The notes under the pieces were generated by a model. The model ran no database searches. It was not told where the DNA came from and was given only the letters and a program-made list of their open reading frames with translations. A stretch of DNA of 64,000 bases from Bacillus sp. CH30_1T (lineage in GTDB: Bacteria; Bacillota; Bacilli; Bacillales; Bacillaceae_B). Below are positions 1-64,000 of this stretch, in pieces; position 1 is the first letter of the stretch; each line of letters opens with the position of its first letter. The DNA lies in contig NZ_VTUY01000013.1 in the NCBI RefSeq assembly GCF_008364765.1, positions 1-64,000 of the forward strand. The letters run 5' to 3'. The translations under genes were made by a program, and so were the position numbers.

Positions 1-186
<186 letters not shown>

Positions 187-297
187 AGTTTGAATAGCTC
201 TTTAAAAATAAATCTAGAATTAACGTTGACGTATTGTCTTGTTTTGTTCAGTTTTCAAGGTTCAATGTGTAAGTGCTTCGTTTGAAGCGACTTGACC

Positions 298-327
298 ATC
301 ATATCAAGATTACAGTGTGTTTGTCAA
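298..327 (-). promoter_or_regulatory. rRNA operon promoter P2 (sigma-A)
   Basis: On the minus strand TTGACA (322-327) and TATGAT (298-303) are separated by 18 bases, about 110 bases before the 16S 5' end. This is the usual position of the proximal rrn promoter in Bacillus. Together with P1 it fills the 187-605 stretch, which otherwise holds leader sequence and no supported gene. Confidence 0.8.
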
Positions 328-402
328 CAACTTTTTTCATGATGTTTTCAATCGTTGTTTCAAGTTGTTATGTGCTCGCTGCTCTCTTGCGACGGTTTTT
401 AA

Positions 403-431
403 AGTATATCAATCTATTAGATATACGTCAA
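403..431 (-). promoter_or_regulatory. rRNA operon promoter P1 (sigma-A)
   Basis: On the minus strand TTGACG (426-431) and TATACT (403-408) are spaced by exactly 17 bases, followed downstream by P2. Tandem promoters of this spacing are typical of Bacillus rRNA operons. Confidence 0.8.
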
Positions 432-605
432 TACTTTCGAGAGAGTTTTTTGAAAAACTTCTAGTCTTTCTATTATATTCTACTCTTCTTTATGACCAAA
501 CATCCAAAACTTAGCCTTTCCACTGATGCCATCTAGTATCTTTCTTCTATATAGTAGCAACTATACCTATTTCATTCCCTCTATTAAATTTTCCAAACTA
601 ACAAA

Positions 606-650
606 AAAACCCATTTTCATTCTTCTCTACAGAGAATGAAAATGGGTTTT
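606..650 (-). terminator. Terminator of ptsG
   Basis: A long near-perfect stem (AAAACCCATTTTCATTCT with its complement) closes a short loop and is followed on the minus strand by a T-tract. It starts about 10 bases after the ptsG stop codon and separates ptsG from the rrn promoters. Confidence 0.9.
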
Positions 651-659
651 AATTATTCT

Positions 660-2735
660 TTAATCGATCTTGATGATGTTTTCGTCGTTACGGTTTACTT
701 TACCTGATTTCTCGATTGTTACTTGTTGACCTTCTTTAAGGTTCGTGAAGACAATCGGTGTCATAATAGATGGTGCGTTTTCTTTAATGTAGTCAAGATC
801 CACTTCCAGTAATGGTTGACCCGCTTCTACCTGGTCGCCCTCTTTTACTAGCGCTTCGAATCCTTTACCTTCTAATTTAACCGTATCGATTCCGACATGG
901 ATCAGAACTTCACGGCCTGCTTTAGATTCAAGTCCGATGGCATGCTTCGTCGGGAATACGTTTACGACTTTACCTGTGATAGGAGAAACGATTGTTCCTT
1001 CTGTAGGTACGATCGCAAATCCGTCACCCATCATTTTCCCTGAAAATACTTGGTCAGGGACTTCCGTGATATCTTTCAATTCTCCAGTGATAGGAGCTAC
1101 AAATTTTTCGTTCTTTTCTTCTTCAGTTGTTCGAAGTGCATCCGGGTTCACTTCTTCAATTTGCTGCTCAACTTCTTCATTAGCGCTTGTTTCTACTCTA
1201 CGTGGAGCTTTTCCACGGATGATGTCTTGCATTTGTGATTTGATCGTGTCTGACTTAGGTCCGAAGATCGCTTGTATGTTGTCTCCAACTTCAAGTACTC
1301 CTGAAGCACCTAATTTTTTCAAACGATTTTTGTCGACACTCTTCACATCATTAACAGAAACACGAAGACGAGTGATACATGCGTCTAAGTGAGCGATGTT
1401 CTCTTGTCCACCCATTGCTTCAAGGATGTTGTATGGAAGGTCTCCAGCTGAACTTGCCGGTGATCCATCGTCATCTTCGTCTACATCTTCACGACCAGGA
1501 GTCATGAGATTGAATTTACGAATAGCGAAACGGAACCCGAAGTAGTAAATGACAGCAAATACTGCCCCTACCGGAATAACGATCCAGGCGTTTGTTTGTG
1601 GGTTGATCAATCCGAATAGGATGTAGTCAATTAAACCACCTGAGAATGTCATACCGATTTTAACGTCTAATAGATGCATGGTTAAGAAAGATAAACCTGC
1701 AAAGATTGTATGGATACCAAATAGTACTGGTGCTACGAATAAGAATGAGAATTCGATTGGTTCTGTGATACCTGTTAAGAATGATGTTAAAGCTGCCGAG
1801 CCCATGATACCTGCTACAACTGCTTTTCTTTCAGGTTTTGCTTCATGGTAGATCGCTAATGCCGCTGCCGGAAGACCGAACATCATGAATGGGAATTTAC
1901 CAGTCATGAAGGTACCTGCAGTCAGATCTTGTACACCATCTTGAATCTGTTTCATAAAGATTGCCTGGTCCCCACGAATAATATTTCCTGCTTCTGAAGT
2001 ATACGAACCAAACTCAAACCAGAATGGTGAGTAGAAAATATGGTGAAGTCCAAATGGTATGAGTGCACGTTCGATGACACCAAATATGAATGCAGCAAAT
2101 GCTCTGTTTTCACCAAGCATAAAGTTAGAGAATGAATTAAGGCCATTTTGGATCGGTGGCCAGATTAATAACATCAATAGTCCTAATACAACAGCAGAAG
2201 CTGCCGTTGCAATTGGTACAAATCGTTTACCTGCAAAAAATCCCAGATATGAAGGAAGTTCGATCTGGAAGAAACGATTATACATAGCCGCAGCAAGTAT
2301 TCCGACGATAATACCCCCGAATACCCCTGTTTGAAGTGTAGGAATTCCGAGAACAAGTGCGTATGCAGGGTCTACACCATCACCTGTTACATCCCCGATT
2401 CCCAGTCCTTCAACTGTTCCCATAGTTACGTTCATAATCAAGAAACCAACGATAGCCGCTAAACCAGCTACCCCTTCACCACCAGCTAATCCGATGGCTA
2501 CACCCACTGCGAATAACAGGGCTAAGTTTCCAAAAATAATTCCACCTGCTTGCTCCATGACACTCGCGACCATTTCAACGCCGCCGTTTGAAAGGAATGG
2601 GGCAATTTCTAACAACGTCGGATTTTGCAGTGCATTACCGAATGCAAGCAGAAGTCCGGCTGCTGGCAAGATAGCTACAGGCAGCATGAGGGCTTTACCG
2701 ACTTTTTGTAAAACACCAAAAGCCTTTTTAAACAT
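660..2735 (-). CDS. ptsG: PTS glucose-specific transporter subunit IICBA
   Basis: This 691-residue protein imports and phosphorylates glucose at the cytoplasmic membrane. The N-terminal 400 or so residues are the multi-spanning EIIC domain, beginning with the family start [20 protein letters not shown] and carrying the [10 protein letters not shown] signature. The middle is EIIB with the phospho-cysteine in [10 protein letters not shown], and the C-terminus is EIIA with the active histidine in LIHVGIDTV. An acidic linker (EDVDEDDDG) joins C to B. A strong AAGGAGG lies 8 bases before the ATG. An antitermination leader and glcT lie directly upstream, as in B. subtilis, which supports the glucose assignment over N-acetylglucosamine. 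Confidence 0.95.
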
Positions 2736-2792
2736 GAAGTTTCCTCCTTATATTTCGTTCTTTTTTTCAACTAATTAGATGATGATTGCAAA

Positions 2793-2900
2793 CAAAAAAG
2801 GCATGAGAAAAGAGGATAATGAACGTATAAGGATAGACTACCCCAAAATATACGTTTCAATCATCTTCTTCACTCATGCCTGATCGTATCAGTAACACGT
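2793..2900 (-). promoter_or_regulatory. GlcT RNA antiterminator (RAT) and overlapping terminator of ptsG
   Basis: The minus strand reads GTGTTACTGATACGATCAGG, matching the known GlcT-bound RAT of B. subtilis ptsG. It overlaps the first arm of a very long terminator hairpin whose outer arms are GGCATGAG (2873-2880) and CTCATGCC (2799-2806), followed by a T-run. GlcT binding should stabilise the RAT and prevent the terminator from forming. A promoter must lie in the about 20 bases between this element and the glcT stop, or transcription reads through from glcT. Confidence 0.85.
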
Positions 2901-2916
2901 AAGAAAGATAAGTGCT

Positions 2917-3759
2917 TTATTTAACCTTATTCTGAATACGCTGCAAATGCATGGTTAAATATACAGCCTCAGCATCGTAGACAGGTTTTTGTAATGTTTG
3001 CTGCATCATCTTGATCAGCTTCCATGATAAATTATAGCAGAGAGGGTATTCCTCTTTCAACAGTTTTGCAATTTTTTCTGGTTCTTCTACGCGTTCTTCC
3101 CTAAGTACCCGCTCTATCGTATATCGAATGTGGCGCACAAGCCTCATATAATCGACGCTTTCCTTATTAATTTTCACATCCAGCTGTTGTTCGATCATCC
3201 CGGTTAGGCGACCAATCAACTGGGAGTGTTGATTCACTTCAGACAGATCCTTATTCATCATGGCACTATGGATATGAAGGGCAATAAACCCAATTTCCCC
3301 CTCAGGTAAATGAACATCGGTCATTTCATTGATCATGCCAACCACTTCTCTGGCAATTTCGTATTCGAATGGATATAGCGTCCTCGTTTCTACCAGAAAC
3401 GGATTTCGGATTTCCATCCCTCTCATCAATCGGTTAATCGCAAAAAGGATATGGTCGGTCAGGGCGATGTGAATATGCTCATTTAGAAAAGAGTTGGTTC
3501 TTTTTCTAATTAACTCGATGGCAGAAATGATGACGTTTGACATATCATCATTTAAGAAAGGAAGAAGATTTTTATACTGCTCCTGTTCTTTCTCTCCTTT
3601 TAATACAAACATTTTTTCTGCAATATCATTCCGAATGGGATCTCCTTTTTTACGGTTGAACCCTATCCCTTTCCCGATCAGCACAACTTCACCGTAGCTC
3701 TCGTGATCTGCAATTAATACATTGTTATTCAACGCTTTCTTCACATTTAAAGTAGACAT
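2917..3759 (-). CDS. glcT: Transcriptional antiterminator GlcT (BglG family)
   Basis: This 280-residue protein has an N-terminal CAT RNA-binding domain (LNVKKALNNNVLIA, then VVLIGKGIGF) followed by two PRD domains with the phosphorylatable histidines, for example LTDHILFAINR and IALHIHSA. It should be held inactive by PtsG-dependent phosphorylation and bind the RAT just downstream when glucose is present. The reading frame is open further upstream to a GTG at 3795. GGGAG sits 7 bases before the ATG at 3759, and family members start at this MSTLNVKK-type position, so 3759 is chosen. Confidence 0.93.
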   Translation of the reverse strand: MSTLNVKKALNNNVLIADHESYGEVVLIGKGIGFNRKKGDPIRNDIAEKMFVLKGEKEQEQYKNLLPFLNDDMSNVIISAIELIRKRTNSFLNEHIHIALTDHILFAINRLMRGMEIRNPFLVETRTLYPFEYEIAREVVGMINEMTDVHLPEGEIGFIALHIHSAMMNKDLSEVNQHSQLIGRLTGMIEQQLDVKINKESVDYMRLVRHIRYTIERVLREERVEEPEKIAKLLKEEYPLCYNLSWKLIKMMQQTLQKPVYDAEAVYLTMHLQRIQNKVK

Positions 3760-3966
3760 CGTCATTCTCCCTATAATTTCGACCGATTTCGACACTATCC
3801 GATTCCATGATTTTAACGAAAACCTATTCTTTTTTCAATTCATATTTCCCATATACATGTATCTTCTCTAGAGCTCCCCCCATTTCCTCTATTTATGTTT
3901 CACTCTTTTCCCTTATAAAATAAGAAAAAGCTGATCTGCGGGAGACCAGCTTAAGAATTTTATGTT

Positions 3967-5301
3967 TTAAACTAAGAAGATAAAATACAGAACGAAGATA
4001 ACAAACAAGAAATACATGATCGGATGGATTTCCTTTACGCGACCTTTCATGATCATCGTAATAGGGTAAAAGATAAATCCGATGGCGATACCCGTAGCGA
4101 TGCTGTACGTTAATGGCATGGCTACGATCGTTAAGAATGCTGGCACAGCTACCTCAAACTTCTTCCAATCAATTTCTCCCAAAGATGAAACCATGAGCAC
4201 CCCTACAATGATCAATGCCGGTGCTGTCACTGCCGATGTAATGACGGCAAGCAGCGGGAAGAAGAAAATCGAGAGTAAGAATAAGACTGCCGTTACCACT
4301 GACGCAAATCCTGTTCTCGCTCCTGCTGCTACCCCTGCTGAAGATTCGATATAAGACGTGGTCGTTGAAGTCCCTAAGATCGCTCCTACCACTGTTGCAC
4401 AAGAGTCAGCGAATAGTGCTTTACCAGCTCGCGGTAATTTATTTTCCTTCATTAATCCTGCCTGATTGGCTACCGCTACAAGGGTACCTGCCGTATCGAA
4501 GAAATCAACGAATAAGAATGTTAGAATCACAACAAGCATTTGTATTGTAAATATACTGCCTGCATCATTGAACAGTGGATCTAATGCTGCTCCAAACGTA
4601 GGAGCAAGACTTGGTGCTGCGTCTACTACTTTTTCAGGCGTGTCGATTAACCCAACGATCATTCCGACGATTGCCGTTACAACCATCCCAATGAATATAC
4701 CGCCTTTAACGCCTCTTGTCATCAGAATGACGGTGATGATGATTCCGAAAATGGCGAGAAGAGTGGAGCCATTTGTTAAATCTCCAAGACCCACTAATAC
4801 TGCATCGTTGTTCACAATGATCCCTGCATTTTGAAATCCGATAAAGGTAATGAAAAGTCCAATACCCGCTCCCACGGCATATTTCAACTCCGCAGGGATC
4901 GAGTTAATAATTTTTTCCCGAATACCCGACAGTGTGAGTACGATGAAAATCAATCCTGAAATTAACACACCAGTTAATGCCGATTGCCACGGTACACCCA
5001 TTGTCAATACTACTGTGTATGCGAAGAATGCGTTTAATCCCATACCTGGAGCTAAGGCTATTGGATATTTTGCAATGAGCCCCATAATCAAGGAACCAAT
5101 GGCAGCCGCTAAAGCCGTAGCGACGAATACTGCACCGTAATCCATTCTCATGCTATCCGGAAGATCCGGTACCGATTGAAGGGTTAACGTCAATGGGTTG
5201 ACGATCAGAATATAAGCCATTGAAAGAAACGTCGTTAATCCCCCGATGATTTCCCTTCTATACGTCGTTCCTAACTGGTCAAACTGAAAGAAATTTTTCA
5301 T
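3967..5301 (-). CDS. pbuG: Hypoxanthine/guanine permease, NCS2 AzgA-type
   Basis: This 444-residue membrane protein has about 13 hydrophobic segments and the AzgA-family features FLSMAYILIVNP near the N-terminus, APGMGLNAFFAYT, and DFFDTAGTLVAVANQAG. The family takes up hypoxanthine and guanine. The frame is open to 5346, but AGGAGG lies 7 bases before the ATG at 5301 and homologues start MKxFFxFxxLGT, so the upstream extension is rejected. A guanine-type riboswitch and terminator precede it, which fits purine-repressed uptake and the pbuG assignment. Confidence 0.92.
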   Translation of the reverse strand: MKNFFQFDQLGTTYRREIIGGLTTFLSMAYILIVNPLTLTLQSVPDLPDSMRMDYGAVFVATALAAAIGSLIMGLIAKYPIALAPGMGLNAFFAYTVVLTMGVPWQSALTGVLISGLIFIVLTLSGIREKIINSIPAELKYAVGAGIGLFITFIGFQNAGIIVNNDAVLVGLGDLTNGSTLLAIFGIIITVILMTRGVKGGIFIGMVVTAIVGMIVGLIDTPEKVVDAAPSLAPTFGAALDPLFNDAGSIFTIQMLVVILTFLFVDFFDTAGTLVAVANQAGLMKENKLPRAGKALFADSCATVVGAILGTSTTTSYIESSAGVAAGARTGFASVVTAVLFLLSIFFFPLLAVITSAVTAPALIIVGVLMVSSLGEIDWKKFEVAVPAFLTIVAMPLTYSIATGIAIGFIFYPITMIMKGRVKEIHPIMYFLFVIFVLYFIFLV

Positions 5302-5344
5302 TCTTGTACTCCTCCTATAGAGTCGTCGCAGAATCCAGCATTTC

Positions 5345-5380
5345 AATAAAAAAGCCTCGAACTACCAGAGTTCAAGGCTT
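5345..5380 (-). terminator. Riboswitch expression-platform terminator before pbuG
   Basis: Stem arms at 5352-5363 and 5369-5380 form a strong hairpin, followed on the minus strand by TTTTTTATT. It sits between the purine aptamer and the pbuG ribosome binding site. That is where ligand-induced termination would occur. Confidence 0.88.
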
Positions 5381-5445
5381 TGACTGTTAAGATCATGATG
5401 AATAGGTAAATGGTGAATTGTTCAACAGTCCTATTCTCAATCACC

Positions 5446-5512
5446 TCGTAGTCAAGCCATTTACGGTAGCTTGGTAGAAACGCTCGGGCCTTATTCCCGA
5501 AATTATACGACG
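5446..5512 (-). promoter_or_regulatory. Purine (guanine-class) riboswitch aptamer of pbuG
   Basis: The minus strand has the P1 strand TCGTATAAT, loop L2 GGGAATAAGG, the J2/3 core TTTCTACC, loop L3 CCGTAAAT and the closing GACTACGA. The specificity position in GACTA is C, as in guanine/hypoxanthine riboswitches; adenine-sensing members have U there. The downstream terminator predicts an OFF switch when guanine or hypoxanthine binds. Confidence 0.93.
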
Positions 5513-5636
5513 TAATACTTTTATTATGTTTTGATATGATTACAGTACTATTGTACCAACTCAAAACATGACCGTCAACACAAAATACGAACATTATTTA
5601 CTGAAATTTATATTAATGTTCGTTTTATACACAAAA

Positions 5637-5699
5637 TGACAGGCACTCCCGTTTTTTGTCGAATTCTAAGAATCGACCTTCGACGGGAAATGCCTGTCA
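5637..5699. repeat. Large imperfect palindrome between pbuG leader and guaA
   Basis: Arms TGACAGGCACTCCCG (5637-5651) and CGGGAAATGCCTGTCA (5684-5699) pair, and a second inner stem GTCGA/TCGAC lies at 5658-5677. It begins 27 bases after the guaA stop codon, so it may act as a guaA terminator, but no clear T-tract follows on the minus strand. Elements with a TGACAGGCA core are repeated in many Bacillus genomes, so a REP-like repeat is the alternative. Confidence 0.6.
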
Positions 5700-5726
5700 C
5701 CTATCTGTACAAGAATCTATAAATTT

Positions 5727-7280
5727 CTATTCCCACTCAATCGTTGCAGGTGGCTTACTCGTCACATCATACACAACGCGGTTGATATGATCGACTTCGT
5801 TTACGATACGTGTTGAGATTTTCTCTAGTACATCCCAAGGAATACGGGCCCAGTCGGAAGTCATACCGTCAATGGATGTCACGGCACGGATTCCAATCGT
5901 ATAGTCATACGTTCTGGCATCCCCCATCACTCCGACACTTCGGATGTCAGGCAAAACAGTGAAGTATTGCCAAATGTCACGATCAAGTCCCGCTTTCTTG
6001 ATTTCATCACGCAGGATGTAATCAGATTCACGAACGATCTCAAGCTTCTGCTCAGAAATTTCACCAAGCACACGAATTCCAAGACCCGGTCCCGGGAATG
6101 GTTGACGCCATACGATTTCATCAGGAATACCCAGTTCAGATCCTAATGCACGCACTTCATCTTTGAATAATGTGTTCAATGGCTCAATAAGTGTGAACTG
6201 CATGTCTTCAGGCAGTCCACCAACATTGTGGTGAGATTTGATCGTCTGAGCAGTGGCTGTTCCACTTTCAATGATGTCTGTATATAAAGTACCTTGTGCA
6301 AGATACTCGATACCTTTAAGCTTAGTCGCTTCATCATCAAACACGTAAATAAATTCATTCCCGATGATTTTACGTTTTTGCTCAGGGTCAGAGACACCTT
6401 TTAATTTATTTAAGAAACGGTCTTGCGCATCCACTTTAATGACGTTCATGTTAAAACCGTCAGCGAAAGTTTTCATTACGCTGTCTGCTTCACCTTTTCG
6501 AAGAAGGCCGTGATCGACGAAAATACAAGTTAATTGATCGCCGATTGCTTTATGGATCAACACAGCAACAACAGAAGAATCCACTCCTCCGCTTAATGCG
6601 CAAAGGACTTTTTTGTCTCCAACTGTTTGACGGATCTTCTCCATTTCCATTTCAATGAAATTCTCCATGGACCAGTCACCTGCACACCCACACACTTCGA
6701 ATACGAAGTTTTTCAGCATTTCATTTCCGTGCACAGAGTGACGTACCTCGGGGTGGAATTGAACTGCATATAATCCTTTTTCTTCGTTACTCATGGAAGC
6801 AATCGGACAAGAAGGATTCGTTGCGTTCACATCAAAGCCTGCGGGAGCTTCCACGACAAGATCTCCATGACTCATCCATACGACTTGCTCTTCAGGCAGA
6901 TTGGAGAATAACTTAGATTGTTTTTCTACATTGATAGCCGCTTTTCCGTATTCACGGTGCTTCGCGCGTTCCACTTTTCCGCCGAAGTGCATAGTCATAA
7001 GCTGCATACCGTAGCAGATTCCCAAAATCGGAATGTCCAGATCAAAGATGCGCTCGTCGCAACGGAATGAGTCTTCACCGTAGACACTGTTCGGTCCCCC
7101 GGAGAATATGATCCCTGTTGGATTAATTTTCTGAATTTCTTCAAGAGTAACTGTATGCGGGTGGAGCTCACTATAAACACCAAACTCACGAATTCTTCGC
7201 GTGATTAATTGATTGTATTGACTACCAAAGTCCAAAACGACGATCATTTCTTGATTGTGCAATTCTTCTTTACCAAGCAT
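5727..7280 (-). CDS. guaA: GMP synthase (glutamine-hydrolysing)
   Basis: This 517-residue enzyme converts XMP to GMP, the last step of guanine nucleotide synthesis. The N-terminal class I amidotransferase domain shows [16 protein letters not shown], the catalytic Cys in GICYGMQLM and His/Glu in AVQFHPEV. The C-terminal ATP-pyrophosphatase domain shows the P-loop [12 protein letters not shown] and ends in the dimerisation motif [17 protein letters not shown] ribosome site lies before the ATG. A guanine riboswitch upstream makes expression guanine-responsive, and the neighbour is purine permease pbuG. Confidence 0.97.
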
Positions 7281-7361
7281 TCAGTTCACCTCATCAGTTT
7301 TTATAGGTCAGGACGTACTCCATCCTTATAGTACTTGTTGTTGTTAGCATTCCTTAAAAAA

Positions 7362-7405
7362 TAAAAAAAACCAGACTTCGCCTTAAAAAAAAGGCAGAAT
7401 TCTAG
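7362..7405 (-). terminator. Riboswitch expression-platform terminator before guaA
   Basis: Arms CCAGACTTCGCCTT (7371-7384) and AAGGCAGAATTCTAG (7391-7405) form a stem with one or two mismatches, followed on the minus strand by eight T residues. It lies between the aptamer and guaA and is the likely ligand-controlled terminator. Confidence 0.87.
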
Positions 7406-7440
7406 TTTTTTGCATACAGGGATGTCAAATTAGAACACTG

Positions 7441-7511
7441 CCTTCATAGTCCAGTCATTTAAGGTGACCGGGTAGATACTTTCGAACCGTATTATCGAGG
7501 ATATACGAAGG
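7441..7511 (-). promoter_or_regulatory. Purine (guanine-class) riboswitch aptamer of guaA
   Basis: On the minus strand P1 is CCTTCGTATA paired with CTATGAAGG, the core is GTATCTACC, and L3 is CACCTTAAATG. The specificity position in GGACTATG is C, indicating guanine rather than adenine. B. subtilis guaA is not among the well-known riboswitch genes of that species, but purine riboswitches before guaA are known in other Bacilli. Confidence 0.9.
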
Positions 7512-7568
7512 ATGCTAACGAACGTTATTATGAATTTGACATCATTTTATACCTTGTTTTCAAAAGGG

Positions 7569-9779
7569 TCAACCAGTTGTCCTTTTAATTAAATTTTCCC
7601 ATAATTCCCTCATCTCCGACCAATCTTCTTCCGTTTGCCTCTGACCATATAAAATACGTTCATAATTATTGGTCAGGCTCGTCATTTCATGGGTACCAAA
7701 GAATGAGTCAATATATCGCGAATAGCCCCTTAACGTTTGCCCGTCATCCATTTTCAGTCCGTATCTCTCAAGCTGTTTGATTAAGGAAAGATAGGCTTCT
7801 GAAAACAAGCCATCTGATGATTTTCTGCGATAATAGAAAATCAGGACATACGGTATCCACCGTCTTCTTACGATGTACAAAGCAATTCCCATGATAATAA
7901 AGAGCATGAGTCCCATGACAAGCTTGCCCCAGTTTTCCACAAAGAATGTTTGAATATCATCCCAAAGCTTCGACAGAGAAAAACCACTTCCATTTGCTAG
8001 TGAATCATCTTCTTCAGGTTGAATCGGCTGTTTCGGTGTTTCCTCTTTCTCAGGAACAGGGACTTCGCTGTTATCCGGCTCAGGTACATCCAGGTCATAT
8101 TGATACGATACGTTATTACTGAATCCAACAGTAGGCTCGAACGGCACCCATCCTACTTCCGGGAAGAATACCTCCACCCAGGAGTGAGCATTATTATTGG
8201 AAACTTCATACAGCTTATACGTCGTATCCACTTGTCTACTGTATTCCCCTTCTGTATATCCCTTTGCCCATCTTGCCGGGATGCCAAGTGCCCGGACTAA
8301 CACGACCATAGAAGTGGAGAAGTTATCACAGTACCCTCTCTGGGTTTCAAATAGGAACTGATCGACATAATCCTGCCCTTCTTCAGGCACCGGCACGTCA
8401 AATTGGTCGTACACATAAGCTTCTTTCGAAAAATAGTTTTCGATCGCCCTAACTTTGTCATACCAATTATCTTCTTCCGATGTAATCTCTAAAGCTAGGT
8501 CCTTCACACGCTGGGGAGTCGTTTCAGGAAGTTGTGTATAGCGGTCCACAAATTCAGGAGTCTGCATGATTTCCTGACTTTCGTTCGCTGCTTTCATCTT
8601 CTTCTGAGAATAGGAAGGTGAGCGGTAGGAAAGTTCATAATCCTCTAAATTAATGATTTCGTCTTCCTCTTCATAACTTGTAACCTTTTCGTTTACGGGA
8701 TCAAAGGAGAAATAGCCTTCTTCATTTCCGATTATTCTTTCTATCCCATACGGATAGACAACATGGGAATAGGTTCGTTCCACCATTACCCTCTCTGTTT
8801 CCACTTCCCGTTCTCCATCCGGTTCGTTGGTTGTGAAGGGAACCATTTCCTCTGATTCAAAGGGGGTGGCAGCCTGCTGGTCATCAGAAATGGATTGCTC
8901 CCAGCCCTTGCCTGTATATAGATCCTTCGTTTCAATTCTCCAGTAGTGTTCTCTCGTTACTTCAGCATTAAAAATGACAGTAGGATCACCGACAAAGGGT
9001 CCCCCAAGCTGAGAATCATCTGCATCATAACCTACTTTGTTCACGCCACTGCCACCGGCTCCTTCCGCAAAGGATTGAATATAAGGCACCGGATCCGGCC
9101 AGATAGGATCTGCCTTAGGGGCTGCAAAAGCAACAACTGAACTCACCCCAAGCATAACCGTAAGCGGCACAATCCAGCGGTGCCTGCTCATCTTGGATCC
9201 AAGATGATTTTCCCTTTGAACCACACGTTCGAGAGCCAACAATCCCATTAACAGGAAGCCGAAAATGACGACTCGGATAATCGCCCGATCCCCTTCATAA
9301 ATCGTGAACGTATCTATCAGACAAATATAGGTCACGGTCATCACATAAAAGAGGAGAATCGTCTTCCTGACCGATAACCAGTAATAAAGCAAATATGTCA
9401 TCAGCCATAGTAAAACGAAGAACAATAAACTTCTGTACTCGAACGAAAGACTTGGCCATTCACGCCCAACTGTCATACCGATATTCAGCCATAAGTCTCT
9501 CCCAAAATTCTCTAACCATGCAAAGGTAAGAAAAGAACCTGAATAATACAATCCATGTAACGCAAACAAAATAAAGAATAGCTTAACTGCCGCTGTCAGG
9601 AAATAGTGAATCCTGAAATAGGACAGGACAAGTGATAAAGCAATAAATACCACAAAATACGTCAAACTCCCTGTATCTGTCACCACCTGAAGGGGCTTCA
9701 GCCATTCCCATAGGAGCAGAAACCCAAACAAGTAGATCATAATCGCAAAGAATCGGTGTTTAGGTGTTTCATGACTCAT
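7569..9779 (-). CDS. Transglutaminase-like membrane protein (TgpA/DUF3488 family, YebA-type)
   Basis: This 736-residue protein has a run of five to seven N-terminal membrane segments (about residues 15-220). An outside transglutaminase-like domain follows with Cys in RGYCDNFSTSM and His in NNNAHSWVEVFFPEVGWVPFEPT. A further membrane segment (around 630) is followed by a cytosolic C-terminal DUF4129-like tail. The family may cleave or cross-link cell-envelope peptides, but its substrate is not established. It overlaps the DUF58 gene by 4 bases and sits third in a MoxR-DUF58-TgpA operon, the same order as B. subtilis yeaC-yeaD-yebA before guaA. No terminator was seen before the guaA leader. Confidence 0.88.
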   Translation of the reverse strand: MSHETPKHRFFAIMIYLFGFLLLWEWLKPLQVVTDTGSLTYFVVFIALSLVLSYFRIHYFLTAAVKLFFILFALHGLYYSGSFLTFAWLENFGRDLWLNIGMTVGREWPSLSFEYRSLLFFVLLWLMTYLLYYWLSVRKTILLFYVMTVTYICLIDTFTIYEGDRAIIRVVIFGFLLMGLLALERVVQRENHLGSKMSRHRWIVPLTVMLGVSSVVAFAAPKADPIWPDPVPYIQSFAEGAGGSGVNKVGYDADDSQLGGPFVGDPTVIFNAEVTREHYWRIETKDLYTGKGWEQSISDDQQAATPFESEEMVPFTTNEPDGEREVETERVMVERTYSHVVYPYGIERIIGNEEGYFSFDPVNEKVTSYEEEDEIINLEDYELSYRSPSYSQKKMKAANESQEIMQTPEFVDRYTQLPETTPQRVKDLALEITSEEDNWYDKVRAIENYFSKEAYVYDQFDVPVPEEGQDYVDQFLFETQRGYCDNFSTSMVVLVRALGIPARWAKGYTEGEYSRQVDTTYKLYEVSNNNAHSWVEVFFPEVGWVPFEPTVGFSNNVSYQYDLDVPEPDNSEVPVPEKEETPKQPIQPEEDDSLANGSGFSLSKLWDDIQTFFVENWGKLVMGLMLFIIMGIALYIVRRRWIPYVLIFYYRRKSSDGLFSEAYLSLIKQLERYGLKMDDGQTLRGYSRYIDSFFGTHEMTSLTNNYERILYGQRQTEEDWSEMRELWENLIKRTTG

Positions 9780-10993
9780 GCTCGTTTCACCTCCATAAAG
9801 ACAGAAGAGAAGTCACCTTCAAAGCATACCTTCAGTCGAATACCACGGGACGAGGCGTAAGCTTTCAACGATTTCTCCTCGGCCGTATAGGCTTCCCCTG
9901 TACGCTTCACCAAAAAAATCACAACCGAACTGTTCCGCTTTGCATACTGATTCACACCCATGATCATCTTTTTTGAAACAGACGAAGTGACAAACAGTAC
10001 AGCTGCGGATTGGGAGTAATTCAACCCTTCCCCCTGCAGTACTTTTCCTAAAGCGTAAGGGCTATCCTGTCTGACCTTCGCCAGATGATAGAATAGCTGA
10101 CTTTGATGTTCTTCACCGCCCCGAATCGGAAAGGATACATGATCTTCCCCAATCGAGACAAGTCCAACTTGCGCCCCTTTTTTCAAGATGGAACGAATCA
10201 TCGAAGCCGACAATGTCACCATCGATTCAAAGGCAGGAGAGTCCTCCCGATCCAATACAATCAGCACATCATGGGATTGACGTTCCTCAAACTCCTTCGT
10301 CATCAACTCATTGGTTCTGGCAAAGGTCTTCCAATGGATCCACGAGAAGCGATCCCCCGGTTGATAATCACGTATACCCGTTGCCATCGTCGTGTCCTTC
10401 TGAATCTTCACATTTGAAGTGGTCATCCCTTGATCATAGCGATTTTCCAGGGGTCTGTATGGAACATCCACGAACGCCGGATATACAAGAAGTTTATTGG
10501 TACAATCGACAACTGCTTCCTTTTCAAATATGCCAAAGAAATCACCGGAACGGAGCCGTACAGCAGAGAAAACATGCTCTCCACGGGGCAGTTCCTCTAT
10601 GTAATACGTGAGCGTGATTCGTTTTCTGAATCCAGGGTGAATCATCGCTTTCGCCTTTTGAAAACTGGAATGGTGAAAAACGGAATCTGTTACCACATCC
10701 TCTAACACCATATAAAATAAAGGAAATGGAATTTTTCTTGAAAGGGTTATCGTCACCTTTAACTCATCCCCCGCTTTGTACTCATTTGATTCGAAACTCC
10801 TTTCTACATAAAACTCAGAAAGAGGATATAAGAATACAGAAGCAGCATAAAAGGCGAATGGCAGAAAGCTATAGAATAAAAACCAGCTGACAAATCCCCC
10901 TTGGAACATCGCGTAAGAAAACGAGATCCCCACTAAAATGAGCAGCAGCAGAAACTTCCCAAATGGTTTAAGAAATTGAAGTTTCGTCTTCAT
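9776..10993 (-). CDS. DUF58 domain protein (YeaD-type)
   Basis: This 405-residue protein has two N-terminal membrane segments (about 12-60), then a beta-rich stretch and the DUF58 signature TGIRDYQPGDRFSWIHWKTFAR, followed by a VWA-like fold beginning VLIVLDRE. DUF58 proteins are paired with MoxR ATPases and are thought to be their metal-ion-dependent adhesion-type partners. The ATG is separated from the MoxR stop codon by a single base, so translation is probably coupled. Specific function unknown. Confidence 0.86.
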   Translation of the reverse strand: MKTKLQFLKPFGKFLLLLILVGISFSYAMFQGGFVSWFLFYSFLPFAFYAASVFLYPLSEFYVERSFESNEYKAGDELKVTITLSRKIPFPLFYMVLEDVVTDSVFHHSSFQKAKAMIHPGFRKRITLTYYIEELPRGEHVFSAVRLRSGDFFGIFEKEAVVDCTNKLLVYPAFVDVPYRPLENRYDQGMTTSNVKIQKDTTMATGIRDYQPGDRFSWIHWKTFARTNELMTKEFEERQSHDVLIVLDREDSPAFESMVTLSASMIRSILKKGAQVGLVSIGEDHVSFPIRGGEEHQSQLFYHLAKVRQDSPYALGKVLQGEGLNYSQSAAVLFVTSSVSKKMIMGVNQYAKRNSSVVIFLVKRTGEAYTAEEKSLKAYASSRGIRLKVCFEGDFSSVFMEVKRA

Positions 10994-10994
10994 C

Positions 10995-11951
10995 TTATCT
11001 TACAAGCCTTTGTACGGGAACCGGGATACGCGCCATCACTCTTTCCACCACTTCTTCCGGTGTGATACCCTCATATCTCGCTTCAGATTTCATGATGATT
11101 CGGTGGGATAAAACAAAGGGTGCCAAGTATTGAACGTCATCGGGAACCACATAATCCCTGCCTCTTAAGAAGGCATATGCCTGACATGCCTTCATTAACG
11201 CAATGGACCCACGTGGACTTGCTCCCAAGTAAACATTGGCATGAATCCTTGTACGATTCGCAATTTCTACAATGTATTTCTTGATCGTGTCATCGACTAC
11301 TACATCTTTCACTTCCCCTTGAATATATCTCAGTTCCTCCAAAGTCATTACAGACTCCAACTCATCGATCGGCGGGTTTTTCTGAGCGCGATGAAGAACC
11401 TCCATCTCTTCTTCCGGTTCAGGATATCCCATTTTCATCTTTAATAAGAAGCGATCAAGCTGCGCTTCCGGTAGAGGATATGTCCCTTCATACTCAATCG
11501 GATTCTGGGTCGCCATTACGAAGAATGGTTTATCAAGCTTCCGTGTCATCCCATCGATCGTCACGCTGCTCTCTTCCATGCCCTCAAGTAGTGCGGACTG
11601 GGTCTTCGGTGACGTCCGGTTAATTTCATCCGCCAGAATAATGTTCCCCATGATCGGACCCGGCCTGAATGTGAATTCCATTTCCTTCGGGTTATAAATC
11701 GACACACCTATTACATCTGAAGGCAATAAATCCGGTGTGAACTGAATGCGTTTAAAGCTCGCCCCCACCGACTTCGCCAGTGCACGAACCATCATCGTTT
11801 TCCCCACACCGGGCACGTCCTCAAGCAACACATGCCCACCGGCCAGAAGTGAAACGACACTCAGTTCCGCTACCTTCCTCTTTCCAATCATGACTTTTTC
11901 TATATTATCAATGATACTTTGCAGCTTCGGGTTTACCATTTCATGTGACAT
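10995..11951 (-). CDS. MoxR-family AAA+ ATPase (YeaC-type)
   Basis: This 318-residue ATPase has Walker A GVGKTMMVRAL (near residue 45), Walker B ILADEINR, sensor 1 MATQNPIEYEG and the arginine-finger region YPLPEAQLDRF, all diagnostic of MoxR proteins. These act as chaperones for activation of VWA/DUF58 partners. The start is supported by AGGAGG 6 bases before the ATG. It is the first gene of the MoxR-DUF58-TgpA operon. Confidence 0.93.
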   Translation of the reverse strand: MSHEMVNPKLQSIIDNIEKVMIGKRKVAELSVVSLLAGGHVLLEDVPGVGKTMMVRALAKSVGASFKRIQFTPDLLPSDVIGVSIYNPKEMEFTFRPGPIMGNIILADEINRTSPKTQSALLEGMEESSVTIDGMTRKLDKPFFVMATQNPIEYEGTYPLPEAQLDRFLLKMKMGYPEPEEEMEVLHRAQKNPPIDELESVMTLEELRYIQGEVKDVVVDDTIKKYIVEIANRTRIHANVYLGASPRGSIALMKACQAYAFLRGRDYVVPDDVQYLAPFVLSHRIIMKSEARYEGITPEEVVERVMARIPVPVQRLVR

Positions 11952-12131
11952 CTTACCCCTCCTGGATACATCAATTTCGTCCTTAACTATTATTACTTTC
12001 GTTTAAAAAGTCGAAAATCCTCTATAAAATGGCAAATTCATATAGAAATTTTAGGGATTTGGTAGGATATAAGTACCTCGCCGGTCTGTCACAGTTGTAT
12101 TTTTGTCGAATGTCAATGAACGCAAACAAAT

Positions 12132-12167
12132 TAAAAAGCCAACCCCACACATGCTGAGAGTTGGCTT
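12132..12167 (-). terminator. Terminator of pncB-nadE
   Basis: Arms AAGCCAAC (12136-12143) and GTTGGCTT (12160-12167) form a stem with a 16-base loop, followed by TTTTTAATTT on the minus strand. It lies 9 bases after the nadE stop. Confidence 0.8.
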
Positions 12168-12176
12168 AATCCATTC

Positions 12177-13004
12177 TTATTTCCAAAAATTATCAAACAC
12201 CGTAACGGGCAAATGACGTTTATGCTGTGTTTTTAAGTAATGACCTTCGATAGCTTTCTTTGCTTCAAGAGGCACTTCTTTTCCTTCCAAATAATCGTCC
12301 AGCTGATCGTATGTGACACCAAGGGCTTCCTCATCCGGAAGTTGCGGACGGTCTTCCTCAAGGTCTGCCGTTGGTTTCTTATTGTATAAGTGTTCCGGAC
12401 AACCAAGTTCTCTTAAGAGTTTCTTCCCTTGTCGTTTATTCAGACGGAAAAGGGGAACGAGGTCTGCCGCTCCATCACCGTATTTCGTATAAAAGCCGGT
12501 AACTGCTTCAGCAGAATGGTCGGTACCCAGTACAACTCCATTCTTCATGGCCGCAATAGCAAATTGAACCTTCATCCGTTCACGTGCCTTTTCGTTTCCT
12601 TTGACAAAGTCGGAAAGCTCGATGCCGTTTTTCTTCAGAGTTTCGACGCTGGCATCGACTGCCGGCTGGATATTAACCGTCAAAGAAACGGTCGGGTTAA
12701 TGAATTCCACTGCATCAATGGCGTCCTCGGCATCTCCCTGCTCACCGTAGGGAAGTCTCACCGCGTAAAAAGCATAATCCGATAACCCTGATTCCTGGTT
12801 CATCTCGTTGATAGCCAACTGAGCAAGTTTTCCTAATAAAGTGGAATCCTGACCACCTGAAATGCCAAGGACCAAGCTTTTCAAAAATGAATGCTTTTTC
12901 AAATACGATTTCATAAAATCAACACTTCGATGAATTTCTTCCTGCGGATCGATTTCCGGGGATACCATCATTTCTTCTACAATTTGTTTTTGAAGAGAAT
13001 CCAT
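12177..13004 (-). CDS. nadE: NH3-dependent NAD(+) synthetase
   Basis: This 275-residue enzyme amidates deamido-NAD to NAD using ammonia. It shows the P-loop [47 protein letters not shown] and the C-terminal [14 protein letters not shown] typical of Bacillus NadE. GGAG lies 9 bases before the ATG at 13004 and the length matches the 272-residue B. subtilis protein, so the open frame up to 13019 is not used. It follows pncB by about 70 bases with no terminator between, forming a nicotinate salvage pair. Confidence 0.95.
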
Positions 13005-13075
13005 GTTTTCACACTCCATGATTAAGTTTTGTCATTGTTATTGGAACTAATTAATTTACCCATCTTTTATCGCGA

Positions 13076-14545
13076 TTACATCGTTTCGTTGAATTTCTCT
13101 TTTACCTTTGCCTTAACCTTTTGAATCAGATTCATTTTGTTTGTCCAGCATTCTTCGCTTAAATCCACAGGATATCCCTCTGGGTTCATGGAACGTTTAT
13201 ACTCGTCCCACAACAGGTCGAGGTTTTCATTCACAAAGGATCTCATTGATTCAAGTGAAGGAGATTGGTAAACGAGCTCCCCATCTTTAAAAATATCCTC
13301 GTGGAGCTCTCTCGCTTCGAAGTTAGTAATGAATTTACTGATATAGGTGTGCACTGGATGAAACATTTTCAGTCGGCTTTCATTTTGAGGATTTTCATGC
13401 TCTAAGGCAATATATTCCCCTTCTGATTTATGATTAACCGTATTGATGATACGATAAACCTTTTTAAGTCCAGGAGTTGAAACTTTCTCAGCATTACTGG
13501 ATATTTTAATTGTATCTTCCATTTCTCCCAATTCGTTTTCAATGGAAGCGAGTTTATATACAGCACCTAAAGCTGGTTGATCATAGGCAGTTATTAGCTT
13601 CGTCCCCACTCCCCACACATCGATCCGGGCTCCTTGGGCTTTTAAATTCAGAATCGTATATTCATCCAGATCATTTGAAGCAATGATCTTTGTTTCTGTA
13701 AAACCTGCTTCATCAAGCATATTACGGGCTTTCTTGGATAAGTAAGCCATATCACCGCTGTCCAAACGAATACCCTTGAAATTAATCCGGTCTCCAAGCT
13801 CTTTTGCTACCTGGATGGCCGTGGGTACACCCGATTTCAATGTATCGTAGGTATCCACTAAAAACACACAGTCCTTATGGCTCTCAGCATATTTATGGAA
13901 CGCCTGATAATCATCCTGATATGCCTGTACCATTGAATGGGCATGGGTACCTGATACCGGCATCCCAAATAACTTACCCGCCCGAACATTACTTGTAGCA
14001 TCAAATCCGCCAATATAAGCCGCACGCGTCCCCCAAATGGCCGCATCCAGCTCATGGGCCCTTCTCGTCCCAAACTCCATCACGACTTCATCCTGGACCA
14101 CTTGCTTAATTCGATTCGCCTTCGTCGCAATCAGGGTTTGATAGTTCACGATATTTAAGATCGCCGTCTCAAGTATCTGAGCTTGAGCCAAGGGAGCCTC
14201 GACACGGATAAGAGGAACATTCCCGAACGCAATCTCCCCTTCCTGCATCGAACGTATCGTCCCCGTAAATCGAAGGTCCGCTAAGTACTGAAGGAACTCC
14301 TCTTCATAACCCAATTCTCTTAAATACTCAATATCACTCTCAGAGAAATGAAACTTTTTCACATATTCAATGATCCGTTCAAGCCCGGCAAACACCGCAT
14401 ATCCATTCCCAAAAGGCAGCTTTCGAAAGAACACTTCAAAAACAGCCTTTCGATTATGGAAATCATCATCCCAATACGCCTTTGTCATATTAATCTGATA
14501 CAAATCTGTATGTAAAGCTAAACTATCATCCGCATAGTGCGTCAT
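13076..14545 (-). CDS. pncB: Nicotinate phosphoribosyltransferase
   Basis: This 489-residue enzyme converts nicotinate to nicotinate mononucleotide. It has LHTDLYQINMTKAYW at the N-terminus, the catalytic-histidine loop VSGTHAHSMVQAY, DTYDTLKSGVP and RLDSGDMAYLSKKAR. AAGGAGAG lies 8 bases before the ATG at 14545, which is preferred over the open frame to 14584. It supplies the pathway finished by the downstream nadE. Confidence 0.94.
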   Translation of the reverse strand: MTHYADDSLALHTDLYQINMTKAYWDDDFHNRKAVFEVFFRKLPFGNGYAVFAGLERIIEYVKKFHFSESDIEYLRELGYEEEFLQYLADLRFTGTIRSMQEGEIAFGNVPLIRVEAPLAQAQILETAILNIVNYQTLIATKANRIKQVVQDEVVMEFGTRRAHELDAAIWGTRAAYIGGFDATSNVRAGKLFGMPVSGTHAHSMVQAYQDDYQAFHKYAESHKDCVFLVDTYDTLKSGVPTAIQVAKELGDRINFKGIRLDSGDMAYLSKKARNMLDEAGFTETKIIASNDLDEYTILNLKAQGARIDVWGVGTKLITAYDQPALGAVYKLASIENELGEMEDTIKISSNAEKVSTPGLKKVYRIINTVNHKSEGEYIALEHENPQNESRLKMFHPVHTYISKFITNFEARELHEDIFKDGELVYQSPSLESMRSFVNENLDLLWDEYKRSMNPEGYPVDLSEECWTNKMNLIQKVKAKVKEKFNETM

Positions 14546-14642
14546 GTATTTCTCTCCTTTAAGCTGTAGCCATTTGTCGAACATATTATGTCTTTTCTAT
14601 TTTAACCAATTTTGGGTGGGATATCGAATGTTTAGGGTTGAA

Positions 14643-14673
14643 AATAACTGACATGGGGTGCATGTCAGTTATT
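14643..14673. terminator. Perfect bidirectional terminator-like hairpin
   Basis: A 13-base perfect inverted repeat (AATAACTGACATG / CATGTCAGTTATT) has a 5-base loop. It is flanked by A/T-rich sequence and sits immediately after the end of the broken gene at 14665-15679, whose last codons it overlaps. Confidence 0.8.
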
Positions 14674-15679
14674 TCGTATACATGATCTTAGATTTAAGTT
14701 TGATTTAAACAAACGTATGATTAAATTCAATTCATCTAGTGATCTTAATGTATTTTCTGTAACTTTTTTACTTGATAATAATTCTGCGAGAAATTTTTGA
14801 CTATCTTTAGGGAGATTAGAAAAAACACCGATTTTCTTCATGTTTTTTTCTAATTCTTTAAGTTGTTAAATGAAATAATAAATTTTTTTGCCTATTGAGT
14901 ACTGGAGTCTATTAACATGAGATAATACTTCCATTATTTTCAGAAGGTCGTTATCATCAATTGTATTAGTCTTTAAAATATGATTATCATAATAATGAGT
15001 ATAGCTATTAGCGTTTTCAACAAATTCTTCTTGTAATTCTCCAATCTCTTTAAGAAGTTGTGCCCCTTCTAACGAAACATTACTCTGTTTGTTAAATTCA
15101 TTTGCAGGAACATAAAAATATTACATTAAACTTTAAGAACCAACCATTTTTAACCCAGATGGATTTATTGCACCTTGGATAGCACCCCTAGCTACATCAG
15201 TTGTATCTGAAAGAGTACGGGCATTTTTAAGTACTTTAAAATCATGCGCGGCTTTTAAATTTAATCGTACCGGCATGTGCATCAACAAGGTTATTAAAAT
15301 ATCCAGAAGTGCTCTGTCCTAATCCTACTTTTACACCATTTAGAACAAGTGATGAAAAGAAAGTCCCATTAAGTTTAAAGTCAACCCCGGGTTACCACTC
15401 TTTCCAGTTCCTTGAAAAGGATTTCATCCGTTCCATTCCCCCGAAACCCATTAGGCGTCCATCCATTCATTCCCTGTCTTGATTTTCCTTCCCAGGATTC
15501 CCTTCCCATTGGAATTGTTGAGAATCCCAAGGGCTTCCTTCCCACGAATCACCCGTCCATGGATTTCCTTCCCACGGTTTGATGGTGGCACTTGCATATA
15601 TAGGCAAGGAGAATGATTGGAAAAGAACGATGAGTAGAGCCAACAGTACAAAAACCTTTTTGGTCAGTCGTTCAATCAT
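14665..15679 (-). pseudogene. Decayed secreted WEG-repeat protein
   Basis: An intact 70-codon start (15679-15467) encodes a signal peptide (KKVFVLLALLIVLFQSFSLPIYA) followed by tryptophan-rich WEGNPW/WEGSPW repeats. After a TGA stop the same frame continues as MDGRLMGFGG, a TAA, then LNGTFFSSLVLNGVKVGLG, before shifting frame. The remainder can be read only in pieces, for example ARTLSDTTDVARGAIQGAIN and NVSLEGAQLLKEIGELQEEF, across at least four stops and two frameshifts. The reading ends inside the hairpin at 14643-14673. I do not recognise the family. The upstream VWA lipoprotein may have been its partner. Whether the short N-terminal ORF is still expressed is unknown. Confidence 0.65.
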
Positions 15680-15767
15680 CGTTCCATTTCCTTTCTATGC
15701 ATAAGGTTTTATGCTTTACTCAAGGATGAATTTTTCATACAAAATCACTCTAGTATCGCATTACCCA

Positions 15768-17147
15768 TCATTCAGCTGCAGAGTTGTATTTGTTTTTAAT
15801 AGCTTCTTTTAAAGACTCAATTTCCTTTTTATTGGTTTCTTTCATATCACTTAATATCTCATAGTGAGAACTCTCAATAAGTTTCGTGACTTTAGTAGAC
15901 CTTTTTTTCAACTCTTTTTCTTGATCTAAGTTAATTTTTTTTTGTTCTCTTAGAAGAGAAAGTATTTCGCTAATTCTGATCATTTGGTCATCTTTAGCGA
16001 AATTCCAATCATTCGAGTATTTCATAATATCAAGCTCATTATCTAGTCGCTTACCCTCAGCATCAATCATAGCATTGCCTTTCCACTCTTCCCATCTCAG
16101 CAAGATTTCTTGAGCTCTATCAAATTCAGATGATAACTGTTCTTTGTTTCCAACAGTGGTATAAATACCATTCGATGCCTGTGCTACATTTAGCAATTGT
16201 TTGTGTGCCTCTGCATCAACGTTAAACCCAATAACGTTAATTATTGGTGAAACATTTGAATCGGCAAATTCCTCTGCTACTTTTACCGGATTCCCCTCAC
16301 AAGTTTCAATCCCATCACTTACTAAATATATTAAATTAGTATTGGTTTTTTGATCATATTTTTTAAATGATTCGAATGATTCTTTTAAACTGTCGGCGAT
16401 TGGTGTCCATCCACTAGGCTGAAAATGGTCCAACGCCTTATTAAATTCTTCAGATTGATAATTTTTAAAACCGTAAACCTGTTCAATAGCGGAGCAAGAT
16501 TTTTCTTTATCCTTTTCATCACCTGTCCCTTTATGGCCATATACCCTTAAAGATATGTTGACTTCTTCAGGCAAGGTGGAAACAAACTCATTGATGACTT
16601 CCTTTGCTAACTCCATCTGCGTCTTCCCACCAACTGTTGCTCCCATACTGCCACTAGAATCCAATATTATTTCAACATTATAATTCTCTTTAAACTGATA
16701 TTTAGGATCTTGAAGATATGAGCTACCAAACATTGAAAACTCCCATTTTTTCACTAAATCTTCTGGATTCTGAAAATCATTTGCTGACAAAGAATAGATA
16801 TACCTAAAATACTTGTCGTACTCTTCTTCACTTGGAGTTTCTGGAAGCGGAGGAATATCCTCAATTTCATTATTAACTTTTTCAGTTACTCCTTCTTGAA
16901 ATACAGTTTTGTTGGCAAACTTGCCAGGTGGTTGATTTATCACTTCAAGTGTATTTTTGGGTATATCAGGAAGTTCTTCGAAGTATCCGCTATCACTTAA
17001 TGATGATAATTTTCCTTGATTATCTTTCTCTTCAACCTTTTCTTTTGGTGCACTATTCTTTTTAGCATCACTGTTATTATCATTTTCACTACACCCTATT
17101 AATAAGAGAGAAACAGTGAGAAAGAGAATGATAGTTTTGATTCTCAT
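15768..17147 (-). CDS. VWA-domain lipoprotein
   Basis: This 459-residue protein starts with a lipoprotein signal (MRIKTIILFLTVSLLLIGC; lipobox LIGC, Cys at residue 19) and an Asn/Lys/Glu-rich linker. A von Willebrand A domain follows with the MIDAS residues DSSGSMG, the Thr in PSGWTPIADSL and Asp in LVSDGIETC. The last 90 residues are charged and probably coiled coil. It should be anchored on the outer face of the membrane; function unknown. The open frame starts at 17171 but lacks a ribosome site. The ATG at 17147 gives a proper signal peptide, with GGGGG 12-13 bases upstream, which is a long spacing. The broken WEG-repeat gene follows it. Confidence 0.8.
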   Translation of the reverse strand: MRIKTIILFLTVSLLLIGCSENDNNSDAKKNSAPKEKVEEKDNQGKLSSLSDSGYFEELPDIPKNTLEVINQPPGKFANKTVFQEGVTEKVNNEIEDIPPLPETPSEEEYDKYFRYIYSLSANDFQNPEDLVKKWEFSMFGSSYLQDPKYQFKENYNVEIILDSSGSMGATVGGKTQMELAKEVINEFVSTLPEEVNISLRVYGHKGTGDEKDKEKSCSAIEQVYGFKNYQSEEFNKALDHFQPSGWTPIADSLKESFESFKKYDQKTNTNLIYLVSDGIETCEGNPVKVAEEFADSNVSPIINVIGFNVDAEAHKQLLNVAQASNGIYTTVGNKEQLSSEFDRAQEILLRWEEWKGNAMIDAEGKRLDNELDIMKYSNDWNFAKDDQMIRISEILSLLREQKKINLDQEKELKKRSTKVTKLIESSHYEILSDMKETNKKEIESLKEAIKNKYNSAAE

Positions 17148-17171
17148 AGGCTGATCTCTACCCCCAGACAT

Positions 17172-17606
17172 AATAATTTCTTAATTTTCATCCTTCTCCA
17201 ATTTGGCCGATCATCGTTTTAATTTTGTTTAGTACAGTTTTTCCAATTGACGTATCATTTGAAAACGCCTGTGAAATAACCCCAACCAAAATAACCACTA
17301 CAGTATAATTATCACTGATAGCAGTCAACGTCAATCCGACAAGGGTTTTGTCGAATTTTGTCTGTTACAAATGGTCTATTTTATAAAATTGTCCATAGTT
17401 AAAAATAGGTATTTTGAATAATTACAAAGTTACATTTGATTTTACAACTAGTATTCAAATCTTTCAGTGGTATTTTTCAGGTGTTTTATTACAAGTATTA
17501 AAATTGGTAGGTAATTGGATTCATTTGTGTGTGAAGTGTGAAAGTTTCCTCGTGTTATTTTTGATTGAATTTTCCGAATTCAATTACAGGTATCCCTATA
17601 ATTGAA
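17172..17606. other. Intergenic stretch, no gene supported
   Basis: This A/T-rich 435-base stretch separates the VWA lipoprotein gene from the AlaX gene terminator. The only open frame (17414-17605, plus strand, 63 codons) has no ribosome site and an implausible composition. The stretch probably contains the promoter for the lipoprotein, but no convincing -35/-10 pair was identified. Confidence 0.5.
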
Positions 17607-17635
17607 AGAGCCACCCGTTCATGCCGGATGGCTCT
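17607..17635. terminator. Bidirectional terminator after the AlaX gene
   Basis: Arms AGAGCCACCCG and CGGATGGCTCT pair with one G-T or mismatch position. They are flanked by AAA and TTTT, 11 bases after the stop of the minus-strand AlaX gene. Confidence 0.85.
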
Positions 17636-17646
17636 TTTCTGCGTTG

Positions 17647-18840
17647 CTATAGTTGATTTACCAAAATTTCCAGAAGCTCTTCCATACTCATAACAGCTTC
17701 TCCCCCACCTTGAACGAACGATTCCTTTCCCCCGCCTTTCCCATTGATCATCGGAAAGACCTTTTGGGCGCTCTCTCTTAAGTTGACCTTCGGTGAGGAG
17801 CCCTTCGCCGCTACGAGCTGAAGCTTTTGATCATTTTGTACAACTAATAACACAATCGTTTCTTCTCTCTTAGTGGCGATATGCTGTGCGATTTTTTGAA
17901 GTTCTTGTATGGAGCGGTCAGAGTAAGCTTTTTTGATTAATGTATAGCCTTCTTTTGGAGTTCCCTCCCCAATTAATCCTTCTGCCTCATACGCTAATAG
18001 AACCTCTTTCAACCCTTCCAATGCCCTCTCTTGTTCTTTTTGCTTTGCCAGCAGTCTTTCGACGATCGGTACCATGTTTTCTTCCGGTGCCTGCAGCACA
18101 CCGGTGAGCTCTTTCAGTAGTCCATGCTTACGGTGTAATTGATTCAGTACACGGTCCCCGCATACAAACTGCAAGCGGATATGACCTTTATGCTTCTCCC
18201 AATCCAAAATCTTGATTGCCCCGACTTCACTCGTAGAATGAGGATGTGTACCTCCACATCCGTTGTAGTCAAAATCCGGTATGATCACTAATCGGATATC
18301 GTCGGTGACGGAGGGATGTTTTCGTAGTGGATAGTTCGAAAGTTCCACTTCCTTAATCCATTTCGTCTCGATCTGCCTGCTTTCCCGAATAATCTGATTG
18401 GCCAGCGCCTCTGCTTTCACAGCGTCTGACTCCTTGATTTCACTTACATGTAAGTCGATGGTCAAAATCTCTTTCCCGAGGTGAAAGCTGATCGTCTCAT
18501 ATTGGGACGCTTCTGCAAATGCGGCAGACAGAATATGCTGACCGGCGTGCTGCTGCATATGATCAAAGCGGCGCTCCCAATCGATTTGTCCCTCGAAGAC
18601 CCCTGAGATATCCTCGAACGGTTCTTCTATGTAATGACGGATTTCTCCGTTCACTTCTTCTACATTGATAACCCGCTTGTCCTTTAATGTTCCCGTATCA
18701 TGGGGCTGACCACCGCCTGTTGGATAGAAAAGTGTTTGTTCTAATAAGACGTACCAGCCTGTATCATCCTGCTGTTGATCCTGTATGGATGTTTGAATGG
18801 TTTTCATATAGGCGTCTTGATAGTATTGTTTGACTGTCAT
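17647..18840 (-). CDS. AlaX-type alanyl-tRNA editing hydrolase with DHHA1 domain
   Basis: This 397-residue protein resembles the editing half of alanyl-tRNA synthetase. Zinc-binding residues are seen in HMQQHAGQHILSA (HxxxH) and in CGGTHPHSTSEVG (Cys/His). The C-terminus has the DHHA1 glycine-rich stretch NGKGGGKESFVQGGG. Family members deacylate Ser-tRNA(Ala) or Gly-tRNA(Ala) in trans; the size and DHHA1 domain point to the long AlaX-L form. Monocistronic by its own terminator. Confidence 0.88.
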   Translation of the reverse strand: MTVKQYYQDAYMKTIQTSIQDQQQDDTGWYVLLEQTLFYPTGGGQPHDTGTLKDKRVINVEEVNGEIRHYIEEPFEDISGVFEGQIDWERRFDHMQQHAGQHILSAAFAEASQYETISFHLGKEILTIDLHVSEIKESDAVKAEALANQIIRESRQIETKWIKEVELSNYPLRKHPSVTDDIRLVIIPDFDYNGCGGTHPHSTSEVGAIKILDWEKHKGHIRLQFVCGDRVLNQLHRKHGLLKELTGVLQAPEENMVPIVERLLAKQKEQERALEGLKEVLLAYEAEGLIGEGTPKEGYTLIKKAYSDRSIQELQKIAQHIATKREETIVLLVVQNDQKLQLVAAKGSSPKVNLRESAQKVFPMINGKGGGKESFVQGGGEAVMSMEELLEILVNQL

Positions 18841-18864
18841 CGGTAACCCTCTTTCTGAACTATT

Positions 18865-19056
18865 CTATCCATACTTTATCATATTCGGAATGAATAGAAC
18901 CATTTCAGTCCCTTTGATTCTTCTCAATGGATATCGGTACCGTCCTACTTGTTCCCAAGGAATTTCACATCGCTTTTCGAATTCTTCCTTTGCCCTTTCG
19001 CCTCCTTCAATGACCCGTTCTACCAGCGTTCTTAGCTTCATGGTTGAGTGATTCAT
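18865..19056 (-). CDS. Small hypothetical protein (63 aa)
   Basis: A 63-codon frame with hydrophilic, charged composition (for example RVIEGGERAKEEFEKRCEIPW) begins at an ATG with AGGTGA 4 bases upstream. It stops 25 bases before the AlaX start. I do not recognise it. Its balanced amino-acid use favours a real gene over a chance frame, but there is no second line of evidence. Confidence 0.4.
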   Translation of the reverse strand: MNHSTMKLRTLVERVIEGGERAKEEFEKRCEIPWEQVGRYRYPLRRIKGTEMVLFIPNMIKYG

Positions 19057-19180
19057 GTAATCACCTGCTTTGGTTTAGTAAGAAAGTAGAAGTCACATGG
19101 AGCATACATAGTACGGATGTCTTTTTATCATACCTTTTACCTATCAGATGAATTTTCAAACGCTTCAACCTCTTGGAAAG

Positions 19181-19216
19181 CAAAAAAAGTGGTCACTCTT
19201 TGGGAATGACCACTTT
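19181..19216 (-). terminator. Terminator of the IDEAL-domain gene
   Basis: A perfect 10-base stem AAAGTGGTCA/TGACCACTTT has a 10-base loop and is followed on the minus strand by seven T residues. It lies downstream of the 19338-19742 gene. Confidence 0.88.
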
Positions 19217-19337
19217 AGCCTGGTTTGGCTTTAATAGAAAAACCGTTACCCGACTTTTGAGAACGACTATTGTACATTCTTTACTTTAAGTTCGTTTATT
19301 TTTATCTAAAGTCCAAGGGGGGAAGACTAGCTTATGA

Positions 19338-19742
19338 TTATAGAGAGAACTGAATACTTTTCACCGCTGTTCCCAATTTCTCATTTAACATTTTTAATTC
19401 TAGCCATCTACTAGAGACCTCTTTGAATTTACCTTCATCCGCTTGATCTAGTGACTCATCTATATGGAAATTCAAATAATTCAACTGAAGTTCCAGGTCT
19501 AATTCTGAATATAGTAAGCCTTGTGAATTATAATGATCTAAGTCTTCGACTGCTATATAAAAACAGTCATAGTTGATCTCAACTAAGACATACCATCCAT
19601 TAACCTCGTTATATGTACGTTCATTCAGAATTCTAATGATATCGGTCTGATTGATTTTTACGAAATCTGAATGTTGCTTGTCAGGACAAAAACAGTCAAT
19701 TTGATGCAGGAATGAATTTACTGCAATAAAATGGTTAACCAT
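19338..19742 (-). CDS. IDEAL-domain protein
   Basis: This 134-residue soluble protein carries, at about residues 88-117, the stretch LNFHIDESLDQADEGKFKEVS, which fits the IDEAL domain found in several small Bacillus proteins (consensus around IDEAL, then a helix). GGGAGG lies 8 bases before the ATG. The N-terminal part (FVKINQTDIIRIL, YVLVEINYDCFYIAVED) has a beta-rich pattern. Function unknown; other IDEAL proteins act as adaptors or sit beside competence genes, which is not evidence for this one. Confidence 0.7.
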   Translation of the reverse strand: MVNHFIAVNSFLHQIDCFCPDKQHSDFVKINQTDIIRILNERTYNEVNGWYVLVEINYDCFYIAVEDLDHYNSQGLLYSELDLELQLNYLNFHIDESLDQADEGKFKEVSSRWLELKMLNEKLGTAVKSIQFSL

Positions 19743-19788
19743 CCATATTCCTCCCTTCCGACGTGAAATTTATCGTATGGTCCATTCA

Positions 19789-19935
19789 TTAAACTTCTTG
19801 TTCATTTAAAACGGGAACTGCGGTATTATCTAACCCACAGCAAGGACAGTGGTCCCCATCAATGACATATTCATCTTCACCAAATTCATGCGTATTAATA
19901 TAAAAACACCATTGGCAAATAATAAAGTCGATTAT
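19789..19935 (-). CDS. Possible small zinc-ribbon protein with non-ATG start
   Basis: A frame of about 47 codons reads FIICQWCFYINTHEFGEDEY and then HCPCCGLDNTAVPVL, giving CxxC...CxCC metal-binding pairs. The frame is open upstream to a TAG and contains no ATG, GTG or TTG before the first Cys. AGGAG precedes consecutive ATA, ATC and ATT codons that could serve only as rare starts. It may therefore be a gene that has lost its start codon. It lies 43 bases upstream of the IDEAL-domain gene on the same strand. Confidence 0.35.
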   Translation of the reverse strand: MIDFIICQWCFYINTHEFGEDEYVIDGDHCPCCGLDNTAVPVLNEQEV

Positions 19936-20052
19936 TCTTCTCCTGCCTTCCTAACATCTACCTTCTCAAAATATGTATCTTTTTAGTTCAATAAAAGAAG
20001 TACTTGAACTTGATAAAGAGGGGTATAGCAAGGTCAAGTACGCAGGATAAAA

Positions 20053-20095
20053 TGAGAACTATTATCATTTACAGTATAAGTGATAATGATTCTCA
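20053..20095. promoter_or_regulatory. fur box: Two adjacent Fur-box-like operators
   Basis: Site 1 (20053-20067, TGAGAACTATTATCA) matches the 7-1-7 Fur consensus TGATAAT-N-ATTATCA at 13 of 15 positions. Site 2 (20081-20095, TGATAATGATTCTCA) matches at 14 of 15. No intact iron-related gene follows on either strand. The nearest minus-strand frame is the weak zinc-ribbon ORF. On the plus strand only a short protein-like fragment (20189-20281) follows. Confidence 0.65.
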
Positions 20096-20188
20096 TTGTC
20101 AAATAGAAAATGAGTTTTTTTGTATTGGAAAAAACTTATTTGTTAACATTAAATTAATTAGCTGACTCCAAAGGAAGAGTGAAGGCAA

Positions 20189-20281
20189 TCGGCGGCAACT
20201 TTATGCTCTGGAGCATAGTGAGAGATTTAATGACATTGTGGTGGATTTTTCAGAAGATACTAGTGATTATTACCTAAAATA
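20189..20281 (+). pseudogene. Possible C-terminal gene remnant
   Basis: Reading plus-strand codons up to a TAA gives QLYALEHSERFNDIVVDFSE followed by DTSDYYLK, a protein-like composition. There is a stop just upstream and no start. It lies about 100 bases after the Fur boxes and could be the tail of a deleted iron-regulated gene. The rest of 19936-20428 shows nothing else I can support. Confidence 0.3.
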
Positions 20282-20428
20282 ATAATAAAAGGACTCACAA
20301 TCAATTATGAAATCAGCTTCCTTCAGGTTCTACGTCGCCCTAAACACCCTTGCTTTCAGCTAACGACTACAACGACCTTCACCGTTCGGGACTTTACCTC
20401 TAAAGCGTGTGCACATGCTGGGCACACC

Positions 20429-20461
20429 AAAAAAGAGAGAATAGAAGATCTACTCTCTCTT
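20429..20461 (-). terminator. Terminator of the beta-glucoside operon
   Basis: A stem AAGAGAGAGTAGA...TCTATTCTCTCTT is followed on the minus strand by six T residues, 22 bases after the stop of the last glucosidase gene. Confidence 0.85.
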
Positions 20462-20482
20462 AAAATAACCCAAGTAAGGGAA

Positions 20483-23392
<2,910 letters not shown>

Positions 23393-23448
23393 TCAGAAAA
23401 AAAGAAAATATATGGTTTCACTTGGCAAAAACCATATCTATTCAATTA

Positions 23449-25413
<1,965 letters not shown>

Positions 25414-25442
25414 TTAATTTGAAATCAATTTTTTATAAAGAA

Positions 25443-25523
25443 AAAACCTAAACTACGTGAAGAACAGACATAGAACACCTGTCATTCCCGTAATTTAGGT
25501 TTTGCCTCACAGAGTAACAATCC
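25443..25523 (-). promoter_or_regulatory. LicT-type RAT with overlapping terminator before bglP
   Basis: On the minus strand 25523-25498 starts GGATTGTTACT and ends GGCAAAACC, the consensus ends of LicT/BglG RAT hairpins. Its 3' half overlaps a terminator whose arms AAACCTAAATTACG and CGTAGTTTAGGTTT are followed by TTTTTTC. LicT should therefore allow read-through into bglP when beta-glucosides are present. Confidence 0.9.
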
Positions 25524-25540
25524 TAAAATGGAATCAGTAT

Positions 25541-26368
25541 TTATCTTTTTACACTTCGTTCAATATGGATCGTCAAGTAAAGGATTTCCTCTTCTGTTAA
25601 CTCATACCTGTATTGCTTTTCCACAAAATTTTTGATCTTTAAGGAACATTGATAAGCATCGGGATACTTGTTCATAATGACATTTAAAAGATCGTCTTTC
25701 TCACCTTTATAATGCTCTCCTTTGACTAGCCGGTTTGCAAAGAATTTTAAATGAGTGATAAACCGATGATAGTTCAAAGAGTTCTCATCAAAGTCGATTT
25801 TAAAGCTGTATTTCACGATGGTTAAAATATCTTGAATCACCTTTGTCATGTCAACGGTATTGGTCATGTCTTCATTCAGCTGGGCATTCACTAGATGGAG
25901 TGCAATAAACCCGGCTTCATCTTCAGGTAAAAGACAACCGAACCGTTCACAAATCATATTCAAGGCTTCAAGCCCAATTTCAAATTCCTCTTTATAAAGG
26001 TTCTTCGTTTCCCAGAGCAATCCATTTTTAATTGGAAGATTATTATTATAACGTTCAATCCCAAAATGAATATGGTCGGTTAAAGAGATGTAGATACTAT
26101 CATTGAGTTTCTTCCCAAGCTTTTGCTTGGCGTAATGTATGATCTTTTCCGAAAGCTCCATGTACTCCATAGGAATATCGGCAATTAAGGCCTTGAACTT
26201 CTTTGTAATATCCCGGTCTTCCAAAGTGAAGATTTTTTCTAATTTATCTTCATCGATTTCTTCTCCAACACGCTTATTAAAGGCGAGTCCGCGCCCCATC
26301 ACAATTACTTCCTGCTTGCCTTTCATGGTGACAATCACATTGTTGTTCAGTATCTTATTAATCTTCAC
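25541..26368 (-). CDS. licT: Transcriptional antiterminator LicT (BglG family)
   Basis: This 275-residue protein has the CAT RNA-binding domain (VKINKILNNNV, VMGRGLAFNK) and two PRDs with conserved His in LTDHIHFGIERY, FIALHLVNAQ and YLTIHIERSVK. The frame extends up to a TTG at 26449, but that extension lies over the RAT/terminator. GAGGTGG is placed 6 bases before the GTG at 26368 and homologues begin MKIxKxxNNNV, so the GTG is chosen. It controls bglP from the RAT downstream and probably itself from the RAT upstream. Confidence 0.93.
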   Translation of the reverse strand: MKINKILNNNVIVTMKGKQEVIVMGRGLAFNKRVGEEIDEDKLEKIFTLEDRDITKKFKALIADIPMEYMELSEKIIHYAKQKLGKKLNDSIYISLTDHIHFGIERYNNNLPIKNGLLWETKNLYKEEFEIGLEALNMICERFGCLLPEDEAGFIALHLVNAQLNEDMTNTVDMTKVIQDILTIVKYSFKIDFDENSLNYHRFITHLKFFANRLVKGEHYKGEKDDLLNVIMNKYPDAYQCSLKIKNFVEKQYRYELTEEEILYLTIHIERSVKR

Positions 26369-26387
26369 TTTGTCCACCTCCGATAAC

Positions 26388-26453
26388 AAAAAAGGCAAAA
26401 CCTTCCCTTTTTTTAAAGGAATCGGTTTTGCCTGATTTAACAGTAACAATCCG
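26388..26453 (-). promoter_or_regulatory. LicT-type RAT with overlapping terminator before licT
   Basis: A second RAT (GGATTGTTACTG... ending GGCAAAACC) overlaps a terminator hairpin with arms AGGCAAAACC and GGTTTTGCCT followed by TTTTTTG. It precedes licT itself, indicating autoregulated antitermination at both junctions of the operon. Confidence 0.9.
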
Positions 26454-26455
26454 TT

Positions 26456-26502
26456 CTGTATGCGCTTTCTTTAATAATACTAAATACTCATTGAATACGC
26501 AA
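26456..26502 (-). promoter_or_regulatory. Probable sigma-A promoter and cre site of the licT operon
   Basis: TATTAT (26474-26479) is 17 bases downstream of TTGCGT (26497-26502; a weak -35). AAGAAAGCGCATACAG (26456-26471) follows immediately and fits the CcpA consensus WTGNAARCGNWWWCAW at 14 of 16 positions. Its position at the expected transcription start would suit catabolite repression. Confidence 0.6.
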
Positions 26503-26577
26503 CCTTTTTTAGCAGTAAAAGAATAACTAACCCCTCAATTTTTTGAAAGTATCATTCTAATTGAGCTGTTGAGCGAA

Positions 26578-27984
26578 TCATACCTGCTGGCGAAGTTCCT
26601 GAACGTCATTTTTAGTGTACCAAATGTATTTTCCTGTATATCCGTAAATAATCGCAAGGGCAATGGAAACAAAACTTAGCCACATAAATGGGACATAGGA
26701 AAAGGTAGATATACCTAGAATACCTGCCATGAATATCCCGTTATCGGTCCAAGGAATCATCCCTGATGTCATCGTACCGCCGACTTCAGAATTTCGAGAT
26801 AAAACTCTTCGATCAATGTATAGTTTATCATAGTTTTTTTCCATGATTTTTGGTGTTAATATTAATGAAACGTACATTGCGCAGCCAAATACATTCGCTA
26901 AAAAGGCCACAATTATGGTTGATAGGGTCACATTACCTGCTGAAGTCAGCTTCTTCTGGAATTTGGACACTATTACTTTTAGTACTCCTAAATGTTCCAA
27001 TAGACCGCCAAAACCTAATCCGAAAAGAATAACGACGATGGAGCCCAGCATTCCCTGGATCCCCCCGCGATTCAAAAGATCATCCATGAATTCAATGCCT
27101 GTGTCTATGGAAAAACCATTGTAAGCCATTCCAAGGGCTACGGAATAATCTATCCCTTGGAATGCAGAAGCCCAAATAGTCCCCAAGAGAGCCCCTGCAG
27201 CAATTGTCGGAACAGAAGGTTTCTTCAGTGCCAGCATTAGAAGGACAAAAATAGCCGGAATGAGCATCCAAATTTGAATATTAAAGTTTTCCAGTAATGC
27301 AGTCTTAAGAAATTCCACTTTTTCTAAATCAGTATTTTTGCCGCCATATATAAATCCTGCTATCGTAAAAAGGATAGCCGTAATAAGGTATGCAGGTATA
27401 TCTAAATATAGCATTGCACGTACGTGTGCAATTACATCCACTTTCGACATAGACGCCGCAAGTACAGTACTGTCAGATAACGGAGAAAGCTTATCTCCAA
27501 AGTATGCACCTGATAGAACGGCACCAGCCACCAGTGGAAGTGGGATACCCATCCCTTCCCCAATTGCCATCATCGCTATTCCAGCAGTCCCAACAGTTCC
27601 CCATGACGTACCTGTAGCCAAAGATGTTATCGAGCAAATGACTAGAGTTGCCAACAAAAAAATGCTGGGATGGATAAACTCCAAACCGTAATATATAAGG
27701 GTCGGTACAATTCCTCCTGCAATCCAGGTCCCGATTAGTGCACCAACGACAACTAGTATTAATATGGCCTCAAGCCCATTCGAAATCCCATTTGTAATAG
27801 CTTCTTGCAGTTGCTGATATCGGTGTCCTAACCGTAAACCAAGTAATATAACAATAAACCACGATATAAGTAGTGCCAGCTGTATAGGTAAATCAAACAT
27901 AACGGTAAAAGAAAAAACAATGGCTAAAAACAATCCAAATGTAATAGTAATTTCTAATATAGATGGTAATCGAACTTGCTTCAC
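26578..27984 (-). CDS. NhaC-family Na+/H+ antiporter (MleN-like)
   Basis: This 468-residue membrane protein has about 11-12 hydrophobic segments and the NhaC signatures TGTSWGTVGTAGIAMMAIGE and GAYFGDKLSPLSDSTVLAAS. Family members exchange Na+ for protons, and some (MleN) couple this to malate/lactate exchange. It starts at GTG with GGGGGGTGG upstream. Its place after asparaginase and aspartase suggests a role in exchanging a dicarboxylate such as fumarate or malate, which is inference. A partial cre-like sequence (TGAAAGCGC) lies at about 28005-28018, just upstream. Confidence 0.85.
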   Translation of the reverse strand: MKQVRLPSILEITITFGLFLAIVFSFTVMFDLPIQLALLISWFIVILLGLRLGHRYQQLQEAITNGISNGLEAILILVVVGALIGTWIAGGIVPTLIYYGLEFIHPSIFLLATLVICSITSLATGTSWGTVGTAGIAMMAIGEGMGIPLPLVAGAVLSGAYFGDKLSPLSDSTVLAASMSKVDVIAHVRAMLYLDIPAYLITAILFTIAGFIYGGKNTDLEKVEFLKTALLENFNIQIWMLIPAIFVLLMLALKKPSVPTIAAGALLGTIWASAFQGIDYSVALGMAYNGFSIDTGIEFMDDLLNRGGIQGMLGSIVVILFGLGFGGLLEHLGVLKVIVSKFQKKLTSAGNVTLSTIIVAFLANVFGCAMYVSLILTPKIMEKNYDKLYIDRRVLSRNSEVGGTMTSGMIPWTDNGIFMAGILGISTFSYVPFMWLSFVSIALAIIYGYTGKYIWYTKNDVQELRQQV

Positions 27985-28192
27985 CTTTCCACCCCCCTGA
28001 AATAATGCGCTTTCACCATCCTATTATAAAAGTTTATCCTTAATCTATATATCAACCGTCAATTAAAAGGTTTAATATGAAAAAAGATAAATTATAATAA
28101 TAGCTCAGTACCTTTCCCTATAAAACTATGGCCCCCAATGATAAGGGCTTTTTAAAGAAAATCAATTGATCTTGATCCATAGATTTATCATG

Positions 28193-29620
28193 TTACACTC
28201 GCTCGGTTAAAGCACCGCCTGATATGCCAGGATTGGTCATTTCGTAAGGATTTAAAATCAAATCGATTTCTTCCTCTGTCAAAACATCATATTGTAAACA
28301 AAGCTCTCGAATCGATTTACCTTTTAAGATGGCCTCCCGAGCAATTCGCGATGCAACTTCATACCCTATGTGCGGATTTACGGCTGTAAGCAATCCCACA
28401 CTTTTTTCAACATATTCCTTCAACCGGTCTTCGTTTGCCTCAATTCCTTTTAAGCAGAAATCTGTAAAGCTTCGGAATGCATTGTTCATGATGCTGATGG
28501 ATTGAAGCAGGTTAAAAACCAACACGGGTTCCATTACGTTTAATTCCAGTTGTCCGGCTTCAGAGGCCAAGCAAATCGTATGGTCGTTTCCGATCACCTG
28601 AAAGGCAACTTGGTTAATGAGCTCAGGCATTACCGGGTTGACTTTTCCAGGCATAATGGAGGAACCGGGCTGGCGTGATGGTAGAGTAATCTCCCCAAGT
28701 CCAGCACGAGGGCCGGATGTCATCAATCGTAAATCATTCGCTATTTTGGACATGTTTATCATGCAGACCTTCAATGCTGCTGATACTTCTGTGTATGCAT
28801 CGGTATTTTGTGTAGCATCAACAAGGTGCTCGGCTCCTACAAGCGGTAATCCGCTTATGTCTGAAAGATGCTTTACGACATTTTTTATATACATTTGGTC
28901 AGCATTTAATCCTGTCCCTACAGCTGTAGCACCCATATTCACTTCATAAAGATGCTGGCGAGCTTGTCCAATCCTTTTTATGTCACGTTCCAAAACACGG
29001 CTGTATGCTTCAAATTCTTGACCAAGGCGAATTGGTACTGCATCTTGAAGATGGGTACGACCCATTTTTATGATCGGATCAAATTGCTGAGCTTTTTCCT
29101 TGAAGATATGTAACATGTCACTCATAGTATCCAGAAGGTTTTTCAGCATATTAAGGGTGGAGATATGAATCGCTGTCGGAAATACATCATTCGTTGATTG
29201 CGACATATTCACATGTCTGTTCGGGCTTATTTTCCAGTAGTCGCCTTTATGATGGCCAAGGAGTTCAAGCGCACGGTTTGCAATGACTTCATTCGCATTC
29301 ATATTCATTGAAGTACCGGCTCCTCCCTGAATCGGATCGACGATAAAATACTCGTGCCATTCTCCTTCTATAATTTCATCTGAGGATTGGATGATTGCCT
29401 TACCGATCCCTTCATATAGACGTTTCGTATCCATATTGGCAAGTGCTGCCGCTTTTTTAACTATCGCCAGCGCTTTAATCATTTCTATATGAATGGTATA
29501 TCCAGTTATCGGGAAATTTTCTACAGCCCGTAAAGTTTGAATTCCATAATAAACATCTGCTGGTATCTCCTTTTCACCGAGAAAATCTTTCTCAATTCGG
29601 TATACGTTCTTGTCTTTCAT
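28193..29620 (-). CDS. aspA: Aspartate ammonia-lyase
   Basis: This 475-residue enzyme deaminates L-aspartate to fumarate. It has the fumarase/aspartase signature [27 protein letters not shown] near the active site, and [17 protein letters not shown]. The start is the ATG at 29620 (GGGAG and GGAAG upstream; [20 protein letters not shown] as in homologues), not the frame opening at 29668. It overlaps the end of the asparaginase gene by 29 bases, so the two are probably co-translated to take Asn to fumarate. Confidence 0.94.
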
Positions 29621-30635
29621 TACTTCCTTCACTCCCTTTGTAACTTCTATAATATAAGTCCTCAGCAATTGGCGTTTCCATCATTTCCTTCACCTCTTGC
29701 GGATCCTGAGTCTTGCCCAGTACCCACATCAATTTAGGAACGATGGCTTCTGTATTCATATTCCTTGAACGAATAATACTATCACGACCTACTTTTCTCC
29801 CTACTTCATAAATATCTATATCCTCTCCCTCTTCTAGACATTGCGTAGTAACGACAATAGATATCCCGCATTTCGCCAAATCGATTAATTTTTCCACAAT
29901 ATTTCTTCTTTCAAATGGAATACCGCCACTTCCATAGCTCTCAATTACAATCCCTTTACATTGATCTTTCAGAGAGTCAAAAATTTCAGGCTTTATTCCA
30001 GGGTACAACTTGACTAATAAAACATCTGTACATAGGGAGGTTTCCAATTTAATCTCTTTATTCTTTGGTGTACTTACCGGTTTATCATAATAAATACCTT
30101 CATTATTTATAAAAGCGATGTAAGGGTAATTTATACTTTCAAACGCGTCATAGCTTTTTGTTCTCAATTTAATGGCTCTTGTTCCCTGAATAACTCTGCC
30201 ATCAAATACTACATATACTCCCCCGATTTCTTCACAAGCAAAGCGGATAGCATCAGAGACATTCCTTTTAGCATCCGTTTTCTGAAAAGCAATCGGGATT
30301 TGAGATCCTGTAAAGACAATTGGTTTTCCTACATTTTGCAACATATAGGAGAGTGCAGCAGAAGTGTAGGCCATTGTATCTGTGCCATGAGTAATTACAA
30401 AGCCATCGTAATCATGGTAATGCTCATAAATGGATTTTGCTAATTCAACCCAATTTTCCGGCTGCATATTTGTACTATCTATATTCATCAAAGGCTTACT
30501 ATCCATTTGACAAAGCAAATTTATATCTGGAAGATAACTTAAGATTTCATCTGCTTTCAGCTCAGGTGCCAGTCCATTTTTCCCTGCTAATGAAGCAATT
30601 GTTCCACCAGTAGTAAGTAACATCAATTTCTTCAA
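29592..30635 (-). CDS. ansA: L-asparaginase, type I
   Basis: This 347-residue enzyme hydrolyses Asn to Asp and ammonia. The two catalytic threonines are in [13 protein letters not shown] and [13 protein letters not shown], and there is no signal peptide, so it is cytoplasmic. It begins at a TTG with AAGGAGGT 6 bases upstream. It leads an ansA-aspA-nhaC unit like the B. subtilis ansAB operon, but no AnsR-type regulator is next to it here. Confidence 0.93.
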
Positions 30636-30866
30636 TAGGATACCTCCTTAAATGCTGCGTTTTACGCAAATTCCATCATGTTTCAGCTAATTAAATTCAT
30701 TAAAATAAATCACTTCGGTTAGTATTTTATAACCTTCCATTCTCTTAAAAGTTTCTTTTGCCTCTTTCCCGTGCTAAATTCAAATATTTTAATAATGTTG
30801 TTTTTTGAATGAGAAGTGATGATCCACACGAGATAATTCCTCCATTAAAATGATTTAATTAACGAA

Positions 30867-31859
30867 TTAAAAAATACTAAAGTTATACTCCTCAGCAATA
30901 TGTTTTAACAACTCGACACCTGCAAGGCTATTACCATATTCATCTATAGCTGGTCCATAAATACCGATACCACAGCCGGTTTGGAAAGGGGATTCTTGTG
31001 GATATCTGGCAGGTACTGATGCCATGATGCCTCCTGATACCCCACTTTTCGCTGGTACACCGACAAATGCGGCGAATTTACCAGAAGCATTATACATCCC
31101 GCAAGTCAGCATTAAGCCTTTCGTCAGCTGTGCTATTTGTTTAGGAAAGACTTGCCTCTTATGAATTGGGTCATATCCATTTTGTGATAGTATTAATCCA
31201 ATTTGAGCAATATCTTTTGTATCTACTTCGATTGAACATTGTCTTAAGTAAACCTCTAATGCATCCTCTACCTCTAATTCCAAAAATCCACTCTCTTTCA
31301 AATAATAGGCTAAGGCTCTATTTCGATTGGCTGTTTTCCACTCGGACTGATATACTTTTTCATTAATTGTTGGTCGTTTCCCAATCATTTTTTCTATTAA
31401 CGCGTATATCGATTCCAGCTTTTGCTCCGGGGTTTCCCCATTAAGAAGAGATGCTACTGTAAGCGCTCCCGCATTAATCATTGGGTTAAACGGTTTGCCC
31501 GGCTTATGAATTTCCAATCGAACAATAGAGTTAAATGCATCCCCTGTTGGTTCTACATCCACGCGATTTAATACATAAGGAATTCCACGGTCTAAACATG
31601 CTGCAATAAAACTGATAACTTTTGAGATACTTTGTAAAGTAAAAGGAACATCCCAATCTCCTGCCTTCATCTCTACACCATCAGAACTAATCATGTAAAC
31701 TCCCAAATCCGATTGGTTAGACTCCCCCAATGCTGGGATATAGTCGGCACATCGGCCTTTCAAACCAAGGGAACGGTAATTCATGACCCATTCACAAAGA
31801 TTTTCTTCTTCCTTGGGGATACTAGTTTGAATTATTTCTTTTATTATTTGATGATGCAC
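30867..31859 (-). CDS. glsA: Glutaminase
   Basis: This 330-residue enzyme converts glutamine to glutamate and ammonia. It belongs to the serine-dependent beta-lactamase-like glutaminases: SxxK in LQSISKVISFIA, NPMINAGAL, YNASGKFAAFVG and KSGVSGGIMA. The frame is open to 31991, but the upstream part is a G+C-rich repeat. GGGTGG precedes the GTG at 31859, giving the usual family length. It stands between the ansA operon and a divergent GlnK/GlnL-like two-component system, whose B. subtilis counterpart activates the glutaminase genes glsA-glnT. Confidence 0.92.
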   Translation of the reverse strand: MHHQIIKEIIQTSIPKEEENLCEWVMNYRSLGLKGRCADYIPALGESNQSDLGVYMISSDGVEMKAGDWDVPFTLQSISKVISFIAACLDRGIPYVLNRVDVEPTGDAFNSIVRLEIHKPGKPFNPMINAGALTVASLLNGETPEQKLESIYALIEKMIGKRPTINEKVYQSEWKTANRNRALAYYLKESGFLELEVEDALEVYLRQCSIEVDTKDIAQIGLILSQNGYDPIHKRQVFPKQIAQLTKGLMLTCGMYNASGKFAAFVGVPAKSGVSGGIMASVPARYPQESPFQTGCGIGIYGPAIDEYGNSLAGVELLKHIAEEYNFSIF

Positions 31860-31904
31860 TAACCCACCCCCTGTAAACGTTTTCTTTTTAAAGCAAGGCT
31901 CTTG

Positions 31905-31995
31905 TAAACACCGCTGTTGATTTCCGCGCAAGGCTTCGCTTTCCGCGGGGTGCTGATAATGCCTCAGCGGCTGCGCCGGCGGGGTCTCCACCCAA
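31905..31995. repeat. G+C-rich dispersed repeat fragment (REP-like)
   Basis: This stretch (TTTCCGCGCAAGGCTTCGCT and following) is far richer in G+C than its surroundings and contains complementary pieces such as CGCTTTCCGCGGGG. It resembles a repeat family common in intergenic regions of Bacillus-group genomes. It lies just upstream of the glutaminase start, in the divergent promoter region. Confidence 0.6.
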
Positions 31996-32199
31996 GCTTC
32001 AATACCAGCTGGGACTTCTTCAAAATCAACATGATGCTATAACAGAGCTTAAGGTAAAACAGATATAATTCCTGGTCATTCTCATTCATTTTAGAATCAG
32101 AGTTACACAAAGAAACCGAATACTACAAATAAATCTTTTAAAAAATCATTATATAAACTAACCTAACTAGTAAGAATATTAAAATCGGAAGTGATAGTT

Positions 32200-33507
32200 T
32201 TGGGTATAAATCCTTTATTTAGAAAAGAACGTACCATTATTATTTTGATGATGTTTTTTGTTCCATTAGCTGGAGAAATACACTTTTATCCCATTAATGA
32301 AACATTTCGTGTCAGCTTAGGGCCGCCAACTCTTTTTCTTTTTCTACTTTTTTTAAGAAAAACCGGCATTATCCCAGGCTTTTTACCAGCTATTCTTGTT
32401 GTGTTTTTTCGTATGCTGCTAGATTCAATTATGGGAGTAAACTTTAACTGGTTTATTTCTTTTGAATCTCATTATCCGAGTTTTTTCTTTTACTTCACTT
32501 ATACTTCCCTTTTCTATTTATTTAAGGTTAATCGTTTTCATCGGCAACCTTTGATCATTGGTTTCTATGGAATTACCATTGAAATATTATCGAATCTTGT
32601 AGAAATATTCTTACAATATATAATGTTTAGAGGTATCATTACTTCAGGATCATTGTTGGAAATGTTCCTTATGGCTCTTGCTCATAGTTTTATGGTATTA
32701 GGAGTATTTAGTATGATGAAATTATATGAGGCACAGTCCCGGGAGATAGAAGTACGGAAGCAAAATGAATATATGTTATTGCATGTATCGAACTTATATG
32801 AAGAATCTATTCATTTAAAAAAGACATTTCAAAATTCTGAAACGATTACAATGAAAGCTTACGAATTATATAGAGAATTAAATGGAAATCATGATGTAGA
32901 CAATAAACTCCTTAAAAAAACCCGTCAACAATTACTGGAAATAGCTGGTAAAATACATGATGTTAAAAAAGACAATCAGAGAATTTATGCGGGCTTATCC
33001 AAGCTTATCTCAAATGAAGGCTTTACAGACTATGTCCATATTACGGATTTAATAAAAATAATTGTGCGATCCAATGAAAAGTATGCACATTTATTAGAAA
33101 AAGATATCCTTTTTCATTATCACATAAAAGGGAATCACCCCCGTTACCATATTTATACCATTCTATCGATAATAAATAATTTAGTTGCCAACGCGGTAGA
33201 AGCCATTAAAGAAATGGGAACCATCGAAATAGAGGTTAGTTTTCAGGAAAATTCTGTTCATTTTCGGATTGAAGATGACGGACCTGGTATTCCGGAAAGG
33301 AATAGGGACTTAATATTTAAACCTGGCTTCACTTCTAAGTTTGACAGTATGGGCAATCCTTCAACGGGTATCGGGCTAACTTTTTTAGAAGATATGGTCA
33401 AAAAGTTTAATGGAAAGATTACCTTTAAAAGTGGCTCAAACAACATAGGAACCGTCTTCATTATTAGCTTGCCAGTTGATAATTTAGTTGAAAAGGAGAA
33501 TTCTTGA
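32200..33507 (+). CDS. Sensor histidine kinase, GlnK/DcuS-like
   Basis: This protein of about 435 residues has six N-terminal hydrophobic segments (about 1-175), a coiled linker (LYEAQSREIEVRKQNEY), a dimerisation region with a candidate phospho-acceptor in EIAGKIHDVKKDNQRIY, and an ATPase domain with the N box NNLVANAVEAI, G1 EDDGPGIP and G2 TGIGL. This is the layout of B. subtilis GlnK (YcbA), the glutamine sensor. GGAAGTGA is better spaced for the TTG at 32200 than for the GTG at 32191. It overlaps the response-regulator gene by one base (TGATG) and is divergent from glsA. Confidence 0.87.
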   Translation: MGINPLFRKERTIIILMMFFVPLAGEIHFYPINETFRVSLGPPTLFLFLLFLRKTGIIPGFLPAILVVFFRMLLDSIMGVNFNWFISFESHYPSFFFYFTYTSLFYLFKVNRFHRQPLIIGFYGITIEILSNLVEIFLQYIMFRGIITSGSLLEMFLMALAHSFMVLGVFSMMKLYEAQSREIEVRKQNEYMLLHVSNLYEESIHLKKTFQNSETITMKAYELYRELNGNHDVDNKLLKKTRQQLLEIAGKIHDVKKDNQRIYAGLSKLISNEGFTDYVHITDLIKIIVRSNEKYAHLLEKDILFHYHIKGNHPRYHIYTILSIINNLVANAVEAIKEMGTIEIEVSFQENSVHFRIEDDGPGIPERNRDLIFKPGFTSKFDSMGNPSTGIGLTFLEDMVKKFNGKITFKSGSNNIGTVFIISLPVDNLVEKENS

Positions 33508-34439
33508 TGAATTTTTTTATAACAGATGATGATATCACCGTTCGTTCCATGCTTGCTCAAATTATCGAAGATGGGGATTTGGGACAAGTTGTTGGCGAAT
33601 CCGATGATGGAGCATTATTAAATGGAGAAACATTAAACTTGAAAAAGGTTGATATTTTATTGATTGATTTATTGATGCCCACCCGTGATGGTTTTGAAAC
33701 TATTCAATCTATCAAACCGGTATTTAAGGGGAAAATCATTATGATTTCGCAAATGGAGTCCAAGGATCTGATTGGTAAAGCATATACACTTGGAATTGAA
33801 AACTATATTATCAAGCCAATTAATAAAATAGAAGTGATAGCTGTCATCCGAAAAGTAATGGAGCATACTCGTCTCCAACAATCCATTCACGATATTCAAA
33901 AATCATTAAATTCTGTACTTCAAATAGGTTCTATCCTAAATCAAAAGGAGCCGGCTTTTAAGGAATATAATATTAAACATTATGGTGAGTTCCTTTTGGC
34001 GGAATTAGGTATTTCAGGCGAGAGTGGTAGTAAAGATTTATTAGAGATATTGGCTATTTTATTTAATTATGAGAAAAAGGATACATTTGAACACGGATTA
34101 CCATCTCTTAATGAAATTTATGAGCATTTAGCAAATAATAAGCTGGGAGCTGTCGGAGACGAAGGGAATCTTAGAAGAGAGGCTAAAGCTGCTAAGCAAC
34201 GTGTTCGCAGAACTATTTATCAGGCACTGACTCACATGGCATCTCTGGGACTTACAGACTTTTCAAATGCAAAATTCGAAAAGTACTCTTCCCTGTTTTT
34301 TGACTTTACGATGGTTCGCAAAAAGATGACAGAGTTAACAAATGAATCAAAGCCATCCTTCACTACTACACGAATAAATATAAAAAAATTTATTCAAGTA
34401 TTATATTTCGAAGCAAAACGAATGATGTTAGAAGGGTAG
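33507..34439 (+). CDS. Response regulator, GlnL (YcbB) family
   Basis: This 310-residue protein has an N-terminal receiver domain (acidic pocket TDDD, phospho-Asp in LLIDLLMP, Lys in YIIKPINK). Its long C-terminal output region (about 140-310, with RREAKAAKQRVRRTIYQAL) matches the YcbB family of glutamine regulators. AAGGAG lies 8 bases before the ATG, which overlaps the kinase stop codon. Likely targets are the divergent glutaminase gene and possibly the ansA unit, by analogy with B. subtilis GlnKL. Confidence 0.87.
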   Translation: MNFFITDDDITVRSMLAQIIEDGDLGQVVGESDDGALLNGETLNLKKVDILLIDLLMPTRDGFETIQSIKPVFKGKIIMISQMESKDLIGKAYTLGIENYIIKPINKIEVIAVIRKVMEHTRLQQSIHDIQKSLNSVLQIGSILNQKEPAFKEYNIKHYGEFLLAELGISGESGSKDLLEILAILFNYEKKDTFEHGLPSLNEIYEHLANNKLGAVGDEGNLRREAKAAKQRVRRTIYQALTHMASLGLTDFSNAKFEKYSSLFFDFTMVRKKMTELTNESKPSFTTTRINIKKFIQVLYFEAKRMMLEG

Positions 34440-34471
34440 AAAGGATACAGGAGAATACGTATGCCAAACTT

Positions 34472-34506
34472 TCCTTTGTAATGATCATTTTTCTCATTAC
34501 AAAGGA
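34472..34506. repeat. Perfect 13-base inverted repeat
   Basis: TCCTTTGTAATGA (34472-34484) and TCATTACAAAGGA (34494-34506) face each other over 9 bases. No T-run follows on either strand, so a simple terminator is doubtful. It lies between the response-regulator stop and the strong terminator at 34535. Confidence 0.7.
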
Positions 34507-34534
34507 ACCAAGCACCCCCGTAGTCTCGATGCGA

Positions 34535-34566
34535 AAGGAGATCCTTGTGTAGGATCTCCTTTTTTA
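34535..34566 (+). terminator. Terminator of the two-component operon
   Basis: A perfect 10-base stem AAGGAGATCC/GGATCTCCTT has a 7-base loop and is followed by a T-run, about 100 bases after the response-regulator stop codon. Confidence 0.9.
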
Positions 34567-34652
34567 TTTATTTAAAATAATTTAATACCGCGCTGCAAGA
34601 CATCCAAATAGATGCTTGTGTTCCTTTATCTTAATTAAGAGGTGAAGGATTA

Positions 34653-34936
34653 ATGTCAAATATAACATTCCATTGGAAACTTTCTCAAACTCCAGAACAA
34701 GCTGAAAGAAGCACTGCAAAATGTGTGGCAAATTATCTGTTTTTACGGATACGAATGTGCGAAGGCATAACGCAAACGGAAAAAACATATACCAATTTGC
34801 GATTTATAAATGCGAAGACAATCATACGTGGAACCGAAAGTTAGCTATCTATAAAACGTTCTCAGAGCATGTTTCTGAAATGGAGGAGCAGAAAGAAGAA
34901 TCCTCAATTAAGTCAGCCATTCCGATAACCAGCTAA
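34653..34936 (+). pseudogene. Frameshifted small conserved Bacillus gene
   Basis: A GAGGTGAAGG site precedes ATG at 34653. The frame reads SNITFHWKLSQTPEQAERST up to about 34720. The protein-like sequence then continues in the next frame as CGKLSVFTDTNVRRHNANGK, IYQFAIYKCEDNHTWNRKLA and so on to a TAA at 34934. I infer one coding sequence broken by a frameshift near 34715. The N-terminal part also lacks the Cys pair that would be expected to match the C-terminal C...C. Confidence 0.55.
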
Positions 34937-34964
34937 GCAGAACAAGGAATAAAGGTGATACACA

Positions 34965-35167
34965 TTGCACTAGATGATGTGATAGGAAAACATCGAATTG
35001 ATAAAGTGCTTTCAAATCTGCCTTCCATTTCTGATTAGGTGCAGGAATATTTTTAATTAAACCCTTTGATGCTATCCCCAACTCCTTAGCCATTTGTATA
35101 TCCCTCTCATTCTACCGGCATCATTTTTTTGCCTCTGCCCAGGCTTGCGAATTCTTTTTTTCGCCAT
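34965..35167 (-). pseudogene. Broken small gene with NSQAWAEAKK motif
   Basis: Minus-strand pieces read NSQAWAEAKK in one frame and, after a shift at an A-run and a TAG stop, NERDIQMAKELGIASKGLIK followed by NIPAPNQKWKADLKALY in the next. This resembles a short conserved protein of Bacilli that contains MAKELG..P.SLIKNIP.P.Q.WK. GGAGGATATGGTG precedes the first ATG. The copy is inactivated by at least one frameshift and one stop. Confidence 0.55.
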
Positions 35168-35334
35168 CACCATATCCTCCTTTTTGTTCTATAAGACTAT
35201 TTCACTATAGCGTGCAGAATTAGTCGATATTTATCACTTTAAATTTAGGTCCTTCAGAACAATACAAAGTTTTCCTTTAATCAAACGTTTGTTTAAAAAA
35301 TACTACATAAACATAACGTTATAAATGCTCGAAG
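35168..35334. other. Intergenic, no gene seen
   Basis: This A/T-rich stretch lies between the broken small gene and the terminator. A palindromic AAACGTTTG element occurs near 35283 with no gene to attach it to. Confidence 0.4.
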
Positions 35335-35373
35335 CAAAAAAGGACTACCTCCTTTTCATAAGAAGTAGTCCTT
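35335..35373 (-). terminator. Terminator left of attachment-site-like copy A
   Basis: A perfect stem AAGGACTAC/GTAGTCCTT is followed on the minus strand by six T residues. It lies 52 bases beyond the att-like repeat and would stop minus-strand transcription coming from the MATE gene. Confidence 0.85.
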
Positions 35374-35424
35374 TACTTACAAACTATTTAAACATCAGGC
35401 AGCTTCACAATTTAGTGAAACGGA

Positions 35425-35580
35425 ATTACATCATGCCGCCCCTAAGGTGAGAGTGCGTAATATTTTTAACCTGGTGTGCGTAGATTGCTGTATATCAATG
35501 TTTTGTTAAATTTTGTCTGTAACATCTTTAATGGGAATTAACCGTTTTTTACTGGATTGCGTTAGCAATATGTTAGCATT
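35425..35580. repeat. Attachment-site-like repeat, copy A (left end of island)
   Basis: It begins ATTACATCATGCCGCCCC, whose reverse complement encodes the Gly-Gly-Met-Met-stop end typical of groEL. It continues with CTAAGGTGAG, TGTAACATCTTTAATG and ACCGTTTTTTA, and ends GCGTTAGCAATATGTTAGCA. Copy B at 42811 aligns over the whole length at roughly three quarters identity by eye. The TGTTAGCA repeats resemble integrase arm-binding sites. No groEL gene is present, so this is a site-like duplicate, not the gene. Confidence 0.7.
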
Positions 35581-35621
35581 TTTAGTGTTATTTATTTACT
35601 AAGGTAATAGACTTCTGAAGT

Positions 35622-36977
35622 TTAGTTTTTGATAGAAAACTTTTCACGAGTCAATTTGGGCACAAATAACGATAAAAAGAAAGAACGGGATAAACTAAAT
35701 ACTACAAACGAGATCCATAATCCGTGATTTTGATATAAAGGGACAAAAAACCAAAGCGCTATTAAAAAGACAATCAATGCTAAAGTAATGGAATCACGGA
35801 TGGATTTTGCTTCAGTAGCACCAGAAAAAATTCCTTCTAACTGCAAACCCCAGAATCCAAAGATCGGAAACACAAGCATCCACACTAAATAAATTTCTGA
35901 TACAGCCTTTACTTCTGGAATTGTCGTAAAGAAAGCTATAATACTATTACCAAAGATAAATACGCTTAAACTCAAAAAGATTGCTGAAGCTAATCCCCAA
36001 AGAGCTGAAAGAGTAAAAGCCCGCTTATAAAGGAACAGATTTGCCCCACCTATAGCTCTGCCAACTAAGATACTTGAAGCATTGGCAAAACCACCAAATA
36101 AATAAGCTATAATATAGTGAATTTGTAGTAGGATGGCATTGGCTGCTAACGTCACTTCACCCTGGCCTGCCCCCATAGAAGTAAAAATTACTGTCATTGT
36201 GAGCAAACATACAGTCCTCAAGACTAAATCCCTGTTCATTTTCATCATTTTTAGAATGGGTTCTTTTTCTAGCAACATCGATAACTTTATACCAGCTAAT
36301 CTCTCTTTATTCGTCAAATACAAGAGCCATACCCCTAATACAACAGCACTAACCTCAGCTATAAGAGTAGCATAAGCAACGCCCTTAATTCTCATTCCTA
36401 ATCCTAAAACAAAAACAAGATCTAATATAATGTTTAAAACATTCATCCATATTTGAATAGCCAAAGCTAAGCGAACCTTCCCCATTCCAATAAGCCAACC
36501 AATAATGACATAGCTTAGTAGAATAAATGGTGCTCCCCAAATTCGAATAGAAAAATAAGTTGAGGCAAAGGATGATACAGCTTCACTTCCTCCAATTAAT
36601 GATAAGGCAATGGCAAGGATAGGATTCTGTAAAACGATAAACAATAAGCCAAACAATATAGCCAATATCATTGGCCTTAGAAAAGAAAGGATTATTTCAC
36701 TTTGTTTATTTGCCCCTCCTGCCTGAGCGGTAAATCCACTTGTACTCACTCGTAGGAAACCAAGCAGCCAGTACATCGTGTTAAATATAACGGCTCCAAC
36801 AGAGACTCCACCAATTGAAGCCGGGTCAGGAATTCTTCCTACTACCGCTGTATCAACAGCCCCTAAAATAGGAGTTGAAATTCCAGATATAATGAGTGGG
36901 ATGGCCAACACCAAATACTCCCTATGACTATAAGGCGCAGTGTTATTTAAGACCATAGAATCTGTTGCCAATTTCAT
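35622..36977 (-). CDS. MATE-family efflux transporter
   Basis: This 451-residue protein has about 12 hydrophobic segments and MATE/DinF features near the N-terminus (AIPLIISGISTPILGAVDTAVVG) and in the middle (GVAYATLIAEVSAVVLGVWL). AGGAGG lies 6 bases before the ATG. It follows the metallophore-type importer on the same strand after a 327-base gap that holds the importer terminator, so it may have its own promoter. By analogy with CntE-type exporters beside opine-metallophore importers it could export a metallophore, but MATE substrates cannot be read from sequence. Confidence 0.85.
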   Translation of the reverse strand: MKLATDSMVLNNTAPYSHREYLVLAIPLIISGISTPILGAVDTAVVGRIPDPASIGGVSVGAVIFNTMYWLLGFLRVSTSGFTAQAGGANKQSEIILSFLRPMILAILFGLLFIVLQNPILAIALSLIGGSEAVSSFASTYFSIRIWGAPFILLSYVIIGWLIGMGKVRLALAIQIWMNVLNIILDLVFVLGLGMRIKGVAYATLIAEVSAVVLGVWLLYLTNKERLAGIKLSMLLEKEPILKMMKMNRDLVLRTVCLLTMTVIFTSMGAGQGEVTLAANAILLQIHYIIAYLFGGFANASSILVGRAIGGANLFLYKRAFTLSALWGLASAIFLSLSVFIFGNSIIAFFTTIPEVKAVSEIYLVWMLVFPIFGFWGLQLEGIFSGATEAKSIRDSITLALIVFLIALWFFVPLYQNHGLWISFVVFSLSRSFFLSLFVPKLTREKFSIKN

Positions 36978-37184
36978 AAATTCCTCCTGCTTGATGTATA
37001 TCTTAAACGGTTGAAGCTACTTGTTTATCTTTTACAGTTAACCATTATTGCCTGGTAATTTGGGGCTTACTTAGACCTGAAATTTTTATTCCATCATGAT
37101 ACATACCCGCTTTAAGAACACTCATAAATCCTAACCAACAATTACCTAATAATTACAAAGTATAATCTCTTTCATTATGTAGAA

Positions 37185-37207
37185 AAAGACAGGTTTCCCT
37201 GTCCTTA
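37185..37207 (-). terminator. Terminator of the Fur-regulated importer operon
   Basis: A short stem AGGACAGG/CCTGTC with a 4-base loop is followed on the minus strand by TTTTTC, about 100 bases after the last importer gene. The rest of 36978-37304 shows no gene. Confidence 0.65.
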
Positions 37208-37304
37208 CGCAAATGTCTTACTAATTTTTTAGAGTCATCGTCGGAACCAGAAATTTACATTTTATCCTATCTAACTTCGCGATTATTTAGATAATCTATT
37301 TGTG

Positions 37305-38126
37305 TCAAACCCAGTTTACTTTCGTTGAAATTGTACGAAAACGCGGGTGTTCAGCAAGGATAGATTCTCTTAATCGTTTAACTATAGGGTGTTTGGATGA
37401 AAAAAATTGGTCTTTTGAATCGTAAAGCTCAATCAATTCTCCTTTTTCCAGGACACCAATTTGATCAGATATCGAGAAAGCTGCTTTAATATCATGTGTG
37501 ATAAAAAGATAAGATAAGCCGAAGTCATCTTTTAAATCGCTTAATAATTGTAAAATTAAGCTTTGTGTAACCATATCTAAACTACTAACTGATTCGTCAA
37601 GGACAATTAATTTGGGTTGAAGAGCAATTGCTCTAGCAATATTTATCCTTTGCAATTGTCCACCACTAAATTGGTGAGGGTATTTTTTTAGATCCCTTTC
37701 ACTTAAGCCTACTCTTTCTAATAGCTCAATGACCATTCTTCTTTTTTCTTCAATAGATAGCTTTTCAAAGTTCTCTAACGGCTCACATATAATTTGTTCA
37801 GCTGTCATTCGGGGATTAACAGCGGAATTTGAGTCCTGAAATACAACTTGAAGGTCACGGCGTATTTTTTGTTTGATAGCTTTATTTAAATTGTAAATAT
37901 CATATCCTTGAAACAAAACCTTACCTTGCTGTGGGCGTTGAATTCCGAGAATTACTTTCCCTAAAGTACTTTTCCCAGCTCCGCTTGTACCAATTAACCC
38001 CAAACATTTTCCTTCTTCAATAACAAAGGAAATCCCATTAAGAATATTATTTGTTTGGATCTTGCCTTTAAAAAAATTTTTAGAATTATAGCTAAAGTTT
38101 ACTTGTTTTACCTCTAATAAGCTCAA
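37305..38126 (-). CDS. ABC transporter ATP-binding protein (NikE/CntF type)
   Basis: This protein of about 273 residues is the second ATPase of a dipeptide/nickel-family importer. Walker A is GTSGAGKSTLGKVILG, the signature HQFSGGQLQRINIARAIAL and Walker B LIVLDESVSSLD. GAGGTGG suits the TTG at 38126 better than the GTG at 38135. It is the last gene of the five-gene importer operon and ends before its terminator. Confidence 0.9.
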   Translation of the reverse strand: MSLLEVKQVNFSYNSKNFFKGKIQTNNILNGISFVIEEGKCLGLIGTSGAGKSTLGKVILGIQRPQQGKVLFQGYDIYNLNKAIKQKIRRDLQVVFQDSNSAVNPRMTAEQIICEPLENFEKLSIEEKRRMVIELLERVGLSERDLKKYPHQFSGGQLQRINIARAIALQPKLIVLDESVSSLDMVTQSLILQLLSDLKDDFGLSYLFITHDIKAAFSISDQIGVLEKGELIELYDSKDQFFSSKHPIVKRLRESILAEHPRFRTISTKVNWV

Positions 38127-38159
38127 TGGTTCCACCTCTTGGGAAATTCGTTTTGCCCG

Positions 38160-38987
38160 TTACAACATATAGGAATAGGGTTGTTTTTGAGAATATAAGG
38201 TTGGCCTTGTTCTTAACAGCTTCTTCGTGTACTCATGTTGTGGATTATCAAATAGTTCTAATACATTTGCAGTTTCTACTATTCTTCCATGCCGCATCAC
38301 GATTACATCGTCAGCTAACTCTGAAATAACTCCAAGATCATGTGAAATAAGAAGAATAGATGTTCCATACTCAGAACGAATCTTATCTAATAGACGAAGT
38401 ACTAATAATTGGCTATGAAGATCAAGTGCTGTAGTTGGCTCATCTGCAATAATAACTGCCGGTTTTAAGCATGTAGCCATCGCAATCATAACTCGTTGAA
38501 GCATTCCACCACTTAACTGAAATGGATAGCTTTTTAGCAATTTATTGGGATCTGGCAAATTTACACTTTCCATCACATCAGTCGCAAGCTCCTTTGCTTG
38601 CTTTTTATTTAATGAAGTATGCGATCTAATCGTCTCAGAAAATTGGTGGCCAATCGTAAAAACGGGAGTAAAGGCATTCATCGGATTTTGCATAATAAAA
38701 GCAATTTCCTTTCCTCGAACTTTCCGCATTTCTTTGTTTTCTAGACCATTCAATTCCCTATCTTGTAGTATAATGCTCCCTCTAATATCCATATTCTTCT
38801 CATGTAGCTGTAGAATAGACATACTTGTAACAGTTTTACCACTACCACTTTCCCCAACAAGACCCAGAATCTTCCCTTTTTTAATTCCAAAATTAACTTC
38901 CTGAACAAGTGTAGAAAAGCATTTATTGTTTCTTACTTGCACATGTAAGTCTTTTACATTTAAAATGTCTCGCTCATTTGCTTCCAT
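38160..38987 (-). CDS. ABC transporter ATP-binding protein (NikD/CntD type)
   Basis: This 275-residue ATPase has Walker A GESGSGKTVTSMSIL, the signature FQLSGGMLQRVMIAMA, Walker B VIIADEPTTALD and the oligopeptide/nickel-family Q-loop IMQNPMNAFTPVF. It pairs with the next ATPase to drive the NikBC-like permeases. It lies 22 bases after the second permease gene. Confidence 0.91.
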   Translation of the reverse strand: MEANERDILNVKDLHVQVRNNKCFSTLVQEVNFGIKKGKILGLVGESGSGKTVTSMSILQLHEKNMDIRGSIILQDRELNGLENKEMRKVRGKEIAFIMQNPMNAFTPVFTIGHQFSETIRSHTSLNKKQAKELATDVMESVNLPDPNKLLKSYPFQLSGGMLQRVMIAMATCLKPAVIIADEPTTALDLHSQLLVLRLLDKIRSEYGTSILLISHDLGVISELADDVIVMRHGRIVETANVLELFDNPQHEYTKKLLRTRPTLYSQKQPYSYML

Positions 38988-39009
38988 ATATTCAACAGTC
39001 CTTTTTCAT

Positions 39010-39840
39010 TTAGCGGCGTTTAACCCCAAACCGTTCTGATAGTGATTCACCTAATAAATTAAAGGTAACAACGACTAGCATAATCATTAAACCCGGATAA
39101 ATCATTAATGTAGGATTTGTTCTGATATAGGACTTCCCTTCAAGAATCATCGCCCCCCATTCAGGAGTAGGGGGTTGCACACCTAAGCCTAAAAAGGACA
39201 TAGATGATAAATTCATAATTGCCCAACCCATTTCTAATGTTCCCATTACTGCTAGTGATGGTAGAACATTTGGAACAATATGTTTCTTCATGATAGTCGA
39301 TGTAGAAGAACCACTAATTTTAGCCGCTATAATATAGTTCTGTTCTTTCAGGCTTAGGACCATTCCTCGTATTACCCTTGCGTAATAAACCCATTGTACG
39401 AGAATTAACCCTAAAATGACTTGTTTAAGACCCGTTCCCCAAATACCAACAAATCCAAGAACAAACAAAAGGCTTGGGATCGCCATTAGACCATCACCGA
39501 TCCTCATTAGCAATTGATCAACCCAACCACCTATATATCCAGCAATGATACCAATGATTAAACCAATACTTAAAGCTGAAAAGAAAATTAGCAAGGCAAA
39601 GCCTAACGATATTCGAGCCCCATATAAGATACGTGAAAACGTACATCGACCTAAATGATCTGTCCCTAATGGATAATCCAAAGAAGGTGGCTGTAATTTA
39701 TGAGCTAAATTAACAGCGATTGGGTCATTAGGTGCAAGCCACGGAGCAAATATTGTGATCAAAAATAATATACACAGTATTAGAGAACATATGACAATCA
39801 CTTTTTGACTTTTTAATACACCACGAAACATTGCTATCAT
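39010..39840 (-). CDS. ABC transporter permease (NikC/CntC type)
   Basis: This 276-residue inner-membrane permease has about five to six spans, the OppC-type N-terminal APNDPIAVNLAHKLQPPSLDYPLGTDHLGR and the EAA-like loop KISGSSTSTIMKKHIVPN. Its ATG overlaps the stop codon of the preceding permease gene (ATGA). Part of the Fur-controlled importer. Confidence 0.92.
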   Translation of the reverse strand: MIAMFRGVLKSQKVIVICSLILCILFLITIFAPWLAPNDPIAVNLAHKLQPPSLDYPLGTDHLGRCTFSRILYGARISLGFALLIFFSALSIGLIIGIIAGYIGGWVDQLLMRIGDGLMAIPSLLFVLGFVGIWGTGLKQVILGLILVQWVYYARVIRGMVLSLKEQNYIIAAKISGSSTSTIMKKHIVPNVLPSLAVMGTLEMGWAIMNLSSMSFLGLGVQPPTPEWGAMILEGKSYIRTNPTLMIYPGLMIMLVVVTFNLLGESLSERFGVKRR

Positions 39841-40781
39841 TGATACTGCCTTCCTTTTCTGGAAATACGTGGGTCAATATACATTTGAATAAGGTCAACA
39901 ATTAAGTTGCTGACAAGAAATACTCCCGCTGCTAATAGTACATAGCCTTGAATAACAGGAACATCACGGTTAAAAATAGCGTCAATAAAATACCGCCCAA
40001 ACCCTGGCCACGAAAAGACTGCCTCTACAATAATAGCCCCCGTCAATAAGTTCCCTAAATTCATTCCAAGCCCAGTAATCATAGGAGAAATAGCAATTCT
40101 TAGTACATGCTTCCCCATTATAATCTTTTCATGTATTCCCCTCGTCCGTGCAAAAAGCACATAAGACTCTTGTAAATTATCAAGAACACTTGCGCGTAAC
40201 AGGCGAGTATATAAAGCTATTAAAGGAAAAGCCAACGTGACTGAAGGCAAAATTAAATGCTTCCAGGTTCCCGTACCTTCTACTGGGAAAAGGTCTAGTT
40301 TTACAGAAAAGAAAAAGATCAATAAATATCCAAGCCAAAATGATGGAATCGATGCCCCTATAAAAGAGAGGAATCGACTAAAATGATCAATAGCACTGTT
40401 CTTCTTTATACCTGCTAAAAAACCCAAAGGGATACTTACTAAAATTGCAATCAAAAGACTGCCTATAGTTAACTGAATAGTTGCTGGCAATCGCGAAGAA
40501 ATCTCTTCCCATACAGGTTTATTCGTAACATAAGATATGCCAAAATCAAGTTGGCATATCTTAATAAGGGCGTTCACATATTGGATTAGAAGAGGTTGAT
40601 TTAAGCCAAACTCATGTCTTTTTTGTTCCAACATCTCATCTGTAGCTTGAATATGTGCTGCAGCAAAGTATGCCTCAGCTGGATCCACTGGTGATAGGTT
40701 AATCATTCCGAATGTTAGTAGAGTAGCAATAAGAAAGATTGGAACGATGGTCATTATTCGTTTCAAGACATAAGTACCCAT
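39837..40781 (-). CDS. ABC transporter permease (NikB/CntB type)
   Basis: This 314-residue permease has about six spans and begins MGTYVLKRIMTIVPIFLIAT. It carries the NikB/OppB features FGMINLSPVDPAEAYF and the cytoplasmic loop LFARTRGIHEKIIMGKHVLR. A clear GGAGAGG precedes the ATG. It is coupled to the second permease by a 4-base overlap. Confidence 0.92.
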   Translation of the reverse strand: MGTYVLKRIMTIVPIFLIATLLTFGMINLSPVDPAEAYFAAAHIQATDEMLEQKRHEFGLNQPLLIQYVNALIKICQLDFGISYVTNKPVWEEISSRLPATIQLTIGSLLIAILVSIPLGFLAGIKKNSAIDHFSRFLSFIGASIPSFWLGYLLIFFFSVKLDLFPVEGTGTWKHLILPSVTLAFPLIALYTRLLRASVLDNLQESYVLFARTRGIHEKIIMGKHVLRIAISPMITGLGMNLGNLLTGAIIVEAVFSWPGFGRYFIDAIFNRDVPVIQGYVLLAAGVFLVSNLIVDLIQMYIDPRISRKGRQYQ

Positions 40782-40799
40782 AAAAACCTCTCCTGTCGC

Positions 40800-42425
40800 T
40801 TACTCGTTTACACTAATCCCTGTAAATGGATGTTCATCTCGGTTACCAGGGAATGTAAAATTAGAAACATCCTTTTGATAAATTGCTATTTTCTTAATAT
40901 ACGAAATAGGTACAATGGCACTTTGCTCTTGTAATGAGCCTAAGATTGCCGTGTAAAGCTGTTGACGTTCGTTTTCATCCGTTGTTTTTTGAACTTCAGC
41001 TATTTGGATCATTAACTCTTCTTTATTAGGATAGGATGAAATCGCTTCTCTAAATCCAAATCCTTCTGTGTTCATCATGTTTACGAAAGTATGCGGATCA
41101 TATGGCGCACCGAAGTTACTATAAAAATTCATATCAAACTCATTCGCTTTGAATCTTTCCACTTGAGTGGTAAGCTCAACTCCGACAATATTTAGTTTTA
41201 CACCTAAACCCGCCCACTCAGACTGTAATGTTTCAGCCATTGTTTTTTGGATTATTTCAGAAGAGTTATACATCAACTCAATTTCAAGTGGTTTCCCGTC
41301 TTTTTCACGTACATTTTTACCCTCTGGCAACATCCAGCCTGCTTCATCTAATAATTGTTTCGCTTTTTCAACATTATATTCAACCTTGGTCGTATCAACA
41401 TTTGAAGTGTAAGGTAAGTTTGTTGGTAAGATATAGTCGGCCTTCTCTTCTAATCCAGATGTCACACCTTCAACCATTGTTTGTTTATTAAATCCATAAT
41501 GTAATGCTTGGCGAACACGTACATCAGAAAGCTGTTCTTTATTCGTATTCATAACTAGCTGTCTAGTGGCGACTGGCTCAGAAATGCTAGTTTCATAGGA
41601 ACCTGTGGACTCTAATTGCTTAAAAGAATCTATACTGATAACACCTTCTCCATAAACAAGGTCTAAGTCCCCTTTTTCGAAAGCGAGTACGCGTGTTTCA
41701 GCATCAGGAATGACTTTGACTTTAATTTTCTCTACACTTGGGAGTTCTCCCCAATAATTTTCGTTACGTTTAAAAATAGCAAATTCATCTACCTTATATT
41801 CATCTAACACCCATGGACCCGTACCAACAGGTTGTTCTACACCCTTTGAAGTGTCACCATCTTCAGGGAAACCGACTTCTCCTAGAAAACGGACTGGACG
41901 TACAACTGCTAATTCCTGAATAGTAGGATAATACGGCTCTTTTAATGTTAATTTGAATGTATATTCATCTATGACATCTGTTTGATCAATCTTTGGAATA
42001 AATCCTAACCAACCATGCATGTCTGCATTCTTTAGTATTGCATCAAAGTTCTTTTTCACAATGTCAGCATTAAAATTTGTGCCATCAGAAAATTTAATAT
42101 CCTGGCGTAGGTTAAATACATATTCTTTCCCATCTTCAGAAATCTTCCAAGACTCTGCTAAATGTGGCTTTAACTCTCCTCCATCCTGGTAGCTAACTAA
42201 AGGTTCATATACCATGGATTGAGCAAATAATTGAGATGGATTATAAACATGTGGATTCATCTCTCCTATATCCCTTGGCCATGCAACAGTAAACATATTG
42301 CTACTTTCACTGGTAGACTCCATATTTCCTGCTGAATTTCTTGAACAACCAAGTAATGCCAAAGATAACATAAGGACAATTACAGATATAAGCAAAAAAT
42401 GTTTTATATATATTGGTTTTGCCAT
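40800..42425 (-). CDS. Nickel/opine-metallophore type substrate-binding lipoprotein (NikA/CntA family)
   Basis: This 541-residue protein has a lipoprotein signal with lipobox LLGC (Cys about 27) and is then NikA/CntA-like. AWPRDIGEMNPHVYNPSQLF, AQSMVYEPLVSYQ, VGTGPWVLDEYKV and RNENYWGELPSVEKI correspond closely to E. coli NikA, more than to peptide binders such as OppA. It captures a metal complex at the cell surface for the NikBCDE-like transporter. A GGGGGG site precedes the ATG, and a Fur box with a strong promoter lies just upstream. No metallophore synthesis gene is in the window, so the ligand (nickel, opine-type metal complex or scavenged chelate) is open. Confidence 0.9.
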   Translation of the reverse strand: MAKPIYIKHFLLISVIVLMLSLALLGCSRNSAGNMESTSESSNMFTVAWPRDIGEMNPHVYNPSQLFAQSMVYEPLVSYQDGGELKPHLAESWKISEDGKEYVFNLRQDIKFSDGTNFNADIVKKNFDAILKNADMHGWLGFIPKIDQTDVIDEYTFKLTLKEPYYPTIQELAVVRPVRFLGEVGFPEDGDTSKGVEQPVGTGPWVLDEYKVDEFAIFKRNENYWGELPSVEKIKVKVIPDAETRVLAFEKGDLDLVYGEGVISIDSFKQLESTGSYETSISEPVATRQLVMNTNKEQLSDVRVRQALHYGFNKQTMVEGVTSGLEEKADYILPTNLPYTSNVDTTKVEYNVEKAKQLLDEAGWMLPEGKNVREKDGKPLEIELMYNSSEIIQKTMAETLQSEWAGLGVKLNIVGVELTTQVERFKANEFDMNFYSNFGAPYDPHTFVNMMNTEGFGFREAISSYPNKEELMIQIAEVQKTTDENERQQLYTAILGSLQEQSAIVPISYIKKIAIYQKDVSNFTFPGNRDEHPFTGISVNE

Positions 42426-42443
42426 AAAACCCGCCCCCCTAAT

Positions 42444-42494
42444 TGAAAATGATAACCATTATCACATAGTAGGATATAGATATTTGATTGTCAA
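42444..42494 (-). promoter_or_regulatory. fur box: Fur-controlled sigma-A promoter of the importer operon
   Basis: On the minus strand TTGACA (42489-42494) and TACTAT (42466-42471) are 17 bases apart. The Fur box GATAATGGTTATCATTTTC (16 of 19 to consensus, about 42444-42463) covers the expected start site. This is a textbook layout for repression by metal-loaded Fur, so the importer should be induced by iron starvation. Confidence 0.88.
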
Positions 42495-42695
42495 TATGTT
42501 TTCGTATTTTTAACAAAGAATTCAGTCTAATTTTTATTTAATATTTTTAGATATAGTGAAAAAAAACATTAAAATAGGCTATTACCTTTTGATTTGTAAG
42601 GTGTTTACCACCTCTTAAGAATAAAGAATAAATATTAAATGAAACAAGAATTCTTTATTCGTTAATTAGTCGTGTATTTAACAAAAGAACTGAAA

Positions 42696-42742
42696 AAGAG
42701 GCTTCTCAAAAGCTAAATTAACTAATGAGAAGCCTCTTTTAT
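42696..42742. terminator. Bidirectional terminator at the right end of the island
   Basis: A perfect 12-base stem AAGAGGCTTCTC/GAGAAGCCTCTT is flanked by A and T runs on both sides. It is followed by TGTTAGCATTTTGTTAGCA (about 42751-42769), repeats that also occur inside the att-like copies. Confidence 0.88.
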
Positions 42743-42810
42743 TTTTCAAATGTTAGCATTTTGTTAGCAAACCACTTCAAAACCCTTATATTTCAAGGGG
42801 GTGAACGGTC

Positions 42811-42965
42811 ATTACATCATGCCGCCCCTAAGGTGAGGATGTGTAATATCGTTAACGTGAGGTGAAATAGCGCGGTAAATCAACGTTTTGGATATTTTTG
42901 GCTGTAACATCTTTAATGTCGATTTACCGTTTTTTATGGAAATGCGTTAGCAAAATGTTAGCATT
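42811..42965. repeat. Attachment-site-like repeat, copy B (right end of island)
   Basis: It starts with the same ATTACATCATGCCGCCCCTA as copy A and ends GCGTTAGCAAAATGTTAGCA. Unlike copy A it has TGTTAGCA repeats on both sides (42751-42769 and 42946-42963). That fits a junction between two elements in tandem, or an attP-like site. The rest of 42524-42993 holds no gene. Confidence 0.7.
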
Positions 42966-42993
42966 GATACTTGAATGTTTTTAATAATAATAT

Positions 42994-43200
42994 TTAATAA
43001 TACCCTACCCAGTTGGGCTGATTACTTTTTATTGCTTTCTCTACAGCATTAATCCAATCACCTATATCCTATAACTTAATTTCCAATTCCTTAATAGACA
43101 TACTTGTAGAATCCACCGTTTTCCATAATGTTTCTAGAGCATATTTAACCCCGTCATAAGGATATTGAATTGAATCATTGGCTGCTAAATAATCCGTCAT
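42994..43200 (-). pseudogene. Small immunity-like gene with one in-frame amber stop
   Basis: A frame of 68 codons starts at the ATG at 43200, overlapping the stop of the upstream gene (ATGA), with GGAGAG upstream. It is interrupted only by a TAG at codon 44 (after KELEIKL). It continues DIGDWINAVEKAIKSNQPNW to a TAA. Apart from the stop it looks like an intact acidic protein of the type that follows polymorphic toxins; no family is recognised. Confidence 0.5.
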
Positions 43201-43607
43201 TCTTCTCTCCATTTAATGTCCCGTCTTGATGAATATATTCTCATCTTAATCAGTGAATTTAAATTAACATCTCCTTCTAAGCTGTCCCATGCTATTCCTC
43301 CATTTTCAAAAATTGCCCTATATAAATCTTCAATTGTATTGAAGTGATTATAATATTCCTTAGTTTCTTCTTCTGGTATTAGTTCTGAGTTTCTTATTGT
43401 TTGCTCTGGATATATGGGTAAATAAATCCAGTGCAACTTAGCTGCAATCTCTTTTGTTTTAAGTATAATCTCTTGAGCTTTCTCAGTAGGTTTTAAATTC
43501 ATGTAGATATCTCTAATTTCTTCATAATTATCTTTTAATAATTGCTCAAGATCTTGTTTGTCAGCTAAATAATGATCGTATTTAGAAGAATACTCTTCAA
43601 AACCCAC
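43197..43607 (-). CDS. Hypothetical acidic protein, translationally coupled
   Basis: This 136-residue soluble protein (MGFEEYSSKYDHYLADKQDL...) is rich in Glu, Lys and Tyr with no signal or membrane segment. I do not recognise it. The neighbours, a broken reading upstream and an overlapping small acidic gene downstream, suggest a toxin-immunity remnant, which is inference. No obvious ribosome site was seen before the ATG at 43607. Confidence 0.5.
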   Translation of the reverse strand: MGFEEYSSKYDHYLADKQDLEQLLKDNYEEIRDIYMNLKPTEKAQEIILKTKEIAAKLHWIYLPIYPEQTIRNSELIPEEETKEYYNHFNTIEDLYRAIFENGGIAWDSLEGDVNLNSLIKMRIYSSRRDIKWREE

Positions 43608-43619
43608 TTTAACACTTTG

Positions 43620-43795
43620 GTTTATTTAGTATTTATCATTAACAGTATCAAAAAAACCATCGATAAATTGGATTATATCTAATCTTTTAAAAAATAATTT
43701 CTTGAATTGATTCTTCACTATAAAACTGCTCCAATATTGCATTACCTTTAGACAGTGACACTTTATATCATTAGAAAATCTAGTTTTTATGAATA
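43620..43795 (-). pseudogene. Broken gene remnant
   Basis: Minus-strand pieces SLSKGNAILEQFYSEESIQE in one frame and FKRLDIIQFIDGFFDTVNDK followed by Y-stop in another make one protein-like sequence split by a frameshift at an A-run. No start was found. It lies just upstream of the coupled hypothetical pair. Confidence 0.4.
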
Positions 43796-43821
43796 TATAT
43801 TTTTTCTCAGAAAATAAAATC

Positions 43822-43990
43822 CTAAGAATTAAACTGTTCGTGATTTATATGCCTAATCTCAGAATATAATAACGCTTCCTTATTTCCATCATCCTTTTCT
43901 AAATAAACTACTTTCGATTTCCCACTCTCTATTCGTTCTGCCCTCTAACTTAATTCTTCACTACCACTTACACACGCAAAATAAATTGCT
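43822..43990 (-). pseudogene. Short gene remnant with internal stop
   Basis: In one minus-strand frame the sequence reads IYFACVSGSEELS, a TAG, then RAERIESGKSKVVYLEKDDG and NKEALLYSEIRHINHEQFNS to a TAG at 43822. The protein-like composition suggests a decayed coding sequence; family unknown. Confidence 0.35.
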
Positions 43991-44053
43991 TAAATATATT
44001 ACCAGTCCATTCCACTAGCCTAGTAGGAATTCTAAAATGTTGCATATCACAAG

Positions 44054-44512
44054 TTAATTGCGTATTTTTTTACCTACTTTAAATATGAGCGGAATTCCTA
44101 TAATTGTAGGTAGAATCCAAAATAACAAAATAGGCAGTTCATTTAAAACTGGTATACTAGGAGTATTAACTACTAAAGTTGCAGTTACAATACCTATATA
44201 AGAACCTAGCATTCCTCCTATATGAGCACCTATCCAATTTTTCCATTTCTTCTTGACCGCTAAATATCCCAATAAAGCGAGCCCATAAGAAAACAGAGCG
44301 ATATAGAATAAATATTGGCTTTTTTCCCAATGGATTATCGACATAACCAAAGCTGTTATAAATACAAGGACATAATACCAGTGATATATCTCGCCAGATA
44401 CTGTATGTTTCCCCTTCTTCTTTTTAGAAGACATTGCAAATATCCCGCTTATTAAACAAATCGTCCCTGTGAGTATATGAGTAATTAAAAATACATTAAA
44501 CAATAACATCAC
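44054..44512 (-). CDS. DUF2306-like membrane protein
   Basis: This 152-residue protein has four to five hydrophobic segments. The pattern HILTGTICLISGIFAM then KKGKHTVSGEIYHWYYVLVF with conserved His residues is characteristic of DUF2306-type small membrane proteins. Function unknown. It is the only clearly intact gene among the broken frames of 43-45 kb. GGTG precedes the start. Confidence 0.65.
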   Translation of the reverse strand: MMLLFNVFLITHILTGTICLISGIFAMSSKKKKGKHTVSGEIYHWYYVLVFITALVMSIIHWEKSQYLFYIALFSYGLALLGYLAVKKKWKNWIGAHIGGMLGSYIGIVTATLVVNTPSIPVLNELPILLFWILPTIIGIPLIFKVGKKIRN

Positions 44513-44520
44513 CTCAATAC

Positions 44521-44985
44521 TTAAAAAACGTCTTCTAATGAAAATCCCTCTTCCATTAATAATTTCTTTGTTTCATTCATTAATTTTTCATAGGGGAGAC
44601 CTATTTCAAAAACAAAATGATCATTGAGAAACTTATCAATGTCTACAGTAGTCTCTATTTGGCTAGTTTCATAGTATTTTTTAATTTGGGTTTAACCTTC
44701 TGAGTGTTTACTATATTTTCCAAGAACACCCTTAATACTCTGCTCTTTGGGAGGCTTAATTTTCGATATTGTATCTCGCTCTCTCTAGCAGTAATATTAT
44801 CCAGTGTCATCTTGAAAAGATAATCGATTTGACATTTCTAAAGATTTTCTAAATACCGATATTAGTGTATTTTTGTCCATGGAAATCATCTGCTCGACCA
44901 GTTCTAAGGAATATTTTATGCAATAAATGAATCCAGATAATTCAACGTATATAACGCTAGTGAATTTTTTTCAAAAAATCTTCCT
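44521..44985 (-). pseudogene. Decayed gene with three in-frame stops
   Basis: A single minus-strand frame can be followed from about 44985 to a TAA at 44521. ELSGFIYCIKYSLELVEQMI, SVFRKSLEMSNRLSFQDDTG, stop, stop, SKIKPPKEQSIKGVLGKYSK, stop, TQIKKYYETSQIETTVDIDK, then NETKKLLMEEGFSLEDVF. A possible original TTG start with GGAAG upstream is in another frame at the 5' end. Family not recognised. Confidence 0.5.
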
Positions 44986-45005
44986 TTTAAAAGGTAATAA
45001 CCAAT

Positions 45006-46028
45006 TTACTTTAAGGAATATTGCTTATCGAAATAATTCTTATATTCTTCACTTATAATTTGATCCCACCAATCTTTGTTATCAATGTACCATTTGATGG
45101 TTTGAGCAATACCTGTTTCGAATGTATAACATGGTTTCCAGCCTAGGCTTTCTAGTTTTGTTGAGTCAATCGCATAACGCTTATCGTGTCCTAAGCGGTC
45201 TTTGACAAACTCTATTAATCCCTCTGACTTCCCAATTGTGCTAATGATTGTTTTAACAACTTCAAGATTTGTTCGCTCATTATAACCACCCACATTATAA
45301 ACTTCTCCATTTGAGCCTTTATGCATCACTAAATCAATCGCAGTACAATGATCATAAACATGTAACCAATCACGAATATTTTTACCATCACCATATATAG
45401 GTACCTTTTGATCATTTAATACGCGAGAAATGGTTAACGGAATTAGCTTTTCGGGAAAATGGTATGGACCATAGTTATTTGAACATCTTGTAATGTTCAC
45501 TGGTAAACCAAATGTTCTATGGTATGCACGAACTAACATGTCTGAAGATGCCTTACTTGCACTATATGGGCTGTTTGGTTGAAGAGGTGTTTCTTCTGTA
45601 AAAAAAGTCGTTGGATTAAAGTCTAACTCCCCATAAACTTCATCCGTTGAGACTTGAACAAATTTCTTTACACCAATATACTTCGCTGCATCCAATAACA
45701 CTTGAGTCCCTAAAACATTAGTAAACACAGAAATTTCAGGTTTAGTGATGGACCGGTCTACATGACTTTCGGCTGCAAAATGGATTACATAATCAAATTT
45801 ATATTCTTCAAAGCACGCATAAATTGCTTCTCTATCTGTAATATCAGCCTTAATAAAATGGTACCTATCCTTATTTTCAATGCATCTATGCTTGGTAAGA
45901 TCTCCAGCATAAGTTAATAGATCAAGATTAAAGATCTCGTATTGTGGATATTTATCCACCATATATTGAACAAAGTTACCACCAATGAAACCTGCTCCAC
46001 CGGTCACTACTACCTTTTCTCTAGTCAT
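45006..46028 (-). CDS. rfbB: dTDP-glucose 4,6-dehydratase
   Basis: This 340-residue SDR enzyme performs the second step of dTDP-L-rhamnose synthesis. It has GGAGFIGGNFVQYM for NAD binding, the catalytic STDEVYGEL and YSASKASSDMLVRAYHRTF (YxxxK), and NNYGPYHFPEKLIPL. It overlaps the end of the reductase gene by 8 bases and is the last gene of an A-C-D-B operon. Confidence 0.96.
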   Translation of the reverse strand: MTREKVVVTGGAGFIGGNFVQYMVDKYPQYEIFNLDLLTYAGDLTKHRCIENKDRYHFIKADITDREAIYACFEEYKFDYVIHFAAESHVDRSITKPEISVFTNVLGTQVLLDAAKYIGVKKFVQVSTDEVYGELDFNPTTFFTEETPLQPNSPYSASKASSDMLVRAYHRTFGLPVNITRCSNNYGPYHFPEKLIPLTISRVLNDQKVPIYGDGKNIRDWLHVYDHCTAIDLVMHKGSNGEVYNVGGYNERTNLEVVKTIISTIGKSEGLIEFVKDRLGHDKRYAIDSTKLESLGWKPCYTFETGIAQTIKWYIDNKDWWDQIISEEYKNYFDKQYSLK

Positions 46029-46881
46029 GATTCACCTCTAAAATTAGTTCATTGATGTAGTGCTCTAATGCCTCTTGCCATGATGGCAACGGTTTAAATC
46101 CTGAATCAACCAACTTTTGCTTAGACAGACGAGAATTCTTTGGTCGCACAGCGCGGGTTGGATACTCCTCTGTATTTATTGCATGCACCTTAACCGCTTT
46201 GCCTGCTACTTTAAAAATTTCCCTTGCAAATTCAGCCCAACTACAAAAGCCTTCATTTGAAACATGATATATACCATATTTTTCACTTTCAATCATTTCA
46301 ATTAATAATCTTGCTAAATCAAATGTATAAGTTGGTGATCCAAATTGGTCTCCAACAACATTTAATTCTGAACGAGTTTCTGCTAAGCGAAGCATTACCT
46401 TCACAAAGTTATTTCCATTTATTCCGAATACCCATGAAATTCTTACAATAAACATTTGATTAAGAAGAGATTGAACTACCTTTTCACCTTCTAACTTGGT
46501 TAAACCATAATACCCCACCGGACTTGTTGAATCAGTTTCAGAGAGAGGCCAATTTTCTTCCCCATCAAACACATAGTCAGTACTAATGTACATGAATTTT
46601 GCCCCAACGCTCTTTGCTGCTTCAGCTAAATACCTCGTACCATTTACATTAATATTCCAGCATGTGTCCTGATCATCTTCCGCTTGATCAACAGCTGTAT
46701 ATGCAGCGCTATGAACAATCGCATCTGGATTTAACTTTTCAACAAATTCCGTTACACGCTGCTTGTTTGTAATATCCAAATCCGCTGAGCCTACACCATA
46801 AATATCATAGCCGTGAAACTGGCCTTCCTTCACAACATCATAGCCAAGTTGACCTGTATAACCTGTCACTAGAATCTTCAT
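46021..46881 (-). CDS. rfbD: dTDP-4-dehydrorhamnose reductase
   Basis: This 286-residue SDR enzyme makes dTDP-L-rhamnose. It has GYTGQLGYDV at the N-terminus, NPDAIVHSAAYTAVDQAEDD, STDYVFDGE and YYGLTKLEGEK (YxxxK). It overlaps the neighbouring rfbC stop by 4 bases, indicating translational coupling. Confidence 0.95.
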   Translation of the reverse strand: MKILVTGYTGQLGYDVVKEGQFHGYDIYGVGSADLDITNKQRVTEFVEKLNPDAIVHSAAYTAVDQAEDDQDTCWNINVNGTRYLAEAAKSVGAKFMYISTDYVFDGEENWPLSETDSTSPVGYYGLTKLEGEKVVQSLLNQMFIVRISWVFGINGNNFVKVMLRLAETRSELNVVGDQFGSPTYTFDLARLLIEMIESEKYGIYHVSNEGFCSWAEFAREIFKVAGKAVKVHAINTEEYPTRAVRPKNSRLSKQKLVDSGFKPLPSWQEALEHYINELILEVNHD

Positions 46882-47444
46882 TTTGATTCCCCATATCGAT
46901 AATTAATTTCTGCATCTTTTAAAAGTGGTGCCTTCTTATCCTTTGCAGATAACACAGGAGTGATATCCTCCGGCCATTCAATTCCAATTTCTGGATCGTC
47001 CCAAGCGATACCGCAATCGTATTCAAGTGCATACAGCTCGTCCACCTTATATTGAACTTCAACATTATCTGTTAATGTCATAAACCCATGTGCAAAGCCC
47101 TTTGGAACAAGCAATTGCTTTTTGTTTTCTCTAGACAACTCAATCCCATACCATTGTCCAAACGTAGGACTTTCTTTTCGGATATCAACAGCCACATCAA
47201 AAATAGAACCTCTTGTACATCTGACCAGTTTCGTTTGCGCCTTTGGATTTAATTGATAATGCAGACCGCGTAAAGTCCCCTTTTTGACTGAAAGAGACTG
47301 ATTATCTTGAACGAACTGAAAATCAATTCCGCCTTCTTTAAATTTTTCCTTATTATAAGTCTCCATAAACCAACCACGATGATCCCCAAATACATTGGGC
47401 TCAATAATTAATATATCTTCAATATGAGTTTTTACAACTTGCAC
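46878..47444 (-). CDS. rfbC: dTDP-4-dehydrorhamnose 3,5-epimerase
   Basis: This 188-residue cupin-fold epimerase shows GDHRGWFMETYN, the active-site RGLHYQLNPKAQTKLVRC and KQLLVPKGFAHGF. It lies between thymidylyltransferase and reductase in the rhamnose operon. Length is normal for the family. Confidence 0.95.
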   Translation of the reverse strand: MQVVKTHIEDILIIEPNVFGDHRGWFMETYNKEKFKEGGIDFQFVQDNQSLSVKKGTLRGLHYQLNPKAQTKLVRCTRGSIFDVAVDIRKESPTFGQWYGIELSRENKKQLLVPKGFAHGFMTLTDNVEVQYKVDELYALEYDCGIAWDDPEIGIEWPEDITPVLSAKDKKAPLLKDAEINYRYGESK

Positions 47445-47460
47445 ATGATCACCTTTTCAA

Positions 47461-48339
47461 TTAATACTTAATTTTAGCGTTTGCTACTTTTAATAAATAC
47501 TTTCCATAACCTGTCTTTGAGGAAAGTTCACCAGACTTTAATAATTGTTCTCTTTCAATCCATCCATTAATAAATGCAATTTCCTCTGGTGCAGCTATTT
47601 TAACGCCTTGATGTTCTTCGACCGTGCGAACAAAATTACTTGCAGAAAACAGACTGTCATGAGTACCTGTATCTAGCCATGTAAAACCTCTTCCAAGAAG
47701 CTCTACCTCTAATTGTCCAACCTGAAGGTAAGCTTCATTGACTGATGTGATTTCCAACTCACCACGTAGAGAAGGCTTCACATTCTTTGCTATTTCAATC
47801 ACACTATTATCGTAAAAGTAAAGGCCTGTGACCGCGTAATTAGATTTTGGTACCTCTGGCTTTTCTTGAATACTTATAACCTTACCATTCTCATCAAATT
47901 CAACAACACCAAAACGTTCAGGATCCTGAACATGATAACCAAATACAGTTGCACCTGTTTCTCTCTGTGCGGCTCGTTGAAGAATTTTCCTCATGCCACT
48001 TCCATAATAGACATTGTCTCCAAGAATCATCGCAACAGAATCATTTCCAATGAATTCATCACCAATAATAAAAGCTTGCGCTAATCCATCAGGGCTAGGT
48101 TGAATCTTATATTGAAGAGAGATTCCAAACTGTGAACCATCCCCTAACAATTCCTCAAACCTTGGAGTATCCTCTGAGGTCGAAATGATTAAAATCTCAC
48201 GAATACCGGCCAACATCAACGTTGATAGAGGATAATAAATCATTGGCTTATCATAAATCGGTAATAACTGTTTACTTGTAACCAAGGTAAGTGGATACAA
48301 TCTTGTTCCACTTCCACCAGCTAAAATAATTCCTTTCAT
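47461..48339 (-). CDS. rfbA: Glucose-1-phosphate thymidylyltransferase
   Basis: This 292-residue nucleotidyltransferase begins [18 protein letters not shown] with the GGxGTRLxPLT loop and has [18 protein letters not shown] and LGDNVYYG. It starts the dTDP-rhamnose pathway and is first in the operon. The rhamnose may decorate the cell wall, or, because the operon lies directly downstream of an acyl/polyketide-type cluster containing a glycosyltransferase-like gene, that product. Confidence 0.96.
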
Positions 48340-48713
48340 TTTATGTACTCCTATTCTTTATAAAAATGGTAATAGTGAATATTCTCCCAGGGGGAATTCA
48401 ACATAACGATTTACTAGTAAATCGTAACAAAAGAACCAAACTAGTTTTATATAGCAAACAAGAAGTCCTGTACCTAGCCAATATTCTAAGTATTAATCTA
48501 TTTTCCCCGTTTGCAAAAAAGTTACTGTAGAACACTGTAACGGATGGATTGCCTTATGAATTATAAGTTGAATACTCTTTTAGAAAATATACAGATTATA
48601 AAAAAGGCATGTAATAATTACGGACAAAACAACTATTAGGAGAGAAACACAGTGGTCAGGGCTTCATTCTCATGCAGAATTAACATTTACGTTGGATGTG
48701 TGAGATTAATTAC
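48340..48713. other. Intergenic stretch before rfbA
   Basis: These 374 bases hold the rfb promoter region, but I could not pick a confident -35/-10 pair. No gene is supported. A GGAGAG site followed by a GTG near 48652 on the plus strand opens only a very short frame. Confidence 0.4.
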
Positions 48714-48756
48714 AAAAAGGCACGGCTAGCTTAAAGTACTAGTCGTGCCTTTCTTC
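48714..48756 (-). terminator. Terminator of the acyl/polyketide-type cluster
   Basis: Arms AAGGCACGACTAG and CTAGCCGTGCCTT form a near-perfect 13-base stem, followed by TTTTTG on the minus strand. It lies about 60 bases after the acpS stop and closes the 49-63 kb operon before the rfb operon. Confidence 0.88.
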
Positions 48757-48813
48757 GTGCGAAAATTCCGATTGTCACCTACAAGAACCGTCCCGTGTGC
48801 TCTCTGCCTACCC

Positions 48814-49200
48814 CTATATATCTGATTCAATAATCACGAATGCAGCGGCAGTTTCTTCTGTATGTGTAATAGTTAGGTGAAAAATTGTATTTTCGGAAAA
48901 TAAAGACTGGACTTTGCCTGATAAATAAAACTCTGGTTTACCAAGATGGTTAGGTTTAACCTCTAAATCTTTTAACCCTATTTGCTTCCCAAAACCAGTA
49001 CCTATTGCTTTTACACCAGCCTCTTTGGCTGCAAACCTACCAGCCAGCCATTCCATTCTTCTCTTTTCGTTTTCGATTTCCTGAAAATAGCTAAGCTCAT
49101 TGTCTGTTAACATGCGTTTTACAAAAGACATTGAAGTTCTATTTAATGCTTTCGTTATTCGTTTTATTTCCGTCAAATCCATTCCAATGCCTACTATCAT
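48814..49200 (-). CDS. acpS: Holo-acyl-carrier-protein synthase, AcpS type
   Basis: This 128-residue phosphopantetheinyl transferase begins MIVGIGMDLTEIKRI (catalytic Asp in the D-x-x-E motif), has WLAGRFAAKEAGVKAIG (Glu of the KE motif) and ends with LTITHTEETAAAFVI. GGAGG precedes the ATG. It most likely loads phosphopantetheine on the cluster ACP at 57993-58280. A housekeeping acpS is expected elsewhere in the genome, so this is probably a dedicated copy. Confidence 0.92.
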   Translation of the reverse strand: MIVGIGMDLTEIKRITKALNRTSMSFVKRMLTDNELSYFQEIENEKRRMEWLAGRFAAKEAGVKAIGTGFGKQIGLKDLEVKPNHLGKPEFYLSGKVQSLFSENTIFHLTITHTEETAAAFVIIESDI

Positions 49201-49231
49201 TTATTACTCCTCCACCATTCTTTACGCTTGT

Positions 49232-51679
49232 TTATTGGATATACTGACTAACAACTAGGGAATTATAATTGCCCCCATAAGCGAATGAATTGATGAGAGC
49301 ATTTTTTACATCCGCCCGTCGAGTATTAGTTACTAAGTCTAGTTCTACTCGTGGATTTGGATTTGTTAAATGTTGAATGGCAGGTACTACTCCACTAAAT
49401 GCTAATATTGAACTTAATATTCCTATAGCCCCTGCAGTACCATGTGTTTCGCCAAATACAGATTTAGGGGCACTTACAGGAGTATCATTCCCAAATACTC
49501 TTGATAAAACTCTAGATTCGATAGCATCGAAAGTTTTATGACCACTTGCAGATGAAGCAATATACCCAATGTTACTTACTTCTAAACCCGCTTCAGCTAA
49601 AGCTAATTCTATCGATTTTTCCCACGCTTCCCCTGTTGGATTAATTCTTCCAATTTTACTATTATCGGAGGTCATTCCAAAACCTTTAATTTCCGCATGA
49701 ATCTCTGCCCCACGCTCCTTCGCAGATTCATCACTTTCAAGGACAAATGCTACACTTCCTGCACCGAGAATATTTCCGCTAGATTCAACATCAAACGGTT
49801 TTGCTTTATCCTTTGTTAAATATCCTGGTATTCTATGCATACCAGCTAACATAGGCTCATTGAACTCATCTGATGAAACAACAATAACCTGCTTACAAAT
49901 CCCTTGTTGAATTAAACTATTAGCATAAAATAATCCATTAATTGCTGAGACTCCACCCGCACAAATAGTAGACGTAGGGCCCTTTAATTTAAAATTTAAA
50001 CCTATATGTCCAGCCGCTGCATTCATAACTGTATTTGGGAAGCGGCGTGCATTTGCCTTTTGAGCACCTTCAGAGATAACCACGCGATTAAATGCTTCAA
50101 CCGTTTCAATCGGACCAGTTCCAGTAGCAAAAATCAAACCAACTTCTTCACTATTATCACGATTTATTTTTATATTTGCGTCCTTAATAGCCATATTGGT
50201 GGCAACAGCTGCTTGCTTACTAATGGTATCCATCTTTCTAAGTAATTTAGGGTTCACGAATTTACCATACTTTATTTCTGGAATGATTCCTGCATCCTGA
50301 TACCCATAGATACTTGTATCAAATTCTGTAATCTCGGAAATACCACTCTCTCCATTCTTCAATAGCGAATAAATCTCCTCTACATTAGAAGCATTTCCTG
50401 CAATTGCTCCTACCCCTGAGATTACAACTCTCCTTTTAGAATAATTCACAACTGGCTTATTGGATTCAGTTTTTGCACCAAACATTATTGTTGCATTATT
50501 ACCTCCGAATGCAAAAGAGTTTGATAAAACTAAATCTACATTTCCTTTTCGAGAATTGTTAGGAACAAAATCTAAGTCAAATTTGGAGCTTTCTTCCTTA
50601 AAATTTACAGTTGGAGGAATAACTCCTTTCTTTATAGCTAGAATACTAGTAACAGCTTCCGCAGCTCCAGCTGCACCAAGCATATGTCCTATCATCGATT
50701 TAGTAGAAGAAATAGGTGGTGAATATTCCTTTAATAAAGACCTTAATGCCTTAGGTTCTGATGAATCATTTGCTGGGGTCCCTGTTCCATGTCCATTAAT
50801 ATAAGAGATATCTTTTGGCTCATAACCTGCTTGCATTAAAACGTTCTTCATGGATTGAAGTGCTCCTGATCCAGCTGGGTCTGGAGCCGTTTGATGATAA
50901 CAGTCAGCTGACAAAGAATAGTCAAGGACTTCTGCCAGAATTTCTGCCCCCCTGGCTTCTGCATAATCCAATCTTTCAAGGACTAAGAATGCGGCACCTT
51001 CACCAATATTAACTCCATTACTTTCGCTGTATGGTGAACACGGTCCATCACATAAAGCTTGTAAACTATTAAACCCACTAAGTGATAATTTAGTTAATGG
51101 ATCAACACCGCCCGCTAACATAACATCAGCTTTCCCTGAACGAATTGTATCTAGAGCATACCCAACCGAATTGGTCCCTGCAGCACAAGCATTTGAAATC
51201 ACACTTTTAGGACCTTTTATCCCTAAGTCAGTTGCTACATTATCAGCTGGAACATGGATTGGGTATTTAAAGATAAGAGAACGATCAGTATGGTTAATGT
51301 CTTTATTAATCCACTGCTCGTGAAATTTCTCGCCACTTGCTATCCCCCCCAGAGAGGTTCCTAGTATAAGGCCAGCTCGGTATGGGTCATTAGAGAAATC
51401 AATATTTGCGGAACTAACTGCTTCACGAGCTGCAAGCACAGCAAATTGACCTGCTCTATCTAATTGAAGAAGTTCTTTTTTCGTAAAGTAATTGGAGGGA
51501 ATAAATTTTTCAACCTCTCCACCATAGTTTGTACTTAAATCAGATAAATCTAGTTCTTTCACTAATTTTATACCGCTTTTCCCCTCAATAATATTTCCCC
51601 AGAATTCCTCAACGTTCTTTCCATTTGCACAGATAATGCCGATTCCCGTTACAGCTACCTGAAATTTCTTAAACTGCAT
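49232..51679 (-). CDS. Ketosynthase-ketosynthase didomain protein (KS-CLF-like fusion)
   Basis: This 815-residue protein is two beta-ketoacyl synthase units in tandem. The first (about 1-400) has a full catalytic triad: Cys165 in ISNACAAGTNSVG, His287 in NGHGTGTPAND and His322 in KSMIGHMLGAAGAAEA. The second (about 407-815) keeps a Cys near 563 in TICAGGVSAING. It has SASGHKTFD where HGTGT is expected and KSVFGETHGTAGA in place of KSxxGHTxGAAG, so it is degraded and may serve as a chain-length-factor-like partner. AAGGAG lies 11 bases before the ATG at 51679; a TTG at 51688 is too close. KS and CLF are normally separate genes in type II polyketide systems. Confidence 0.88.
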   Translation of the reverse strand: MQFKKFQVAVTGIGIICANGKNVEEFWGNIIEGKSGIKLVKELDLSDLSTNYGGEVEKFIPSNYFTKKELLQLDRAGQFAVLAAREAVSSANIDFSNDPYRAGLILGTSLGGIASGEKFHEQWINKDINHTDRSLIFKYPIHVPADNVATDLGIKGPKSVISNACAAGTNSVGYALDTIRSGKADVMLAGGVDPLTKLSLSGFNSLQALCDGPCSPYSESNGVNIGEGAAFLVLERLDYAEARGAEILAEVLDYSLSADCYHQTAPDPAGSGALQSMKNVLMQAGYEPKDISYINGHGTGTPANDSSEPKALRSLLKEYSPPISSTKSMIGHMLGAAGAAEAVTSILAIKKGVIPPTVNFKEESSKFDLDFVPNNSRKGNVDLVLSNSFAFGGNNATIMFGAKTESNKPVVNYSKRRVVISGVGAIAGNASNVEEIYSLLKNGESGISEITEFDTSIYGYQDAGIIPEIKYGKFVNPKLLRKMDTISKQAAVATNMAIKDANIKINRDNSEEVGLIFATGTGPIETVEAFNRVVISEGAQKANARRFPNTVMNAAAGHIGLNFKLKGPTSTICAGGVSAINGLFYANSLIQQGICKQVIVVSSDEFNEPMLAGMHRIPGYLTKDKAKPFDVESSGNILGAGSVAFVLESDESAKERGAEIHAEIKGFGMTSDNSKIGRINPTGEAWEKSIELALAEAGLEVSNIGYIASSASGHKTFDAIESRVLSRVFGNDTPVSAPKSVFGETHGTAGAIGILSSILAFSGVVPAIQHLTNPNPRVELDLVTNTRRADVKNALINSFAYGGNYNSLVVSQYIQ

Positions 51680-51698
51680 ACCACACAAATCTCCTTAA

Positions 51699-52817
51699 TT
51701 AAACAATTTTAATTGCCCATGATTTTGGAGTAATATATGGAGAAGAAACAGTTTGAATTACTACTTGATTCCCCTCAGAATTTAATCCTCCCATTTCTAA
51801 ACCAGAGACTGCGAACTCACTAGCCATTAAAGCTAAACCCAAATTCTTTCTAAGGGTATAGCTATACTCAACCTGAATAACTGAGCCTACTTTTTCATTT
51901 TCAATAATGATGGAATCTCCTTCAGCTAAAGCAGCGTCCTCATCAAAAATAAAGCCAACTAGTCTCTTTTCTACCTCTTGTTCTTTTAGTGATTCAATAG
52001 CCTCCATTGCTAAGAATTCTTCTTTTTCAAAGCTAATTAACCATTCAAAGCAAGATTCAAATACCGTATGATCTTTTACTTCAAAATCAACATTCGGCTG
52101 TCTTACTTCTAGCATTGTAATATTTACCGCTTGAGAACCTACTGGCTGAACAACGCATTCATCCTCACTTTGATCTAATAAAAAGCTCCAAAGGTCTAAA
52201 GCGGACTCCATTTGAACAAATACTTTATAACCATACTCACCAGTAACACCTGTACGAGCAAAAATTAATTTTTCATTATTCCAAGTTGTCTCTACAAACG
52301 ACTGAAATGGTAAAGATGAAATGTCAAAATCGATTAACTGTTGTCCAACCTTCCAGGCATATGGACCTTCAAAAGCAATGATGGCTAGCTCATTACTTAT
52401 ATCTTCAATTACTACTTGATCATTATTATGGTAATGTTCTAAAAAGCTATAAACTTCATCCCGTTTAGAAACTGAAGTTTCAAGTAATATATAATCCTCT
52501 TGTTTATAAATCGTCACTAAATCTACTACATGGCCCTCTTCATCGACAAAAAGGGAAAAAGCAGTTTTTTCTATATCCAAATACTCTATATCCATTGAAG
52601 TTAGGTAATTTACAAACTCTACATGATCTTCTCCTGTGATTTTAAATTTTCCATTCGAAGAGTAATCAATCAGCCCTACATATTTTCGAAGGGCATTGTA
52701 TTCTTCTTCTACACCACTGTAGGCTCCTACGACTTCATACCCACCATTATTTAGTACTGTCGCATTACCCTTTATAGAATTAGTAAAAATTGCTTTTTTA
52801 TCGGTACTTGTTATCAC
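51699..52817 (-). CDS. GcvT-like folate-binding protein
   Basis: This 372-residue protein matches the aminomethyltransferase (GcvT/YgfZ) fold: EYNALRKYVGLIDYSSNGKF, ITGEDHVEFVNYLTSMDI, ARTGVTGEYGYKVFV and a C-terminal barrel-like part (KRLVGFIFDEDA, YTLRKNLGLALM). In the glycine cleavage system such proteins transfer a one-carbon unit to tetrahydrofolate. No other glycine-cleavage gene is present. It starts at GTG overlapping the preceding stop by 4 bases, so it is co-translated with the glycosyltransferase-like gene. It may add or remove a methyl/methylene group on the cluster product, which is inference. Confidence 0.75.
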   Translation of the reverse strand: MITSTDKKAIFTNSIKGNATVLNNGGYEVVGAYSGVEEEYNALRKYVGLIDYSSNGKFKITGEDHVEFVNYLTSMDIEYLDIEKTAFSLFVDEEGHVVDLVTIYKQEDYILLETSVSKRDEVYSFLEHYHNNDQVVIEDISNELAIIAFEGPYAWKVGQQLIDFDISSLPFQSFVETTWNNEKLIFARTGVTGEYGYKVFVQMESALDLWSFLLDQSEDECVVQPVGSQAVNITMLEVRQPNVDFEVKDHTVFESCFEWLISFEKEEFLAMEAIESLKEQEVEKRLVGFIFDEDAALAEGDSIIIENEKVGSVIQVEYSYTLRKNLGLALMASEFAVSGLEMGGLNSEGNQVVIQTVSSPYITPKSWAIKIV

Positions 52818-54163
52818 TTTGATAACCTCTCTTTCATTTTTTTATCAAGAATAAACTCCATCATGTCATTTGCATCAGGAGTATTAATTATTAAATTAAT
52901 ATATTTTTCTTGTTTTTCATTAACTATTTTTTTTGTTTTTTCACAGTACAAAAGATTATAAATTTTCTCGCCAGTTTCTCTTATATTGAATATCTCAGAA
53001 ATCTCTATTGCTTCCATAAATGGATTGTTTGCGAGTAAAGGTTGTAGTTCATCTACCCATCCATTCGGAAACGTTAAAAATGGATAAATACCTTTTGGAA
53101 GTACTTTTGTCCACTTTTGCAGGATTGCATCTCTTCCTTCCTGAGATTCCCAAATCTCAGGAAACAATAGATTTCCACCATCACCTGTATTTACCTTGGT
53201 ATTTACTAAACTCAGAACAGGGACATACCCAAATAACGCTTTTGCCATTGAACATGAAGTAACATTATCTGTTATAAAAAGGTCACATGAGAATAATAAA
53301 TCTTCATATTCTTTTATGTTTAGAAATGACATACCGACAAACTTTATCTTTGATTCGCTTGCATGTTGAATTAAGCTATTTTCAGGAGCTATCCCAACGA
53401 TAACAACCTTAGACGGAACTTCTCTTACTCCTAGATAGCACTCAATTAACTGCTGAATAAAGTGTTCATAACTATATTTCCTATCCATGTATAACTTAGT
53501 TTCCATTAAACGCATTTTCACAAATAAATTTGCCCATGCTGCCTTAGATACCATAATTAATTTATCAGTTTTGGAATGACATCCAAACCTTTGTCTTACC
53601 TCTTCCTTCTTAATCAATTCCATATTAAATGGACGTTTATAAAGAGTAACTGGCTGAATTCTTTCATTCTTAACACTAGGATCATTGATTGGGCAAGTAC
53701 GGATCACTTTCATCGTTTCTGGTATCTTTCTTAAAAAAGCTTCTGCTTTACTCGTTGATCTTGTTCGCTTCAACAAATTTTCTTCGAATAAACGATTCTT
53801 TAATACTTTGGATTCGGTTCCAAAACAAAGTGAATCAATAGTAGCTGTTGGAAGTCCTAAACTTAATACAAAATCTAAGTCTATTAAAGGTGATTCCAGG
53901 TCTAGATTATGATAATCTGCAATGATAATCGCATCTGGGTCAAAGCTCTGAACTACTTCTTTCACGGCCACTGTTTGCATCGTTTTTTTCCTTAGTGGAG
54001 TAGCTTTCACACCTGAATTCAGGGCATAATCCAGATGATTTTGACTGGTTAAAAAGTGGCATGTCCTCCCATTTGATTCTAGTTGTCTAGATAAATAGAT
54101 CGCATTATGCAACTCCCCAATACTAAATTGGCTGGGCGCAATAAAGAGTACCTTTTCCTTCAC
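52814..54163 (-). CDS. Glycosyltransferase-like protein (possibly DUF6365)
   Basis: This 449-residue soluble protein has a GT-B-like look: an N-terminal Rossmann start KVLFIAPSQFSIGELHNAIY (substrate-side loop), ATIDSLCFGTES, and a second half with KVVIVGIAPENSLIQ, KIKFVGMSFLNIKEYEDLLF and CDLFITDNVTSCSMAKALFG (nucleotide-sugar-side features). I think it may belong to DUF6365, but this needs a profile search. It starts at GTG with GGGAGG upstream. The adjacent rhamnose pathway would be a plausible sugar source. Confidence 0.55.
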   Translation of the reverse strand: MKEKVLFIAPSQFSIGELHNAIYLSRQLESNGRTCHFLTSQNHLDYALNSGVKATPLRKKTMQTVAVKEVVQSFDPDAIIIADYHNLDLESPLIDLDFVLSLGLPTATIDSLCFGTESKVLKNRLFEENLLKRTRSTSKAEAFLRKIPETMKVIRTCPINDPSVKNERIQPVTLYKRPFNMELIKKEEVRQRFGCHSKTDKLIMVSKAAWANLFVKMRLMETKLYMDRKYSYEHFIQQLIECYLGVREVPSKVVIVGIAPENSLIQHASESKIKFVGMSFLNIKEYEDLLFSCDLFITDNVTSCSMAKALFGYVPVLSLVNTKVNTGDGGNLLFPEIWESQEGRDAILQKWTKVLPKGIYPFLTFPNGWVDELQPLLANNPFMEAIEISEIFNIRETGEKIYNLLYCEKTKKIVNEKQEKYINLIINTPDANDMMEFILDKKMKERLSK

Positions 54164-54179
54164 ATCCGTTCCTCCCTTA

Positions 54180-57100
54180 CTAACTTATATTTATGTGACT
54201 TTTAGCTTCTTCTAGTGTTCGACTAATACAGATATAAATAGAAAATTTACCCACATCTTTCTTAACACTTCTATTTTTTAAAGATTGTATAAAAGATAAC
54301 TGAAAGCCTTGATCCGGCCACTCCGAAATGACAAGTTGTAAGTCTTCTGATTCTCCCCATAAGGTGAGGTAAAAGTCTTTTCCTACGTCTAATATTGCTT
54401 TTGTATCACTTGTATAGACTCTCCTCCTGATTCCACATTCTCTCAGAATATTTTCGCCTAATATATTCCAAAAGTAGACTTGTCGTTTCCTGCCCAGCTT
54501 ATTCCAAAATGAATGGAGTGCAATGTTGAATATTTGATTCGCCTTGATTAAGTCTGTATATAAAATCTCTAATTTTAATTTTGGCGATCCTGGACGTGTA
54601 AGATAGTTAACTACATAGTCTTGTCCTCTACAGCTAATACCTTCCCAGGAGTCCTTTATAGAAGAGCCACCCTTAACCAATTCAGATATAAACGTCTCTA
54701 TATATCTATCTTCAAAAAGGTATCCTTTTTCAATATCTATCTCATGCTCTATTAAATGTGGATATATACCACCTGGGGTTGCTGTATTTTGTCCCCAATT
54801 TTTAAATCGAGGAAAATGGGAGCTTAGTAAATTTTTCGGACCGTATTTCAAACTAATTAATGAACCTTGAAGGTCAGGTGAAACTTCAAATTCTAGAAAA
54901 CCATTATTGACTGAATAAACACTTATTGACCTTTTCTCTTTTTTTTCAATAGTAACTATAGAACCATTTTCAATCACATCTAACTGAAAATTCTTTTTTG
55001 CATAAATTCCTTTTTCCATATTTTCGAATGTAATGGTCCCATTAATAATTTTCTTATCGGTTTTCACATCAATTAAGAAAGAAAATTCTAAAGGATGTGT
55101 AGAATGAATAGCTCCAACTGATTGACTTTTATTGAAGTTTAAGGCCGGGATATTGAGTTCAAGTTTTCCACATAATTCACTTAGATGGACCACTTTTACT
55201 TTTCCTTTCAGTTTAAGGGTATCTATATTTGAAACTGCATCAGGTAGAATTAAACTAATATTTGCTCTCCCGCTATTCTCTTGTTGGACTCCAACTAGGT
55301 TCCATATAGATTGTTCATCAATATCTCTAGTTAAATCTATATTAAAATAGTGAGAAGCGTCGGGAATATTGTCAGCTATAATGCCCTCGATTGATTTAAT
55401 TGTCTTATTTTTATTGAAGTTTTTTAAATAATTGTTTTCACCTAGAAATAAGTACTGTTTATCCCAGTTTTTTTTATTGATTTTCCTGTAGTCGCGAATG
55501 CTTGAACAGCGATTAAAAATAACAGACGGCATCCAGCGCATTCCATACATAACAGAATTGACTTCACCTTCCCATGTCATTTTTACTTTTATCTCTTTAT
55601 TTTCAAACAAGGTCCACGGCTTGAAGTATGCCTTAGGGTCGCTCGGTAGATCTTGATCTCTCATATATTCGAAATCATTCGTAAGGAAAGGAAAGTCCTC
55701 AAATATTAAAGTATCTCTCACAATACCTGATACAAAAGGTATATTAATGATTGAATCTTTTATCGAGCACCAAGGGGTAATCTTCAATACTTCTCCTTTA
55801 CCTATCGCATAATCCTCTATCCCTATCATACTGTTACCACCAAGTGTAATCTTGCGTATTAAATGAACTTTGTCATCTTTAAGCTCTATAGCTATTAGGG
55901 TATTTTCTTCGTTGGGCTCGAGAATAATTATTTTACGTTTAGGCATGCGCTTCACTGTACCTATAAAAGGTAGACCTAAATCAGGCCAAGCTTCGCGAAC
56001 AACTTGATTTCCTGCTATTCGTTCAGTAATGCTTAATCCGCCCGTACTTTCTTCAAGTTTTACAGAGATTTTAGAATTCTCAAGAATAATGTTACCTATA
56101 CCGTCTTTGAATCTCACGCTAGAGAAACGGGAAATAATCGGTAATTCTAGAACCTTAGTGTGAACTCTGTCATGGTTATTGTTATATAGAATTACTTCTA
56201 TTAAGTCGATTCCAGTACCTAGACATTTAAGATGAACTGGATATTGAATTGAATCCCTGGCAGGGATGACTAATTCTTTTATCCCGGATTTATCTAATTT
56301 AATCCTCGTAGAATCAACAGCACGAATCTCAATCAGTCCCTTAAATTGTTTGGAAGTATGATTTACGAGGTTTAACTTGATCTTTGTTGGTTGATTAGTT
56401 AGTAAAGAAGTATTTTCTGCCACAGAAACAGCCAATGGTCTTGTGGCATTATACCCGTAATGAAATGAAAACTTATAATCACCAAACTTAACAGTCGATC
56501 GCAAACTACTAAATTCCAGTATATGATGTGGGATGATTATATATTCTTTCCAACTAATCTTTTCACCTGGTGCCAAAAGCCTTGACTTTTTACCATTTCT
56601 ATAAGAAAGGGCTCTTTCACCAATCTTACTATTAAAAGAAACAAGCATTCTTTGATCGAGCCGGTTTTCAAACTCAAATATAGCCGTTACCGTTTGGCCT
56701 TGATTAAGTTCCTGGCCTTCTTCAATATAACTTATGAACCTAAAACGGGGGTCCTCCATCATCGCTACCTTTTCACTTAACATATCAACCCAGCAGGAAA
56801 AACTTTCATTATCAAATTTCATTTCATATTGATAGGTTTCCATTCCATGCAATGCATATGTATCATTACTCGTAGAACGAATGTTACTTGCACTAATTAA
56901 GCTTTTCCAACCACTTTCAACTAAAGAATCATTCAGGGTTGTAACATTATAACTTTGTTTTAAGAATTGAGTCACCAAAGGTAGATAGCATCTTAATTCT
57001 AAATATCCATCATAATCAAGTATAGATTTCTCTCTTCTAATGAACCCGACACGCTTATATAACGGGAGTGCAGCACTGTTAGTTGGATCAACATCAACAT

Positions 57101-57458
57101 CTATATATTTATAACCTAGTTCTGTTAATTGCTTAATTGAATTCGAAAAAAACATCCCTGGTAAAGGACCGTTACGAAATTGGGGATGGATTAAAAAGTT
57201 ACTTCCCCAAACTGCGTCAGTATCAGCAGCCTTTTGGCCACAGTGCGTAGAAAATAACATAGTCCCAATGATTTTATCCTCATATTCTAAGCATAAGAAT
57301 AGAACAATTTTAGAATGTATAAACAACCTTTGTACATCACTTTCTTTTAGTAAGCAACCATGTGTAACTGGACCATACTCAAATTTATTGAAAAAATTTG
57401 AAATTTGTTCAGCATCTTCTTTCACACACTTTCTAAGTTTAACTTTACCGAGTTCCAT
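54180..57458 (-). CDS. Large GNAT-fusion protein of unknown function
   Basis: This 1092-residue protein has an N-terminal GNAT acetyltransferase domain (about 5-165; core FLIHPQFRNGPLPGMFFSNSIKQL and the distal NSAALPLYKRVGFIRRE). More than 900 residues follow, predicted beta-rich, with repeated Ig- or sandwich-like stretches and a C-terminal part (for example EFEVSPDLQGSLISLKYGPK, WPDQGFQLSFIQSL) that resembles beta-sandwich carbohydrate-active enzymes only in general character. No signal peptide is present, so it should be cytoplasmic. It could N- or O-acylate the product using the ACP-bound chain. No family covering the large part is recognised. Confidence 0.65.
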   Translation of the reverse strand: MELGKVKLRKCVKEDAEQISNFFNKFEYGPVTHGCLLKESDVQRLFIHSKIVLFLCLEYEDKIIGTMLFSTHCGQKAADTDAVWGSNFLIHPQFRNGPLPGMFFSNSIKQLTELGYKYIDVDVDPTNSAALPLYKRVGFIRREKSILDYDGYLELRCYLPLVTQFLKQSYNVTTLNDSLVESGWKSLISASNIRSTSNDTYALHGMETYQYEMKFDNESFSCWVDMLSEKVAMMEDPRFRFISYIEEGQELNQGQTVTAIFEFENRLDQRMLVSFNSKIGERALSYRNGKKSRLLAPGEKISWKEYIIIPHHILEFSSLRSTVKFGDYKFSFHYGYNATRPLAVSVAENTSLLTNQPTKIKLNLVNHTSKQFKGLIEIRAVDSTRIKLDKSGIKELVIPARDSIQYPVHLKCLGTGIDLIEVILYNNNHDRVHTKVLELPIISRFSSVRFKDGIGNIILENSKISVKLEESTGGLSITERIAGNQVVREAWPDLGLPFIGTVKRMPKRKIIILEPNEENTLIAIELKDDKVHLIRKITLGGNSMIGIEDYAIGKGEVLKITPWCSIKDSIINIPFVSGIVRDTLIFEDFPFLTNDFEYMRDQDLPSDPKAYFKPWTLFENKEIKVKMTWEGEVNSVMYGMRWMPSVIFNRCSSIRDYRKINKKNWDKQYLFLGENNYLKNFNKNKTIKSIEGIIADNIPDASHYFNIDLTRDIDEQSIWNLVGVQQENSGRANISLILPDAVSNIDTLKLKGKVKVVHLSELCGKLELNIPALNFNKSQSVGAIHSTHPLEFSFLIDVKTDKKIINGTITFENMEKGIYAKKNFQLDVIENGSIVTIEKKEKRSISVYSVNNGFLEFEVSPDLQGSLISLKYGPKNLLSSHFPRFKNWGQNTATPGGIYPHLIEHEIDIEKGYLFEDRYIETFISELVKGGSSIKDSWEGISCRGQDYVVNYLTRPGSPKLKLEILYTDLIKANQIFNIALHSFWNKLGRKRQVYFWNILGENILRECGIRRRVYTSDTKAILDVGKDFYLTLWGESEDLQLVISEWPDQGFQLSFIQSLKNRSVKKDVGKFSIYICISRTLEEAKSHINIS

Positions 57459-57482
57459 AATGTATAACCCCGCTACTCTTTG

Positions 57483-57992
57483 TTAATCTGGTCTTTGAGA
57501 AACTGTAAGTGTACCAGTAGCTACACAGTCATGATTCACATATGCAGAAACCTTTACTTTTGAAAGAATTCCATAACTTTTTCCAATATTAGCACGAAGA
57601 CGCAACTGATCACCAGGTGTTACCGGCTTCATAAACTTCATATCCTTTATTGCAACTAGATAACCTACTCTTGAAGAAATATCTATATCCTTTGCAAGAC
57701 TTTCTGCTGCTCCTGCTACTTCCTCAAAAGATTCCTCCATTGCTTCTAAAGCACCGGTACAATAAACAACTGCTGTAAGTTGAGCCAATGCTTCCACGAT
57801 GAGAACACCTGGCATGATTGATTCATTTGGAAAATGCCCCTCAAAGAAAGGCTCACTGATTGTCACATTTTTAATTGCAGTACCTGTTATTCCTGGTTTA
57901 AGTTCAACAACTCGATCTAAAAGCAGAAATGGCCACCGATGAGGAATGATTTTTCTGATTTCATTCACATCAAGAACGTTTTTCAAAACCAA
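57483..57992 (-). CDS. 3-hydroxyacyl-ACP dehydratase, FabZ-like
   Basis: This 169-residue hotdog-fold enzyme has the catalytic His in IIPHRWPFLLLDRV and Glu in MPGVLIVEALAQL, plus GHFPNESIMPG, all diagnostic of FabZ. It is longer than housekeeping FabZ (about 140) because of an insert of roughly 25 residues around GALEAMEESFEEVAGAAESL. The TTG at 57992 directly follows the ACP stop. GAGGAG is better spaced for a TTG two codons on (57986), so the start is uncertain. Confidence 0.87.
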   Translation of the reverse strand: MVLKNVLDVNEIRKIIPHRWPFLLLDRVVELKPGITGTAIKNVTISEPFFEGHFPNESIMPGVLIVEALAQLTAVVYCTGALEAMEESFEEVAGAAESLAKDIDISSRVGYLVAIKDMKFMKPVTPGDQLRLRANIGKSYGILSKVKVSAYVNHDCVATGTLTVSQRPD

Positions 57993-58280
57993 TCACTCCT
58001 CACTATTCACAACAATGTAATCTGCCAATTTATTAATAGAACTAAACACTTCAATGTTGTCGTCATAAACCGTAACATTGAATTCATCTTCAATGACAAC
58101 AAATAATTCTAACGCGTCAATTGAATCAAGTCCTAAACCACGTCCAAAAATCGGTTGATCATCTGTTATTAAACTTGGTTCAATTTCTAAATCTAATCTT
58201 TCAACAATAATTTCCTTTAGTCTCTCTGTTAATTCTCTTCTCTCTTGAGCTAATTTTTGAGTCTCTTGATAGGCATACAT
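57993..58280 (-). CDS. Acyl carrier protein
   Basis: This 95-residue acidic protein has the phosphopantetheine site GLDSIDALELF (Ser53) and a typical four-helix ACP pattern. It is longer at the N-terminus than FabAcpP by about 12 residues. It sits between ketoreductase and dehydratase genes and is the only ACP in the cluster. AAGGTAG precedes the ATG. Confidence 0.93.
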   Translation of the reverse strand: MYAYQETQKLAQERRELTERLKEIIVERLDLEIEPSLITDDQPIFGRGLGLDSIDALELFVVIEDEFNVTVYDDNIEVFSSINKLADYIVVNSEE

Positions 58281-58298
58281 CTCTACACTACCTTTCTA

Positions 58299-59045
58299 TT
58301 ATCCATTTATTAATCCACCATCAATGGTGAAAACTTTACCTGTAATATACGAAGATTTCTCAGAACTTAAAAAAGAAACAAGATTGGCCACCTCTTGCGG
58401 CTTTCCCATTCTTCTCAATGGAACTAATTCCATCATTTGGGACAGGGTTGTTTGATCCATAGCTTTTGTCATATCAGTTTCAATAAAACCGGGTGCAACC
58501 ACATTCGCACGAATATTATACTGTGACGCCTCTAACGCTAAGCTTTTGGTAAAGGAAATTATACCTCCCTTTGAAGCAGAATAATTCGTTTGTCCTTTTG
58601 CACCGGAAATACCACTTGTTGAAGCAATATTTACAATTGTCCCACTCTTACTAATCATCATTTGCTTAACTGCTTCTCTTGAACATAAAAAAGTTCCTCG
58701 TAAGTTAACATTGATGACCTCGTCCCATTTCGGGCTACTCATTAATGGTAAAAAGCCATCCTTTGTAATCCCACTATTATTTACAAGGATATCCAGTCTG
58801 CCATAATGTTTTTTGACGTCCTTAAATAACTGTTTTACTTCTTTTTCGTTAGATACATCAACTTTATAAGATATGACATTCCCACCAGAATTTTTAATTT
58901 CGTAAAGTGTCTCATCCATTTTGTTGCTACTACTAACATAAGTCAGGACAAGATTTACTCCTTGACTAGCTAGTTCAAGAGCAACTGCTTTGCCTATCCC
59001 TTTAGATGCACCAGTTACTACTGCTACTTCATCTCCTTTAAACAA
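58299..59045 (-). CDS. 3-oxoacyl-ACP reductase, FabG-like
   Basis: This 248-residue SDR ketoreductase has the cofactor motif VVTGASKGIGKAVAL, NNSG and the catalytic Ser-Tyr-Lys (IASTSGIS, NYSASKGG). It ends ITGKVFTIDGGLING as in FabG. The frame opens at a GTG (59054), but GAGGTGAG is 6 bases before the TTG at 59045, so that start is chosen. It should reduce beta-keto groups made by the cluster ketosynthase. Confidence 0.91.
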   Translation of the reverse strand: MFKGDEVAVVTGASKGIGKAVALELASQGVNLVLTYVSSSNKMDETLYEIKNSGGNVISYKVDVSNEKEVKQLFKDVKKHYGRLDILVNNSGITKDGFLPLMSSPKWDEVINVNLRGTFLCSREAVKQMMISKSGTIVNIASTSGISGAKGQTNYSASKGGIISFTKSLALEASQYNIRANVVAPGFIETDMTKAMDQTTLSQMMELVPLRRMGKPQEVANLVSFLSSEKSSYITGKVFTIDGGLING

Positions 59046-59095
59046 AGAACTCACCTCATTTAATTATTACATCCCTATATATAAATCCTGAAAAA

Positions 59096-60043
59096 TTAAT
59101 ATTCTTTCATAAATGTTTTTGAGGATTTTTTCACACTTTTTTTATATGACATTACCGATTCTGTTGAATAAGTAGTAATTGCCTTTTTACCAAATGATCT
59201 CATCAAACCTGATAATGTTTTACTTGGTCCCACTTCAAAAATCTCCTGGATATCAAAAGAATGAAGAGACTCAATCGTTTGCTTCCATAGAACTGGCTGT
59301 GTACATTGGAGTCTAATATCTTCAAGGATAGCGGCCTTTTTCCACGTTAATTTACTATCACAGTTTAAGATGATAGGAATCTCTGGTTCGTTTAAAGAAA
59401 ACCCACTAACATAATCATAAAAACCTGACTCCATCTCTTCCATTAACTTTGAATGAAAACCCTGGCTAACATTTAAGAGTTTCGTTTTAATTCCTGGAAT
59501 GGAATCCATATACTCTTTAAATTTCACTATCAGGTCGACCTCTCCAGAAAAGACAATCTGTAATGGAGAGTTGTGGGCTGCCAATTCAACATTGAAATCA
59601 AATGATTTATCTATAACCTCCAAAATTTGCTCCTCCTTGGAGCCTACAACAGCCAACATTGTCCCTTTCCTTTTAACTCTAGCCATACTCTTTCCACGCT
59701 GATGAACAATCTTTAGTGCATCTGAAAATTGGTAGGAACCTGCAGCAACTAATGCTGAAAACTGTCCAATACTATGTCCAGCAACATAATCTGGCGTAAC
59801 CCCTTCACTTTCAAGTAGTTTATACACTCCTACACTTGTAGTTAAAATGGCTGGTTGAGCAATATCAGTAGATGTTAATGTCTCATTCGGGCCAAAAAAA
59901 CATAATTTTTTTAAAGGAACCCCCAAAGCATCCTCTGCTTCTTCGAATATTGTTGTAAATATAGAAGGAAATTGTTTATAAAAATCTTTTGCCATCCCTA
60001 TATGTTGAGAACCTTGTCCAGGAAATATAAAGGCTTTACTCAT
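59096..60043 (-). CDS. Malonyl-CoA:ACP transacylase, FabD-like
   Basis: This 315-residue acyltransferase has FIFPGQGSQHIGM, the nucleophilic Ser91 in AGHSIGQFSALVA and His in SQGFHSKLMEEM. The usual FabD motif is GHSLGE; the GHSIGQ here resembles specialised transacylases of polyketide clusters. It overlaps the thioesterase stop by 4 bases (ATGA). It loads malonyl units for chain extension, presumably. Confidence 0.9.
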   Translation of the reverse strand: MSKAFIFPGQGSQHIGMAKDFYKQFPSIFTTIFEEAEDALGVPLKKLCFFGPNETLTSTDIAQPAILTTSVGVYKLLESEGVTPDYVAGHSIGQFSALVAAGSYQFSDALKIVHQRGKSMARVKRKGTMLAVVGSKEEQILEVIDKSFDFNVELAAHNSPLQIVFSGEVDLIVKFKEYMDSIPGIKTKLLNVSQGFHSKLMEEMESGFYDYVSGFSLNEPEIPIILNCDSKLTWKKAAILEDIRLQCTQPVLWKQTIESLHSFDIQEIFEVGPSKTLSGLMRSFGKKAITTYSTESVMSYKKSVKKSSKTFMKEY

Positions 60044-60456
60044 GACACACCTCCAAGGAAGATATCAATTTTTTGCTTAATGTCATCTGGTAGCTTCAAA
60101 ATTAAAGTACCATCAGTCCGTGTAAACGCATGTTCCGAGCTTCCCTTTACTAAGAGTTTTCGACCGTATTTACGATAAACTCTGTATTCAAAATGGAGGT
60201 AGGCTTTCTTCGGTTTTACTAGCGCCGTTTCAACTATAACGGTCTCACCAAACTTCGCTGAACTTTTATAATTACAATTTATATTAATTACAGGCATAAA
60301 CAGTTTTCGACTGGCTTTTTCTAAATTCAGACCAGCTTCTGTTGCTAACTGAACCCTACCCACTTCAAACCATGAAAAATAATTTGAGTGATGAACAACA
60401 CCCATGGGATCACACTCAACATAGCGTACAGGTATTTCCACCTTCACCCATCTCAT
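60040..60456 (-). CDS. Acyl-CoA/ACP thioesterase, 4HBT hotdog family
   Basis: This 138-residue protein matches YbgC/FadM-type thioesterases, with the active-site segment RYVECDPMGVVHHSNYFSWFEVGR (Asp in DPMGVVHHSNY). It may release or edit the chain. GGGGGGT is 6 bases before the ATG at 60456, so the frame opening at 60483 is not used. It is co-translated with fabD. Confidence 0.87.
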   Translation of the reverse strand: MRWVKVEIPVRYVECDPMGVVHHSNYFSWFEVGRVQLATEAGLNLEKASRKLFMPVININCNYKSSAKFGETVIVETALVKPKKAYLHFEYRVYRKYGRKLLVKGSSEHAFTRTDGTLILKLPDDIKQKIDIFLGGVS

Positions 60457-60525
60457 CTTTTGACCCCCCAAAAAAACCGGCACCTTCTATCATTAATAAA
60501 TTTTCTTTGTCGGTACAACCACAGA

Positions 60526-61776
60526 TTAATTAAATTTAAATAATCGAACTGATAATATTAAAAAAAGAATCCCCATCCCAAATAAAACAACAATTGAAGC
60601 AATGATGGTGGATAACCCCTCTCCATAAATCAGGAGATTATTAAATGCACTCATAGACCAAGCAGTAAGGGTGACATGGGCTACTTTTTGAAGCCATTCA
60701 GGCACAATATATAGAGGCCACCAAGAACCACCTAATGCAGACATCGATAATACGATTAGAAGAGAGACACCACTTGCTTGGGCGCGAGTTTTACAAATAG
60801 ATGCAATAAACATCGCTAACCCTGTGGCTGCAAATGCAGTGGCAATGACTAATAGGATTAATCCTGTAATTGAGTTACCAAGCCACATCCCAAATATAAA
60901 ATGCCCAACTGTAAAAAGAACAAGCATTTGAAAAAGGGCTGTTAGAAAATTTGAAAGCATCTTTCCACCCAATATAGAAAATCTTGAAATTGGAAGTGTC
61001 TGTAATTTCCTTAAGGTTCCTCTGTCTCGTTCTTCTAGTAAACTAGTTGCACCAGCAGCTGTACCTAAAAGAACAAACATTACAGCGTAACCAGGGACAT
61101 TAGATTCAAAAGGAGTTGCCTCATGCTCTACCTCTTTTGTTTCCGATGTCTCCACGACTACTTTAACCGGTGGGTGATCAGTATAGTATTCACTTTGCTC
61201 TTTGATTGTTTCTATTTCAGCAGAAGGATCAATAGAAATACCATGTACCTGTTGTGTTTGCTGAGTAATATTTAGTACAGCAGTAGAACCAATTAAATTC
61301 ACTACATTAACCATTGATAATTTGGCGGTATATTGAGAGAGAATATCATTAACAACCCCAGGTATCACTCGATCCACCGGATCCTTTAATACAATTATTT
61401 CAGCATTTTCACCATTTTTAACTTTTTCTGAGAAACCATTAGGTATAATGATTGCAGCCTTTTTATCAGCTATCATATTTTCAGCTTCTTCTCTAGTTAA
61501 ATTTGCTTCTTCCCCATCACTTGTTTTGTAGGTTTCGATAAGTTTTATGGCACTAGTTTCATCTAATACACTAACTAAGTTTTCAGCTACCTCTCCATCA
61601 TCTTCTATTACAATAGGGATGGAAAACTGCTCTACCTCCCCTTCAGTAAACATTCCCGACAAAGCAAAACTTGCAATCGCGATAATGATGACAGGAGTTA
61701 ATATCAAATACAAAAGTCCCGGGATATCACGTATAAAAATTCGTAGGTCCTTAGTTGCAATATTCCATATACCCAA
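60526..61776 (-). CDS. ABC-2 type transporter permease
   Basis: This 416-residue permease has one N-terminal membrane segment (about 18-43), a large extracytoplasmic domain (about 45-225) and five more spans from about 230 on. The signature EERDRGTLRKLQTLPISRF is typical of DrrB/YhgE-like ABC-2 permeases. It starts at TTG with GGAGG 6 bases upstream. It pairs with the ATPase just upstream (gap 14 bases) and probably exports the cluster product. Confidence 0.9.
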   Translation of the reverse strand: MGIWNIATKDLRIFIRDIPGLLYLILTPVIIIAIASFALSGMFTEGEVEQFSIPIVIEDDGEVAENLVSVLDETSAIKLIETYKTSDGEEANLTREEAENMIADKKAAIIIPNGFSEKVKNGENAEIIVLKDPVDRVIPGVVNDILSQYTAKLSMVNVVNLIGSTAVLNITQQTQQVHGISIDPSAEIETIKEQSEYYTDHPPVKVVVETSETKEVEHEATPFESNVPGYAVMFVLLGTAAGATSLLEERDRGTLRKLQTLPISRFSILGGKMLSNFLTALFQMLVLFTVGHFIFGMWLGNSITGLILLVIATAFAATGLAMFIASICKTRAQASGVSLLIVLSMSALGGSWWPLYIVPEWLQKVAHVTLTAWSMSAFNNLLIYGEGLSTIIASIVVLFGMGILFLILSVRLFKFN

Positions 61777-61790
61777 GTTAATCCTCCGTT

Positions 61791-62777
61791 CTAATCTCGC
61801 AGTTTCTTTCCTGTAAGCTGCAGAAAAACATCCTCTAAATCGGTTTCCCTTACATTAAATTTACTTACTACTAAGCCCTCTTTACGAATGTAGCTTAGTA
61901 TTTCCTCAGTTCTTTCTAGCAGCTGTTCCGATTGAATATAAAGCATGTCATTGACATAATTAACCGAATCTATGTTTTCCATATCACGAATTTCATCTAG
62001 TAGTCTATCATCCACGTCTTTAATCTTAAGCTCTAATTGCTTTTGTCCATGCTTAGACAATAGGGATGTTGTAGCATCTACATCCAATATTTCTCCTTGA
62101 TCATAAATGGCCACTCGATCACAAAGTGTCTCAGCCTCTTCCATATAGTGTGTTGTATAAATAACACTCATCTTAAGATCATTTATTAAATACTTAATGG
62201 ATTCAAAGATATGATTCCTAGATTGGGGATCCACCCCCACTGTTGGTTCATCTAACAGAATTAATTTCGGATGATTTAATAATCCTATCGCTAAATTAAG
62301 TCTCCGCTTCATTCCTCCTGAAAAAGCTTCAACTTTTTTATTCGAAACATTATGTAATTGTGCAATTTCTAATACCTCATGGATTCTTTCTTTTTTTATT
62401 TTCCCCTTTAATCCATATAAGTTTGCAAAGAACGAAAGATTATCATATGCAGTTAATTCCATATAAAGAGCTAAATCCTGCGGTACCAAACTCACTAGTT
62501 TTTTAACATGATGTAATTCTTTATTACTAATATCAAACCCACAAACCTCTCCGCTTCCACTGTCTGGCTTTAACACCCCGGAAAGCATCGAAATTAATGT
62601 CGTCTTACCTGCGCCATTTGGCCCAAGGAGACCTAGAACCTCTCCTTCATATACATTGAGATTTACATTCTTCACTGCTACAAAATCTCCGTAGGATTTA
62701 GTTAATCCTCTTACGGACACTATTGTGTTAACATTTGATTCAATATTCAAATGTTGATCTTCCAATAATTGATTCAC
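61791..62777 (-). CDS. ABC transporter ATP-binding protein (DrrA-like)
   Basis: This 328-residue ATPase has Walker A GPNGAGKTTLISMLSG, the signature AFSGGMKRRLNLAIGL (FSGG instead of LSGG) and Walker B LILLDEPTVGVDPQSR, with the C-terminal extension of the DrrA/NodI class. It starts at GTG with AAGGAGG upstream and is the first gene of the operon, ahead of the permease. Confidence 0.92.
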   Translation of the reverse strand: MNQLLEDQHLNIESNVNTIVSVRGLTKSYGDFVAVKNVNLNVYEGEVLGLLGPNGAGKTTLISMLSGVLKPDSGSGEVCGFDISNKELHHVKKLVSLVPQDLALYMELTAYDNLSFFANLYGLKGKIKKERIHEVLEIAQLHNVSNKKVEAFSGGMKRRLNLAIGLLNHPKLILLDEPTVGVDPQSRNHIFESIKYLINDLKMSVIYTTHYMEEAETLCDRVAIYDQGEILDVDATTSLLSKHGQKQLELKIKDVDDRLLDEIRDMENIDSVNYVNDMLYIQSEQLLERTEEILSYIRKEGLVVSKFNVRETDLEDVFLQLTGKKLRD

Positions 62778-63370
62778 CTTTAAACCTCCTTTTTTTAAAA
62801 AACATCATTTCTACCCTTTTAAGTAGGTATATAGACTTACATGTCGAAAATACTATTAAATCTTACCATAATCTACATTGTTTTTGGGAAAATTTTTACA
62901 AAAAATTTAATATTACCCTTTTTCGCAAGGGATTAAACATAAGTTTTCAAAGGTTCACTCCCTAAATTTCACAGCATATACCAAATCCATTACTAGATAC
63001 CAACTGATATATAGGCCTTCCCCGCCTTCTTAAACCTATAATAGAATGTTTCACAATAGAAGGAGCAAAAAAGGCATTCGTTTTCCTGCTCCTTCCAAAG
63101 GTGCACGCTTGACAAGCGTTTCCTATAAGACTGAGATTTGCTATTATTTTTTTTATCTACACTCTGTTAATTTCTGTCTTTTTTCATCTTTCGAAATGTT
63201 CCATAGAATAATTAAACAAACAGACAAAAGATATGTAAAAACATCATGATTCTTTGTATAAATCGTTTGTTTATCTGAGATATACGTATCACCTATAATA
63301 TAGTCTCTTTCATTGATTCTGCTATCTCTTCTGTCCTTTTACTCACACCTTAATCATTTTTGTTCCTATT
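62778..63370. other. Promoter region of the cluster, no gene supported
   Basis: This A/T-rich stretch should contain the promoter of the operon that starts at 62777; no confident -35/-10 pair was identified. An inverted repeat AGAAGGAGCA/TGCTCCTTC lies at about 63058-63096 without a T-tract. Plus-strand open frames here (62735-62965, 63046-63249) lack ribosome sites. Confidence 0.45.
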
Positions 63371-63552
63371 CTTAATGTAAGTAGCCAATGTGATGTAATT
63401 ATCTATAATGAAAAAAATACTATATTAAAAGAGGACCATCCATTTTTCAATATTGAAACTGTAGTTGCTATTGGAGAAGTAAAGTCAACTCTTAATACTA
63501 ATGAATTAAAAACCCTTTTACTTTGTATAGCGTTTGGAAATTTGTTTATATA
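63371..63552 (+). pseudogene. DUF6602-like gene fragment
   Basis: A plus-strand frame without start reads SSQCDVIIYNEKNTILKEDH, then PFFNIETVVAIGEVKSTLNT and NELKTLL to a stop near 63552. The Asp in QCDVIIYN and the E-x-K in GEVKST fit a PD-(D/E)xK nuclease-like core, and the pattern resembles DUF6602 proteins. Both ends are missing, and the last codons run into the tail of the opposing integrase gene, so it is a truncated remnant. Confidence 0.55.
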
Positions 63553-64000
63553 ATAAATTTTTAGTTGTTTCAATTCTACTATGTCGTAAGCGATTCTTTA
63601 TCAAGTCGAGGGATGCCCCCGCATTAACTAATAAGATAGCATGCATTCTTCTTAAATCATGAAATGTTATTTTCCTAACATTTGCTTTTTCGATTAAACG
63701 ATAAAACTCTATTCTAACGGTAGAAGGTTTTCGGACTCCTCCAGTTTTATCGGGGAATACCAGATTTAATTTATGCTGATTTCGCTTACCTATTTCCCTC
63801 CGCTGTTTTTCTTTGTACTTCTTTAGGGTAATCACCAGGTTAGAAGGCAAAGCTGTGGTATGGGATCCACTTCTTAATGGTTCAATTTGTTCTTCTCCAC
63901 TTCTTGTTGAGATAGCATTCTTATTAACAGTTAAAGTTTCCTTATCAAAGTCGACATTATCCCATGTTAGGGCCAAAAGTTCTCCTAGCCTCACCCCTGT
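63518..64000 (-). CDS. Tyrosine recombinase/integrase, C-terminal part (partial)
   Basis: The gene runs in from beyond the right edge; 161 codons are visible. The first catalytic Arg is in TGVRLGELLALTWDNVDF and the H-x-x-R box in ITFHDLRRMHAILLVNAG. The second box reads LRHSRIETT, where LGHSSIxTT is usual, and the tyrosine (NLLYKQ) is displaced by one position. The protein ends soon after. It may be a functional phage-type integrase or a slightly degraded one; the N-terminus is outside the window. Confidence 0.85.
   Translation of the reverse strand, partial: TGVRLGELLALTWDNVDFDKETLTVNKNAISTRSGEEQIEPLRSGSHTTALPSNLVITLKKYKEKQRREIGKRNQHKLNLVFPDKTGGVRKPSTVRIEFYRLIEKANVRKITFHDLRRMHAILLVNAGASLDLIKNRLRHSRIETTKNLLYKQISKRYTK

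What the first reader, a model, noticed from the sequence alone, without database searches (positions are those of the whole stretch)
48814..62777. Compact type II fatty-acid/polyketide-like cluster with its own exporter
Twelve minus-strand genes with short gaps or 4-base overlaps form one apparent operon: ABC ATPase, ABC-2 permease, thioesterase, FabD, FabG, ACP, FabZ, GNAT-fusion, glycosyltransferase-like, GcvT-like, KS-KS fusion, AcpS. Seen directly: gene order and catalytic motifs. Known: KS, KR, DH, ACP and MAT together can build and process acyl chains. Inferred: a dedicated exported specialised acyl metabolite. I do not recognise this gene set as a described Bacillus pathway.
Basis: partly seen in the sequence, partly recalled or inferred. 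Interest (0 to 1): 0.88.

Follow-up and report, generated by a model that had tools for sequence, protein, structure and literature searches.

The report
Granadaene-type polyene pigment gene cluster
This twelve-gene operon is a relative of the bacterial 'cyl' operon that makes granadaene, an orange-red membrane-active pigment, so it belongs to a known kind of pathway, but comparing it with its relatives casts doubt on the published role of one of the enzymes.

Summary
In detail: twelve intact minus-strand genes (48814-62777), with gaps of 0-42 bases or 4-base overlaps, form one apparent operon followed by a terminator-like hairpin. The 'KS-KS fusion' is a ketosynthase fused to a chain-length factor. 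The reading as an unrecognised pathway fails: the set matches the cyl operon (granadaene, an ornithine-rhamnose polyene), namely CylA, B, D, G, AcpC, Z, E, F, I, a PPTase and a glycosyltransferase slot, plus a neighbouring dTDP-rhamnose cassette. All twelve genes recur in the same order in Paenisporosarcina indica, and PMC6985545 (2020) already reports cyl operons in Paenisporosarcina and Bacillus species. So it is a new member of a known kind; the product is most likely an exported, glycosylated, amide-capped polyene, structure untested. Differences: CylE of 1092 aa (652 in Lactococcus), DUF6365 in place of CylJ, an extra thioesterase. Most useful by-product: CylF, proposed to release ammonia from glycine, lacks the T-protein's Asp in 8 of 8 Gram-positive copies compared (Leu, Ala or Glu; 10 of 10 housekeeping GcvT have Asp), and CylF-type genes sit beside KS-CLF with no CylE found in 4 of 10 loci. 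That suggests a role in polyene building rather than ornithine supply.

The parts
61791..62777 (-). ABC transporter ATPase (CylA-like), first gene of operon
   Evidence: PF00005; 75% to P. indica
60526..61776 (-). ABC-2 permease (CylB-equivalent)
   Evidence: PF12698; 77% to P. indica
60040..60483 (-). 4HBT/YbgC-type thioesterase; found in all 7 non-lactic Bacilli loci compared, no BLASTP match in the Lactococcus locus or the two enterobacterial loci
   Evidence: PF13279/PF03061
59096..60043 (-). ACP S-malonyltransferase FabD (CylD-equivalent)
   Evidence: TIGR00128; 65% to P. indica
58299..59054 (-). 3-oxoacyl-ACP reductase (CylG)
   Evidence: TIGR01830; 83% to P. indica, 47% to the Lactococcus copy
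57993..58280 (-). acyl carrier protein (AcpC)
   Evidence: PF00550; 88% to P. indica, 45% to the Lactococcus copy
57483..57992 (-). 3-hydroxyacyl-ACP dehydratase (CylZ)
   Evidence: NF000582; 82% to P. indica, 38% to the Lactococcus copy
54180..57458 (-). long CylE: N-terminal GNAT part plus about 900 aa of uncharacterised region; proposed N-acyltransferase
   Evidence: GNAT part matches Lactococcus CylE (E 5e-7); full-length relatives of 1066-1090 aa
52814..54163 (-). DUF6365 protein, probable GT-B-like glycosyltransferase in the CylJ slot (inferred)
   Evidence: PF19892 E 1.9e-76; a 23%-identical copy lies beside KS/CLF genes on a Streptomyces plasmid
51699..52817 (-). CylF: GcvT-fold protein with Leu in place of the T-protein Asp
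   Evidence: PF01571/PF08669; residue check
49232..51688 (-). KS-CLF fusion (CylI): KS triad C168-H300-H335 in the N half; C half lacks the catalytic Cys and both His
48814..49200 (-). AcpS-type phosphopantetheinyl transferase (in the role of CylK)
   Evidence: TIGR00516
48700..48765 (-). terminator-like hairpin after AcpS
   Evidence: -21.8 kcal/mol, z -4.87; not listed by the scan
47461..48339 (-). RmlA, dTDP-L-rhamnose cassette (probably a separate transcript)
   Evidence: TIGR01207; 71% to P. indica
46878..47444 (-). RmlC
   Evidence: TIGR01221; 68% to P. indica
46021..46881 (-). RmlD
   Evidence: TIGR01214; 65% to P. indica
45006..46028 (-). RmlB, only close copy in the genome (the ten other matches have 25-34% identity)
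   Evidence: TIGR01181
63518..64000 (-). tyrosine recombinase running past the window end, followed by three more (contig 5 to 68282); possible island edge
   Evidence: PF00589

Best explanation
The operon is a cyl-like (granadaene-type) polyene pigment pathway. AcpS loads the ACP; FabD makes malonyl-ACP; the KS-CLF fusion condenses units iteratively; FabG and FabZ reduce and dehydrate each beta-keto group, and because no enoyl reductase lies in the operon the double bonds accumulate into a conjugated polyene. The GNAT part of the long CylE then moves the chain from ACP to an amine (ornithine in granadaene). The DUF6365 protein adds a sugar, plausibly L-rhamnose from the adjacent rmlACDB cassette. 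The ABC transporter moves the product to the membrane or outside. The 4HBT thioesterase is probably a proofreading or release enzyme. CylF is inferred to assist the KS-CLF rather than to cleave glycine. Shown here: gene content, order, homology, catalytic residues. Inferred: every reaction, chain length, amine, sugar and bioactivity.
For: The GcvT-like protein led to a Lactococcus allomyrinae plasmid locus with FabD-like, FabG, ACP, FabZ, ABC ATPase, ABC permease, GNAT, aminomethyltransferase, KS, KS, 'cylJ protein' and a weakly PPTase-like gene, i.e. a cyl operon. PMC6985545 (sections 7, 8) defines a cyl core of cylA, G, acpC, Z, E, F, H plus replaceable malonyltransferase, PPTase, GT and permease, names Paenisporosarcina among carriers with an ACP synthase and places rhamnose genes in Firmicute and Chloroflexi operons. 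The window has these classes, CylE by its GNAT part only. Exact 12-gene synteny with P. indica, with rmlACDB adjacent in both genomes on opposite sides. In the 8 fused proteins aligned the KS triad is intact in 8 of 8 N halves and lost in 8 of 8 C halves, as in reducing type II PKS (recalled).
Against: The long CylE matches Lactococcus CylE only over the GNAT part (window residues 5-172, 25% identity, E 5e-7). DUF6365 does not align with the Lactococcus CylJ (hhalign probability 1.3%) and its predicted structure was poor (pLDDT 46), so GT activity rests on sequence look and context. No CylX was identified, which PMC6985545 lists as present in all cyl operons. Five congeners have an rmlB 80-83% identical to this one, in three of three loci inspected without this cluster, so the rml link may be chance. 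Three loci with long CylE (G917, G907, G937) show no DUF6365, ABC-2 or AcpS match within 20 kb, so glycosylation and export are not constant features of this branch. No pigment or metabolite data exist for this strain.
Confidence: 0.83

Rival explanations
1. Aryl polyene (APE)-like pathway: the chain starts on an aromatic acid and the product is an outer-layer antioxidant pigment.
For: The KS-CLF and ACP hit the models PRK09185 (425.6 bits, cut-off 407) and PRK09184 (63.5 bits, below its cut-off of 70), which I recall as APE-associated. The related G074 locus carries two 3,4-AHBA-synthase-like genes and three PaaK-like ligases.
Against: No aromatic-starter or ligase gene and no second stand-alone KS among the operon's ORFs, whereas APE clusters have two KS systems (start of abstract of PMC8358021 in a listing). 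GNAT-CylE, CylF and the P. indica match fit cyl better.
Confidence: 0.06
2. A polyene or shorter acyl chain attached to a surface polysaccharide or teichoic acid, with rmlACDB and DUF6365 serving cell-wall glycan.
For: rmlACDB is probably a separate transcript, and in three congeners inspected rml lies among other sugar and polysaccharide-type genes (read by eye).
Against: DUF6365 lies inside the operon between CylE and CylF with a 4-base overlap to CylF. Same order in P. indica.
Confidence: 0.07
3. Silent or remodelled cluster: intact genes but a changed product, since CylE is long and CylF lacks the T-protein Asp.
For: The full-length GNAT-fusion is in 1 of 36 genomes of the family, the window's own. 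A promoter scan over 48300-63600 gave no more sigma-70-like sites than shuffles (51 against 54.6).
Against: All 12 frames intact; strong conservation with P. indica; the Asp is also absent in other lineages.
Confidence: 0.1

Closest known systems
cyl operon of Streptococcus agalactiae and relatives (granadaene; PMC6985545; compared here through the Lactococcus allomyrinae locus L070)
   Same: Malonyltransferase, KR, ACP, DH, ABC pair, GNAT acyltransferase CylE, GcvT-like CylF, KS and CLF, a PPTase and a glycosyltransferase slot; rhamnose genes near, as reported for some Firmicute operons
   Different: CylE 1092 aa (652 in L070); DUF6365 instead of CylJ; AcpS instead of CylK; KS and CLF in one ORF (two ORFs in L070); extra 4HBT thioesterase; different gene order; no CylX identified
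Paenisporosarcina indica PN2 locus (L015)
   Same: All 12 genes, same order, 52-88% identity; rmlACDB adjacent
   Different: rmlACDB lies upstream rather than downstream; no characterised product found in the papers I saw
   Same: TE, FabD, FabG, ACP, FabZ, CylF, KS-CLF and a PPTase (in Priestia by its annotation; no BLASTP match to the window's AcpS at 1e-3)
   Different: No CylE and no DUF6365 in the fetched stretches; G074 has 3,4-AHBA-type genes, ligases and an ABC exporter; Priestia has an MFS transporter
   Same: TE, FabD, FabG, ACP, FabZ, long CylE (28-31%), CylF, KS-CLF (54-56%) in the same order
   Different: No DUF6365, ABC-2 or AcpS match within the 20 kb fetched
Aryl polyene clusters
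   Same: KS-CLF, KR, DH, ACP reducing type II logic (recalled)
   Different: No aryl starter ligase, no second KS, has CylE and CylF

Membership tests
[quoted passage not shown]
   All seven found by class; CylE only by its GNAT part, E 5e-7 to Lactococcus CylE; orthology by trees not tested
cyl (granadaene-type) operon | CylX, listed in Table 1 of PMC6985545 as present in all cyl operons | not tested
   No ORF identified as CylX and no CylX sequence was compared
cyl (granadaene-type) operon | Malonyltransferase, PPTase, ABC permease, glycosyltransferase (replaceable versions) | tested here: inconclusive
   First three met; GT slot holds DUF6365, activity unproven
cyl (granadaene-type) operon | Product is an ornithine-rhamnose polyene with 12 double bonds, pigmented and membrane-active | not testable with these tools
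   Needs culture, extraction, MS/NMR
Canonical GcvT (T-protein) | GCV_T fold and conserved Glu in the TGE motif | tested here: met
   Glu in 10 of 10 CylF-type and 10 of 10 housekeeping rows
Canonical GcvT (T-protein) | Asp at T. maritima position 96 (catalytic role recalled) | tested here: not met
   Leu in window; the ten CylF-type rows: 3 Leu, 3 Ala, 2 Glu, 2 Asp; ten housekeeping rows all Asp
Chain-length factor (second KS half) | KS fold lacking catalytic Cys and both His | tested here: met
   8 of 8 fused C halves; Cys position Gly in 6, Asn in 1, Glu in 1
Aryl polyene cluster | Aryl starter activation and two KS systems | tested here: not met
   No ligase or second KS among the operon's ORFs
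Housekeeping type II FAS | Sole FabF of the genome | tested here: not met
   Separate FabF at G000:C22:229201-230445

The most novel reading that the evidence does not exclude
CylF, the GcvT-like protein reported as universal in granadaene operons and so far explained only by prediction in the papers I saw, is not an ammonia-releasing glycine-cleavage enzyme but a dedicated partner of the KS-CLF (for priming, chain length or intermediate handling, perhaps folate-binding). It marks a wider 'CylF-type' reducing type II PKS family that makes polyenes with different ends: amide-capped where CylE is present, aryl-started in G074, and unknown in Priestia and enterobacterial plasmids.
Probability: 0.4. 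Interest if true: 0.68.

Novelty: new member of a known kind. Interest (0 to 1): 0.42.

Why it matters
It places a granadaene-type pathway in one more genome, where it is rare (1 of 36 held genomes of the family) and lies next to recombinases, which bears on whether such membrane-active pigments spread laterally (PMC6985545 saw little evidence of extensive transfer). More usefully, the comparison makes the open question of CylF's role testable. The published ammonia-for-ornithine proposal would lead one to expect a working T-protein site and company with the amide-forming CylE; here the Asp is absent in 8 of 10 CylF-type proteins and no CylE was found beside 4 of 10.

Tried and rejected
Rejected readings. 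(1) An unknown pathway: rejected after the Lactococcus cyl locus and PMC6985545. (2) That the second KS half keeps its catalytic Cys: I first read this off alignment A1 and wrote it in notebook entry 2; alignment with the genome's own FabF shows that this Cys sits three residues upstream and that the catalytic position is Gly in the window. (3) A sporulation or exosporium role through Priestia pBM500: the paper on that plasmid (PMC4674009, passages) names BclA proteins there and its main text holds no word beginning 'polyketide', 'acyl' or 'fatty'. (4) Plain orthology of DUF6365 with CylJ: no alignment. (5) Low GC3 as a mark of the island: with all 29 other minus-strand ORFs of at least 100 aa left of rml the mean is 0.357 against 0.263, but 12 of 29 fall within the operon's range, among them all eight from 35622 to 44512, so the low-GC stretch is wider than the operon; an earlier figure of 0.368 used 24 ORFs picked by me.

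Led nowhere. AlphaFold models from two-row alignments were poor (DUF6365 mean pLDDT 46; CylE homologue 32), so no fold search was run. A paper search for PDB entry 9s5h listed only an unrelated paper. Order-wide and phylum-wide samples searched with the DUF6365 protein matched only the window's own genome (1 of 397 and 1 of 398). Further KS-CLF fusions or pairs in other genomes of the order (L065-L068) belong to other gene sets. The catalytic role of the T-protein Asp is recalled; a paper search and one paper's passages did not give it. Supplementary figures of PMC6985545, which show its Bacillus operons, cannot be read here, so I cannot say whether this strain is among them.
Full report
What is there. 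In transcription order: ABC ATPase, ABC-2 permease, 4HBT thioesterase, FabD, FabG, ACP, FabZ, a 1092-aa protein with a weak N-terminal GNAT match, a DUF6365 protein, a GcvT-fold protein, a ketosynthase-ketosynthase fusion and AcpS. Gaps are 0 to 42 bases, with two 4-base overlaps. Just after AcpS an RNA hairpin followed by T's folds at -21.8 kcal/mol (z -4.87, 0 of 200 shuffles as good), so the rmlACDB cassette at 45006-48339 (all four at equivalog level) is probably a separate transcript. The generic scan did not list that hairpin and found no excess of promoters or terminators over shuffles. The genome has another FabF, so this is not its only fatty-acid synthase set.

The fusion is KS-CLF. 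Eight fused proteins (window, P. indica, G074, Priestia, G917, G907, G937, Enterobacter) were aligned with the genome's own FabF. The N half keeps Cys, His and His in 8 of 8. The C half has Gly (6), Asn (1) or Glu (1) at the Cys position and neither His in 8 of 8. The separate Lactococcus KS and CLF ORFs were in the same alignment but are not in these counts. For the whole fusion the best-scoring solved structure is PDB 9s5h, chain B for the first half, and chain C is the best listed for the second; for the C half alone 1j3n ranks slightly higher than 9s5h chain C.

What it is. A plasmid search with the GcvT-like protein (220 records matched, 30 listed) led to a Lactococcus allomyrinae plasmid whose genes are FabD-like, FabG, ACP, FabZ, ABC ATPase, ABC permease, GNAT, aminomethyltransferase, KS, KS, 'cylJ protein' and a weakly PPTase-like gene. 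That is a cyl operon, the pathway of granadaene. PMC6985545 (abstract, passages and sections 7-8 read) describes cyl operons across Gram-positive bacteria, with the core cylA, G, acpC, Z, E, F, H and replaceable PPTase, malonyltransferase, glycosyltransferase and permease; it names Paenisporosarcina among carriers with an ACP synthase, mentions various Bacillus species with two glycosyltransferases, and puts rhamnose genes in Firmicute and Chloroflexi operons. The window has these classes; CylX, which the paper lists in all cyl operons, was not identified or tested. Each window gene has its counterpart in Paenisporosarcina indica PN2 in the same order (KS-CLF 81%, ACP 88%, long CylE 52%), and rmlACDB sits beside both clusters, downstream here and upstream there.

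How it most likely works. Iterative condensation, ketoreduction and dehydration without an operon-borne enoyl reductase give a conjugated polyene on ACP; CylE transfers it to an amine; DUF6365 adds a sugar; the ABC pair exports it. In granadaene the ends are ornithine and rhamnose (PMC6985545 passages; PMC7083881 passages). These steps are inferred from homology. For this operon the amine, sugar and chain length are unknown.

Where it differs. A profile of the five long proteins gave weak two-part matches (GNAT and a stretch near position 810-870) to all five congener proteins of about 1000 aa that I compared; one of these lies in an opp-type operon. (b) DUF6365 does not align with Lactococcus CylJ. 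Its only match in the plasmid collection is a 23%-identical protein beside KS and CLF genes in Streptomyces. (c) A thioesterase is in all seven non-lactic Bacilli loci compared (window, P. indica, Priestia, G074, G917, G907, G937) and had no BLASTP match at 1e-3 in the Lactococcus, Enterobacter and Rahnella loci. The word does not occur in the main texts of PMC6985545 or PMC6920887 (word counts). (d) G917, G907 and G937 show no match to the window's DUF6365, ABC-2 permease or AcpS within the 20 kb fetched, so sugar and export genes are not constant in this branch.

CylF. PMC6985545 proposes that CylF cleaves glycine to give ammonia for ornithine. At the position of T. maritima Asp96 the ten CylF-type proteins have Leu (window, P. 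indica, G074), Ala (G917, G907, G937), Glu (Priestia, Lactococcus) or Asp (Enterobacter, Rahnella); the ten housekeeping GcvT proteins compared (the best ten below the CylF-type hits) all have Asp (numbering from the alignment; its catalytic role is recalled). The Glu of the TGE motif is kept in all twenty. In 4 of the 10 loci no CylE-type protein was found in the fetched stretch: Priestia pBM500 (33 kb), G074 (about 38 kb), Enterobacter (25 kb), Rahnella (21 kb) (the profile was built from five of the other six). The rest of those genomes was not searched. In Rahnella the KS-CLF follows CylF but is split over two overlapping frames. Of Priestia, four plasmid records carry the CylF-type gene and two were looked at. 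G074 carries a DhnA-type aldolase and a 3-dehydroquinate synthase II relative, both also matching the bagremycin/ferroverdin 3,4-AHBA models (below cut-off), and three PaaK-like plus one other adenylating enzyme, which suggests an aryl starter. CylF therefore travels with KS-CLF rather than with the amide-forming step. Against this reading: Glu could still work, the two enterobacterial copies keep Asp, loci without CylE are by the paper's usage not cyl operons at all, and ten loci is a small sample.

Distribution and mobility. The GNAT-fusion at full length is in 1 of 36 genomes of the family, the window's own; ten others had only short GNAT matches. In a class-wide sample of 348 genomes only five CylF-type hits exceed 400 bits (G000, G074, G917, G907, G937), the next being 223 (G000 and G074 rows were in the query alignment). 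Four tyrosine recombinases lie just upstream. This suggests lateral acquisition; insertion boundaries were not mapped, and base composition does not help, because low GC3 extends from about 35600 through the operon. rmlB is the only close copy in the genome. Eleven of 36 genomes including this one have an rmlB match at E 1e-100 or better, five of the others at 80-83% identity, slightly closer than P. indica's 79%, so the rml link is supportive and not proof.

Verdict. A new member of a known kind, with one by-product that bears on an open question. I did not find a description of this exact operon in print in searches; these are capped listings of an open-licence library, and beyond the listings only the passages and sections cited were seen.

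Noticed in passing
L016 9700-19457 (contig 5, 71700-81457; beyond the window): A second specialised-looking cluster: two TldD/PmbA-type proteins, a prolyl oligopeptidase, a Clp-like AAA protein, an FAD oxidoreductase with a weak lysine/ornithine-monooxygenase match, an MFS exporter.
   Followed up: partly
window 63518-64000 and contig 5 to 68282: Four tyrosine recombinases on one strand, three of them nearly contiguous in the manner of a Tn554/RIT recombinase trio (name recalled); another integrase on the other strand at L016 7238-8470.
   Followed up: partly
   Followed up: partly
L071 (Enterobacter bugandensis plasmid) and L072 (Rahnella sikkimica plasmid): CylF-type gene with AcpS, SDR, FabZ, ACP and KS-CLF next to a filamentous haemagglutinin-type gene and its secretion partner, an ABC/lipoprotein-sorting set and a malonyltransferase: an unusual Gram-negative variant.
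   Followed up: no
L065, L067, L068 (G359, G378, G149): Another KS-CLF fusion (764-767 aa) in a different gene set with a KSIII-like protein, an FAD desaturase-like protein and an enoyl-CoA hydratase-like protein; may be a separate type II PKS family in the order (names by eye).
   Followed up: no
L019 7575-10580, and similar ORFs in L020-L023: About 1000-aa GNAT-plus-large-domain proteins, in L019 inside an opp/LD-carboxypeptidase/epimerase/NlpC-type operon (names by eye), distantly like long CylE in two places.
   Followed up: partly
L024 (Streptomyces sp. NBC_00158 plasmid): A DUF6365 gene one gene after a KS/CLF pair, in a stretch with three KS/CLF pairs.
   Followed up: no
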